In this document: positions 1 through 64,000 of the stretch, one piece after another
How the letters are laid out: every line of letters begins with the position of its first letter
Position numbering within the stretch: the first letter of the stretch is position 1
Source of the DNA: Boletus sp. NGJ
Lineage: Eukaryota > Basidiomycota > Agaricomycetes > Boletales > Boletaceae
Length of the DNA stretch: 64,000 nucleotides
Direction: 5' to 3'
NCBI GenBank assembly: GCA_019096195.1
Contig: JAGTXK010000134.1
Span: 186,001-250,000, forward strand
Made by a program: the position numbers and the translations under genes
Notes under the pieces: generated by a model
What the model was told of the DNA's origin: nothing
Databases searched by the model: none
What the model saw: only the letters and a program-made list of their open reading frames with translations

Positions 1-1116
1 TGCGGCGTGGTGGTCGTCGATGTACGACTCTTTCCTTAAGATCTCGAATCGTTGGAGGAACAGGTCGATAGGATGACCATTCTGTTTTAAGGTCTCGAGT
101 TTCCTTAAAGACTCGTGGGCCAGAGTGTCGATGCAGAAATGGGTTTTTATCTGCTCCTGCAACCTGTTCCAAGTGGGCCATGCAGTCGGCTCCTTTTGCC
201 GGCTAGCACGACCCCGTTTGCGTCCGTCTCGATGGTAGCTTCCTCATCGAGGTAGTGCTCCATGATGAGTTGCGCGAAGGCTTCCGCTTTTCCTTCGAGA
301 CGGGAGAGGACCGCGATGTCCATAATCTTGTTGTTTTTCCATGTTCTGGGCGTCAACCCAGAGACGGAGCTTGATCCACCAGGGGCGGAATGATGACCTT
401 GTGCCGTCCCATTTCCCAGGATCGGCGATCTTCTTTCGTGATGTTGTCCTTGTCGCGCTCCTGCGTGAGGTCGGCGAGTTTCTTGACCAACTCGTCGATG
501 TCGACTCTAGACATATCGTTGGTTGGGCCTTAGGAGGGATGCGGGGCGGAGGTAAGAGCGGAAGTATTGGATGCGGTATAAGGGCGAATGCGGAGGATGG
601 GCGGAGAGGTCTGACTTTGTCGGGGTTTCTTGTGTAGGTTTTCCTTTTCCTTCGTCGGTCTTCTTTCAGAACCTTACTGCCAGATATCTTGCAATCCGGC
701 TCTGGGGTTCCTACGCCTTCGTAGGAGTCGAAGTATAGATCGTTAAAAATGGTGGGCGACGGTGGTAGGGGGACCGGAGTATAACTGCTTTTACTACAAG
801 CAGGTGTAGCACAGGAGAAAGGCGAGATAAATCCCCCTAACGCTACTTCGTGACGTCACAGGTGATCACGAGAACCTGGGTTCACTATCGTAGAACCAGC
901 GTACGCTTAGGTCGGCAACCACCTAAGAAGTGGGGCTAGTGCACTATGCCCGGCAGCAACGTTATCCTTATTTATGACGCCGGACGAGCGTATATTCAAG
1001 CGTTTCGGCGAGTGCTTTTCTCGTCACCGTCAAGTGGTGAATACTATGCAGATGTCCCTTAAAACGCTGGGCCCGCGTATATCTCCTTAGCTCTGGAGTC
1101 CGAGCGTTGTGTATCG

Positions 1117-1128
1117 CAGTCTAATCCA
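1117..1128 (-). promoter_or_regulatory. Primer-binding site of copy A, self-priming type
   Basis: Two bases after the LTR end the minus strand reads TGGATTAGACTG. The exact 12-base complement lies inside the LTR (plus-strand 1297-1308), about 33 bases after the TATA box, where the transcript should start. This matches the Tf1/sushi scheme in which the RNA's own 5' end folds back as primer. The arrangement is seen in the sequence; the function is inferred from the family. Confidence 0.7.
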
Positions 1129-1130
1129 AG

Positions 1131-1614
1131 TGTTATGAGTCCCTTTCGGAAAGCACACCACAAGGCTCGGAAATGCGTCGCAGGCTACACGTGTCCTGGC
1201 TGAACGAATCAGGTGGGGAGTCTTAGTCCTGGATGTTCCCAACCCTACGACGGCCTGAAGACCGAAGCTAATGGATTGTTGGAGGAAGAGTACAAGTGGA
1301 TTAGACTGGGGATTCCAGTCGTCAAAGTGCTAGTTTATATACATGAAGAGAAGTGCGCACGGACCATGCTGTGCGTGTGATAAATTACTACGTATGGTAA
1401 GACGGAGATTAATAGGGCTGTGTGAGAAGAGCGGAAATTAAAAGGTCGTGGATCACATGAGGTATGATGTCATATGACGTCATAGGTTCTAGACCTGTCA
1501 TGTGATGTGTTCCCACGGTCACGTGCACAGTCACGTGACTTATGAAGAAAAGTTTGAAGAAAATGAAACGTAAGAGATCGTTTGAAAAGTTTGAAAATTT
1601 CCCATATTATTACA
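1131..1614 (-). repeat. 5' LTR of Gypsy copy A
   Basis: About 484 bp, starting TGTAATAATA and ending CATAACA when read on the minus strand, so it has the TG...CA ends of a retroviral-type LTR. It aligns along its whole length with the LTRs at 6697-7175 and 58142-58622. It holds a TATA box (1335-1341 on the plus strand), a TGACGTCA palindrome (1475-1482) and two CACGTG palindromes (1520-1525 and 1532-1537). Confidence 0.9.
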
Positions 1615-4600
1615 ACCACCATTGCCCACCATTTTTAACGACCTCTATTTCGACTCCTACAAAGGCATAGGTGCCCCAGATCTTGGTTGTAAGATACTGG
1701 GAAGTAAGGCACTGAAAGAAGACCGACCTAGGAAAAGGAAAGTTTACCAAAGAAATCCTGACAAAGTCAGACCTCTCTGCCCACCCTCCACATTCGCCCT
1801 ATATTGCATTGCCCACTTTCGCTCTTACCTTTGCCCAACCTCCCTCTTGAAATCCGTAAACAAATATGTCTCGTCTAGACATTGACGAGCTCATTCAGAA
1901 ACTCGCTGACCTCACACAGGAATGCAACAAGGATAATATCACAAAGAAAATTGCCGACCCTGGAAAATGGGATGGCACAAGGTCCACCTTCCACCCATGG
2001 TGGATAAAACTTTGTCTCTGGGTCGACGCGCAGACCTGGAAAAATAATAAAATCATGGACATTGCAGTCCTCTCGCGCCTTGAGGGAAAGGCGGAAAGCT
2101 TTGCTCAGCTTATAATGGAGCACTATCTCAATGAGGAGGCAACCATCGAGACGGACACAAATGGAACCATGCTCCCAGCAAAAGGAGCCAATGCATGGCC
2201 TACATGGAACAGGCTACAGGAACAAATTAAGATGCACTTCTGTATCGACACGTTGGCACACGCGTCTCTAAGAAAACTGGAAACTTTAAAACAAAACAGT
2301 CATCCTATAGACCTGTTTCTACAAAAGTTTGAAATCCTAAGGAAAGAGTTGTACATAGACAATCATCACGCAGAGGTACTCCTCAAAAAGGCTGTAGACT
2401 TTAAAATCTACGAAAGATCACGTCTAAACAGTCTGGCTCAGAACTTTGACTACAAGGATCTAGTCATAAACTACAGAGTAATTGGGAGGGCGTTCGAACA
2501 AATGGTGAACGAATGTGGACCGCCCATCTGAACTCAACCTCCTCGATCATCGTTTCCCCCGCCTCGTGGGCAACCCCCACACAATTCATACCACCCTCAA
2601 TATACGGCAGTGGGTACGCAACCGGGCCGCGGCACCCCAATGGAAATAGATGTCCAACAGGCTGGACCTTCTAAGGACACAAGGACCTGTTTTCATTGTG
2701 GCAAACCAGGCTACATAAAACCAAATTGCCCCATGAACCCGTTTAAAAGAACTGGTTGTCCACCGATGCAAAGACAGATCTGGGATTGGAATCAAGGCTC
2801 GTATGTCGAGCAAACATAGGGAGAAAATGAATATCCCTCATTTTTTAATGAACCCCAAACCAGACAATATGCATCTCGACCTCTTCCACAACCTCCCGTA
2901 GCTACAGCAGCACCAAGTGTAGCAACAAGGACATATGTCTCAGATGAGGCAGAAACATACTATAGAGACAAGTTTGAGGTAGAAGCCAAAGCCAGAGCTG
3001 CATAGGCTTTAAATGGACAGCACCAATGAGTGAAGAGGGAACTCAGTGGCACAAACAATTTTCTGTTTCTTCTTCTCTTATGAACTGTACTAGTAGCGAC
3101 TTCCTGATTTCAGATCTTTCTTCTGTCTTACATAAATTAACAATATAATCCACAAGGGCGTCTCAATTGAGCGTGGCACCGGACATAAGTGTGCTTAATT
3201 CCCTTGTCAAACAACAAAAAATATCTCATATCTATAAACCCACAAAAGTAACATTGAACCAAGCATCTACGTTATCCTATGGTGGAGAATTCTCCCTCGA
3301 AACCATAGTATTGTGCAATGTCAATGGACAGTGGTCACGCTACCATTTCCAATCCCTCTTTGATTCAGGAGCGTCGCATACTTTTATTGATCAGGACTAT
3401 GTCAAACGTCACGGAATTCCTTTTTATACTATTGATAACCCCATAAAGATAATAACGCTGACAGCTCAGAAGGAGCTATCGGACCGATCTGTCACCCGGT
3501 AACTCTGATGGTGGAAATCGAAGGACATTATGAAGTTATAGACGCGTATATATCAAAGTTAGGAATTCATCGCATGATCATCGGTTATGACTGGCTGTAT
3601 CACCACAACCCTGACATCAATTGGGTAAAACAAACAATTACCTTCCCTCATTGCACTTCATACTGTAAAATTATGGGACTAGGACCTACTTCTTCTTACA
3701 AACCAGTCAATCTTCGTACTATAGAGGAAGGACTCAAAGAAAAGGTTCCACTAACTTATCATGAATTTCTAGATGTCTTTTCGAAGAAAGAATTCCAAAG
3801 AATGCCCTTACAAAAACATTGGGATCACGCAATTGATCTCAAAGAAGATTTCATTCCAAAGAAAGGACATGTCATTCCCCTTTCGGACATCGAAATGGAA
3901 GAAGTCAGAACATTTATTGAAAAGGAAGTCAAGAAGGGTTACGTCAAACCTTCAAAATCTGCACAGACATCACCTGTCTTCTTTATTCCCAAGAAAGATG
4001 GTAAAAAATGAATGGTAATGGATTACTGATATTTAAAAGAAGGAACCATAAAAAATTCTTATCCACTCCCTTTGATTCCGCAACTAATTGATAGACTCAA
4101 GAACACAGATCTATTTACAGCAATGGACCCTCGATGGGGATACAACAATGTCTGTATCAAAGAAGGCGACAAATGGAAAGCAGCCTTCGTCACCCCCATT
4201 GGAGCCTATGAACCAACCATAATGTATTTTGGACTTACGAACTCTCCTCCCACATTCCAAACCATGATAAACAATATCTTCAATGACATGTATGCTGTAG
4301 TCGTTATTTACATCGATGACGTCATGATATTTACATCGGGAAAATCCAAAGAACAGCACAAAGAAGTTGTGAAGGAAGTTCTACACTGCTTATGCGAGAA
4401 TGACCTTTACGTAAAACCAGAAAAGTGTACCTTCTTGGCTGATAAAGTGGACTTTCTGGAAATGGTTGTATCTAAAGAGGGGGTAGAAATGCAATTGAAA
4501 AAAGTAGCTGGGGTCATGGATTGGCCAATACCTACAAGATTAAAACAACTTCAAGGCTTCCTTGGACTATGTAACTATTATAGACGATTCATAGAAGGCT

Positions 4601-7175
4601 TCGCGCAAATTACTCGACCCTTGAACAATCTTATCAAAAAAGACGTTCCATTCAAATGGGGTCCAGAACAACAAGAAGCTTTCTCAAACCTAAAAAGAAA
4701 ATTTACGGAAGCACTGCTTCTCACATATCCAAATCGCGATCAAGAAATGCATGTGGAAACCGATGCCTCAGACATCACCACGGGAGCAGTGCTCTCTACA
4801 TTATGCAATGATGGTAACTGGCGACCAGTTGCCTTTATTTCTCACTCTTTTGACAGCGCAGAGCGCAATTACCCCATATACAACAAAGAACTACTAGCAG
4901 TCATTCGTGCTCTCGAAGAGTGGCGACATTATCTTATAGGTCGAGAAAGATTCAAAATCTGGACCAATCATAAAAACTTGGAGTATTGGAAGAAACCCCA
5001 AATGCTTAGCAGACGACAAGCACGTTGGCATGCACTACTTCAAGAATTTAACTATTCCTTTGTTTATAAACCAGGTTTTTCAAATGGAAGAGCTGATGCT
5101 CTTTTCAGAAGACCAGATCATGGTGACGCAGTACAAGATCACAATCAAAATGTTACCGTTCTTCCACCATCCATATTTATAAACCATGTTTCCTTATCTT
5201 TGGACTTCATAACAAAAATCCAAAAAGAATCTAAAAAATATGATGTAGACACCATAAACAATTTCCTCTTCTATTCTGAACTTAGCTTATTCAAAAATGA
5301 AAAAGACAAAATATTTGTCCCCGAACTTTTACATACAGAACTCATTACCTTATGTCATGATTCACCAATAGCAGGACACGGTGGTCATTCTAAAACAATT
5401 CATACACTCTCTTGATACTTCTCGTGGCCAGGAGTCACAAAGGACATAAAAAATTATGTAAATCACTGTCAAGTGTGCGCCCTCATGAAGGGTAAGCAAA
5501 ATGCACCGGCAGGAAAAGTTATCCCTTTACCAGTGGCAAAAAGACTCTGGGAAGATTTATCAGTAGACTTTATAACAGGTCTACCTCCATCACAATCATT
5601 CACTGCTATTTGCATTGTCGTAGATAGATTTTCGAAAGAAGTCATCTTTATACCTACCTATGATATCTGTTCTTCGAAGGACCTCGCAGTTCTATTTAGA
5701 GATCATGTTTGGTCAACACATGGACTCCCCTCAACCCTCGTATCAGACCAAGGACCCCAATTCGTGTCTGCGTTTACCCAAGAGCTTTATAAGCTCCTTG
5801 GTATTAAACAAAAGATCTCCACTGCATATCATCCACAAACAGACGGACAAACAGAGCGCGTTAATCAAGACCTCAAACAATATCTCTGCGCATATGCTGG
5901 AAAGAAACAACACGATTGGGTAGAATGGTTGCTCGCCCAATTCTCACACAATAATACCGTAACAACAGCAACTGGCGAGATCCCATTTAAAGTCACCAGA
6001 AACTACATACCATGTATGGGTTTCGAAGGGCATCTCTCCGGTTTCACAAATGAGGTTGGACGAAATCATAAAGAGATAGAAGAAGCACTGGAAGCTAACG
6101 AGAGAGGATGATCACCTCTTCCGATAAAAAACGATCAACCGCACCCAAATATTCTATTGGTCAGCAGGTCTGGCTATCCACAGATAAATTAAAACTTCCA
6201 TATATGGCAAAAAAGCTTACTCAGAAATGGATTGGTCCTTACATTATCACCTGGATTCTTCCTAACAGTGTAATGCTTAAACTCCCAAATTCTGTTCACA
6301 TTCACCCAACTGTGAACATCTCTCGCGTTAAACTGTATAAAGAAATGTTGCCTGGTCAACCCAAATCTCGACCTGACGCTATAGAGATTGATAAAGAGGG
6401 AGAAGAGCAATTCGAAGTTGATTTTATTGCTGCCTCTCAAATGAAGAAAGGCAAACTAGAATATTTGGTTCACTAGAAAGGTTACGACGATACCAATCGT
6501 ACCTGGGAATCTGAAGAAATTCACATAACTGCACCAGATGCAGTCAAAGATTTCCATCGTCTTAATCCATCCGCATCACACAAGCTTCGTGGTTTATCTA
6601 TTTCAGCATTCGCTTCTCTATTTACTCCTTATGAAAACTTCACCGAAAATGAAAAACAATGACTCGCCTGGAATTCGAGTCTTAAAGAGGGGGTAGTGTT
6701 ATAATATACGAAATTTTCAAACTTTTCATACGAACACTTACTTTTCATTTTCATCAATCTTTTTCTTCATAAGTCACATGACTGTGCATGTAACTGTGGG
6801 AACATATCACATGACAGGTCTAGAACCTATGACATCATATGACATCACACCTCATGTGATCCATGACTCTTTAATTTGCGCTTTTCTCACACAGCCTCTT
6901 TAATCTCCATCTTACTATACTTAGTAATTTATCACACGCACTGCTTGGTCCATGCGCATCTCTCTTATGTATATAAAGTAGCACTTTGATGACTGGTAAC
7001 CCCAGTCTAATCCACTTGTATTTTTCCTCCAACAACTCATTAGCTTTGGCCACTCTGGTCATCATAGGGTTGGGAACAGTATGGACTAAGACTCCCCACC
7101 TCATTCATTGAGCCAGGCTTTGTGTAACCTGCGAACAGTTCAAGCCTTGTGGTTTGTGCTGAAAGGTTCATAACA
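1615..7175 (+). mobile_element. Ty3/Gypsy chromovirus copy B, 5' LTR absent
   Basis: A fossil element of the same family as A and C. It starts inside the leader; the LTR and roughly 350 bases of leader expected before it are missing at this junction. Parts: gag from 1866 with a CCHC zinc knuckle near 2694-2740; aspartic protease around 3362-3395 (DSGASHTF); reverse transcriptase about 3890-4500 with YIDDV near 4309; RNase H about 4730-5110; integrase with an HHCC zinc-binding end and DDE core about 5340-6000; a chromodomain-like tail about 6410-6560; polypurine tract 6684-6696; and the 3' LTR. It has about seven breaks and is CpG-poorer than C, so it looks older. Confidence 0.88.
6697..7175 (+). 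repeat. 3' LTR of Gypsy copy B
   Basis: About 479 bp with TG...CA ends, directly after a purine-rich tract (AAAGAGGGGGTAG). It contains a TATA box (6970-6976) and, 33 bases on, CAGTCTAATCCA (7003-7014), the sequence complementary to the family's primer-binding site. Many positions that are CG in copies A and C are TG or CA here. Confidence 0.9.
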
Positions 7176-7189
7176 CACCTGCACAACCC

Positions 7190-8036
7190 ACTGCACCAGC
7201 ATCACGCAACTCTCATGACTATGACAGACTGTTGTAGGAATACCGAGAACTTCGTGACAGCCACAAGCGGCTTCAAGCCAGTTACATGTGGCTCAAGGAT
7301 CAGTTCGATTCCATGGCGGATAGTCTGGCAACATTTGGCCAGGTTGTGGCCTGGCTATGGGACCAGATTAGTGGGATTGGGAGCAAGATGTTCGTGACAC
7401 ACATACATGAATGTGCTACCCATTTAAATGAATTCCCCCACAGGCCACCTCCAGGGAGGAAGTTCCCAAGCCACCCAACAGGCCATTCGTCCTGACACTC
7501 ACAACTCTTTCTCCCCCCCAATGGCTTCAGCTGAAGGATCACCACCCCTCACTCCACCTGTCACTGCCCCTGACACATTCCCCCGGCATGCCTCCCCCAT
7601 CCCTCCTTCATTGGAGGCCGGTGTCCCTTGGTTGATCGCTCCCTTATCTCAGCGAGGATTGTCGCCTCATAGTCAGGTTGCTCCTGCAGTAACATGGAGT
7701 AGTGGTATGAGCACTAACCCAAATTGGGGTTGGGGCCCTCCATCTCTCTTTCAAACAGGGCCAGCATTGTTCAACCAACTGGCCACACATCAATCCAGCC
7801 TGGCCCTCCCTTCTATCCAAGAAGCTCAGCAACCCTTGGCATGGAGCCTTGCAAGGGCTGTGGCACATCGACTGTCTCCACCCTGGCCTCCACCATCTTC
7901 CCTACCAACAATCACCAGCTTTCGAGAGGTAGAAGGGTCAGCTGAACCAGAGTTGACATTTGAAACAGGGAGTGTGGCCAAGGAGCAGACAGATGGGACA
8001 GCTGGTGAGAGTGGGAAGGGCACGGCCTGTACTTAG
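7190..8036 (+). pseudogene. Unidentified gene, helical start and Pro/Ser-rich tail, broken
   Basis: I do not recognise this gene. Its first part (about 7200-7390) encodes a helical, Leu/Trp/Met-containing stretch (for example SMADSLATFGQVVAWLWDQI) that looks like real protein. A second reading frame, open from 7428 to 8036, is a 202-residue Pro/Ser/Thr-rich low-complexity sequence. The frame changes between the two parts, and a stop lies early in the helical part, so the gene is broken or has an unseen intron. A possible poly(A) signal follows at 8120. It points tail to tail at the gene on the other strand. It may be host or transposon cargo; I cannot tell which. Confidence 0.35.
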
Positions 8037-8119
8037 TTTTACACCGTGTGATGTACAATTCATCTCCCATTTATGTATCCATGCAAAATAGGGTCCATAA
8101 GATGCACAAGTGGAATGTG

Positions 8120-8125
8120 AATAAA
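8120..8125 (+). promoter_or_regulatory. Possible poly(A) signal (AATAAA)
   Basis: AATAAA lies 84 bases after the stop of the preceding plus-strand reading frame. A hexamer like this is common by chance, so it only supports that gene weakly. Confidence 0.25.
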
Positions 8126-8145
8126 GAAGTACTCTCTAGACCTGC

Positions 8146-10689
8146 TCATTTCCTTTTTGGCAGATGTCCGGGTGTGGACAGCTCAGTGTCTGGCAGCAGT
8201 GGTGCCTTGCATGCCCTCCCTGATTGATGTGGGGTTATGCCTTTTTCCAAATTTCTGAGTGAGATGTGATTTAAAAATTGGGAATGCAGCAGTACCTTCA
8301 GGTTGGGTGTGCATCTCAATAGATTTGGCTGGAGTGTGAGCTTAGGACCTTGGCTTTTGGACCCTTGGATTTGTACCACCGTTGGTCTCCACCATATTGA
8401 CCTCGGGAAATGCCTTGCTCATTTTCATCGCTGACTTCAATTTTTTGGGTGGGGATGCTGGGGATGCATTTGGTATGAATGTCCCTGGCCTATCTGGACA
8501 GAAATTTGGCAACCTACCATCGCCGCCATTATCAACCAGGACCAGTCTCTTCATCATGGGCTTCGGTTGAGGATTTTCTTGGGCCATCAGCATCTCATCT
8601 CAGATCCATCGTGGAGAGTCTCCTAGCTGTACATGAAGATACCAATAATCAATAAATTAATATGACGGAGAAATTGCAATGCACCATCTCTTGAAGGTCC
8701 AACCTTCATTTCCCTTAGTCGGCACTCCTCGTCACTCTGGACTATTTGGTCACACCCACTCTCCGTGCGAGGTCTTCTTGCCATTGCTCCTTCCACTGTA
8801 TATGTTGAGTGAATTCGCTGAATGCATTTGTCACCACATACCTTGTTTCAGTACCCCCACCTCAAATGCAACTGATTTCCGAGGTAGGTCACTGACCTCT
8901 TGTTCACTCTCAGACCAATTGCTGTACAGGGCTGATGGACTCCATATCTCCCTCCATTTTCCATTTCTAATCACAGAGTTAGATCAGGCTTCAGCTTTCT
9001 CCTGAGAATTCAATTGATCCATGTTGCATCATCCTGTCCCCAGTTCCGTTCCCGGTCCCAAGGCTGATCTTTTGGTCTCAGTATGGCATTCCGAGATCTC
9101 TGTGGTCGCTTCACCAGTGTCAAGGATTCATCTCCACTGTCTGCTGGGTCCTGCAGCTGGTTTCTTGCATCCAACCAGAATTGGAATGTAAAGATATTAT
9201 CTGGAACATTCTGTTGTTATTTCCGAATGAATTCAAGAAAGTGTCTTGCATCACTCGTATTCATGTGGCTAGGATCATCTGGAAACACAAAATCATCTGG
9301 AAGATGCTCAGATCTAAACAGATCATCCTGGAACTCATGCAGCCTTTTGAACAGTGCCGAAATCTTTGGGTTTTTGCATATCAAGCCTAGATATGGTGAA
9401 TCTTGGCAGGGCAGTCAGATATGAAGGTTACACATGGTAATGTGAGGTGAGAAACCCTCTGATCATGTTCTGCATATTGGCTTGGTTTTGGCCAGTGAAA
9501 TCTGGGATCCAGATGGTACTATCTAACCAGGTTACCATATTCAAAGCATAATCTCCCCATTTCTATCTGGGCTTCCTCTGCTTTTTTGCATCCTCATGGA
9601 TCACATCCTCACCTTCATCCTCACCCTCCCCTCCATCTCTTGCCAGATCAAAACATTGGCCAAGATACCCATCCCACTCCCCCTGGATGGTGTCCAAGCC
9701 CTTGAAAGTTGGGCCATTTTCAATCACTGAGTTGAAGTCAAAGCTTTTCTCTATCAGACACATGGCAGTTTCCAATTAACTAAAGTTGACCTATGTGATA
9801 GAGAATATTTTGCCTTTCTCATCCTTGAATCCAGTCAGTATGGCCATCCGGATCCCTCCCCTCTTCCACATTTCCTGGGTGAACTGCTTCATTACAGAAG
9901 CTACACCCTGGGTTGCATACCTGTACAATATGCAGCGCGTGCAATATCTTCACCTAATAATCACTTACCACACCTTTGCTTCAGTTGAGGCACCTTGCAA
10001 ATTCCATGCGGTGGCAGTTGACTCAGCATCCTTGATTTTATTGGAAGAGAGAGTCTTCACCACCTCTGCTAGCACAGACTGATAGTGCTGAAACATCGCC
10101 GAGGATCCCAGTCAGGCACTGAACTGTTCCTCTATGGTCATCTTGATTTCTTCCTTGCGCTGCTCCTGAATCACAGACCAAGCTGTCCATGTCATCCCAA
10201 GGGTGATGCTTTCCTTCTTCTTTCCTATCCATCCTTGTTTGTGCATCCATTTCAGGTATGTCTTTCTGAAGTTTGGGATCAATTCTTAAAACCATGGCAA
10301 AGCTTTCTCATCCAAAGTTTATGGTCCCACACAACATGCTCCAGGGTTAGGTTTTCCCTCAGTTGCCAGATCTGGCTAACCAGAGCCCTCCAGATTGTCT
10401 GTCATTTCTTATCTTGTGCAGCCTTCCATGATGGCCATTGTTCCTAGAGAATGCATAGCATGGTGTCAGATATGCTGGTGCTTTCATGTTATAATTCGGT
10501 GTGAGATGGCCTGGCCTCATGTTTGGCAGAAACCTCCTTGAGTTGAGGTTCCCCAACCTCCATCTCATCTTCCAAACCATAATAGTTGGTTCCTTGATAC
10601 TTGGTCTTGGCATAATCTTGCGAGCAGTCAGACATAGTAGAGGATAGACGCAGAGTGCAGTACAACCTTTCATTTTCATCCGATATCAT
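8146..10689 (-). pseudogene. Decayed member of a recurring agaricomycete hypothetical family
   Basis: Coding-like segments follow one another on the minus strand in changing frames. They include an acidic start near 10689 (DEMEVGEPQLKEV), a Trp-rich block near 10360-10450 (EQWPSWKAAQDKK), a block around 9850-9930 (KQFTQEMWKRGGIRMAIL), an acidic Glu/Asp block near 9600-9690, and a tail near 9150-9330 (DDPSHMNTSDARHFLEF). The order resembles a hypothetical protein of several hundred residues that I recall being repeated across agaricomycete genomes near transposons. I know no named domain for it. Many stops and frameshifts make it a pseudogene. Its 5' end faces the KDZ transposase gene, with about 740 bases between them. 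Confidence 0.4.
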
Positions 10690-11429
10690 GTTTACAACCG
10701 CTCAATATGCCAAGTAGCCAAGGTTACACAATAACCACAATACCCTCATAAAATGTAACATATCCCTGGGTCTGGTGACCTACTGTGACCTCATTTCACT
10801 GACAGATGGCCTTACATACATGACATGATGCCAGGCACTGAGTAACCAACTTGGTTATATAACACCAGAAATGCTGGGTAAGCTAGCTCCTCTCACTGCC
10901 ATATGTAGTGGTAACAGGCAGGTTGCAAAAAGCTGCATGCAGAGATGGTGGGGATGAGTCTCTGCATATTGCATATTGAACACTGCCTGTCCCAACTACC
11001 TATGGTAATGAGATGAGTTAGCCTATCTAGCATTGCTGGTGTTATTTATCCAAGTTGGCGACTCAATGCCTGGAGAGACTACTACTAGAGCTCATACTCC
11101 CGGCCCCATTGACATAGCCAAGGCCATCAGAGTGTAATACAGTGCAGTATATCCCAAATGGGGCTCAGCCAAGGTTACAGAATTGTGGTAATGCTGCGGA
11201 TGCAGTTGAAGTTCCAACATCCATAGACTCAGCTCTAACTAGCCGAGATGACACACTAAAGTGTCCAAAAAACTGCATGGCTGAACATATGTGTTACTGA
11301 TTTGTGTTATGGCTTGCAGTGTGAAGTATGCTGTATCTGTGTTTTTGATACTACTATACTGTCTTCCATCCCTCTAAGAATGTCAAAGAATGCCTTCAAA
11401 TGAAAGATTAACCCTGCAAGAGTCACTCA
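10690..11429. other. Intergenic stretch between two divergent genes
   Basis: This holds no coding sequence I can support. It separates the minus-strand hypothetical gene from the KDZ transposase and would hold both promoters. It is CpG-poor and contains scattered short direct repeats, but I see no clear terminal inverted repeat. Confidence 0.4.
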
Positions 11430-14400
11430 TGCTAAATGGGTGACAAAAAATACCACAAGGGGGCCCAAGATGACTCTGGTCAGATCGGATGCCACCAAGA
11501 ATGCCACTTCAACAACTCCATCACAATCAGCCCAGTCTACTCCAAGCAAGGCTGGGCCATCCGGCTCTCAGTGCACCTTCGATACCACCTTGTATGTTCT
11601 ATGGCACATTTAAATGCATTGTTCTGACGATATCTGGTCAAGGCCAGATGCAGCCAATTCAGAATTAGATGAGATATGCCCAATCCGACTTCCCCCGAAA
11701 AACATACCCACTCCTGATTTTGATAAACACACTGATCAATATGGTTTTATAGACCTCAACTGATTATCTCCGGAAATGGATCACTCACAAGGAAGAGTTT
11801 CTGCAAGCTTTGTTGGACATGGAAGCGCCATCTCAATCCCGAGAATGTGGTATATGCCATCGAGATGGCATCTATCGGTGTTCTGACTGTTTCGGTCAGC
11901 CCCTGTTTTGCACTGGGTGCTGTCAGGATCAGCATCAGAGGCATCCTTTTCATCGCATCCAGCAATGGACTGGTGCATTCTTTGAAGATTCATCTCTTAT
12001 CTTGGTGCGCTGTGTGAATCATCCCCCAGTTTAACAAAGTTTGAACCATACTGCTGCAGACCGGCTTTGAGCTCTATCTTGGACATGATGGGGGCCCTTG
12101 TCCCAGCAGTGGCAATGAATGTCAAAATGCTTTCGAAGGCCCAGTACCTTTGGATGATGAGGCATGGGAAGACATTGATCAAGAAGACATTCCACCACAC
12201 CTTTGTCCACCAAGCAGAGCAGATTATCTGACTGTGGTTGACGTAACTGATATCCATTTCATGACCGTCAACTATTGCACATGCACCAGATCTGATGTAG
12301 AATATCTTCAACTGTTGCGCTGCAAGCTTTACCCAGCAATGTTACAATGCCAAGGACTGCATTTACCTTTACCTTGCTAGACGACTTTATCCGAGATAAT
12401 TTGGAGTGTGGAACATCCGGAATAAACTATTATGGCAAGCTCTGAAGGATAACCCCCAACGTCTTTCCGCATGTTGTTCCGGTACGTTTCCAACCCAGTC
12501 TGCACCAAATCATCCACTCAGACAGGTCCAGAACTGTTACTGAGAGTTACTTTGGGTCGCCAGACAGTGGAGGCTACTAAAGCTGCTAAAGTGAAATGGC
12601 TTTGGCCACCATTCCTGGGGGCCAACAAAGGGGGATCTTGCCCTTTTTTGCCCTGCCTGTTTGCAACCTGGGATCAATGTGCATGTGTTGGTAAATGAGC
12701 TTTCTGTGTTAGTGACGATTTTCGTTGACTAATGCACTGTTTGACTAACATGCCAATAGCTGGAAGTATTGCCAAACTGTTACCATGGATGGAAACTTCA
12801 AGGCCAAGCATATGTGGAAGAGGTGGTCTGATGACCAAATCTGGCTCATGGATGGCCTTGGCTATATGGTGACTCGGCTAGAGTATCACGAGTATCTGAA
12901 GGAGATATACCACCCTCTGGAGGTAATAGTGCTGTCCAGGAATGCCACATATCTGATGACTGACCAAAGATCAGCAGTCCAGTTGCAACAATCACCAAGC
13001 TGTGAACCAAGCGAATGCCAGCCGAGGCAAGTTGGATGCAATTGGGATCAGAGGTTCTGCATGTGTGTGGCATGGATGCTTTGTGCCACACTTGGTAGTC
13101 AACTTTTAGAAGGGGGAGAGGTAAGCAATATCCAGGGAAGGGTATGCCTGTCACTCAGATCCACACAGACAGGTGAACATGGACTACTCATTCATCCACA
13201 CCCTCACCCACAACATGGACAATGTGTCAAGAATCATAAGTTTCTATGACATCAACTGCTCCTACACGAAGAAGCTCTGAGCTCATCTAAGCAAGAACAA
13301 GTTCATCCAGCTGCCATCAAATGTGGACATTGTGCTGGGCATTGGGATGTGGCACGTGCACGGACATCAATACTCATGTTTCACTCGATATGCCCCCTTG
13401 TTCATTCCTGGGGCAGGATGGGTCGATGGTGAGATCATTGAGACATTGTGGTCTAATCTAAACATTGTGTCTGGGTCTACACGAGGAATGTCCTCCCCCC
13501 ATCGGCAAGAGCTTCTTGACTGCCAAATGAACAATTCCAATTTCATCAAAATGATCTGAATGTGTAAGTCCTTACATTGTGTATTTACCAATGGATCCCT
13601 CCATACTCATTGATGCCAGCCAGAAGTTTGGCAAGGAAGCTAAAGAGCACTCAGAAATCCTCGGCATCGGCCTGGGAGACATTTCATGACCTTGATGCTG
13701 GGGTTCCTGACATTCAGAGGGAACAGTGGCTGAGCCAGGAGAAAAAGGCCATGGAGAGACAACTTGGTGATCCATCAGCAATGGATATATTCGAGGTACA
13801 GTTAGACAAAGGTATGTCAGAAAATGAGGGGCATCCCCAGGGGTCCATTACTTATGCCTCCATGAGTATAGCACCCACCATACAGGCCATAGAGATGGAA
13901 ATGCTTGCAGCTGTCACTCAGACGCCTGGTGTGCACTGTGGAGTGGCAACATGGCTGTCTAAGGGACTGAAACTCAAGGAGGCTCAGATATCACTCTGAA
14001 GAGATATGAAACAGAGAGGATCGAGGGCCACCGAGCTCCAGCTGTTGGCCCTTGCTCACTGAGCTGATCAGCTGGCCACTGAAATGTCACACTTTTTCAT
14101 GGAAGCATCCACATTTTTCCTTTGCTATGAGGATGACAATGATGTACTATTTGATATATTGGATGGGGAGAGTAATGTTGGAGATGAAGATGCAGTTGAC
14201 GACCTCAGAGCTAAATGACCCAATGAGGCAAAGCTGCCATTGCCATCTAACTTGGGTTATGATAGGTGCATGGCCCTGGATGCTCACTACCTTATTAAAC
14301 AGGAGCTTGAGCTTCATGCCAGCCAAGCGAATGATGCCTTACATGAGATCCGGCTCACATTGGCAGACAAGGCAGTATTGTTTCACACTGGCGTTCGGCA

Positions 14401-14984
14401 TGCTGCCAGTCATGCAAAGACCACCTGAGCCTGGGGGAAGGTCAATGCCATGAAAGTGGTTGTCAGTCGGCATGTCACCATATATCAGAGATGCAGATCT
14501 GCCATGGTGCATCTTTCAGCAGATGATGGCATGATGGCTAGATATTAGGTGTTAAAGAATGAAGATCTTAAGGTTAGCACTGCAGTGACCGAGCCCAACT
14601 CCTGCAACCATCGTACAAACAAGCTGGCCTAGTTCTGGTCAATGGATATACTGGGAGACACTGAGATGAACAATTGGATGTCTAAATGTAAGTTCCACAT
14701 TGAAGTGAAAATATCCTGCCGAAATGATGGCGTCCACAGTTTACCGAGTACATTGGTTGCATGCAAAAGCCATGATGGATCAGTGGAAAGAGGAGGAAGA
14801 GCTACTGATGGCTGAGTTCGAATGGACCATCAATTACTTCAACCACAAATCTCATTAGTGGGAAGAGTGGGCAGCACACAGTTGGCAAAAGGATAACCGA
14901 GGACAAGTATACTATGCTGCCTGCCAGCAGGCCATCTATGCTCAGCTTCAGGAGCAGTGTCAGGCAGATTGGGAAAACTGCTGA
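11430..14984 (+). pseudogene. KDZ (Kyakuja-Dileera-Zisupton) transposase, decayed
   Basis: This is the DDE-type transposase of a KDZ DNA transposon. In order: a Ser/Thr-rich start; a CxC2-type cysteine cluster at 11846-11953 (GICHRDGIYRCSDCFG and PFHRI); VNYCTC near 12270; DGNFKA with a first catalytic Asp at 12785-12805; FYDINCSY near 13230; MWHVHGHQ near 13347; IPGAGWVDGEIIETLW at 13404-13451 with the Glu region; ANDALHEIRLTL near 14325; and a helical C-terminus ending at 14982. These blocks and their order are diagnostic of KDZ transposases. Frameshifts and in-frame stops occur throughout, so it cannot be made as written, though some gaps may be introns. It lies beside a TET/JBP gene, a linkage known from agaricomycete KDZ transposons. 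Confidence 0.88.
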
Positions 14985-15121
14985 GCATCACAACGCATGG
15001 AGATGTTTGATAGTAGCCCCATTGCATAAACTGATGTTATGTCATGACAAATGTACACAGCCTGTCCAAACCCATCAGCCATTGTTCAGCCTATTCCGGG
15101 CTCTGTGTGGACTGTTGAATA

Positions 15122-15128
15122 TATATAA
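15122..15128 (+). promoter_or_regulatory. TATA box before the 15187 gene
   Basis: TATATAA lies 59 bases before an ATG at 15187, a typical spacing for a fungal promoter with a short leader. It falls in the 200-base gap after the KDZ stop, so the following frame was probably a separate transcription unit. Confidence 0.4.
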
Positions 15129-15186
15129 CCACACACCCTCCACACTCTGAGATTCATCCTAAACCCCCTTCCTCATTCCTCCTGCC

Positions 15187-15940
15187 ATGGAGACATTTTC
15201 TGACAACACACCCATCATCTCTCTTCACATGATGCTATGATATCAGAAGTGCCGGATCGAAGTGGCTATGGCCCATCTTTTCTGACTTCCAGTGGAGAAA
15301 TGGCCTGCAACTTGGTATGATAACCTGTTCATGGAGTCAGTATGCCTCCTTCATTACACATGACCAATGGGCATTCTGACCATAACAAATGGCAGAACAT
15401 CTTGAGCTTATTCTTAGCACTATATGCACCTGTGCAGACAGTACCCCCACCAACCCCATCATGCACCTGAATCATCAAAGTCAACACCAACCCCGAGAAT
15501 CTGCAACGGGACATCATCTGTGGCATTGAGAGTATCAACCTCGATGGTATCATGTGAACCCAGGAGCTCCTGCCGAACTGGCAGCCCACCACGCATATGC
15601 CCACCTTCAGATTTGAACATCCATGGTGGGTGGACGACATGCTGACCTATCATGAGCAGGTGTTGCAGTTTTTCATTTTGGAATTGTATGAGGGCAGAGA
15701 ACTTCTTTGAGGTATGTACATCAATGGCATCATTATCCTCAGCTCACAGGTCACAAGAATTGTTGGCCAACTGATGAGTCTCCTTTGGACAAGGCCCATA
15801 ATGCTTGGCTGGATGCTCTGGAGGCCAGCATTATGGCCGAGCTTCAGCAAAATCTCACCAAGCTGGCACAGACCGAGGTTACCATGATAGGGTCTCGGGT
15901 CGATATGGTTCAGTTGCAGAAGATGTTTCGGAAGAGTTGA
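15187..15940 (+). pseudogene. Unidentified gene between KDZ transposase and TET/JBP, broken
   Basis: I do not recognise this gene. It looks like protein of about 250 residues in several frames, with segments such as RIEVAMAHLF and VEKWPATWYDNLFMES near 15255-15335, then NLQRDIICGIESINLDGI near 15500, then FRFEHPWWVDDMLTYHEQ and LQFFILELYEG near 15610-15690, and a helical end (QQNLTKLAQTEVTMIGSR) closing at 15938-15940. Several in-frame stops and shifts break it. It sits 200 bases after the KDZ stop, has its own TATA box, and converges on the TET/JBP gene. Its position suggests cargo of the same transposon, but that is inference. Confidence 0.45.
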
Positions 15941-16067
15941 TGACATGCGCTCGCCCAGTGATAGCAAGAAACATGGCACTTTCTACATATTTACAGTTTA
16001 TAGTCCAAGTTTTACCAACTATTCCTCTTTATTGTGGTCCCCAAATTTAATGTTGCATATAATTACA

Positions 16068-17617
16068 TCAGGGAACATCCATGTATTCATGGACATTGTC
16101 CCGCATGTAGTAAGAGAGTACCGCCCACTCCCCCTCTACCTGACCAACTCCATATTCTAGCATTTGCCCCAAGAGTGCGATCACCATGCCTGGTTCATAC
16201 TGAAGCCAATGCATGATGGTTGGAATCATGAAATCCAGCCCAGCGTAGCTGCTGATCAAGATGAGAAGGTCCAACCACTGAGGCCTACCATTTGTGTCAG
16301 TGTGAAATGGACTCACTTGGTTTGCCATGATGGACACGACACTGTAGATAGATGACCACAATGGGAATACCTCCCTCAAATCAGGATTCTCCTATGTAGC
16401 TGCCCTTGCCAAGCCTAACCATTACCTCCTGACCTGTCTCATACATTTCAGGATGCATAATACCAACCAATGCTGCCAGGAGGACCGAATGTTCTTGCAT
16501 GGCAAGTAACCACTGCCGGGTTCCCTGTTCACCCTGGGTAGCCTTTAGCAGTGCCGAGACCTCAGGTGGCCCACTCACCCTCTATTTGCCGAGATCTGGT
16601 CAATGAAGGAGGGCAAGTCAAAAAATACTGATGTTTCGACTCTGCTGAAACCAAGCAGGAGATAGGTTGATCGCCCCCCACAGCTTGGCCCTGGGGTGGA
16701 AGTTTGCCAGGGAGGTTTGCCATGCCTGAGGAGAGCTCCCTGTCAAGCTGTGGGAAAGTGGCCTAGACAAAAGTGGCAGCTGTTCCCAAATGTATCACTA
16801 GTTTGATCCATAAGTGAAAAGGATGGGTTACTTTGCAACAGACGGACTCACTTGATTAGGCTCGCTCACTGCACCAGGTAAATACCAAAGTAAGACATAG
16901 CCCGAATGATCAGTGATGACAGCGGGTTCAGTGAGTTGTCCATAACCCTGAACATTGGCATCCGATGGCTCCATTAAATTCCCCCTCCTCTTCGTCCATT
17001 CACCAAGCCGAATGATGTTGATATTGCCGATTGTCACTAGGTGGGCATTAGTGGAAAATTATCAAAACAGCAAAGGCATACCCTTGTTTTGGTATGCCCT
17101 TGCAATTATGCCGATCATTCTGTCTGCCTCACAAACGGTCGGCATTGGAATTTGTGGGTGGGGAATGCTGTGCTGCATAATGTCATCGGCAGTCTGCAAG
17201 GCTTCCTGAAATCTGGACACCATATAAGTGGCCAATTGATCAGTGTAGGATATGGCCCAATTGTCAGGAATTTCAGGGGAGTTCATGGGGTAGACAAAAG
17301 AAGATGTGAGAAAGTTAGAGAATGCATGATTCCCTGCAGATATAGGATGACATGCTCCCATGGAAACACATGTTTCATATCTTAATCTGGATTTGGGGCA
17401 ATGCACATAGCCCAACCTGAGTTCATCTGGGCCAGAACAAATGTATTGGCCGCAGCATCCTCATAAAATTTAACATATACAGGGGATCGTCGGAATGTGA
17501 ATGTGAGCTACATGGGGTCATAAACTGAAGTTGGTCTGATGCAGCCCACTCGGAGCCATTGGTATGGTATGCACCAAGTAAGATGATGCCTACCCTGTCT
17601 GGTGCCCTTGTATGCAT
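16068..17617 (-). pseudogene. Fungal TET/JBP-family 2-oxoglutarate/Fe(II) dioxygenase, decayed
   Basis: TET/JBP enzymes oxidise the methyl group of 5-methylcytosine or thymine in DNA using 2-oxoglutarate and iron. The N-terminal half shows family blocks near 17037-16870 (RRGNLMEPSDANVQGYGQ, then VITDHSGYVLLWYLPGAVS). The catalytic core at 16379-16068 has SPFHTDTNGRPQWLD, giving the HxD iron pair (His about 16304, Asp about 16298), a YEPGMVIALLG strand, and YYMRDNVHEYM with the Arg that normally holds 2-oxoglutarate (about 16103). Where the family has its second iron-binding His before Gly-Val, this copy has Tyr (about 16154). Frame changes and stops lie between the blocks. It converges on the KDZ gene, matching the known KDZ-TET/JBP pairing in agaricomycetes. 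It is likely inactive. Confidence 0.8.
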
Positions 17618-18475
17618 CGGCAGCCAGACCCACTCACCCTATATGATACCCCTGTACACATCAAGATAAGCGATACCCACCCTGCTCGATCCCCTGGTAT
17701 GCATCGGCAGTCAGTCCCACCCACCCTGCACAGTCCCCCTTATACATCAAGGTAAGTGATATCCACCCTACTTAGTGCCCTCATATGCATTGGCAGTCAG
17801 ACCCACTCATCCTGCATGGCCCTTCTGTATGCATCAAGGTAAGCAATACCCACCCTGCTTGGTGTACTCATATGCATCAGCAGTCAGACCCACTCATTCT
17901 GCATGGTCTCCCTGTATGCATCAAGTTAGACAATGCCTACCCTGTCCAGTGCCCTTGTATGCATTGGCAGTCAGTCACACTCACCCTGTATGGCCCCTCT
18001 GTATACATCGAGGTAAGCAATACCCACCCTGCTCAGTACTTGTATACATCAGCAGTTGGTCACACTCACACTGCTTGGTCCCCCTGTATGCATTGAGTTA
18101 GATGATGCCTACCCTGTCTGGTGCCCTCATATGCATCGGCAGTCAGACCCACTCACCCTGTATGGTCCCCTGTATACATCAAGTTAAGAGATACCCACCC
18201 TGCTTGGTGTACTCATATGCATCAGCAGTTGCTCACATTCACACTGCTTGGCTCCCTTGTATCCATTGAGGTAGGTGATTCCTACCCTGTCCGGTGCCCT
18301 CATATGCCACAGCATTCTGTCACACCCACCCTATCTGGTCCCCTTGTGTGAATCGAGGTGACTAATGCCTACCCCATGCAGTCCCCTCATATTCATCGGC
18401 ACTCGGTAACGCCCACCCTGTTTGGTGCCCCTCATATCCATCAATGTCGGTCACACTCACCCCGCTTGAGGCCCT
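17560..18475. repeat. 87-bp-period minisatellite
   Basis: About ten imperfect tandem units with a spacing of 85-88 bases. The start of each unit (tgcatcggcag and variants) falls at 17612, 17700, 17786, 17873, 17960, 18045, 18132, 18218, 18305 and about 18392. Each unit is itself two related halves of about 43 bases, and the array ends on a half unit. Long open frames run through it only because the period is a multiple of three. It starts at the 5' end of the TET/JBP gene. Confidence 0.9.
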
Positions 18476-18925
18476 TTTGTTTATATTGACACTTCATTTA
18501 GTCACCCTTTCCGTATCCTACGTATGTCCATCTCAGCCAGGCCCAACTGTGTCTCACAGGCCTCATATATCTCAGGCCTGCCACAGGATCAGCTGTATAT
18601 GTCGGGTCTTTTGCAAGCAGGCTCATCATATGCTACGGGGGATTGTGACCACATGATGTGTTATATCCTAGATGGCAGTTGATTGTGAATGGGGCAAAAA
18701 CCTTGCATGAATCATGTTGAAAGTTCTGCACAGATACAGGTGCCTTATTTTGTTGCCCCTTATGCTGCACTGCTTACATTGTGCTCAGGCTCTTGCTCAG
18801 TGTTCTCACTCATTCTCACCTCATGCACCCACCTTGCCCCCTCCTATCAACACCGCCTCCCCACCCTGACCTTGTCATCACATCAGCCATTGTGTGATGC
18901 TGCATACAAGTATGTACAGAGGATG
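18476..18925. other. Unassigned stretch between minisatellite and Plavaka
   Basis: I see no gene, repeat or RNA here. It separates the tandem array from the C-terminal end of the minus-strand Plavaka transposase and probably includes both element boundaries, which I could not locate. Confidence 0.4.
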
Positions 18926-21805
18926 TCAAGAATCTTCACCATCTGAGTCTGTGTCTTGGCAAGCAGGACTTGCATACTCTCCACCATGGTCAATAATGAC
19001 CCACTCCCCTCGAGTCTGAAACTGGCCCACAACAGACTGAATGTTGCGAAGATCAGTTGCAATAGTGGCAAGTTTTCAAGTGTAACTGGTGAGTTCTTTT
19101 GTAGCATCCTTTCCATTTGTCTGACTTGGAGTCAAAAGTGCAGTCACAATTGTTCTTCTAGCAAGTGTCCAGAAAATCCAAGCTTCTGGTAGATCACAAA
19201 CAAGAATTCTTTCGATGTGCCCATAACCCATATGTTTCAGGCCCTCTTTATATTGGACTTCATACTGTATATTGTGCCAGTAAGCCCTGTTCTTTTCTCC
19301 CTAATCTGTGAACCACTTACCCGGATATACGAGGATTCCCGGATCATACCTCTTTGTCACCTTTCAGCAAAACTAGTCCAAATCATGTTACCACCAGAAC
19401 AAATCTGAACCTTGCCCCAAAGTGGCATAATGCTTGGTAGGTGTTTGATTATCTCTGGAATCCGACCACCAATAACCTGTTTCAAATACTCAGTGACCAT
19501 TCTTCTTTCCTCAATATTTGACTCATAAGCTAGCAGCCTTGGATTACAAAGGACATATTGTGCATCTGAGGGAAGTTAATTTCCTGCTAATATTCCTACG
19601 AAATCACATATAGTCCTGAATCCTGTTCACAGGTTCCTCATCTGAAGATACCCCATCCATATCATACTGTGATGATGGTAGTTCCTTGGAGACATTGTAC
19701 CAGGTGCACATCTGCTGAAGGTAAGTGAGATGTAAAATTTGTCTGTTGAGATTCTCCCATAGGTACCGCTTTGACCTCAATGCTTATTTAAGGGTACTGC
19801 AGTAGTGCTCAAGAAAAAATGTCCATGTGGCCCGTGATGGACCACATGCTGCAATATCGTCAGCAACATGAAGGAGTCCATGGATAGGTAAGGTACATGC
19901 AGAAAGGCGATCCTCTTTATGTTGATAGTAGTATCTGGGCCATCTTTTTGTGAGAATCTTACTATGTTTGAACATACATAGACTCACTGCTCATAGCAGA
20001 CTACCCAGTTAATAATGCACCTTCGTAAGTCTCCAAGATTCTGGCAATGAATTGAGAACTGGAGAGTGGTTTTCATGATTGTGATAAGATCACACATATG
20101 ACAGTAGTACTTTTCCTTCTTGAATCGTCTGCAAAGCAGCTCTGGAGCGAGGTGGATGAACCAAAACCCCCAAGATTCAGTAGTGAAGTAAGCCTGGCTT
20201 TCCTTTATATTTCCTAATGCTTGTACGAATGCTGAGGGCATTGTCTGATTTGAACTAGCAGTCTCCTCACCAACCTCCCCCAAATGTGATCTTCAATCTG
20301 ATAGTCCTCCTTTCCTGTTCCTAACCCTTTGAAGATGCCCATCCAGTACTTAACGAGAGTAGGAATTATGTTCTCAAGAAATAGATGCATCCACTCCCAA
20401 GAATATGATCTTGCCAAGTCAATTGAGTTGACTCGATGGCATGATGGTATGTCAATTTTTTTGACCTGAAGCCCTGTTTCCTTCCCAATCATCTCCCAAG
20501 ACTTTCCCAAGGTGACATTCTAAATCTGAATCCGAGTCTTATGGAAGTGTGTGTGTGTGCAAAGGGGAAGAGCATCTCCAACAAAGTAGGGTTGGGAATA
20601 TGGGCTTGGTGTTGTAAGTGGAACATAGTAATTGGTTTTTCTCTGAGTGGAGTTCCGCACGCCAGTAATGAGACATGATCAGTAGGGGCAAAATGCATTA
20701 TGGCTGTGGATATCCAATAATTTCTCAATGGCAACAATATCTCCAAGCTCAAAGATCTTGTAGGCATGCAGTGGAAACATGGAGCAAGTTAATGAGTTAG
20801 AGCTGATGATGCCTTTTGCCAGCTTAACACAATCATCCTCAAAGGGGACTAGGAAGGAGGCAATGTCCTTTGGAGAAGATGGGCTGGGAATAATACCAAT
20901 ACAGATAAGGTTTGCAAGTCGAGTCTGAATGCTTGGAGGGAGATTATAGATCTGAACAAGTATTGGTGTTGCAGATGGTCCTTTTCACTGATGACCAAAG
21001 AGAAGATAGCTATTAGCAGCAAGGGAAAAGGCTGTATCATTTGGATGGGAGAAGAAATGATATGGTTGTTCGACGCCATCAATGATAACACAGGTACTGC
21101 AGAGTTTGTGATATATGTCCCCATCAAACACATCAGATATCTGATTAGAGTGTGTAGATGTTGAATAATGATGGCGGTATAGCAGAGTCTCAACGGTACT
21201 TGGATCATGAAAAAGACCTTTAAGTTGTGCAGCCAGGGAAATATAAGAAAATTGGTGATGAGGATAGTTGTCTGGTGAGCAGTAATGTGGTTGGTTGCAG
21301 TTCAAGCAGTGATCTAGATAGGCATAGAAGGTGGTGGATGCCATACATAAATTAATACAGCAGTCAAAGAGTTTTGGAGTCATCCCTGTTAGCATTTCAA
21401 GCCTATTTTCCACAAGGTATGATGAATCAAGTTCTAACTTGTGTGTGAATGCATGTTGAATTTGTGAGAAGTTTTTTTGGGAGAAATTTCCATTTACATA
21501 CAAGTTGAAAGCTTGGATATTGTCCTGGTCTCGCTTGTTCAACAAGACATTTCCTGAACTTAGTGGTGAGTCTTTGTGCTAGAGACAGCTATTCATTTTG
21601 ACATACATAGGTCATACTGCTTTCACAAGGTTCATTGGGTAATTTGTCTCGTTCTCTGATTCCAAGTCACATTTGTGTTCTCCTTCACTAGACATAGAAC
21701 AATCTGAACAATTTGAGGGCAAAGAGCCTGAAGTAACATCAATGCCTTTGAGTGGATGGGACTCCAAATTAAAAGGTTGGCTGGCTTCATCAACATTCAT
21801 AGCAT
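18926..21805 (-). pseudogene. Plavaka-type transposase 1, decayed and interrupted by Copia
   Basis: Plavaka transposons are large agaricomycete DNA elements of the CACTA-like group. On the minus strand the family's blocks appear in order: QDNIQAFNLYVNGNFS near 21520; LFDCCINLCMAS and CLNCNQPHYC with two CxxC-like pairs near 21370-21280; SDVFDGDIYHKLC near 21150; FELGDIVAIEKLLDIHSHNA near 20720; SWEWMHLFLENIIP near 20390 and FKGLGTGKEDY near 20320; TTESWGFWFIHLAPELL near 20180; IHGLLHVADDIAACGP near 19870; and a C-terminal tail ending at 18926-18928. At least eight stops or shifts break it. The N-terminal side is cut at 21805 by the Copia 5' LTR; sequence beyond 27296 may be its continuation. 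Confidence 0.85.
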
Positions 21806-22186
21806 TGTCAGATTGCAAGTGTACACACAGCTGCAGTAATTGGCTCAATATTGATACACACCATATATATTGGGACACATAGAACTTTTTGACTTTATTG
21901 TATAACACCTCAAATACATGGGCAGATAGTACTCTATACCACCCTACACACTCCTTTCGCGACACATATTTATACTATACCTGTTGAGTATTGCTCCCCT
22001 CAGTCTGTTGTACCACACGATGACTGAGGTGAGCCACTCTCTTTCCACTCCTTTGCTCAGACCATTTACTTACATCATATATAGTTCTTGTCCTAGGTAA
22101 ATATACAGTTAGTTTATTGTACCGCACAATGACTGAGTTCTTGTCCTAGCCACAGTCTCATCCCACTTGGTTTTCAATATTTTACA
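21806..22186 (+). repeat. 5' LTR of the Copia element
   Basis: 381 bp, beginning TGTCAGATTG and ending TTTTACA. It aligns along its whole length with 26916-27296. Most differences are transitions, often in adjacent pairs where one copy reads TG and the other CA. Confidence 0.88.
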
Positions 22187-22201
22187 GGTTATGAGCCCTG
22201 C
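22187..22201 (+). promoter_or_regulatory. Copia primer-binding site matching initiator tRNA-Met anticodon arm
   Basis: Directly after the LTR the sequence GGTTATGAGCCCTGC is complementary to GCAGGGCTCATAACC. That is the anticodon stem and loop of fungal initiator tRNA-Met as known from budding yeast (CAT is the anticodon). Drosophila copia primes from an internal cut fragment of the same tRNA. The match is seen; the priming mode is inferred. Confidence 0.7.
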
Positions 22202-25200
22202 TTTTTCGCACCTCTAAACACACATCAGTAAATTTACATGCATCTTAATCTGGCTTATTCTAGCTAATTCTGCTTGTCAAATTACAAAATATATTCATTA
22301 CTGTGATAATGCATTCCAGAACATTAGAAATATCAACAACAACCAAGCTAATCTATTTTTCAACAAAATGAGGGTTAGAATTTGTCTCTATGTCAGATTT
22401 GGAAATGTTGTGCAAGTCAATAAGTTGAATAAGACAGAATAAGATGCATGTAAATTTACTGATGCAGAAGAAACTTGCAGCTCACCACTTTTACACCAAT
22501 GTCAACTGTTCCTGTCACCACCAATACATTGCCCAACAACATGCCCAAACTTGATGTAAAGGGCACAAATTGGGCAATATTTGCCTTCTGTTTCCAAGTC
22601 ACTGTCGAAGTGAAGGATATGTGGGGGCACTTTGACAGAACTTTCCCTGAACCAAACTATAACACTCCCATGTCAACAATAGAGACTGAGGAGATACAGA
22701 AGTGGCATAAGAACAAAAGCATTTCGAAGCATCTGCTTACCCAGCAGATCCCAGACTCAACTGCACTGAAAATCAGGAAACTCTCCCCTATCAAAGCCAT
22801 GTGTGATGAGATTGTGCGTGAATACACAGAAACGGGAATGTATGCTCAGATAGACTGTGGACGAAGCATGAGGAGCTAGCATCAGTGGGGGTAGACATCA
22901 ACGAAAAGGACTACCGATCGACTATCATCAAGTCGCTACCTGGATCCCTCACAAACTTTGCTTCTAGCCAGTTTGTGACCGCCTGGCTATTTAGCTCCAC
23001 AAAAACAATTGAACCTGACATTCTAATCTCACTTATTAGCGAAGAAGCTGAACAACAAAAGGGAAAGCATGCCACTAAAACAGACACCAAAGACCATGAT
23101 GAAGCAATGGCTGTGACATCGTCCACCAGAGGTAAAGGACGAGGCAGAGGAAAGCATGGCAAACGACTGAAGTGCTTGTGTTGAACCTGTAGATTGGACA
23201 AACATCTAGCTAGAAACTGCACTCAACCCTCGAAGAGCAAGAGCAAACAGAAGGCAGCTCACCTGAGTGGTAGTGCCAATATCGTTGAGCTTGACACCAA
23301 TTCTGAAGATGGCGTATTTGGAGTAATCGACAATGACTATGACAACTTCCTGCTAGACTCATCATCATTGGCATTAGATGAGAGCAAAGACTGGTTCTCG
23401 ATTGTCAAAGAAGACAGTTATCAAAACTGTCAATGGAATTCAGATGAGGAAGGACTTTAAGCAATTGATGTCGGTAACAAACAGACGTTGACCAACCATG
23501 ATGGTCCCTTATACCCCCATGGAGACAACCTAGAAGATGTCGCTCTGGAGATTAGCAATCACCTGCAGAGTCCATGCCACGCCATTTTGTATGACTTGGG
23601 TACTACTTGTCATATCAGCCCAGATTGTGACCACATGCTCAACTTGCAGACAATCCCCCCAAAATCATTCACCACTGCAAATCAGCAGAAATTTAGCACC
23701 ACAGAAGTTGGCGATCTAATCATTGAGATACTGAATGAGCTGGAAACATCCAAGCTGTGACTGACAGAAGTGCTGTACTCACAAGAGGTGGGGTACACAT
23801 TAGTGTCAATCGGCTGACTCAATGAGATGGGTCTCTCAATGACCTTTGCTGAAGGTTTTTGCACCATTCGCGATGCCGAAGGAAAAACAATCGGGCCTAT
23901 ACTGCGATCTACAAAGGGCCTATACTGCATCATACATGAAGAGGAGCACAGTGCTGCTGCCATGGAAAAGATCACCATGATGGAACTACACCATCGCATG
24001 GGCCACATTGCACCATCCGTCGCTCGCCAACTCGCTGAAAAAGGTCTAGTCAGTGGACTTGAATTTGACCTTACTATACCCAATACCTTTTGTGAATCAT
24101 GCATATATGCAAAGGCGACATGAAAACCCATCATGAAGCAACGAGGAGGACCACGCGCTGACAAAACTGGTGATATTGTCTATAGTGATGTCTGGGGACC
24201 AGCGCCAGTTGCCACGCTAGGTGGATGGAGGTACTATGTCACTTTTACCAATGACCATACTCACCTCATCCACCTACACCTGCTGTGCCAGAAAAGTGAC
24301 ACTTTTGAAGTGTACCACAGATTTGAAGCATGGCTTGATTGTCAGCATATAGCGAAGGTGAAAATCCTCCACTCAGATCAAGGGGGAGAATATCAAGGAA
24401 AAGAGTTTACCTTGTATCTCCAACGCCAAGGTACAGCGCACAATACTCCACAGCACAATAGTGTGGCTGAGTGACTCAACTGGACTATCCTAGAAAAATC
24501 CACATGATGTTGCATGCAAGTGGACTGCCAAGGCACCTATGGGAAGAAGCAGTGAGGCATGCTGTGTGGTTAAAGAATCAAACACCTACCAAAGCACTTG
24601 AGGGTCGTTCGCCCTACAAAGTTGTGCTGGGATGCACACCAGACCTAACTCACTTGCAGGAGTGGGGTGCCGTTGTCTATGTCAATACCGGCACTAGAAC
24701 CAAGCTGGGTGGCTGCATTGAGATTGGCTGATGGTTGGGAATTGACAACTGCACGGAAAACACCTGCCATGTCTATTGGCCGTTGAAATGCTCTGTGACT
24801 GTTGAGCGCAATGTGTATTTTGGTGCTGCCCCTAGTGCTGTTAAGGGGGAGGAACCAATCACCACCTTAGGCAACAGTACCTCACCACAGCCACCTGCCA
24901 CACAATCTGTCACACCACCCCCGGCAAATGCCACCAAATGCCCCAGTAATGCCACTACACCACCTACACATGACACCCCCTTGTCACCATTGACACTGCT
25001 CCCATCACCTTTTGCATCCCTGCCACCCACACCTCTCCATCCCTCCATTAATGACCCTGAACTCGAACTGTGCACCAAGCGTCTTCGAAAGCCCACCCAG
25101 CACATACTCAACATTATCACTGGAAAGACCACCTCGACCTTGCTCCTGCATGGCATCCAAGTTCCCAATGTCATCGCCGAACAACCGCCTGCACCACTCC

Positions 25201-26915
25201 CTACTGTTCTCAAAGCAGAGGGTATGGCAGAGCAGATCCTCAGCGCAATCAATGCCAGGTATGAGCTCAGTTACAACAACTGTGAACTAACTATGCTCAT
25301 CGAACAAGCAAGTACCATGGCCAAAGCACTTGAGCCTACCACCCTCGCTGACGCCCGACACCGCCCTGACTGGCCCCAATGGGAACAGGGCATACATGAA
25401 GAGCTCAAAACACTCGAGAAAGCCGGCACCTGGAAGCTTGCTGAGCTTCCCCCTGGTGCAAATCTTGTCAGATTGAAATGGATATTCCATGTGAAAAAGG
25501 ATGCCACAGGAAATATCATCCATCACAAAGCACGCCTTGTAGCCCAAGGCTTTTCACAGGTATCCAGCATTGACTATTTCGACATGTACACCCCCATTGC
25601 CAAGCTCGCCTCTATCTGAACCATTCTCACCCTCGCTGCTCACCTCAACCTTGAACTCCACCAAGTCGATATAAAAGGAGCCTATTTAAATGGCAAACTA
25701 CACGGTAACAAGTGGATCTACATGTGCCAGCCACCAGAATATGCCAATCCTACCCATCCATAGCATGTCTGCCACCTATGAAAGACACTCTATGGACTAA
25801 AACAGAGCGGTTGCTGATGGTACCAGAAGCTAGTCACAATTTTAGTGACTAACCTTCATTTTCGACAATGCGAAGTTGACCAAGCAGTATTTGTAAAGTG
25901 CGCTGGCAGCTCCCTCACTATTATTGTTGTATATGTTGAGGATTGCACAATCGCTGCTACTATCACTGAGCTTATTGCCACTGTTAAAACCCAACTCGCA
26001 CAGTTTGTCAAGGTAATAGGCCTTGGCGAACTCCATTCATTACTCGGAATTGAGATTGTGTGCAATTATGAAGAACACACATTGTCCCTCTCACAACAAA
26101 TGTACATTGAGTCAATCCTCCGCCACTTCAATCTTGATGAACTAAAGCCCATCTCGACCCCCATGGAGCCAAGTGCCAAGCTAACTACCAACCAATCACC
26201 CTCCACTGCCGCCAAATATGCTGCTATGCAACATATCCTGTACCAAGAGGCTGTTGGATCACTCATGTATGCCGCACTTGGAACCAGACCTAATATATCG
26301 TATGTGGTATCTCAAGTATCCCGCTGCTCGTCAAACTATGGACAAATGCATTGGAACACAGTAAAAAGGATTTACTGCTATCTATTGGGTACAAAGAGCT
26401 TGTGGCTAACCTACAGTGGATTAGGAGAAGAAAAAGAAAAGGCATTAGTAGGGTACACCAGCGCAGACGGCAGCATCACTAAGGACGGACATGCCATTCG
26501 GGCTACACTTTCCTCATCAATGGCAGCATTGTATCATGGAGTTCAAAATGGCAGGAAATCATTTTGCTTTCCACCACAGAGAGCGAATATGTTGGTGCTA
26601 CTCATGCTGCCAAGGAGGCATTGTGGCTTTGCGCCCTCATCTCATTTCTTTTCCACCTGCTGACCAAGCCCACAACTCTTTTCTTGGACAATCAATTGGC
26701 CATTGCCCTCGCGAAAGACCACCAATACCACACATGCACCAAGCACATCAATGTCCATTTTCACTTCATCCACTGGATTATCGACAATGGAAAACTCTGT
26801 CTCGTTTTCTACCCTACTGGCGACATGGTCACCGACATTTTCATAAAAGCACTGCCCTCTCTGAAAGTCAAGCACTTTGCCACAGAACTCGGACTACACA
26901 CAGCTTGAGGGGGAG

Positions 26916-27296
26916 TGTTGGATTACAAGCATGTGCGCAGCTGCAGTAATTGGCTCAATATCAATACACACCATGTATATTTGGACATGTAGAACTTTTT
27001 GACTTTATCATATGACATCTCAGATACATGGGTGGGTAGTACTCTACACCACCCTACACACTCCTTTTGTGACACGTATTTATGCTGTACCTGTCAAGTG
27101 TCACTCCCCTCAGTCTGTTATACCACATGATGACTGAGATGAGCCACTCTCTTTCCACTCCTCTGCTTGGACCATTTACTTACATTGTATATAGTTCTTG
27201 TCCTAGGTAAATATACAGTCAGTCTGTTGTACTGCACAACAACTGAGTTCTTGTTCAAGCCATAGTCTCATCCCACTCGGTCTTCAATATCTTACA
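26916..27296 (+). repeat. 3' LTR of the Copia element
   Basis: 381 bp, beginning TGTTGGATTA and ending CTTACA, directly after a purine tract (GAGGGGGAG, 26907-26915). It pairs with the LTR at 21806-22186. Confidence 0.88.
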
Positions 27297-27700
27297 GGCA
27301 TCATCAGGGCCATGCTGATTTGGACCTGGTCCATGCAGTGGTGAGTCTGATCAATCATCATTGAGATCAGATTTGGTCAGAGTGACTGAGCAGGAGATAC
27401 ATAGTTCTCCTGGCCAAGCTTTTGGAGCATGCTCTGCAAAAAATCAACATAATTTGAGGGCTTGACTGTGAATACAAGTTCCTTCATTTTTATTGACTTC
27501 TCTTTCTTTGAGATAGATTTATCACATAATGTCTTCTTGACCTTTGAATAAACAGTTAGTGAAATAGAAAATATCTATTCAGTCTCTAAGTTATCATTAA
27601 GATCCTGAGACATGGAGGGCAATGACATGTTAGTCTACAAGAAGAAAAAACCAGTATTATAATTAGCTACAGGCACATTTGGGATCCTGGACATGTGATC
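27297..27700 (-). pseudogene. Short coding remnant, unidentified
   Basis: On the minus strand, near 27495-27390, a stretch reads KELVFTVKPSNYVDFLQSML followed by QKLGQENYV. This resembles the start of a small hypothetical protein that recurs in agaricomycete repeats; I know no domain name for it. It is cut off by a stop soon after, and upstream exon-like sequence (SLPSMSQDLNDNLE) lies near 27610. It may be unrelated to, or an N-terminal neighbour of, the Plavaka interrupted by Copia. Confidence 0.3.
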
Positions 27701-29169
27701 CCCACATGATCACTAGACTGTTTGAAAGAAAATGCATGAAAACTGCTGTAAAGACTAATGTCTAATATGATGCTAAAATGGACAGAATTCGGTTGACTAA
27801 AAATTAGTGTCCTTACCATTAAAGTGTTTTATGAACAGAAATCATCCAGATATCTAAGATTCCACCAGACATTCAATGGATTTGGATTTGTGATTGCATA
27901 CCACGATATGTGTAATGTGACAATTGTGGCTGTAACCATGATAACAAGTGTAAACCAAAACTATAGATATATAGTGAAACAAGTCTAATATTTTGAATTT
28001 AGTTGTAAATGTCTTGAAGCATGGCTATTACTGTACTTTTCACATAAGTTGTCCACATGGGAAAATTGGTGTTTGAAATATGTTCCATCTTTCATTGACT
28101 CCACCTACTCAACCACTCACCAGATTTTGTCAGAAAGGATATTGTTTGACTCATACATGACCAGTGATCCTGTTTTTTGTTGTTTAATTGAGATTGAATA
28201 AATTTCTGTGTTTTTGGTATTTTTAGATTTGGAGTTCTGTGCTGCAGAAGGCTACTGACCTCCAACAATCTTGTAGGCATATGGAAAGGCCAGAAAACCA
28301 GTCAAGAGATGCAATGGGCTATTGTCCGACTCTTGAGGATTATACCGGACACTGGGAATTTCACTTAGCTTTGGTGGAGTTATAAATAGTACATACTCTT
28401 GGCTATAAGATCGCCCCATAGGTCATGTAATTTGGTTCCCAGGATATGGAGATATAGTTAATTCAAAATAGTAATACCATGGAAAGGATTTTTGAGCTTT
28501 TGAATTGCTAAGTGGGATCTTAGTCATATTGTAGTATAATTGCCATTGTTTGTTAGTACAAACAAAGATACATATATAAATAGTATGTCTGAGCTTAAAC
28601 AAGCTCCCACACTTCTTGATTCTCAACCACCATCATGGTCAGAGCTCTTTCTCTTACTTAACAAAATACCATCCTCTCTTTGCTTGATTCTGGCCATTCT
28701 GGTGAAGCCATTGCCAAGCAAACTGGTGTCAGCCCTTCTGCAATATCTAAACATTATTGCAAAGAGTGTTCTGGCCTTGTTAAAGCTGTTGGAGGTCGTC
28801 CCTCCAAGCTTTCCCCTGCCAATATTCGTTATACTTAACATCTTATCACTTCTGGAAAGGCTGAAAATGCTGTTCAAGTGACCAGATCATTTACCAACAT
28901 CATCAACCAATCTCTCTCTACCAGTACTGTCCACCTCCACTTGAAGAAAGCTGGTATGAAAGCTATAGTCAAGTCCAAACACCCTATTCTCTCTACTAGG
29001 CATTGCAAAACTCATTTAGATTTTTCCTATGCTCATAAGGACTGGACTATAGAGGACTGGAAGAAGATAGTATGGTCTGATGAGACCAAAATCAATTGCC
29101 TAGGCTCAGATGGATGCAAATGGGCATGGAAAAGGGCATGTGAGGGCCTTAGTGATAGGCTAGTGCAGG

Positions 29170-30121
29170 TGTCATGCCAGGTAACAATGTGACACATTCC
29201 CGTATAACCCCTGTTGGATTATAGGACTAGCAGGACTTGAGGGGAAAATACCTCCAGAGGCCCAAGGTTTCCTCTGACTGGGAACCAACTGCTAGCTTTA
29301 TGTAGAGTCCTCTTGTTACCTCTACGACCAATGGTGGAGTCTTGGATTTACCACGGTGGCGCAATCCTCTGAGAAGGAAGGGCAGACCGGAATGCGGAGG
29401 CCAGAGATTAGTGCCTTTCCCGGACTAACTCTACTGGGCTTATACGAATGCTGGTGGCGGAGTTCTGACCAGTACGGGCCAACCTCTTGTTGGCATTGGA
29501 GTTGCCAAAGCTTTAGAAGTGGGTAACGGCAACAATGGCACACAGGTGTGAAGTGACAAGAAGGATGATCATGAGCATGAGGGCGATCACCTCCAGAGCA
29601 TGGAGAAGGCTTCTGAGGTGAAATGGAACCTTAGCGGGAGAAGCAGGTAGATTACACAGGAAGGAGTGTAGATCTAGGTTAGAGTTACATGAAGGGCCTG
29701 CGTCCCTATTTATAGGCTTTGCCCATCTAGGGCAGGCTTCATAATGAATATAGTAATCGTAAGTCTGAGATGAGAGATTACTATAAAAGGATCAAGGCAT
29801 GAGTCTGAATGGGGAAAATAGGAGTACTAGACTGTGTGCAATGTGCAAGAGAGCACAGCCGGGAAGACAATGTCTATGATCAGATCAAGAAGGAAGAAGA
29901 CATATATCAAATGAAATGAGGGGGGCAGTGTCCACACCAAACAGGTAGCTTCCTGAACAGGAAGTGATGAGTAACTTCCTAGAACGGAGGTTCTGGATGG
30001 GGCAATGTCTGAGTCGGTGTTGTGGGGGAATCCCTGGTCTGAGTTGAAGAGTAGGTCATCCCATAGTCCTACAGGAGGTGAAGGAAGGGGAAAAGATGTA
30101 CCCCCTTCAGTAACTGTAACA
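29170..30121 (-). repeat. 3' LTR of the nested chromovirus
   Basis: About 952 bp. Read on the minus strand it begins TGTTACAG after a purine tract and ends CATGACA. It aligns with 36558-37554, which is longer mainly because of a short internal duplication near 36830. Confidence 0.9.
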
Positions 30122-30289
30122 TTACCCTCCTTGTAGTCTTGAAGTTCCATCTCAAGAACTCTGATCTCCCTCATTCTCCTCATAGTTGGTAAGGTCCCAA
30201 GAGTCGTCAAAGACTCCCTGGCTGGGACACATCTGGTAGCCGTGTCCTCGTCCTCCACAGTTTGTGCAAGTTCTTTGTGGGCAAGCATA

Positions 30290-31312
30290 CTATGGATGGT
30301 TGGGGGCAACCACCCTACAGTAGGGGCAACAGTACTGGGAGTAGGCAGGCCAAAGGTGACCTTGACATCCACATTCGTAGCAGCGGATGCCGGTGAGGGG
30401 AGCTTGATGGTTATGAGGTGATCTGGCACCGGGCAGGGGATTGGGATGACTAGCCACTGAGTTGGAATGGCTGGTAGGAGAGGCACCTGCGGCAGCCCCA
30501 GGAATGGGAATGGAGGAAGGAGTAGGGCTCCTCATTGTAGAGTCCCCCAATGTGTGGAGAAGACCTCAGTCATTGGGGCGAGAGGGAAGGCCGACTGAGA
30601 ACACCATGGCTCCTCATCGGTGGAGGGTCCTGGTGGGTTGGGAAATGGTTGGGGGAGGAACTGGGAGGACTGGTATTGGGGAGGTTCCTCGGGAGGAGGG
30701 GTTGGGATTCGTAGAGGAAGGGGAGGCGACAACGGTGTCATCAGAGGACTGGGCTCTCTATGTCTCTGGAGAGTCTCTATCAACTCCATTAACACTTCTG
30801 ATTTTGTTGATGTTCTCCATGGGTTGCTCTGCCACAGAAGGGATTTGTCTAGGGGGAATGGGGTAGGAGAACATGGTGGTTGTCGAGGGGGCAAAGAAAA
30901 TGCGACTTTCTTCTTCTGAGAGGGAGAGGATGGTGGGGTGGAGGAGACGATCACGGGTGTTGATAGGTAGAAGGGCGAGGGAATAGTTGAATCCCTCAAT
31001 GAAAAGGAGGTCGAGAACAAGTTCGCGAATCTTGAGGATCCCTTCCATTGCCCTTTCTTCTTTGGCGGTCTGTTGGGCATTGGAGTCATAGGGACCTGCT
31101 GAGTTCCCATAGGTCCGGGAGAGAAGGGATTGAAGTGAGGAGTATGATCTATAGAGGGCGACGAGTTGGACGAGTGAGTTGTCACAGGAGAAGAAGGGGA
31201 TAGTCTGGAGGGTCTGGACTGCGATGGGGTCATCAAGAATGGCAGCATAAAGATTCCAGTGGTGAGCGGGGGAGAGTCGGTTGAGGTGTATGGAAAGGGG
31301 GGTGAGAGTCAT
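30290..31312 (-). other. Extra reading-frame region after pol in the chromovirus
   Basis: Between the chromodomain and the 3' LTR, where most chromoviruses have only a polypurine tract, about 1 kb is open in two overlapping frames. One gives a helical-looking 184-residue product from 31312 (for example SPAHHWNLYAAILDDPIAVQ). The other is a Ser/Pro-rich frame of 238 residues (31248-30532). Farther on, a Cys/His cluster lies at 30382-30316 (CYECGCQGHLWPAYSQYCC). I know no domain for either frame. The part is described as it stands and belongs to the fossil above. Confidence 0.55.
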
Positions 31313-34300
31313 CTACCAAGTATGATGATAGGGGCAGTAGTCAATCCGGCAGAAGCACCAATGTTATTTAATATGTTTGGGGATATTGAGATCCAGATAT
31401 TGCTTCTGAAGGCAAGCTTGGGTGAGAGCAGCTGATATGCAGGCAAGCAGAATGAAGAGGGAGGTGTTATCTTGGGGCATGGGCTTGTCTCAAAGTTTGA
31501 GTCGTCTTTTATACTCCTGAAGTATTTTCTTGGTGTTTCCAAGATTGGCCTCTGGTTCCCAAGTTCGTTCTGCTGCGGAATATCCTTTCCAGTGTGTCAG
31601 GTACTGCCTTCTTCCTGGTTTTCCCTGATGGTTGATGATGCTCTCCACTTCATATTCCTCTTTAGTTCCGACAAGTTCCGGTGGTGGTTGAGTGAAATTG
31701 GGGCCGTGTTCTGTAGTCTCCTGATACGGGGAGAGTAGGGACGCATAGAACACATTGTGGATTTTCCATTGTTTCAGCAACTTGAGTCAGAATGCCATGG
31801 AGGATACCACTTGAGTAATTTCAAATGGTCCGGTCCGTTTTGGGAATAGTTTTCGGGAGGGGACTTGGAATTTCAGGTTCTTGATGTCCAGCCATACCTT
31901 GTCTTCGAGTTTCCATGGTTTGAAGCAAGAGTGGACTCTCTTCTTCATACATAGTTGTGCCAATTTGTGTGCCACTTCTGCTTCCTTTCTTGATTCTTCT
32001 AGGAAAGAGAGTCTCTCCTCTAGGGCTGGTAGGAAGGTTTTTCTGATAGAAGGATATGCTCTTGGCTCATATCCAAGGATCAAGGAGAAGGGCGATTTTC
32101 CGGTGACTGAGTGAGTTGCAAAGTTATGAGCGAACTCCGCCATGGGTAATAATTCCAACCACTTCTGTGGTTGGCCATCGCAGAATATCCATAGGTAGGT
32201 TTCTAGTTCTTGGTTATATCGTTCCGTTTCGCCATCCGTTTGTGGGTGGATAGGCCGTGGAAAGGGCGACATCGTAGTTCAGGAGTCTAGCGAGTTCCCG
32301 AGTGAATGCAGATGCGAACTGTGGACCACGATCTGAAACCAATTTGTCATGTAAACTGTACTGTAGGAAGACTTTTTCAAAGAAAAGATGGGCTATACCG
32401 GCCGCGTTCACTGTTTTTGTGCAAGGGGTAAGAATTACCCCCTTACTAAGCCCATGGTCGACCATGACCATGACTGAATCAAAGCCCCCCACTGGGGGCA
32501 GGTCAGTGATCAAATCCACCAAGAGATGTTGGAAAGGGTGGTGGCCCTCAAAAGCTAGGGGGGTGACCGGGGGAACTGTAGGATGTGTTTGGACCTTGTT
32601 GCTTTGACAGATGGCACATCCGGCAACAAACTTGCGGATAAATGTGGTGAGTCCGGGCCACCAATAGTCCTTGGCCAGGAGTTGAGTGGTGCAAAGGTGT
32701 CCACCATGTCCTCCTTCGAAAGAGGAATGAACGGAGGATACCAACTCCTGTTGGGTCAGGCCCAGGATGTACATCCTGTGTTTGAAGTATAGCTTGCTGT
32801 CGTCGAAGGTCCAGACTTCCATGTTGGACTGGGTGAAGGGAGATTCTCCTTGCCCTGCATTTTGTATGGCGGAGAGTACCAAGGGATTGCTTTGGAAAGA
32901 TCCCTTGATTTTCTTGGCTAACGCTAGGTCAATCATTCGCACTTGACAGTCGAATGCATCAGAAGGGAGGAGTTGCACATCTTTGTTGTCCTTGGAAGTG
33001 TCAATTTTGTCTCGATGAGATAACATGTCAGCGGGGGCCATTTTTGTTCCGGGTAGAGCTTGGTAGACCATATCATAGTCTTGGAGGAACAAAAGCCATC
33101 TTGCTTGTCGTCGGGACAATTGTTGGGGTTCCTTGAAGAACGTCAAGTTCTTATGATCGGTTAACATTGTTATGGGGTGGGAGGATCCAAGGAGGTATTG
33201 CCACCACTCTTTCAAGCCTTGTATGACAGCCAATAGTTCCCTGTCATAGATGTCATAATTTCTCTTAGCTGGAGAGAATGTTTTGGAGAGATAGCCACAC
33301 GGTTGCATATCTCCATTATCATTGTTCTGCATGAGTACCGCTCCTGATGCCGTGAGTGAGGCGTCCGTCATGAGGGTGAAGGGTTTTGAAGTATCAGGGA
33401 AGGCGAGGACGGGTTTCTTGGTGAATGCTGCCTGTAGGGTTCTGAATGATTTTTCTTGAAGTGATCTCCAGGACCAAGTCGTCGTTTGCTTTGTGAGGTC
33501 CAGCAAAGGATGTGCAATGTCAGAAAAAGAGGGGATGAACTTCCTGTAAAAATTACAGAACCTGATGAAGGACTGTACATCTTTCATGTTCACCGGGGGT
33601 TTCCATTGCTTGATGGCGCTGAGCTTGACTGGGTCCATCTGGACTCCATCCTTCCCTATGATCATCCCAAGATATTCAACTTCTTTGGCTGAGAAGGTGC
33701 ACTTCTCCAGTTTGAGGTACATTTCATGCTGTCGGAAGCGTTCTAGGACCTTCCATGTTCTCTCGTCGTGAGTTATCTGATCTGAAGAATGAATCAACAG
33801 ATCGTCCATGTATATCACCAACCATCCCTCTGCTATGTAGTCTCCAAAGAGATTGTCCATGAATGCTTGGAACATTGCTGGGGAATTGCACATTCCGAAA
33901 AACATGACATTAGGCTCAAATAGCCTGAACGGGGTGAGAAAAGCCGCCTTCCACTGATTTTCTGGTTTGATCAAGACATTGTTGTAGCCCCATCGTATGT
34001 CAAATTTGATGAAAATTGACGATCCCTTTAATTTGTTCAGGAGGTCGGAAATTAAGGGGAGAGGGTAGGCATTCTTGATTGTGTGGCTGTTAAGATACTG
34101 GTAGTCTTGGCAGGGGCGGAGTTTCCCATCTTTCTTCTGTACAAAGAAGAAAGGAGCGGCCTGGGGAGATTTTGATGGTGATATCTTCCCAGTCTTGAGG
34201 TGTTCGGTAATGAATTCCTGGCATGCTTGTTGTTCCAGCGGGTTGGGAGGGTACGCCTTGGCTCATTTTGGAACAAACGAGTCCTTTAACTCGATGATGT

Positions 34301-36543
34301 GGTTGTACTGTCTTGAGGGAGGTAGTTTGGTGATCATCTTCTCCATGAAGACATCTTCATATTCTTTGAATGCATTTGGTAATATGCTCTTTGGCTTCTG
34401 CACCAGTTGGGCGATCTCGGTAGACAGAGTGGTCCTCTTGATGACAAACTCTGGTACATCCCCATGCGCGTTGAAGAATTTGGCCCATTGTAAGGGCGTC
34501 CAGTGGCGAAAGGTCTCGTAGAGTCCGTCTTGCACGTACTCCCTTTTGTTGTATTCCAGATACCTCAACAGGTATCGCTGTTCGAGTGTTCCTGGTGGAT
34601 CACCTTGAGTCCACCGATAGGAAGATGGCACTATTGTTACCCGTCCTTCTGTCCAGTTGATGTCAGGGTTCACTGCCCTGAGCCATGGAAGTCCTAAGAT
34701 GACTTTGTCCTTGCCGCAGTTGAGGACATAGAGATCCCACTATTCTTGTATGCCTCTGTAATCCAACACTATGTTGGTCCTTTCTTTGATGGTTCCAGAC
34801 TGGTTTTGGGTTCCATTGACGTTCCACACTTGGACCGGATTGTCCAGCTTCCATGCGAGTAGTCCCATCTTCTCCACCGTGTGTCTTGAGATGAAGCATC
34901 CTGTTGCTCCACTGTCGATTAAGGCTTTTGTTCCGATAATTTTGCCATCCTGCCTCCAGATCGAGAGAGGAATGCAAATAGAATTACTCTTCGATTCAGA
35001 AATAAATACAGGGGCAATTGTGTAGGAAGAGGGTGACGTTGGTACATCTCTTCCACCTAAAAAGATGTTTGATCTATGGGAGAAGTGGGGATTTGCGTAG
35101 TGGGTGTGAGGGCAAGAGAGTTGACATTCTCTTCCCATTCCATTGCGGCAGCTTCCTGTACTTGTTCCAAAACGAGTCCCTGCTCGTCCAGCCCCGTGTC
35201 AAAGGCTGTCTGGAGCGTTCTGAGAACTTTGTCTCGTCCATTGTTTCTGGCGACTTCTGCGAGATACTTGTCAAGGGGATCCTGTGGCGTTTCTTGGGTG
35301 ACGACCACCCTAGTGTGTGTTTCTTGTGGTTTTCTATATTCCTCTCTCCTAACCGGCCGATATCCTGGGTGGTTCTTGGTACTGTACCCAATCTTGTTGC
35401 AGATGAAGCATCTTTGCTCTCTCATCTGCTTGGCCCGTTCAATAGGAGACAAGGTGATCCTATCCACATCCATTGTGTTTGGATCATGGTGATTTCCTCG
35501 CCCTCTTTCAAAGGACACAAAGGGTCCTTTCTGTATTCCTTCAATTCTTTGCCATGCCCTATGGATGTTGGCAGCTACTTCATAGACTTCTTCCATTTTC
35601 TTGGCTTTCTGGAAGGTCTCACTGTTGACCAACTGTCGGGCAATGCTTGGGTTGATCCCCTGGGGGAAGAATTCTAGGATGGAGCAGAATTCTTGTAGTT
35701 CCAAGCGAACCACTAGCAGTGAGAACTGGGAAATGAATTTATCAAATCCCTTTGGATCCCGTTTATCTTGTCAGAGGGATCCTAGTTCTGCCATTACTAG
35801 ATTGCTGGTGTTATGGGGGGTGAAGGTGAGGGCAAAGGCTTTCTTGATTTCGTTATAGGTCTTGTCTGCGAGTAGCACGGTGTCGTCAAGTAGCCTGGTT
35901 AGCCAGGCTTCTGCAAACACTTTTCCTCTTCCCTTGGACATCTGGTTCAATAGGATGAACCTCTTGGCTTCCTCAGTGAACTTCTCTGTGCCTCCTAGAT
36001 GGAAGTACCCTTCCATAGCCATGAGCCATCACTTGGCATCGTTTGTCTACCCTGAGAACTCCTCAGGCAGGGCAGCTTTGATTTCAACCATATCATCTTT
36101 GTCGTCTGTGTCTTCTTTGGGCCGGGGATTTCCTGGATCGGGATTGGGACTAGATCTTCTGCTTGGGAATAGAGGGTTGGGGGAGTCTACTCTGATGGGA
36201 ACTGGTTGGAATGCTGGCAGTGGGATAGGAGCGTCCAATGGGGTCGAGGTTCGAGAGTGGAGACCACCTGGAAAATCTGGTCATCTGGACTATTCTGGAA
36301 ATGCGCAGGCAGGAGGGTTGTTGTAATGGGATGATGACCCTGGAATCCTTCTTGATGAAGACATATCGGAGATAGGAGTAGAAGCCTGTGATGATGTGGC
36401 TTCTTCTTCTCAATCTTCTCCTAGGAGATGGGAAAGGTTGATTCTGCGCAGTGTGTAGAGCGAGGGCCTATCCCTTGATAGGTGGTTTTAATTCCTTGAA
36501 ATAACAGTGGGAGTTGCTAGACTGAATAGTCTTCGGCAATTTA

Positions 36544-36555
36544 TAACCTAGATCT
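36544..36555 (-). promoter_or_regulatory. Self-priming type primer-binding site of the nested chromovirus
   Basis: Two bases from the 5' LTR, the minus strand reads AGATCTAGGTTA. Its exact complement in the transcript comes from plus-strand 37092-37103 inside the 5' LTR, about 26-33 bases after a TATA box (CTATAAATAG, near 37128-37137). That is where transcription should start, so the RNA's own 5' end could serve as primer, as in Tf1. Confidence 0.68.
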
Positions 36556-36557
36556 TT

Positions 36558-37554
36558 TGTTACACCAGGTAATAATGTGACACGTTCCCATATAACCCCT
36601 GTTGGATTATAGGACTAGCAGGACTTGAGGGGAAAATACCTCCAGAGGCCCAAGGTTTCCTCTGACTGGGAACCAACTGCTAGCTTTGTATAGAGTTCTC
36701 TCGTTACCTCTACGACCAATGGTGGAGTCTTGGATTTACCACGGTGGCACAATCCTCTGAGAAGAAAGGGCAGACCGGAATGCGGAGGCCAGAGATTAGT
36801 GCCTTTCCCGGACTAACTCTACTGGGCTTACATGGCCTAGTGCCAGTGGCGGAGTCTGGGCTTATACGAATGCTGGTGGCGGAGTCCTGACCAGTATAGC
36901 CCAACCTCTTGTTGGCATTGGAGTTGCCAAAGCTTTAGAAGTGGGTAACGGCAATGATGGCACACAGGTGCGAAGTGACAAGAAGGATGATTATGAGCAC
37001 AAGGGTGATCACCTGCAGAGCATGGAGAAGGCTTCTGAGGTGAAATGGAACCTTAGCGGGAGAAGCAGGTAGATTACACAGGAAGGAGTGTAGATCTAGG
37101 TTAGAGTTACATGAAGGGCCTGCATCCCTATTTATAGGCTTTGCCCATCTAGGGCAGGCTTCATAATGAATATAGTAATCGTAAGTCTGAGATGAGAGAT
37201 TACTATAAAAGGATCAAGGCATGAGTCTGAATGGGGAAAATAGGAGTACTAGACTGTGTGCAATGTGCAAGAGAGCACAGCCGGGAAGACAATGTCTATG
37301 ATCAGATCAAGAAGGAAGAAGACATATATCAAATGAAATGAGGGAGGCAGTGTCCACACCAAACGGGTAGCTTCCTGAACAGGAAGTTATGAGTAACTTC
37401 CTAGAACGGAGATTCCGGATGGGGCGATGTCTGAGTCAGTGTTGTGGGGAAATCCCAGGAGAATCTCTGGTCTGAGTTGAAGAGTAGGTCATCCCATAGT
37501 CCTACAGGAGGTGAAGGAAGGGGAAAAGATATACCCCCTTCGGTAACTGTAATA
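36558..37554 (-). repeat. 5' LTR of the nested chromovirus
   Basis: About 997 bp, with a TATA box near 37128-37137 and the self-priming sequence at 37092-37103. The right-hand terminal CA of the LTR pair reads TA in plus orientation here, an ordinary age change. GCAGG follows directly. Confidence 0.9.
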
Positions 37555-38975
37555 GCAGGGAACCCTCAAGTTTGGAGGAGGTTCTCTCATGATGTGGGGT
37601 TGTATGACTTGGGAGGGAGTTGGTTTTGCTACCAAGATTGATGATAGGATGGATGGAGACCTCTACCCTCAAATTTTGAAGGATGAACTCCAACAAACCC
37701 TAAAGTATTATGGTCTCAATCCTTCTAATATCATCTTTCAGCAGAACAATAATCCCAAGCATCCCTGCAGGCTGGTCAAGAATTGGCTAGAGAAGGAAGA
37801 ATTCAATACTATGGTGTGGCCTGCACAGTCACCTGATCTAAACCCTATTGAACATCTCTAGGGTTGTCTCAAGAGAAGGCTTGCACAGCATGAAAACCCT
37901 TCCAGTTGAATTCATGAATTGTTGGAAAGGGTCCAAGTGGAATGGGATAGGATATTAGTTGAGGAGTGTCAGAAGTTAATTGAAAGTATGCTTAGAAGGG
38001 TTCAGGCAGTGCTTAAAGTGAAAGGAGGCTATACCAAGTACTGATAATGTTCAAATATCCTTTTTCATTCAAAAGCTGAAAAACTCTTTCCATGGTATTA
38101 CTGTTTTGAATTGACTATATCTCCATAGCCTGGAAACCAAATCACATGACCTATGGGGCGATTTTGTAGCCAAGAGTATGTACTATTTATAACTCCACCA
38201 AAGCTAAGTGACATTCCCACAGGGTATGGCAGTGCACTTCACACACTACCATAAGGGTTAGTATGAAAAGGGTTTTTGAGGTCACTGTACATTGCAAGAA
38301 TTAGCAAATATGAGTCTGAATAGCTTGTGTTTGTTGACAAAAGCTCTGTTGATTATAGGACTGCATATCTTGGACATACATGATCAATTTGAGGAACCAA
38401 AGTACAACAAATGGCATTTTTGTACAAGGGCATCAGTATGTTTTTTTTTCAGTGTTGAAATTGTTACTAACTTGATAAAAGCTTCTTCATTCCTCCCATG
38501 CTATCTCTACATGATGGTATCATGCATTGCAACATTGTAGAAGGGTCGTTCTGTACTGAAACATTTTCAAATTTTGTCAAAGACCTACTTATAAAGATGC
38601 AATGATTTTCAGCTCCAAATTCTGTCCTCATTATGGACAATTGCAAAATTTATAAGCATCCAGACATCCAGAAAATGATTGAGGTAAGGTAAGTTGTATC
38701 ATATATCATTATAATTGCACCATCTTATTTCATGCAGTGGAATGTGGTGTAAGTTTCTTCCACTATATTCCCCAGATCTTAATCCTATTGAAGTTGCATT
38801 CTTAGTGATGAAATACCACCTGTGTAGAAATGGTGATTATACACAATTGGTGATAACTTGATTGAAAGACAAATATATACATATATGACACTTTAGTGTG
38901 TGTATTATATATGATTACACCAGAGGATGTCTATGGATGGTATTCTTACTATGGATATGTTTGATTAGTACAGTA

Positions 38976-39859
38976 TATAATGGTAGTGACCAATAATGGA
39001 TACTATGTGAGATCAATATTGAATGAAAAATAGTATAAAGGTTGCTCTACAATAAACAGTTAGTTGTGTGGTGGAGCACAAAGGTTTTGGAAATATACAT
39101 ACCTGATAATGTAGGCAGTGAGTGATCTTCCTGCATTGCATACTTAGATGCTGCACTTTGGCCACTTTTCTGAATCAAGAAATGAACATGCCCAATGAAG
39201 CAATCTGTGGTGCAGAGATCATCTTGTGCCCACTCCAATACCATTCTGTTGTACTCAAGGACCAGTGTATTGTAATGGATAATCTGGTAGGTGAGAGACT
39301 TGCATGTGAGAATGATACAATGATCAACATAAGCTGCTTCTAATAAAAAGTAGGCTTTTCAAGGGCTGCATGGCTCAGTGACTATGTGGTGCATGTCATT
39401 GGATTCCTGAGAATGTAAACATTAACTGGTGGTGAGGGAGCTGAGCTTGAGACTTACATTATGTGGGGGTTGATCATTATCTCTAAGTTGGAGCCATCAA
39501 AAGGTTGAGACTTGGCATCATCTCAAATCTTGTAATAATTTAGATTTGAAGACTCAGGTGATAGTAAATGGGTATTGTGGTCACAGAGTACTTGATGATG
39601 TCCAAGTTGATCCAGATTGGATGTGTGGATGCTAATGAGGAAATAGCAAACTGGGGAAATTGTATGTTTATCCAGAGTAAGAAATGGCACTGAATTAAAT
39701 ATTTCATCTAATATGGGCTGTTGAAAGGGAGGTGGGGCATTCTAACTTGGATATAGAGATGGATTCAGTGTGCTCATTGTGAAATATAGTTAGGATGAGA
39801 AGTGCTTTGACTCAAAGGCAGCTTGTGATGATTACATACACAATCATAATCCACTAAGT
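38976..39859. other. Mostly unassigned; one tRNA-like promoter stretch
   Basis: I see no coding sequence. At 39361-39460 a stretch contains TGGCTCAGTGACTA, close to a tRNA-type A box, and about 70 bases later GCTTGAGACTT, a weak B-box match. This could be the head of a tRNA-derived SINE, but no second copy lies in the window to confirm it. Confidence 0.25.
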
Positions 39860-42800
39860 CCCTGCAAGCCTAGTACTCTAGTTGCTCCCTGTTCCCACAC
39901 TTGTGTCCTTCAACACTTAAACCAACCGATGGGGCCCTGCTATAGAACAAATTGATATCAGGACCACTCAAACACTCACGATTTGAAGCCCTTTCAGGAC
40001 AGCAATCAATCTGGTTCTGCCAGTGACATCTCTACACCCAACCCTTTTCACTTGAACTTTCAGCCAAATGACAACTATCCTCCATCTTTATCTTTTAATT
40101 TTGGCCTTGAGCAAGAACCAGAACATAACAGGATGGACATAGATAATGGGCAAAAATTCACAGAGGATTTTCTAGGCTATAGTGACTTATTTTTTGGCAA
40201 AGTCATATTTATGGATCTATTCTAGCAGGATGACTATGCCAAGGAATAACATGAAAACTTGTACTTCCCCTTTCCTTTGGGCAAAGAGTGACAGCTTTCA
40301 TCCTGGTGCTTATACTCTGGATTCAGCATGGCTACTATCAACTCATTGCTATTGTTAAGTATGGTAAGTAAGCATATTTCCTTCTTAAACTGTGATTGAT
40401 CAACACTAGATCAAGTGCCTTTTGTTCTTGCTTGGAACTGTGAGGGAACTCTGGGCATGTGTAGAGAGTTTTTGTCAGGACCACCATGGTTATGCAAACA
40501 ATTGAAGTGCAAGGCTTCTACCAAGCAGCCTATTCTGCAAGTATTGTACCAGAATGGTACTTATTACCATATTATGCTATTTTAAGATCAATACCTAATA
40601 AATTATTAGGAGTATTAGCTATGTTTGGTTCATTATTAAATAAAATTTAAATATATTAATATAAAGTTATATTGTTAGCTCATACTTTTATAATATTTAT
40701 GATAGATAGAATGTTTTCTTAATTAGTATTCCTTAAAATAGCACTAATACTCCAATTTGTTAAAATTATTTAAAATTAGAAATTTATACTAATTAATTAA
40801 GTATGGGCTTAATTTAACAATTATTATTGTATAATTCATTCTAAAAATAAGAAGAAGAAGAAGAATTGTTACAGTGAATACAAATTAAATTTCACAAATA
40901 TAAATTTATAGTCTGATAAAATCTAAGAAAACAAACCACAAATAAATATTTCATTTTAGTTAGTGATCTATAAATCTACAATCTATTATTTTAGATTTAA
41001 AAACATGTATCTTCTGTTTCTTATTTATTTTATTCTATCTAAATTAAGATATAATCAATTAATTTTAGCTTTAAGACTAACTAATTTTTTTGTTTTCAAC
41101 TTTGCAGTCTTACTAACAAGGTGGAATAAAGCTGATATATAGATAACAATTAATCTAAATTCAGATATAATATAAGTATCAAATAATAATGGTGTGAAAA
41201 CTAGGCAAATCTTGAGTGTTCAAATCATCTCTATTCCAATTTATTACAAATAAAAAGATCTCAACTAAATTAGAACATCAAATAAATAATAAATAATGGT
41301 AAATAGATTTCTTTACCAATTTAATAAAATAATAATTAATTAATTAATAAGATACTACTCCAATACCTTCCCAACCTATAAACATTACAAAATAATTAGC
41401 ACCTGAAACTAATAATAACATGAAAAAAGTGAATATATTCTATTGCCTGCCCCTTAAGTGCATACAATCTCTCCTGAGTCATCCTCTACTCTCCTCTTCA
41501 CCCCATAGAAGGTTTGGACATTGGCTGCTTATGTTTATTACATATACAAGGACTGGTTGAGTTCAGAATATGCATGGAAAATCCAGATATGTTTCATTTT
41601 CTAATCAATGATCACGATCTTATTCATTGGGCATTCATTCTAGGAAGCACTTCCCAAAGGTGCAACTGTATTGGGTGTTGTTCTTTCCTTGAATAAGACA
41701 AACATCTCAGTAATGAGTGAAAACCACATGGCATACCCTCTCCTTATCAGCCTTGTGAATATTGATCCCATCTTTCATTCCAAGATCTCAATGCATATGT
41801 ACCTACTTCTGAATCCCTTCCTGATTACAAAGTTCATTCACAAAGATACTTGTCTCCTGGCCTGTTGCATGATAGACTAAGCTCTACATGAGGTCTTTGA
41901 ACCACTAAAGATGGCCATATGCATTGGGATAATGATAAATGACCCTGCTGGGAATGTGTGGTACTGCTATACCCCATTAGTGGCTTACATTGTGGACACC
42001 CCAGAGCTCTGCCTTATGGCATGCATGAGCCCCAAGGCATTTCCATTCATGACAGCTACCTCAAAGCACTTTGATGACCCCATTTCACATCCTCCCCATA
42101 CCAGATCCTATACTCTTGATGCCATCTGCAAGGTGCTTGAAAAGTGTTCTCCATAGGATTTCTGAAGATTGTCAAGACCCTCTACTTAAATGATGTTATT
42201 GAGCTGTTTTGGGTGGACTGGCCATTATTTTTTCTGTTCCATTTCCTTCATCCAGAAGTTTTTCACTATTTCCATTGGTTTTCCTATGACCATGAAATTA
42301 AATGGTGCATTGAAATCATCACTGCTATCGAGATTAATTTTCACTTCTCCCTTCTACAATCTACAGTCAGATATCACAGTTTTAAGAATGGCATTTCAAA
42401 GTTGAAGCAGGTCACCAGACATGACCATTATTTAATTCAGCATTATATTTGTGGGCATGATTGCTGGTGCAGTCCCTTGCTGGTTCCTCATTGCAATCTG
42501 TGTGCTCATCAACTTTCATTATGTATCTTGCACAAGCACCAGTATTCTTTCATCAATCACTTGACAGGTTAACAGACACACTTTAACTGTTTCATGACAA
42601 CAAAGATGCCATTACACAGGCTGGTGGTTGCAAGGATTCTTGGGAGATACTGAAGCTGGAATTGCTTCAAAGCATGATTTTAACCATTCAACACTCTGGT
42701 CCCATCATGCAGTGGTCTGCTGATGCAACTGAGCATGCTCATGTGCAAGAAATCAAGGTTCCTGCTTGGTTGAGTAACAACCAGAACTATTATAACCAAA

Positions 42801-43869
42801 TCAATCATTATCTTGATTGCTCCAACAAGTGTTTCTGTTTTGACATTGCTACATATTTCACAGCATGGGAAGAAGAATCCCTCCTCTCTAAGGAAGAAGA
42901 CCTTAATTTTGACCACAAAAAAAATCTTGATGACTCAGATGCTCCTTCTCTTACCAAGCATATGAATATATCCTGTTCTATCATTAACTACTTCACCATT
43001 GCTGGTGCCATTTCACATGGTTGTATTCCCAATCCCTCAAAACCATATTGCACCTTTGTGACCTCCACCACCACCTTCCATATCACAATATCACAAACAA
43101 GCCTTCCCTTTGAACAACTGTTGATGAAGCTGCCATACTTTTTGGAATCCCAGATCTCCATCCCACTATTTGGGAGTTTTTGCAGTGTATCCAGAACTAT
43201 ATAAACACTCATGACATTTTGGACATCAGAACACAGGATCCTTACTGTCAACTCCCATTTAATCACATTCAAATATAGTATGATACAAGTTATGGGTTCA
43301 ATAGTGGGTTCAATAGTACCAGTATCACAAAGCTAAGGGAGTAGATGCTCTACAAACCCTGAGAGCATTTCCACCCTCTTCTGATTGCCTTTATGGACTC
43401 CATAATACTGTTATCATTAGTCCTGGTCTGGATAGTGACTGGATATACAGAGATATTAAAGATACATATATATATTGAGCTTCTATCTTTGAGAGTGCAC
43501 TATTAAAACATATGCAGTAGACCACATTGTCATACAGCTCAGGCTCATCTTTTGCCTAATAGGCACCAAATATCTGGCTGCTTATGTCCAGCACTTTAAC
43601 GCTGTGCTTCAGTTCAGAAGTCTGAACAATGTCCATCTGGGAACAGGAATGCACTTGCTTAGATGGACAACAAGATTAAGTGGGACATGAATTGGGAATG
43701 TCATTTTTATATCACATGTACAGTACAATCTGTAGTGCACTTGATCCTGAACTTCAGTAAGGAAGCTCATTCTCATCTATCAAAATAGAATAGTTATGAG
43801 CTGTCATCTGATTTTTTGTTTAATAAATACTGATTGAAGGAGTTCTACTACATATTATGTTCTTTGTAG
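39860..43869 (+). pseudogene. Plavaka-type transposase 2, decayed, with mitochondrial insert
   Basis: A second Plavaka gene, on the plus strand and of a different branch from the first. Blocks in order: NLYFPFPLGKE near 40260; after the insert, YKDWLSSEYAWKIQ near 41560, LSLNKTNISVMSENHMAYPL near 41680-41735, ICIGIMINDPAGNVWYCYTP near 41920-41980, FWVDWPLFFLFHF near 42210, SKLKQVTRHDHYLIQ near 42400, IMQWSADATEHAHVQEIKVP near 42705-42765, VQLRLIFCLI near 43525, and a tail (SYELSSDFLFNKY) ending at 43867-43869. Frames change several times and stops are present. CpG is nearly absent. An AT-rich insert at 40543-41440 splits the N-terminal third. Confidence 0.85.
40543..41440 (+). other. cob: NUMT: nuclear copy of mitochondrial DNA with cytochrome b fragment
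   Basis: Base composition changes abruptly to roughly 80% A+T. The first 96 bases encode [20 protein letters not shown] and then [12 protein letters not shown], a highly conserved block of cytochrome b, in one open frame. The rest is AT-rich non-coding sequence with poly-AT runs, like mitochondrial intron or spacer DNA; I could not assign it. Plavaka coding resumes at once after about 41440. So a piece of mitochondrial DNA, possibly with a cob intron, was inserted into the transposon. The cob segment is still open, so the insertion is younger than the decay around it. Confidence 0.85.
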
Positions 43870-44225
43870 TCATCTACATATGTCTATGTAGTAATCAGTC
43901 TCAATGCAATCCATCAATTGATAAGCAATAAATAGCCATCTAACAAACTCAACCACTAGCACCTCAAGCTTGACTTCCACCACCAGCCTAAAACTCATCA
44001 ACCGACTAGTACACCAAGACAAGTAGTAGTATGCAATGGGTAGTGATACTTGATATAGTGGATGTTATATTTATGACTAATTACTATAATTAGCATGGTA
44101 TGCCATCCCTGCTATATGCAATTTGTTGGATGTGCCAGTGCCCAACAACAAAGGAGCTGACATGTAACTTCACATTGACCACACCATCTCAATTCTAGCA
44201 TAGGAAGGACATATATTGTAAGTCC
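43870..44225. other. Unassigned spacer
   Basis: No gene or repeat seen. It lies between the end of Plavaka 2 and the FunK1 remnant. Confidence 0.4.
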
Positions 44226-46427
44226 ATGGACCCTAAGATTGTAGAAGACATAGCCCCTGTGCATTGCATGCTGGACCAGTACCAGACAATAGACTTCCTG
44301 ATGGAACTTTTCCCAGACAGTAGATTATTCCCCCCATTGAATGCTCCCTCAAGTTCTGCACCTAGAAGCATCAGTTTCATCATCAGTAACATAAAAACAA
44401 TAAGGCAATGGTCAAAAGACAGTTGGGTATACTTACCAGATCTCTCAAATTTAGAGCATCTGGAAGAAAAATTAGCACAGTTCCTTAATGGTATCATTTA
44501 GCATATTTCAAATTCTTATATGTGGACAAGGTAAGTAAGAGAAACCATTATTTGCAGTTTCACTAATATTACACTAGATGATGGACTGGGGAAGGTGGTG
44601 AACAACCCTATGAGTGGCTTGAGTGGCATTATTCAAAAGCCCAACCTCCTGCCTTGCAAAGAGGAAGTAATCTTGAAATGTGGTGTTCAATAGGAGAAGT
44701 TTGACATAAGGACTGACATATATACTATGGGAGAAGTAAAGAAGAAATATAGTAAAGACCATAAGAAAGATTTGTATGTTGAACTAGCTGGAAAGATAGC
44801 TTTTCTACTTGAAGCTCAGGATGGATGCTATGCAATATCTGATATCTGATTCTTGAGCATACAAATCATCCTTATGCTCTTTGACTGGGGAGGCTCCATC
44901 TACTCATTCTTCTGACATTCATTAGTTTTCCTCAGAATCTTTCTTGGAGTCACATTTGTGGACAGGACTATTCTCAGTTTCAATTCAACCATTTCTCCCA
45001 CACAAAACAGTAAAATAAATATCCAAATAATTAAGCAGAGCAAGAAATACAAAATTCTTGTTAATACACTACTGTTCTTTTCCAGGTCACTACATAGCTG
45101 GGGCATGACTGTCTGAAGAGGCAAAATTTCCATTGGCCAAGAAGATAAAGAGGTTGTCATCAAGGATTCATGGATTGACCCATTATGGTGGTACACAAAT
45201 GATAAAATCTTGAAGATGTTGAAGATGGCTGGTGTCAAGGGTGTGCCAAGGTTGATGCATGAACAGCAGGTTCAACCTCAACACTCCATAACATGGGAGC
45301 TTCTAAAGCATTCAATCCATATCCTTCATACTCTCATCAAGGGTTTCTCTCTCTCCTCACATTACCTGTATGTCCTGTCACATCTCATTTCAAAACTGAG
45401 AGGTTATCTAATTTTTTATTTTATTTCACTTCCCAAGTTACTTGTCAGACTCATTGATTGTCTATATGGTGCATTCAAGCTGCTACCATCCAGCACCAAT
45501 AACTTACATCTTGTAGCCCATTGGAACACTCTTAAGGGGCCATATATACTTTAGTGCAATATCAGTCTATTCAATCTTCTTTTCATCATGATGATCCATA
45601 GTGAACTCAGTGAGGTCTTTCTCAATCAAGTACTTCAAGAATCTGAGAGAACTGTGATTTTTAAAAAAATTCAGAGATTACCATGTGGTGGTCCCCTTGG
45701 TGATTGGAGCTATACTGTGCCCATAGATGATTCTCATTGCAATGACCCCACTTTTGGCACCATTTCTGGAATTCATGTCAATAGTGAAATGGCACCACTA
45801 TCTCAGTCTGATCTGAGAGATATGCATGATAACATCATCTCTATTGCCAATGGGCCACTGAATGATTCCAGTACATCAGTTGATGCAAGTCCACTTCAAT
45901 ACACAGTATGTTGTTAGTTATATACATTTATTCAGTTTTTCTCATGTGTGCTATGGTACATGGGCATGGATCGCTACAGAGCTCAGCCACATTGGTTCTG
46001 GAACACTGGTGGTGCATTGAGATCACCATGACTTGAAGTCTTTCTTTTACATCTTACTCACTATCTATCTCTTGTGTGACCATTCTGGTAAACTCAAACC
46101 CACCAAAGTGCTTTTTCAATATTTTAATCTATTCTTCACTGTAGCACACACCAACACCCTTAAAGTTGACATCATTCAATCTGACTTTGGCTGGACAACA
46201 CAGATGATTCCATACATCTTTCCATATTTCTAGCCTCTGATCTCACTTTTTACGAAATTCACACAGAGCTTGTATTACCCATCAAACTGCAAGAAGGAGT
46301 TCTTCATGCCAAATAGGGTTTTACACACAACAAATTTATTGATTCCATTGTCACAGTGCTCATGAAACTCCCAGAGAAGTACTGGATACCAAAGATGTCA
46401 AATACGAGAAGCATGCCTGTACTATAA
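44226..46427 (+). pseudogene. FunK1-family protein kinase, decayed
   Basis: FunK1 is a fungus-specific kinase family that is greatly expanded in mushrooms. The order of blocks fits it: an N-terminal helical segment (44226-44501); VELAGKIAFLLEAQDGCYAI near 44778-44840; VIKDSW near 45156 with the ATP-binding Lys; DCLYGAF near 45458; CNISLFNLLF at 45555-45584 in place of the catalytic loop; GTWAWIATEL at 45955-45984; HDLKSFFYILLTIYL near 46030; IIQSDFGW near 46171; and FTHNKFIDSIVTVLMKLPEK near 46313-46375. The catalytic Asp of the HxD-type loop is Asn here (45558-45560), and stops and shifts occur. Some gaps may be introns, for example 45908-45934 (GTATG...TTCAG). CpG is nearly absent. Confidence 0.78.
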
Positions 46428-49400
46428 AGCAGCAGCACATCAAGTGCTAGCTTAATATTGGGCACTCCCTCTGCTACAGCTTCCACAGTCATGATCCTAC
46501 CCAATGATCTGCTGCCACGGTTGTCTCTGATTCAGATCCCAGATAGATCCTTGATCAGTAGCTCTAAACACCATCTTGAAAACAATGATAAGTTGGACTT
46601 CCAATTGGCAAAGTGACACTCTCCAGTTGGTGGGGCTACTAACCTGTCATCCATGGGTGTATTGGGATTGAATAGTGTTGATGTGTTGAGCCCTGCTACA
46701 AGTTGGATTAAAATTGTATCTAGCTCAAGTATTCAGGCCTTACATTGTATCTTTGGTGCACCTCCATAACATGTAGGCACCCAGATGCATATACTAGGCT
46801 TGTAGACAAGCTACCATTACCACTTGTCTTATATAATAATGAATTGTCCTTCCATTACTTGCTGATCAGCCATTTGTGATCAGATCAGCTCATTTGGACA
46901 AATGTTGAGCTCTGCTATGAGTTGAACCAAAATTTCATTTCTAGTTCACTTCACTGGACCCCATGGTAGTATATCATACTCATACTCTTAGTGCATAATA
47001 TATAGATACCAAATGCACCTGTGGACTTCATATTATGCAATGCAATGTTTCTTGACATACATCACCATTCCCCCATCACCTACAGAACAAAACAGTGAAA
47101 ATTCACCATACAGCCCCTTGTCCTCTCCACCTCTTCACAATGACCAAGTACAGAATCATCTATGAAAGTGACAACAACAACATTGAGGACAGTACAAGGA
47201 GATCTCAGACAGCTCCAGAGAAGCCACTCCAAGGTAGTGTATGCTATACCTATTCAGGATTGTCTCCTCTGAACCACTGCATTGGGGCTCAAGTTGTCTC
47301 TGATGGGACTGGAATACAATGTTCCAAGCATTCTGGGAGAGGTGGTGGGGGCCAATTGGCTCATATAAAGGAATTCAAATGAGTGCAAACAGAGAGGCCA
47401 AAACAGTCTTTGAAAATTAATATTGCTATACAAGAAGAAGATGTCAACTCCATGGCACCAACCTCTCAAGACTTTGGTGAACATAGCTCTCACACAAGAC
47501 AAGATGGTGGGGCCATCATATCCCAGACCCAAAAATAACCTACTCCCATTCAATTATCTCTGCAGCCAGAATTCTTACAACCAGCATCCAACCAGCAGTT
47601 TGGCTTCAGATTTCCAGGAACTGCATCTCAGATAGAGAGTAATACATGAGCTCCCACTCATACCTGGTTCTCTAAAATACCTTCACAGTCTTCATCACAA
47701 GGTTCTGGACCACAATCATCATGGAGTGCTTATTATTTTCAGGTGGGTCTTTGGGAACAAACTCAACTGGAGTGACATCTCATGCACTATCTGTCTGTTC
47801 TTCCATAGGTAAATGATGCCTGGATGGACAGCACGAACCCTCTCAATATCCACAAACTACTTCATGCCTGCCATCATCTGCTTCTATCACTCCCACTTTT
47901 ACAAACTCTTGTATCATGGCATCACACGTCAATGCACCAGATGACACAGTTGCTCAACATGATCATAAGCCATCTTTTCCAGTATGCCCTGCCTCTTCCA
48001 CTTCTCATATCTTGGCCCTGGATAATCCTCAATCTTTTCAGTCCAAACATTTTGAGCATGCCACCCCCTCTCTCATCACTGCAAGATTGCAGTGAATGTC
48101 TTCCTTCTATGGCTGATCATTGAAAATGAATAGACCTGATTGTAGTCTGTCCACTATCTCTGACCTCTACAATATAGAAGATATCCAGGTAAGCCTCTCA
48201 TTCAACAACCAACCTCTCAATGTACCATGCTAATCTATATATTCCCATCTCTCAAGATTGATAAGGTCTTCCCAAGCAAGGATAATAGGATCATAAAGGA
48301 AGCTCTTTATCAAGGAGAAGGTATGTCTCTAAAGTTATTAAATTCATATCACAATCTCATGATTTTGTCCCTTGCATTCAGGAGCATTGCATGCATATGA
48401 TATGTTATAGTAAACCCATTTAAGTATATGTCTACTAATTGCCTTCCACAAAGATGATGAAAATGGGTTAAGATCCTTGCCATCCCATAGTATGTTACAT
48501 TGCATCAGACAAATCATGCTAACTGCTAGTACCATAGACAATGATAATGGAACAAATGGAACAACCATGTGATCTCAAGAGAGTCAATCTGACATTGATC
48601 TACTCAATGATGAAACTCCAAGTCAGACATGTTTTCAACCCCATGAAAGCACTATAGCTACACACCATCAGAATAATCACACTCAAAGTACATTACACTG
48701 TGTTTGATGGTGACAACCTACCACTTTTATTGTAGACAATCCTGATAGGACAAACCTCAATGGCATGACTGAAATGTTCAACTATGATACCCACTATTTA
48801 TTGCTACCTCTCTACACTCTTGCACTACATATAGATGATACACTCACCTACCATCAACCAAGCTCCATTCTCACCTTACCTCACATACACCTAGAGTAGC
48901 CACTCATTGTATCCTTCCTCATATGATACACCATACCACTGATTATACCTACGTACGCTTTCACTAGCAGTACCCTCATCGTACCCATTATACCTACAAC
49001 ACCAAGTAGCCTCATGGCTAACACTGGCATTCACCACCACAAGCATAGGCCCACATGCCTCTAAACTACAACACCCCATGGACATATCTGATGCAGTGCT
49101 CAGTATCCACACAAAACCCATAGACCATACCTGATATAGCGCTTGGTACTCTACACAAGTACTCATCAGGAGTTCACCTCCAGATTCTCAACTCCTTCGC
49201 TCAACCCCCAATCCTCAGCTTACACCATAGATCATCCATCACACCTATTACAAGTACTAATCAAGCAACACTAGATTACCAACCTATTTATAGGGCACAC
49301 ATTCCGAGTACTTTGACCATCCCAAGCATTCTGAACATTCTGAGCATCCTGACCAGAACATTTCTGGAATCCTCCAGAAGCCCTATACTTAGATTTCACC

Positions 49401-50039
49401 TTTCATTTCATCTCACATTCCTATCTATTAGTTCCTTCTGATATATCACAATGTAGCCATGCCTAGAGCATCATGGACTACATTCTACTTACTGTACATG
49501 CATATACCACATGCATCTCGTTCCACCATTTCTCTCTTTCGCTATTGGACACTAACATTCCTTGTTTCTGTGATGTCATACCCAGTATCCACAACGTCAT
49601 AGCATAGCACAGTCTGTGTGCCACTATTGGTAGTATATAATGTAGCTGGTAGAGCACCATGTTTCACTTAGCTTTGAAATTGCCTTTCTCTCACTCACAT
49701 ATTGCTTTAGTTAGCAACACTTGAGATATTAGGTCTAGGTTTCATCTTCTATTTGTTGCTTGTTCCTTTCAATAATCTATCAACCAAGTCAACCTACCAC
49801 ATCTAATGACCTGACCCCAAGCCAACTATCTCTGCCCATGCAACCACCTGAGAACATTGTGACCATGCACCACTGATGCAACCATGCCCTGCACTTGCCA
49901 AGCAATTTGCAGTTACTTGCAGCTAGAAAGCAGCAGGCTAGGTCTGCTAACCACACTATAGATAGAGTTGCAAATAATAACAATGGCTAGAACTGCTCTA
50001 CTGACCTTCCAGCAGACCTGGTAATGGAACATGCAGAAC
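46428..50039. other. Long CpG-poor stretch without an assignable gene
   Basis: Several short open frames occur (for example 47095-47382 and 47824-48123), but none shows a family I recognise and the frames do not connect. A segment near 48240-48330 (DKVFPSKDNRIIKEALYQG) looks protein-like and may belong with the remnant at 50040-51060. The part from about 49320 to 49640 has promoter-like features listed separately. Confidence 0.35.
49320..49640 (+). promoter_or_regulatory. Promoter-like region: heat-shock-element-like cluster and TATA box
   Basis: Between about 49323 and 49382 there are repeated GAA/TTC units, including AGAACATTTCTGGAA and the inverted pair TTCTGGA...TCCAGAA, resembling a heat shock element array. 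A TATATAA lies at 49634-49640. This could be an old promoter or a solo LTR; no TG...CA ends or second copy were found in the window. Confidence 0.25.
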
Positions 50040-51060
50040 CCTAGCAACTTCAATATTATGATACCAACTCATGATTGTGATTAAATGTGTGAAACAATGT
50101 TCCCACTGTGATGCTGCTTCTATTGATTCTTTCCCTATCTGTGTGACATTTAATACTAAAGTTGTTGAGTATATTGATGAGGTGATCACAGAATGTCAAG
50201 CTCAAGGCCTGATTATTTCTGATGGCAAGTTATTGCATTTTAACCATAGTACCCATTCTAAATGATCAGAATTTCCAGACTGGTGGCCACACCATGCATC
50301 AAACATTATGAGACTTGTGTATACTCTCCACTCTTATAATCTTTTACCTATGCTAGCTATGGAAGGACCTTGGTAACTGGTGCTCTGCATTGCCTGTACA
50401 TTTGTCACTCAGCAATACAACTGGGATTCCAAAAACTGCCATGAGCACAACATCAAGATTGCAAATCGCCTTGTGGGCAATGGTGGCCTATTTTTAGGGA
50501 TAGAGCTAATGCCAAGGTAAGATGACTCATTTGAATTCATTCTGACTTGATGCTGCCACTAGAGACACATCAATAACCCACCCTCTCAGGGCCTATTATT
50601 GAATTCTTTTATACCAGCCCTGCTTTAGTTGGCAAGTTGGTTTCCAAAAGTCTATGCTGAAGATGTTCCAAGAGCCATGGTGGCCATTGCTGTCATAGCT
50701 GTTTATTTCCTGGTCTTGTTTTTTTATATATCTTGACACTGATCGACTGAGAGCTCAAGGTCATGCTTGACAAGGTTGCTTCAGGCCAAGGTGAAATTAA
50801 CTTCAGGATCAACACCTACTCACCAGTCTATACTGAAATTCTTGAGGTAATGAGCAATTGTGACATGAACACCATTCACTGCACCAAAACAATGGCCTTG
50901 TGCAAGCAATGGGCTCAACTGAGGAGATAAGCATCCTTTTACAGTACTTTACATTACATCTCTGATGTGACATAGTGTCCAGTACTAAGGGTACAAGTAA
51001 TGGAGAACAGATTGTTGCTGGATGTGGCTTTGATGTCAACCTTGACTAACATGCTGTGAT
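50040..51060 (+). pseudogene. Remnant resembling DUF6532-type hypothetical protein
   Basis: Protein-like pieces in changing frames include CVKQCSHCDAASIDSFPICV (50091-50150), TSPALVGKLVSK near 50610-50650, VYAEDVPRAMVAIAVIAVYF near 50650-50710, and GEINFRINTYSPVYTEILEV near 50790-50845. The last two, in this order, recall the C-terminal part of basidiomycete proteins annotated DUF6532, whose function is unknown. Stops and shifts break it. The family call is from memory of the pattern and is weak. Confidence 0.33.
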
Positions 51061-51179
51061 TCATACTATGCTTATGTAGATTATAATATACCTTGTCATT
51101 CTGTTGCAATTTCTAAAATACTGTTATTTAACGAAACTCTATTTGAAGGTGCATCAGTAAAAACAGGACTAACTGTCCA

Positions 51180-52085
51180 GTAACATAGTGCCGATAGTGA
51201 GGGTCCAACTGAATAGTGGTTTGATAGTACTATAACAGTGTCTCATAGTCTGTTCATACTGTGGCCATGGTCTATTTTAGTATTCTCATAGTATCTCATA
51301 GTGTCTTATAGTATTCTCATAGTACTTCTATAGTGGTCATAGTGATGCCATAGTATACATAGTGCTCCCATAGTGGCTTAGCAATCCCAATCCCAATCCA
51401 ATTTCAAGCCAATTCTAATTTCAAATTCAATCAAATATTAATTCTATTAATCCTAATATTAATCCTAATCCTAATCCTGATCCTAACCCTGATCCCAGTT
51501 CCAGTCCAATCCAAATCCCAATCCCAATCTTCTAATTCTAATGATTTACAAAGTGAAGTGTTGACTTCATGTAATGAGTAGAGAAGAATAAAATTGAGAA
51601 ACAAGAGGGTGTGAGAAGTTTTTGAAGTCTGGCTTGTTTATATAAGGATGGTGGCACAAACAATGTCCGCTTTTTTAACACTGAGTATGGGAAAATAGAC
51701 TTGGATATTTTTTTTAAGTGTAGGTCTACACTTTTGGTACACATTGTGACTACCTTTTTACTACACTTTGGTGCGCATTTTTGATACACTTTTGGTACAC
51801 TTTGTTTGCTACACTGTACTGCACTCTGCTACACTTTTGTTTGCTTTTTTTACTATGCTTTGTTTACTACACTTTTGCTACATTTGGTGTGCATCCTTGC
51901 TACACTGCACTACACTTTTTGTACACTTTTTGACTACACTCTTTGTATACTTTTAATTTAGGATTAGGATTAGGATTAAGATTAGCTTAAAATTAATACT
52001 ATAACTATAATGACTACAATGAATATACTATGAATACTATGAATACACTTTTAATACTATGACACTATGAGCACTATGATGAAAT
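51180..52085. repeat. Inverted repeat with degenerate microsatellite arms
   Basis: The left arm is a run of CATAGT-like units (51185-51385) followed by AATCC(T/C)-like units (51388-51530). The right arm mirrors it: GGATTA units (51959-51984), then ACTATG units (52000-52075). Between them (51540-51955) lies sequence rich in TACACTTTT-like units with a TATATAA near 51638. Each arm holds the same two motif types in mirror order, so the whole could fold back on itself. No coding sequence is seen. Confidence 0.55.
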
Positions 52086-52089
52086 CCTG

Positions 52090-52401
52090 TATTTACTTAT
52101 GGTTGTATAATCACCCATTGCATCTCTTGGCTGGTTTTCTGGCCTTTCCACATGCCTACAAGACTGTTAGAGGCCAGTAGCCTTCTGTGGTGCAGAACTC
52201 TGAACCTAAAAATACTAAAAACACTGAAATTCATTTGATCTCAATTAGACAACACAAAACAGCATTGCTGGTCATATCCAAGTCAAACAGTATTCTTTTC
52301 AACAAAAACTGGTGAGTGGTTGAGTAGGCAGAGTCGATGAAAGATAGAATACTTTTTAAAGACCAATTTTCCCACATGGACAACTCATGTGAAAAGTACA
52401 G
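52090..52401 (-). mobile_element. Second DDE_3-type transposon copy, 5' end only
   Basis: The reverse complement aligns at roughly 85% by eye with 28031-28340. It covers the same terminal CTGTACTTTTCACAT, the leader, and the transposase start (SQEMQWVIIQ near 52110). A TA lies just outside (52402-52403). The rest of the transposon is missing; the microsatellite-armed inverted repeat begins where it stops. Confidence 0.75.
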
Positions 52402-52403
52402 TA

Positions 52404-53344
52404 ATGTGAGAGAGATGGAATTTGAGAACCTTGCACAGTTTCTGTTAACTCACAACTAACGATTCTAAAATCTGTGCTTGGATGAAAGATTCCTCTTCCA
52501 TGAACATCAGGACTGAAAAACAGAATGTAGTTCATGATCTCTGATGAAGACAACATGATGGTGTATGTGCAACATTCTGAACCCCTGCCCCCCCTTTCTG
52601 CCTTTGATCACCATATGATGTTGACACAAGGCAATACTAATATTTAGAACAGGTTTAAATGTTGTGCAAAATGTGAAGACAGTAGTTGAAGTTTAGTTTG
52701 ACAATTGTGCCATGGTAAAACTGAGAATTTATGCACTATTTTGTATGCCAGTTAAAACTTTGAGTGCGGACTAACATCCTTTCTCATATTAAATATTGGA
52801 TTAAATAACAAGTTTGAATACAAACTATATGAAATCAATAACTTTAAGTATATGATTCACACCCTTTACCTCAAAATTTATTGTGTGTAGCATGGTAGCC
52901 AGAATTTGAAATATAGATGAACAAAAGAACTAGGGGTATTTTTGAAGTTTAAACTGGGAATGAATGTGTTGACAATATTTAAAGTTGTGGTAACAACAAA
53001 AACCCCTGCCCAATCATTGCCTGATGAGGACCCTCTCATGACCTGTTCATCTCCCATGTCAAGTGTGACCATCCCCTGCTCATCATTTCCAGTGTTCCAA
53101 TCATGCCCCCAATCTATGCAAATATACCTGCAAGTCAGGCATAAGAGTATCCTGGGTAAGTGTCAGCATCCCAACTATTGCCAGCATCAAATATGTACTC
53201 TTCAGATTTCAATACCCAACACCTGTATTCATCTTTGTGGGAGAGTGGGGGAGAGGGGGTAGAGCACATTCTTGCTGGCTGTTCATTCTGATCTTTACTG
53301 ATAGTAGCAGTTAGCAATAGTTAGTTACATGATTTCCATCAGTA
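52404..53344. other. Unassigned stretch
   Basis: No gene, RNA or repeat that I can support. A few short open frames (for example 52942-53262) show no recognisable family. Confidence 0.35.
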
Positions 53345-53560
53345 GTCCAATGAGGTGGACATTATCAATAAATCTTACATCTGGTTCTGCCACATTGCAA
53401 GACAAGCATGGTAAAGTGTACACATCACAAGACAATCCAATGAAGCAGACATTATCAATGGGTGCTACATATGTTCCACTGCATTGCAAGACAAGCATAG
53501 TAAAGTGTACACAGGTATATAATACAACCAAGGCAGACATTATTAATGAATCATACAAAA
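53345..53560. repeat. 90-bp tandem repeat, about 2.4 copies
   Basis: The motif ACATTATCAAT recurs at 53359 and 53449 and, with one change, at 53537. CATTGCAAGACAAGCAT and GTAAAGTGTACACA recur at the matching offset. The two full units differ mainly by transitions. Confidence 0.85.
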
Positions 53561-53740
53561 CTCAGTACAAATATCTATTTACAACCTTAAAACTTTAATG
53601 TTCTAACTCAGAGAAAGGGATGAAAATACATTGCAGCTCTTTATCAGAGAGAGGGCTATTCCACTTTGAATGGAGCCAAAGCTTGGCAACATGCAGGAAG
53701 GATCACAACCAGGGTGTGCAGCATGTCTTAAGGGCAAGTT

Positions 53741-54441
53741 TCAGAGGTAATGACTAATTATAAAGCAATGTAGACTTACAATAACATGAGGATTGTCCAA
53801 GGGGTGAGAAACTGCAAAGAAAACTTTCCTAATGAAACATGCACAAAAGTCAACATTTTTTGTGGGTGCCAATGGATCATCAATGTCACCAGGAATGTTT
53901 ACTTGAAGTTTTCTAATGTCTGTAAAGAGCTCTGTACAAGCCAAGAGAATACACAAAAGACTGCATTTGTCAGACACCTGGTTCAGTTGCACAGTCAGGC
54001 ATTTAAAGGTGGATGTGATATCCACAAGACCTGTCAGAGCTATGATAATTGCTAGTGAAGCATTGAGGGTTGTCAGAGATGGGAGGTGGGTTGGGGATCT
54101 GCATTGCTTGATAAGGTCAAGTGAGTGGGGTGCATGGCAGCTGAGCCAGAGATGTTCTACTCTGTGCCTTTGTAGAAACTAGATATAGGACAAGTGTCAT
54201 CGATTTTTAATGTGGAGAGATGGAGTAGTGTAAGAGATCATAGCAGAGTGGACCATTGATCAGGTACTAAGGAAGTGTTGATGAGTGTGAGATCCTGCAG
54301 TGGAGCATTGCATAGAGCTGTAAGAGTAAAGGAAGTACAAGTGGATGCAAAGAGAAGTGGAGATTTGATATGAAGAACTTGGATGTTGCTGGGGCAGGTT
54401 GAGATAGAGTAATGGTCATTGACACATACCTTGGTCATCAT
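53741..54441 (-). pseudogene. F-box/LRR-like protein remnant
   Basis: On the minus strand, a Leu-rich sequence near 54440-54240 (IQVLHIKSPLLF, then LCNAPLQDLTLINTSLVPDQ and WSTLL) has the spacing and wording of leucine-rich repeats in the large F-box-like families of agaricomycetes. A further Leu-rich frame runs from 54025 to 53741 (LYILACTELF-like helices and IRKLQVNIPG). The usual F-box helix would lie upstream, toward 54900, but I cannot recognise it. It is shorter than a full protein and its frames do not join, so it is a remnant. The LRR assignment is moderately supported; the F-box link is by family habit only. Confidence 0.45.
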
Positions 54442-55069
54442 ATGTCAGATGCCATGACAGAATAGTGCTTCATACCCTAATGCCTGGATGCTTTCTAATA
54501 GAGATCAGAGTGCTGGGAAGTCTCTAAATGGAGCTGAATAAAAAAGAGATATGCATGTTGAATTGGCTCAAGACCTCTGAGATTTGAAGAATGTTCCAAG
54601 GGTACACAATTCCTAGTCAGTTGTCTCTCCTGACGTAGAAAACCAGATGACTCGTTGGATTATAAATGCATTAGTATATTGCCAAAGAGAAAGCACTTTG
54701 AGGCCTCTCTCCATCACTTCTAGCCATCCATTTATGTTAGGGCTTCAAAAGTTCACTTTAGTAGAATAGTGTGGTGCTATGATCTCCTATAGCTGCTTGC
54801 AAATCTGGGACAGCTTGTGTGACAGTTTCTCACTGAGTTCTTTTGGGATCTGAAGGGTAGCTCATTGGGAAGATGCCAAAGCATGCACTCCTACAAGTTG
54901 TTAAGGTGTGAAGGTGGTATATATAAAAGATCAAGTGCTCATCATCCACAGACATAGCCCATTATACACATTTCTACTCACTGAGTGACTACCATTCTCA
55001 GGGAGCAGCTGTATCTTACATTAGTGTCTATAGTAAAGATGGTGCGCAGCACACATACAAATCCTTCTC
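54442..55069. other. Unassigned stretch, possibly the 5' part of the LRR gene
   Basis: No motif is clear. Its position upstream of the minus-strand LRR remnant means it could hold that gene's decayed N-terminus. Confidence 0.25.
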
Positions 55070-55720
55070 ACTTCTGAAGTTAGCCTTCCTCTTGTACATG
55101 CTAGTTGGAGTCAGAGAATCTGTTGGCTCAATTGAGTGACATAGTTTCTTTGCTAAAGGTGTGGGTGAATCATTGCTGCTTCTGGTGTCAGTCTTGCTCT
55201 TGCACATGCTCTTCAGAGAAAGTGGGAGATCTCCTCTGAAAGCATTAGGTCTATATGGCTGCGACCAAAGTGAGCATATTTAGAAGGAAGTATAGCATGC
55301 ATGTATGCATGCAGGGAATAATGGAAATGGTAAAGTAATTCTTTTGGCTGGAGATGCAGCCTTTCTTTTATGCATGCTCTTTAGAGAAGGGAGATCTGTT
55401 CTGATCACTTCAGATCTACACAGCTGTGATCATACTGAGCATATTCAGACGAAAGCATGGTGTATATGTACACATAAAGAGGATAATGGAAATGGAAATC
55501 TTTTGGCTGGAGGTGCAACCAATGACAGATCTTCCTCTTGAGCTCTTAAATGAGCTTTTCTTTTGTGTATGCTCTGCAGAGAAGGGAGGAGATCTAACAT
55601 GAGAGCCTCCTATCTATGTGGCTGAGGTCTAGTGAATACTTGGAAGAAGACATAACTGGCACATACAGATGAACAAGAGAATGGCAAAAAGACTTCAGCC
55701 GGTGAAGATTTGCTATTCAT
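55070..55720. repeat. Imperfect tandem repeat of about 170-195 bp
   Basis: A block with a Cys/Leu-coding look (TGCATGCTCTTTAGAGAAGG and relatives) recurs near 55205, 55373 and 55568, with a weaker start near 55097. Each is followed by an AGATCT-containing segment and then by GATAATGGAAATGG-type or AACAAGAGAATGGC-type sequence. Three diverged units are clear. Confidence 0.7.
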
Positions 55721-56213
55721 ATCTGAATACTAATCAGGAAGAGAAGCAAGTAGGTCTTTTTCGTAACATTGACCACCTGTTCATGTTAAGTACCTGATCA
55801 ATCTTATTGTTAGCAAGTCATCAACAGAGGCAGAGACAACATTGTACCCTGACCCTACTTAACTCTTATCACTAACCACATGTATTATTGTCTTCCTTCA
55901 TTCCATAGATCTTATTGTTATGGTTGTCAACAGACAACACCAACCCCCCTAATACATTGTCATTGCATAGGTGGAAGAGTTTGCAACCTGACGGAGGCAA
56001 GGTTAATATAGTGAATTGAACTCAGCTAGGAAAGGCCAAATTGGGACAACCCACTGTTGCCAAACAATAAACCTCCCGAAGTCTTTTACTAGTAATATAA
56101 TTTATAAGGGCAACATACTATTATTAATTGAAGGCAGGCTCATTGTAAGTGCTAGGGAAAACAATAAGAGGCAGTCTTTGTGAGATCATGTCCTGGAAAT
56201 GTACCATTATTGA
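55721..56213. other. Unassigned stretch
   Basis: No gene or repeat recognised. It precedes the WD40 remnant and could hold its lost 5' end. Confidence 0.3.
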
Positions 56214-57340
56214 TTGGACAAGAAAAATAAGAGAAACAACAAGAGAGAGCATTGTGAGTGCCATCATGAGTCCAATGCTTATAAGCCCAATATTCAATTC
56301 ACCCACAACACTTCATCAATATTCTTTCAATTCTCTACTCCCAATCAATATGAGCTCAATGCTAGGCTTACAGGTTATCAGCATGCCATATTGTGCCTTG
56401 CTATTTCACATGATAAAAATCTACTGGCAAGTGGAGGTGAGCAAAATCTTGCTAAGGAAACATTGTGCAACTAACTGTGCTTAGAAATTGATGGGTTATG
56501 AATATGGGATTTGCAGCAATGGATCCAAGCCCTGAAGCTTAACTAGATGCAAAATCCCTGTGACCTTGTTACATGTGTAGCATGGCTGACTCAGAGAGAC
56601 AATGTTTAGAAAACCCTATTAGCAGGAACAGGACTTGATTATGTCATCATATGGAGATAGTGTAGAAATGCAGTTGCTGAGTTCACAGAAGTTTGGTCAA
56701 GAAGAATCAGCACTGGGATAGAAATAATGCATCTTATCTGCAAAGCTGTCAGAGTCAATTTCCATGTCATAACAGCTACTTGCAAAAAGTGCATTCAACT
56801 CTAGTCCATTGATTTCAAAATATAATTTATCTAATATCTTTAGTATTGAACTTGCCTCTACAGTTCTGTGGACATTGTATTTTCATGGCAAAGATGTTAT
56901 TGTCTTTGGCATGTATAATGGAGAAATATAAGCCAGTTCAGACAATAACTAAGCTTAAACTTATCTGAGTCTCAATCAGCTATGGGTAGGAATGGTTCTA
57001 TTGTCACAACACAGTTAACAGGTAGAATGATGTACATTGCCTGTATACTTGCTCACATTTCATAGCTAAGTATATTATTAGCAGTGGAGCAGCAGTAGAT
57101 CAATCCCATACTTACTTTGTCCTTGACAAGACTATCACTGGGTTTAGTCTACATTGTCTGGACGATGGAACATGTATCCAAATGTATGACATAAAGCCTA
57201 CAAAGATGTATTCTAAGCAGGTAGTTTTTGCTGAGTGGTGTGAGATGATTGTGGGTGGTGGGAGAAATGGAAAGGTGTTCATATTTAACAAGGGAATGTC
57301 ACAAATTTCCATAAGCCATGCCAAGGCATTGGCATGACTA
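56214..57340 (+). pseudogene. WD40-repeat protein remnant
   Basis: The clearest blocks are GYQHAILCLAISHDKNLLAS with a following GG near 56380-56445, which is a WD40 blade start; TLLAGTGLDYVIIWR near 56615-56660; FTEVWSRRISTGIEI near 56680-56730; HTYFVLDKTITGFSLHCLDD near 57100-57160; and KQVVFAEWCEMIVGGGRNGK and VFIFNKG near 57217-57290. This order matches a multicopy WD40 protein common in ectomycorrhizal and other agaricomycete genomes. WD40 propellers are binding scaffolds with no enzymatic activity of their own. Several shifts and stops break it, and CpG is nearly absent. No transposase is directly attached. Confidence 0.7.
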
Positions 57341-57773
57341 TTAAGGCATAATTTCCCACCCCCCCTTTTTAGACATACCAACGGCATCCACTTTTCCTGC
57401 TCATGTCAGTGTCATGGTTTCCGAGGCCATAACAAGGCCATTATCACTATCACTCATTCATTATCATTACCTAATCCAGATATACCATAACAGTCAATGC
57501 CCTTGGGTGAGGAGGTCATGATAAGATCTTATTATATTAGAGTTTTCCATTATCATCCATTGTCATGGTGAACTTGACATGCTAATGGAACCCCACTATT
57601 ACAACCACCCCATTCTTCGTCTGATGCACCTCCGAGCAATTTCAACTCACCTCTCTCAATTGTTGTGCTTCTAGTGTATTAATTGTTCCAGGTGTAGCAA
57701 TGGTGCCAGCTGAGGCAGTTCTGGTGAAGATACGAAATCACTAATGTCATTGACAATCAGTAACATGCTAAGA
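57341..57773. other. Unassigned stretch
   Basis: No gene recognised. It may be the decayed 3' end of the WD40 gene and then the host site of the Tc1 fragment. Confidence 0.3.
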
Positions 57774-58141
57774 TACAGTGGCTTAAAAAAGTGTCCCAAT
57801 GTTTGGCTATTTTGCAAAGACTTGACATTTGCAAAAGAACCAAAAGGTATTAGCCCTAACCCTTGCTGGGCCATTGATAGCCCTAATCCTTGCCCTGAAG
57901 ATGAGCCCTTAGTCATATAATTTGGTTGTCATGGCACTCAGATATAGCCATATTAAAGTGACATGTCATTGGGACACTTTTTTGAGCAACATTTCTATTC
58001 TTCAATTTAGTACTTTGTATGCCCTCCCTTTGCTTTTATCACTGCCTCTAGTCTTCTAGGCATACTCTCTATTAATCCTTGACACTCATCAACCTCTATC
58101 TTCCCCCACTCCACTTCAATTCTCTCCCAAAGCTCCCATAC
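57774..58141 (-). mobile_element. Tc1/mariner transposon fragment cut by Gypsy copy C
   Basis: TA at 57774-57775 is followed by CAGTGGCTTAAAAAAGTGTC, a typical Tc1-type terminal repeat. On the minus strand the transposase C-terminus reads LWERIEVEWGKIEVDECQGL and then IESMPRRLEAVIKAKGGHTKY, ending about 160 bases inside the end. This is close to, but clearly different from, the C-terminus of the Tc1 copy at 28345-38224. The reading is clean up to 58141, where the LTR of Gypsy copy C begins, so the rest lies beyond the window's right edge. Confidence 0.82.
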
Positions 58142-58622
58142 TGTAATAATATAGGAAATTTTCAAACTTTCAAAACGCTTACTTACTTTTCATTTCTTCA
58201 ACTCTTTTCTTCATAAGTCACGTGACTGTGCACATGACCATGGGAACACATCACATGATAGGTCTAGAACCTATGACGTCATATGACATCATACCTCATG
58301 TGATCCACGCCTCTTTAATTTCCGCTCTTCTCACACAGCCCATATTAATCTCGTCTTACCATACGTAGTAGTTTATCACACGCACTGCTTGGTCCGTGCG
58401 CATTCTCTTCATGTATATAAACTAGCACTTTGACGACTGGTATCCCCAGTCTAATCCATTTGTCTCTTCCTCCAATAACCTATTAGCTTCGGCCATCGGT
58501 CGTCGTAGGGTTAGGAATAGTCAGGCCTAAGACTCCCCACCTGATTCGCTCAGCCAGGACTCGTGTAGCCTGCGAAGTAGTTCCGAGCCTTGTGGATTGT
58601 TTTCCGAAAGGGATTCATAACA
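58142..58622 (+). repeat. 5' LTR of Gypsy copy C
   Basis: 481 bp, from TGTAATAATA to CATAACA. It carries a TGACGTCA palindrome (58274-58281), a TATA box (58414-58420) and the sequence CAGTCTAATCCA (58447-58458), complementary to the primer-binding site. Confidence 0.92.
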
Positions 58623-58624
58623 CT

Positions 58625-58636
58625 TGGATTAGACTG
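58625..58636 (+). promoter_or_regulatory. Primer-binding site of copy C, self-priming type
   Basis: TGGATTAGACTG starts two bases after the LTR. It is the exact complement of 58447-58458, which lies 33 bases after the TATA box. The same pair is present in copy A, and copy B keeps the LTR half. Confidence 0.72.
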
Positions 58637-61600
58637 CTATACACAACGCTCGGACTCCAGAGCTAAGGAGATATACGTGGGCCCAGCGTTTTAAGGGACA
58701 TCTCTAGTATTCACCACTTGACGGTGACGAGAAAAGAACTCGCCGAAACTCTTGCATATACGCTCGTCCAGCATCACTAAATAAGGATAACGTTGCTGCC
58801 GGGCATAGTGCACTAGCCCCACTTCTCAGGTGGTTGCCGACTTGAGCATACGCTGGTTCTACGATAGTGAACCCAGGTTCTCGTGATTACCTGTGACATC
58901 ACGAAGTAATGATACGGAGATTTATCTCGCCTTTCTCCCATGTTACACCTGCTCATAGTAAAGCAGTCATCCTCCGGTCCCCCATCACTGTTGCCCATCA
59001 TTTTCAACGACTTATATTTCGACTCCTACGAAGGCGTAGGAACCCCAGAACTGGATTGTAAGATATCTGGTAGTAAGGTTCTGAAAGAAGACCGACGCAG
59101 GAAAAGGAAAACCTACATCAGAAACCCCAACAAAGTTAGACCCCTTCGCCCCTCCTCCGCATTCGCACTTTATCGCATCGCATACTTCCGCTCGTACCTT
59201 TGCCCCAAATCCTTCTTAAAACCAAACCCCAAATATGTCTAGAGTCGACATCGATGAGCTCATCCAAAAACTCGCCAACCTTACTCAGAAACGCGACAAG
59301 GAAAATATCACTAAGAAAATCGCCGATCCTGGGAAATGGGACGGCACAAGGTCATCTTTCCGCCCATGGTGGATCAAACTCCATCTCTGGGTTGACGCTC
59401 AGAAATGGAAAAATAATAAAATCATGGACATCGCAGTCCTCTCCCGTCTTGAAGGAAAAGCGGAATCCTTTCACACAATTGATTATGGAACATTATCTCA
59501 ATGAAGAAGCAACCATCGAGACAGATGCAAACGGGGTCTTATTACCGGCAAAAGGAGCCAATGCATGGCCCACTTGGAACAGGTTACAGGAGCAGATCAA
59601 AACTCACTTCTGTATCGATACCTTGGCCCACGAGTCGTTAAGGAAACTCGAGGCTTTAAAACAAAATGGTCACCCTATTGACCTGTTCCTCCAAAGATTT
59701 GAGATCTTGAGAAAAGAGTCGTACATCGACGACCACCATGCAGAAGTCTTACTGAAGAAGGCAGTAGACTTCAAAATATACGAAAGATCTCGTTTGAATA
59801 GCCCCTGCCTGCAACTTTGACTACAAAGACTTAGTCATAAATTACAGAACAATTGGACGGGCATTCGAACAGATCGCAAATGAGCGTGGACCACCGCATT
59901 GATCTCAACCCCCAAGATCTTCTTTCCCTCCTCTCCGTGGGCAACCCCCACAAAATTCATATCGCCCTACCTATATGGCAGTAGGAACACAACCGGGTCG
60001 CGGTGCACCCATGGAAATAGGAGTCCAGCAGGCTGGACCTTCTAAAGAAACGCGAATCTGTTTCCATTGTGGCAAACCCGGCCACATTAAACCCAACTGC
60101 CCCACGAACCCTTTCAAACGGACTGGTCATCCACCTATGCAACGCCAAATTTGGGATTGGAACCAAGGCTCATACATCAAGCAAACTCAGGGAGAAAATG
60201 AGTATCTCTCCTTTTTTAATGAATTCCAATCTCGTGCATATGCACAACAACCACTCCTGCAACCTTCCGTAACTACAACGGCACCAAGTGTAGCAACAAG
60301 GACCTACGTTTCTGATGAGGCAGAAGCATATTATAGAGATAAGTTTGAGGTGGAAGCAAAAGCCTGAGCTGCACAGGCTTTAAATGGACAGCGCCAATGA
60401 GTGAAGAGGGAACTCAGTGGCACAAACATTTTTCTTTTTCATCTTCTCTTACTACATGTACAAGTACCGATTTCCCTATCTCCGATCTCTTGTCTGTTCT
60501 ACGTAATCTATCAATGAAATCTGCGAGGGCATCTCAATTGAGCGCGGCACCAGAATTAAGTGTACTTAATTCCCTCGTAAAACAACAAAAAATATCGAAT
60601 ATATATAAACCCACAAAGGTCACGTTAAACCAAGCATCTATGCTTTCCTATGGTGGAGAATTCTCTCTTGAAACCATAGTATCGTGCAACGTTAATGGCC
60701 AGTGGTCACGTTACTGTTTCCAGTCCCTCCTGGATTCGGGAGCGTCGCATACTTTCATAGATCAGGACTATGTAAAATATCACGGAATACCTTTTTATAC
60801 TATCGACAACCCCATTAAGATACATAACGCTGACGGTTCGGAAGGAGCTATCTGACCGATCCGTCATGCGGTAACACTGATGGTGGAAATCGAAGGACAC
60901 TACGAAGTAATAGACGCTTACATATCTAAATTAGGAACTCATCGTATACCTCTTACTGTAAAATTATGGGCCTAGGACCCACTTCTTCTTATGAACCAGT
61001 TCAACTTCGTACTATAGAAGAAGGACTCAAAGAAAAAGTTCCCTTAACTTATCACAAGTTTTTAGATGTCTTTTCGGAGAAAGAATCACAAAGGATGCCT
61101 TTACGAAAACACTGGGATCACGCAATTGATCTCAAAGAAGACTTCATCCCCAAGAAAGGACATGTTATTCCCCATTCGGACATCGAGATGGAAGAAGTCA
61201 GAACATTCATCGAAAAAGAAGTCAAAAAGGGTTACATCAAACCCTCCAAATCTCCACAGACATCTCCTGTTTTTTTTATTCCAAAAAAGGATGGCAAAAA
61301 ACGAATGGTTATGGACTACCGATATTTAAATGAAGGAACCATCAAGAATTCCTATCCGCTCCCTCTCATTTCGCAATTAATTGATTGACTCAAAAACGCG
61401 GATCTATTTACAGCCATGGACCTTCGATGGGGATATAACAATGTCCGTATCAAAGAAGGCGACGAATGGAAAGCAGCCTTCGTTACCCCTATCAGAGCAT
61501 ATGAACCTACCGTTATGTACTTTGGTCTTACGAACTCTCCCCCCACGTTCCAAACCATGATGAACGATATATTTAACGACATGTATGCGGTAGTCGTCAT

Positions 61601-63993
61601 CTACATCGATGACGTTATGATATTTACATCAAAAAAGACAAAAGAACAACACGAAGAAGTTGTAAAGGAAGTTTTACGCCGTTTACACGAAAATGACCTT
61701 TACGTAAAACCAGAAAAGTGTACCTTCTCGGCAGAAAAAGTGGATTTTTTAGGAATGGTGGTATCTAAAGAGGGGGTAGAAATGCAGTCGAAGAAAGTAG
61801 CTGGGGTCATGGATTGGCCGATTCCTACTCGATTGAAACAACTCCAAGGCTTCCTCGGACTCTGTAATTATTATAGACGATTCATAGAAGGCTTCGCACA
61901 AATTGCCCGACCCTTGAACGATCTTACCAAGAAAGATGTTCCATTCAAATGGGGCCCAGATCAACAAGAAGCATTCACGAACTTAAAAAGAAAATTTACG
62001 GAAGCACTGCTTCTCGTGTATCCCAATCGCGATCAAGAAATGCACGTGGAAACTGATGCCTCAGACATTGCCACGGGAGCAGTGCTCTCCACTTTATGTA
62101 ACGACGGTAATTGGTGACCAGTCACCTTTATCTCTCACTCTTTTGACAGCGCAGAGCGCAACTATCTGATTTACGATAAAGAACTGCTTGCAGTAATCCA
62201 CACCCTAGAAGAATGGTGCCATTATCTAATTGGTCGAGAAAGGTTTGAAATCTGGACTGACCATAAAAACTTAGAATATTGAAAGAAGCCTCAAACACTT
62301 AGTGGACGTCAAGCACGTTGGCACGCACTTCTTCAAGAGTTTAATTATTCTTTCATTTACAAACCCGGATCGTCTAATGGAAGAGCTGACACTCTATCCT
62401 GACAACCAGATCACAGCGACGCAGTTACAGATCATAACCAAAATGTCACCGTCCTTCCTCCTTCCATTTTCATAAATCATGTTTCTCTCTCTTCAGATCT
62501 CATGACAAAAATACAAAAAGAATCCAAAAAATATAATGTAGACACCATAAACAATTTTCCTTTCTATTCAGAACTTAATCTATTCAAAAATGAAAAAGAT
62601 CAAATATACGTTCCTGAATCTTTACATACCGAAATCATTACTTTATGTCATGACTCGCCCATTGCAGGACACGGCGGTCATTCCAAAACTATTCACACTC
62701 TTTCTCGATACTTTTCGTGGCCAGGAGTCACAAAAGACATAAAAACTTATGTAGATCACTGCCAAGTGTGCGCCCTCATGAAGGGTAAGCAAAATGCACC
62801 GGCAGGAAAAGTTATCCCCTTACCCGCGGCAAAAGACCATGGGAAGATTTATCAGTAGATTTCATTATGGGTTTACCCCCATCACAATCTTTTACCGCCA
62901 TTTGCGTTGTTGTGGACAGATTCTCTAAAGAAGTTATTTTCATACCTACTTACGATACCTGTTCTTCAAAAGATCTTGCTATTTTATTTAGAGACCATGT
63001 CTGGTCAACACATGGACTTCCCTCTACCCTCGTTTCAGACTGAGGACCACAGTTCGTTTCTGCTTTCACCCAGGAGCTTTGTAAGCTTCTCGGCATAAAA
63101 CAAAAAATCTCTACGGCATACCATCCGCAAATAGATGGACAAACTGAACGCGTCAATCGAGATTTAGAACAGTATCTCCGCGCATATGCCGGAAAGAAAC
63201 AAAACGACTAGATTGAATGGCTGAAGTTAGCCCAATTCTCTCACAATAACACCGTCACTACAGCTACTGGAGAGATTCCCTTTAAAGTAACAAGAAACTA
63301 CATACCACGTATGGGTTTTGAAGGGCATCTCACAGGTTTTGCAGACGAAATTGGGCGTAACCATAAAGAGATTGAAGAAGCGCTGGAAGCTACACATGAG
63401 AGGATGATCGTCTCTTCCGATAAAAAACGATCAACAGCACCAGAATATTCTATTGGTCAGCAAGTCTGGCTCTCGACAGATAAATTGAAACTTCCCTATA
63501 CAGCTAAAAAACTCACACAAAAATGGATTGGCCCCTACGTCATCACTCGGGTCCTTCCTAACGCCATAACGCTCAAACTTCCTAATTCTGTTCACATTCA
63601 TCCAACTGTGAACATTTCTCACATCAAACCATATAAAGAGACACTACCTGGACAGCCTAAGTCTTGACTGGACGCTATAGAAATTGATGAAGAAGGAGAA
63701 GAGCAATTTGAAGTTGATTTTATTGCCGCTTCCAGGATGAAGAAAGGCAAACTAGAGTATTTGGTCCATTGGAAAGGTTACGATGAAACTGATCATACCT
63801 GGGAATCTGAAGACATTCATGTCACTGCACCGGATGCAGTTAAGGATTTCCATCGTCTTAACCCTTCCGCACCATGCAAGCTTCGTGGTTTATCACTATC
63901 AGTGTTTGCTTCTTTATTCTCACCTTATGAAAACTTCACCAAAAACGAAAAAACAATGACTCGCCTGGAATTCGAGTCTTAAAGAGGGGGTAG

Positions 63994-64000
63994 TGTAATA
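63994..64000 (+). repeat. Start of the 3' LTR of Gypsy copy C
   Basis: TGTAATA follows a purine tract (AAAGAGGGGGTAG, 63981-63993) and equals the first seven bases of the 5' LTR. The remainder is outside the window. Confidence 0.85.

Follow-up and report, generated by a model that had tools for sequence, protein, structure and literature searches.

TET/JBP genes are greatly expanded next to transposases in some mushroom-forming fungi, and transposons that join a KDZ transposase to a TET gene are already in print (Kojima, 2025, PMC12730594). As set out in the available part of that paper, the TET+ Kyakuja elements of Agaricomycetes carry a KDZ-type transposase and an AG-type TET gene in one transposon, create 7-bp target duplications, have CA..TG termini and lack terminal inverted repeats (TIRs), the last being described for families of L. 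bicolor. Zisupton and Dileera, which also have a KDZ transposase, are given there a target-site duplication (TSD) of 8 bp, and Zisupton also has TIRs. Further genes are described in other lineages, namely an alpha-kinase in IS3EU and a third protein in PHISTA, and the same part of the paper reports no extra genes for Kyakuja.

Here we analyzed a window of 64,000 nt, which corresponds to positions 186001-250000 of contig C133 in an assembly of 32.8 Mb and 141 contigs. We conclude, with a probability of roughly 0.87, that it contains a fossil of a large KDZ-superfamily DNA transposon that carries several genes, TET among them, is Kyakuja-like in its 7-bp target duplication, has TIRs and subterminal 87-bp arrays, and holds five genes whose order is fixed as U (+), A (-), KDZ transposase (+), B (+) and TET (-). 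The structure, the ends, the target duplications, the recurring order and the signs of past coding constraint were all observed directly for this unit.

Extent and State of the Window Copy

The right part of the transposon occupies positions 7176-18660 of the window. Its left end lies beyond the window, at C133:176699, because an inserted sequence splits gene U; judged by eye from an integrase-like frame and repeats, this insert appears to be LTR-retrotransposon-like, at least in part. Position 7176 was considered as the left end of the element and was ruled out, as the copies on C101, C114 and C74 run on upstream into gene U. The window copy is dead and split by the insert, and stops are present in all four of its KDZ, TET, A and B genes.

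A DNA search of the same genome with window positions 7100-19200 returned copies on several contigs, the copy counts from this search being lower bounds (13 of 252 candidates scored). The window is collinear with a diverged relative at C133:35-49 kb. For the copy at C133:37-49 kb, the stretch retrieved revealed neither a left terminus nor a TSD. Those near C133:43 kb and 61 kb resemble duplicates of one another and do not count as independent.

Gene Content

A first-pass annotation of the window had grouped a KDZ transposase (+), a second plus-strand gene (here B), a TET/JBP gene (-) and a further minus-strand gene (here A) into one block at 8146-17617. Pfam matches and homology to other copies confirmed these four genes and their strands. 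The limits of the block proved too small: the unit is larger and has a fifth, zinc-cluster-like gene, U, at its left, which had been overlooked.

The transposase gene extends from approximately 11404 to 15029 (+), as judged by Pfam and by homology to another copy on the same contig (hereafter the C133 copy), and is broken by stops. The PF18758 domain that marks the KDZ superfamily is present in the window at 13167-13541 (+; E 5.8e-26, 95.3 bits, cut-off 26.6) and, with an adjoining exon at 12972-13127 (119 bits, listed together with its neighbours), covers about 12.97-13.57 kb. Homology to the C133 copy places a zinc-binding-like cluster near 11.8-12.0 kb; in the C133 copy itself a zinc-binding-like stretch lies ahead of the KDZ domain, with PF20632 at E 4e-6 and PF22586 under the cut-off.

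The TET/JBP gene (16032-17286, -), which also contains stops, was delimited by Pfam and by homology to other copies. A fragment of PF12851 was detected at 16068-16391 (-; E 5.8e-5, 22.8 bits, under the curated cut-off of 34.9), homology to another copy covers 16032-16718 with 55% identity and 6 stops, and a further exon reaches a Met at about 17286. The window copy was not among the matches when the genome was searched with the TET model. The closest known relative considered is CcTet of Coprinopsis cinerea (PDB 7vpn, 8jkk): in a search of PDB sequences the C133-copy TET matched it with E 4e-16, an AG-type relationship, and the C133 copy retains the HxD...H metal ligands and, by eye, the Asp at the position numbered D337 in the available part of Kojima (2025, PMC12730594). 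The window copy differs from CcTet in having stops and, with HxD kept, a Tyr at the position of the distal metal-ligand His. Visual inspection of eleven aligned copies shows His at this position in eight, Tyr in two (window and C128) and Arg in one (C97). The CcTet match also suggests a mushroom-type fungus as the host.

Gene B (15187-15940, +) is small and uncharacterised. An alignment of five copies gives it an ATG at 15187, a stop at 15938-15940 and putative introns at 15340-15395 and, more tentatively, 15712-15757. In the window copy the frame of 15692-15937 is open, and further upstream stops occur, together with a gap of 2 bases against the C133 and C42 copies. The plus frame, taken as spliced B, matched nothing in Pfam. 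The proposal that B has its own TATA box was borne out by the same alignment, in which TATATATAA occupies 15120-15128 (+) and the window, C133 and C97 copies keep the core TATATAA intact, with a changed version in C42 and a degraded one in C129. Lying directly between KDZ and TET and in the same sense as KDZ, B might be taken for a mere 3′ exon of the KDZ or the TET gene. However, the KDZ reading frame is over at about 15029 and is followed by this TATA box, intact in three of the five copies, and by a conserved ATG, and B and TET stand in opposite orientation. We consider the exon reading very improbable and treat B as a separate gene.

Gene A (8146-10689, -), homologues of which we presume to exist also in other mushrooms, was defined by homology to the diverged collinear relative and by own-genome matches. 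It is divergent from the transposase, as the first-pass annotation had it, and recurs beside a divergent KDZ gene. Its best-conserved pieces lie at 9129-10649 relative to the collinear relative, with weaker ones in the 3′ part toward 8149, and its N-terminal exon is of uncertain frame. Nothing was found for A in Pfam (four pieces and spliced A) or among PDB sequences, and one scan of its core against IMG/VR, by a method for close relatives, confirmed no relative.

Gene U is represented in the window by its 3′ part (7176-8036, +), identified by homology to other copies. The 5′ part of the same copy, with the Cys cluster, is parted from it by the insert and lies beyond the window at C133:179443-179960. 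The protein begins with MPSTIQTI in C101, C114 and C133, and in C133 and C114 its cysteines follow the pattern C-x2-C-x6-C-x7-C-x2-C-x6-C. Spliced U matched Pfam Zn_clus (PF00172) with E 0.022, under the cut-off, and an unspliced piece had no Pfam match.

Termini and Target-Site Duplications

The right TIR, recognised by inverted-end matches in the genome, occupies 18478-18660 and has a CACAT-type end (...GATGTG). It is followed at 18661-18667 by the TSD TTATATC, identical at 7/7 positions to its partner at C133:176692-176698, beyond the window. A subterminal array of tandem repeats of about 87 bp lies at 17567-18432, and in the C101 and C133 copies an inverted array is found near the other end as well; the arrays adjoin the right end in the window and the left end in C101, left and right being inverted with respect to each other. 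The 180-bp terminus (query 18480-18659) has at least 40 matches in the genome (40 of 65 candidates scored).

Around the gene block, inverted ends were matched up by position into ten pairs (window, C114, C101, C56, C33, two in C73, C5, C37 and C3), and their exact limits were set manually at the CACAT and GAGCC motifs; some of the resulting spans are long because of inserts. In all ten, a CACAT-type end is paired with a GAGCC-type end, the latter being AAGCC in the window, with base changes allowed for in C73b. The 7-bp flanks agree at 7/7 positions in four of the ten pairs (window, C33, C37 and C101), at 6/7 in C73a, at 5/7 in C56, where both differences are compatible with decay of one CpG, and at 4/7 in C3 and C73b, and 90 mismatched end pairings used as a control gave 4/7 at best. 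No recognisable TSD was found in C114 (1/7), nor in C5 with the end first chosen (1/7). A second high end of C5, initially placed so as to give 3/7, yields TGTAGAT on both sides (7/7) when set at a CACAT-type end, a placement chosen after the fact.

An 8-bp target duplication, our first reading from C101, was set aside once the ten pairs had been compared. With the end moved by one base, two of the four clean pairs reach 8/8 (C33 and C101 for a move on the CACAT side, C33 and C37 for one on the GAGCC side) and the others 7/8, where the eighth base may have mutated; in the window, and in C5 with its second end, the eighth flank base disagrees on both sides. Because the shift produces 8/8 in only two pairs, 7 bp is the TSD length that fits all four, and it is the longest that is perfect across the whole set of four, compared with the 8 bp given for Zisupton and Dileera in the available part of PMC12730594.

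The element resembles TET+ Kyakuja in its combination of genes and in the length of its TSD. It departs from the description of that group in the available part of PMC12730594 in having one CACAT-type and one GAGCC-type end instead of CA..TG (10/10 pairs), in having TIRs (88.5% identity over the 183 bp compared in C101), and in its 87-bp arrays. In the window, C33, C56 and C3 the CACAT-type end lies to the right of KDZ; in C101 and C37 it lies to the left, and recombination between the inverted arrays could account for this swap.

These end pairs also bear on the idea that two or more adjacent transposons, one with KDZ and one with TET, are present in place of one. Such an arrangement would fit the 13 of 33 merged TET loci that have no KDZ match on the expected side. 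However, single pairs of ends enclose the block, the perfect 7-bp duplications of the window and C33 surround elements that hold both KDZ and TET, and none of the terminus matches listed (40 of 65 candidates scored) falls between the KDZ and TET genes of the paired elements. Adjacent transposons are thus extremely improbable in our view, and we retain a single transposon as the preferred reading. The elements on C37 and C101 have KDZ and no TET match.

Recurrence of the Gene Order

Searches of the same genome gave 88 matches for KDZ, 30 for A, 28 for B, 39 for U and 57 for TET, which were merged into 55, 25, 27, 32 and 33 loci, respectively. A neighbour was counted if it lay within 8-15 kb and had the side and orientation expected; the resulting counts are not independent, because all copies are related and come from one genome. 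A divergent KDZ gene is present beside 22 of the 25 A loci, at a distance of 2,998-4,301 bp, and A is accompanied by U at 18/25, by TET at 17/25 and by B at 17/25. B has TET beside it at 26/27 loci and KDZ at 19/27; TET has B at 27/33, KDZ at 20/33 and A at 18/33; and U has A at 18/32 and KDZ at 16/32, leaving 14/32 U loci with no A on the expected side. KDZ loci have A at 22/55 and TET at 19/55. At the other 33 of 55 KDZ loci no A is present on the expected side, so A is not a general feature of KDZ elements, and those loci may belong to other families.

It could be argued that A, B and U come from the host or were neighbours by chance, picked up once and then copied passively within a single repeat family, given that the evidence comes from one genome, in which close copies share everything by descent. 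Yet the order U-A-KDZ-B-TET recurs even at 36-41% amino-acid identity in gene A, which is still found beside KDZ at such divergence (C109:633975, C37:78497 and C65:118830). Loci outside the arrangement are also few, with three of 25 A loci lacking KDZ (one with TET, two with U) and one of 27 B loci lacking TET, and the transversion excess described below likewise argues against passive copying. We regard this origin as quite improbable and favour a five-gene transposon.

The suggestion of the first-pass annotation that A and B form part of one mobile unit with KDZ and TET is upheld by these neighbour counts and by the common inverted ends and target duplications. That suggestion would be in difficulty if A and B homologues lacked KDZ and TET neighbours, or if the KDZ terminal repeats excluded both genes; in this genome neither holds, because the ends and TSDs enclose A and B and their loci stay beside KDZ and TET. 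The available part of PMC12730594 makes no mention of A, B or U. No other title or abstract opening among the literature listed deals with extra genes in KDZ-TET elements, and a prior description is possible.

Signs of Coding Constraint

When compared with the C133 copy, transversions at codon positions 1/2/3 amount to 91/67/145 in the A core, 87/75/165 in the U zinc exon and 27/11/49 in the B region at 15692-15937. These sums were made by hand, taking a single row set from each copy, with a slight overlap between two C73 rows, in codon frames chosen by tblastn, which favours a third-position excess. The excess in the three regions may be taken as signs of past coding constraint. Transitions show no third-position excess in U zinc (244/254/248) or in the B region (71/60/55), totals that count some copies twice, and we attribute this to CpG decay. 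The codon-position measure is noisy, because B exon 2 has no excess of position 3 over position 2 (window 5/11/11, C42 6/11/11) and in the KDZ domain position 1 carries no fewer transversions than position 3 (122/53/106 in totals).

Possible Working of the Element and CpG Decay

In an intact copy, the KDZ protein would cut and paste the element and TET would oxidise 5-methylcytosine, making the element expressible, with U, A and B serving as retained accessory proteins and U probably binding DNA. A working analogy is provided by the plant Vandal (MuDR) elements, which have a sequence-specific anti-silencing protein and in which a transposon likewise counters its own silencing, no TET being mentioned for them in the available part of PMC12730594. 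By extension, the additional genes may constitute a targeting module for TET, in which U, alone or with A and B, would bind the subterminal 87-bp arrays at the two ends and bring TET to them, so that the element would desilence itself in a sequence-specific manner; we offer this tentatively, as a rather unlikely elaboration. The three further recurring genes and the paired subterminal arrays are concrete candidates for the partners that make TET act on its own element, and the question of partners could be tested in a fungus that still has living copies.

The observed/expected CpG ratio is 0.27 in the part of the element within the window, and 0.43, 0.43 and 0.32 in the C133, C74 and C101 copies, respectively. 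Because the window copy is CpG-depleted, the element was unprotected in the long run; the decay may have come later than the loss of its TET. Elsewhere in the window the ratio is 0.67-0.97 in the retrotransposon-like stretches at 1-6000 and 58001-64000 and 0.02-0.12 at 38-58 kb. The idea of the first-pass annotation that the transposon could shield itself from CpG methylation by its own 5-methylcytosine oxidase finds no support in this copy, which is strongly depleted in CpG while neighbouring retrotransposon-like sequence is not, and whose TET gene is broken. The genome has five matches over the cut-off to the DNA methyltransferase model PF00145.

When the KDZ element copies on two other contigs of the assembly, C101 (end loci L051 and L050) and C37 (end loci L068 and L069), were compared with the right end in the window, we found that the CACAT-type and GAGCC-type ends were exchanged relative to the transposase. 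Target duplications were perfect in both copies despite this exchange. The swapped position of the end types relative to the transposase therefore suggests that the interior of the element has been inverted between its inverted arrays in C101 and C37.

Genome-wide, gene A, which is divergent from the KDZ transposase, was absent from the expected side in 33 of the 55 merged KDZ clusters (neighbouring matches joined into loci). Several of these 33 had much higher PF18758 scores and may belong to other KDZ families.

Both margins of the window (1-7150 and 58139-64000) carry retrotransposon-like copies that are related to each other. These are probably younger than the KDZ element, because their observed/expected CpG ratios of 0.67-0.97 indicate little decay while the adjoining sequence is far more decayed. 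Between positions 38000 and 58000, CpG is nearly gone over approximately 20 kb (ratios of 0.02-0.12), with far higher values in the rest of the window.

Two inverted arms of 153 nt (28353-28505 and 38067-38219; 93% complementary, 9.6 kb between them) are possibly the ends of another transposon. A shorter, MITE-like inverted pair of 38 nt (22223-22260 and 22427-22464) matches at 95%, its two arms being separated by 166 nt.
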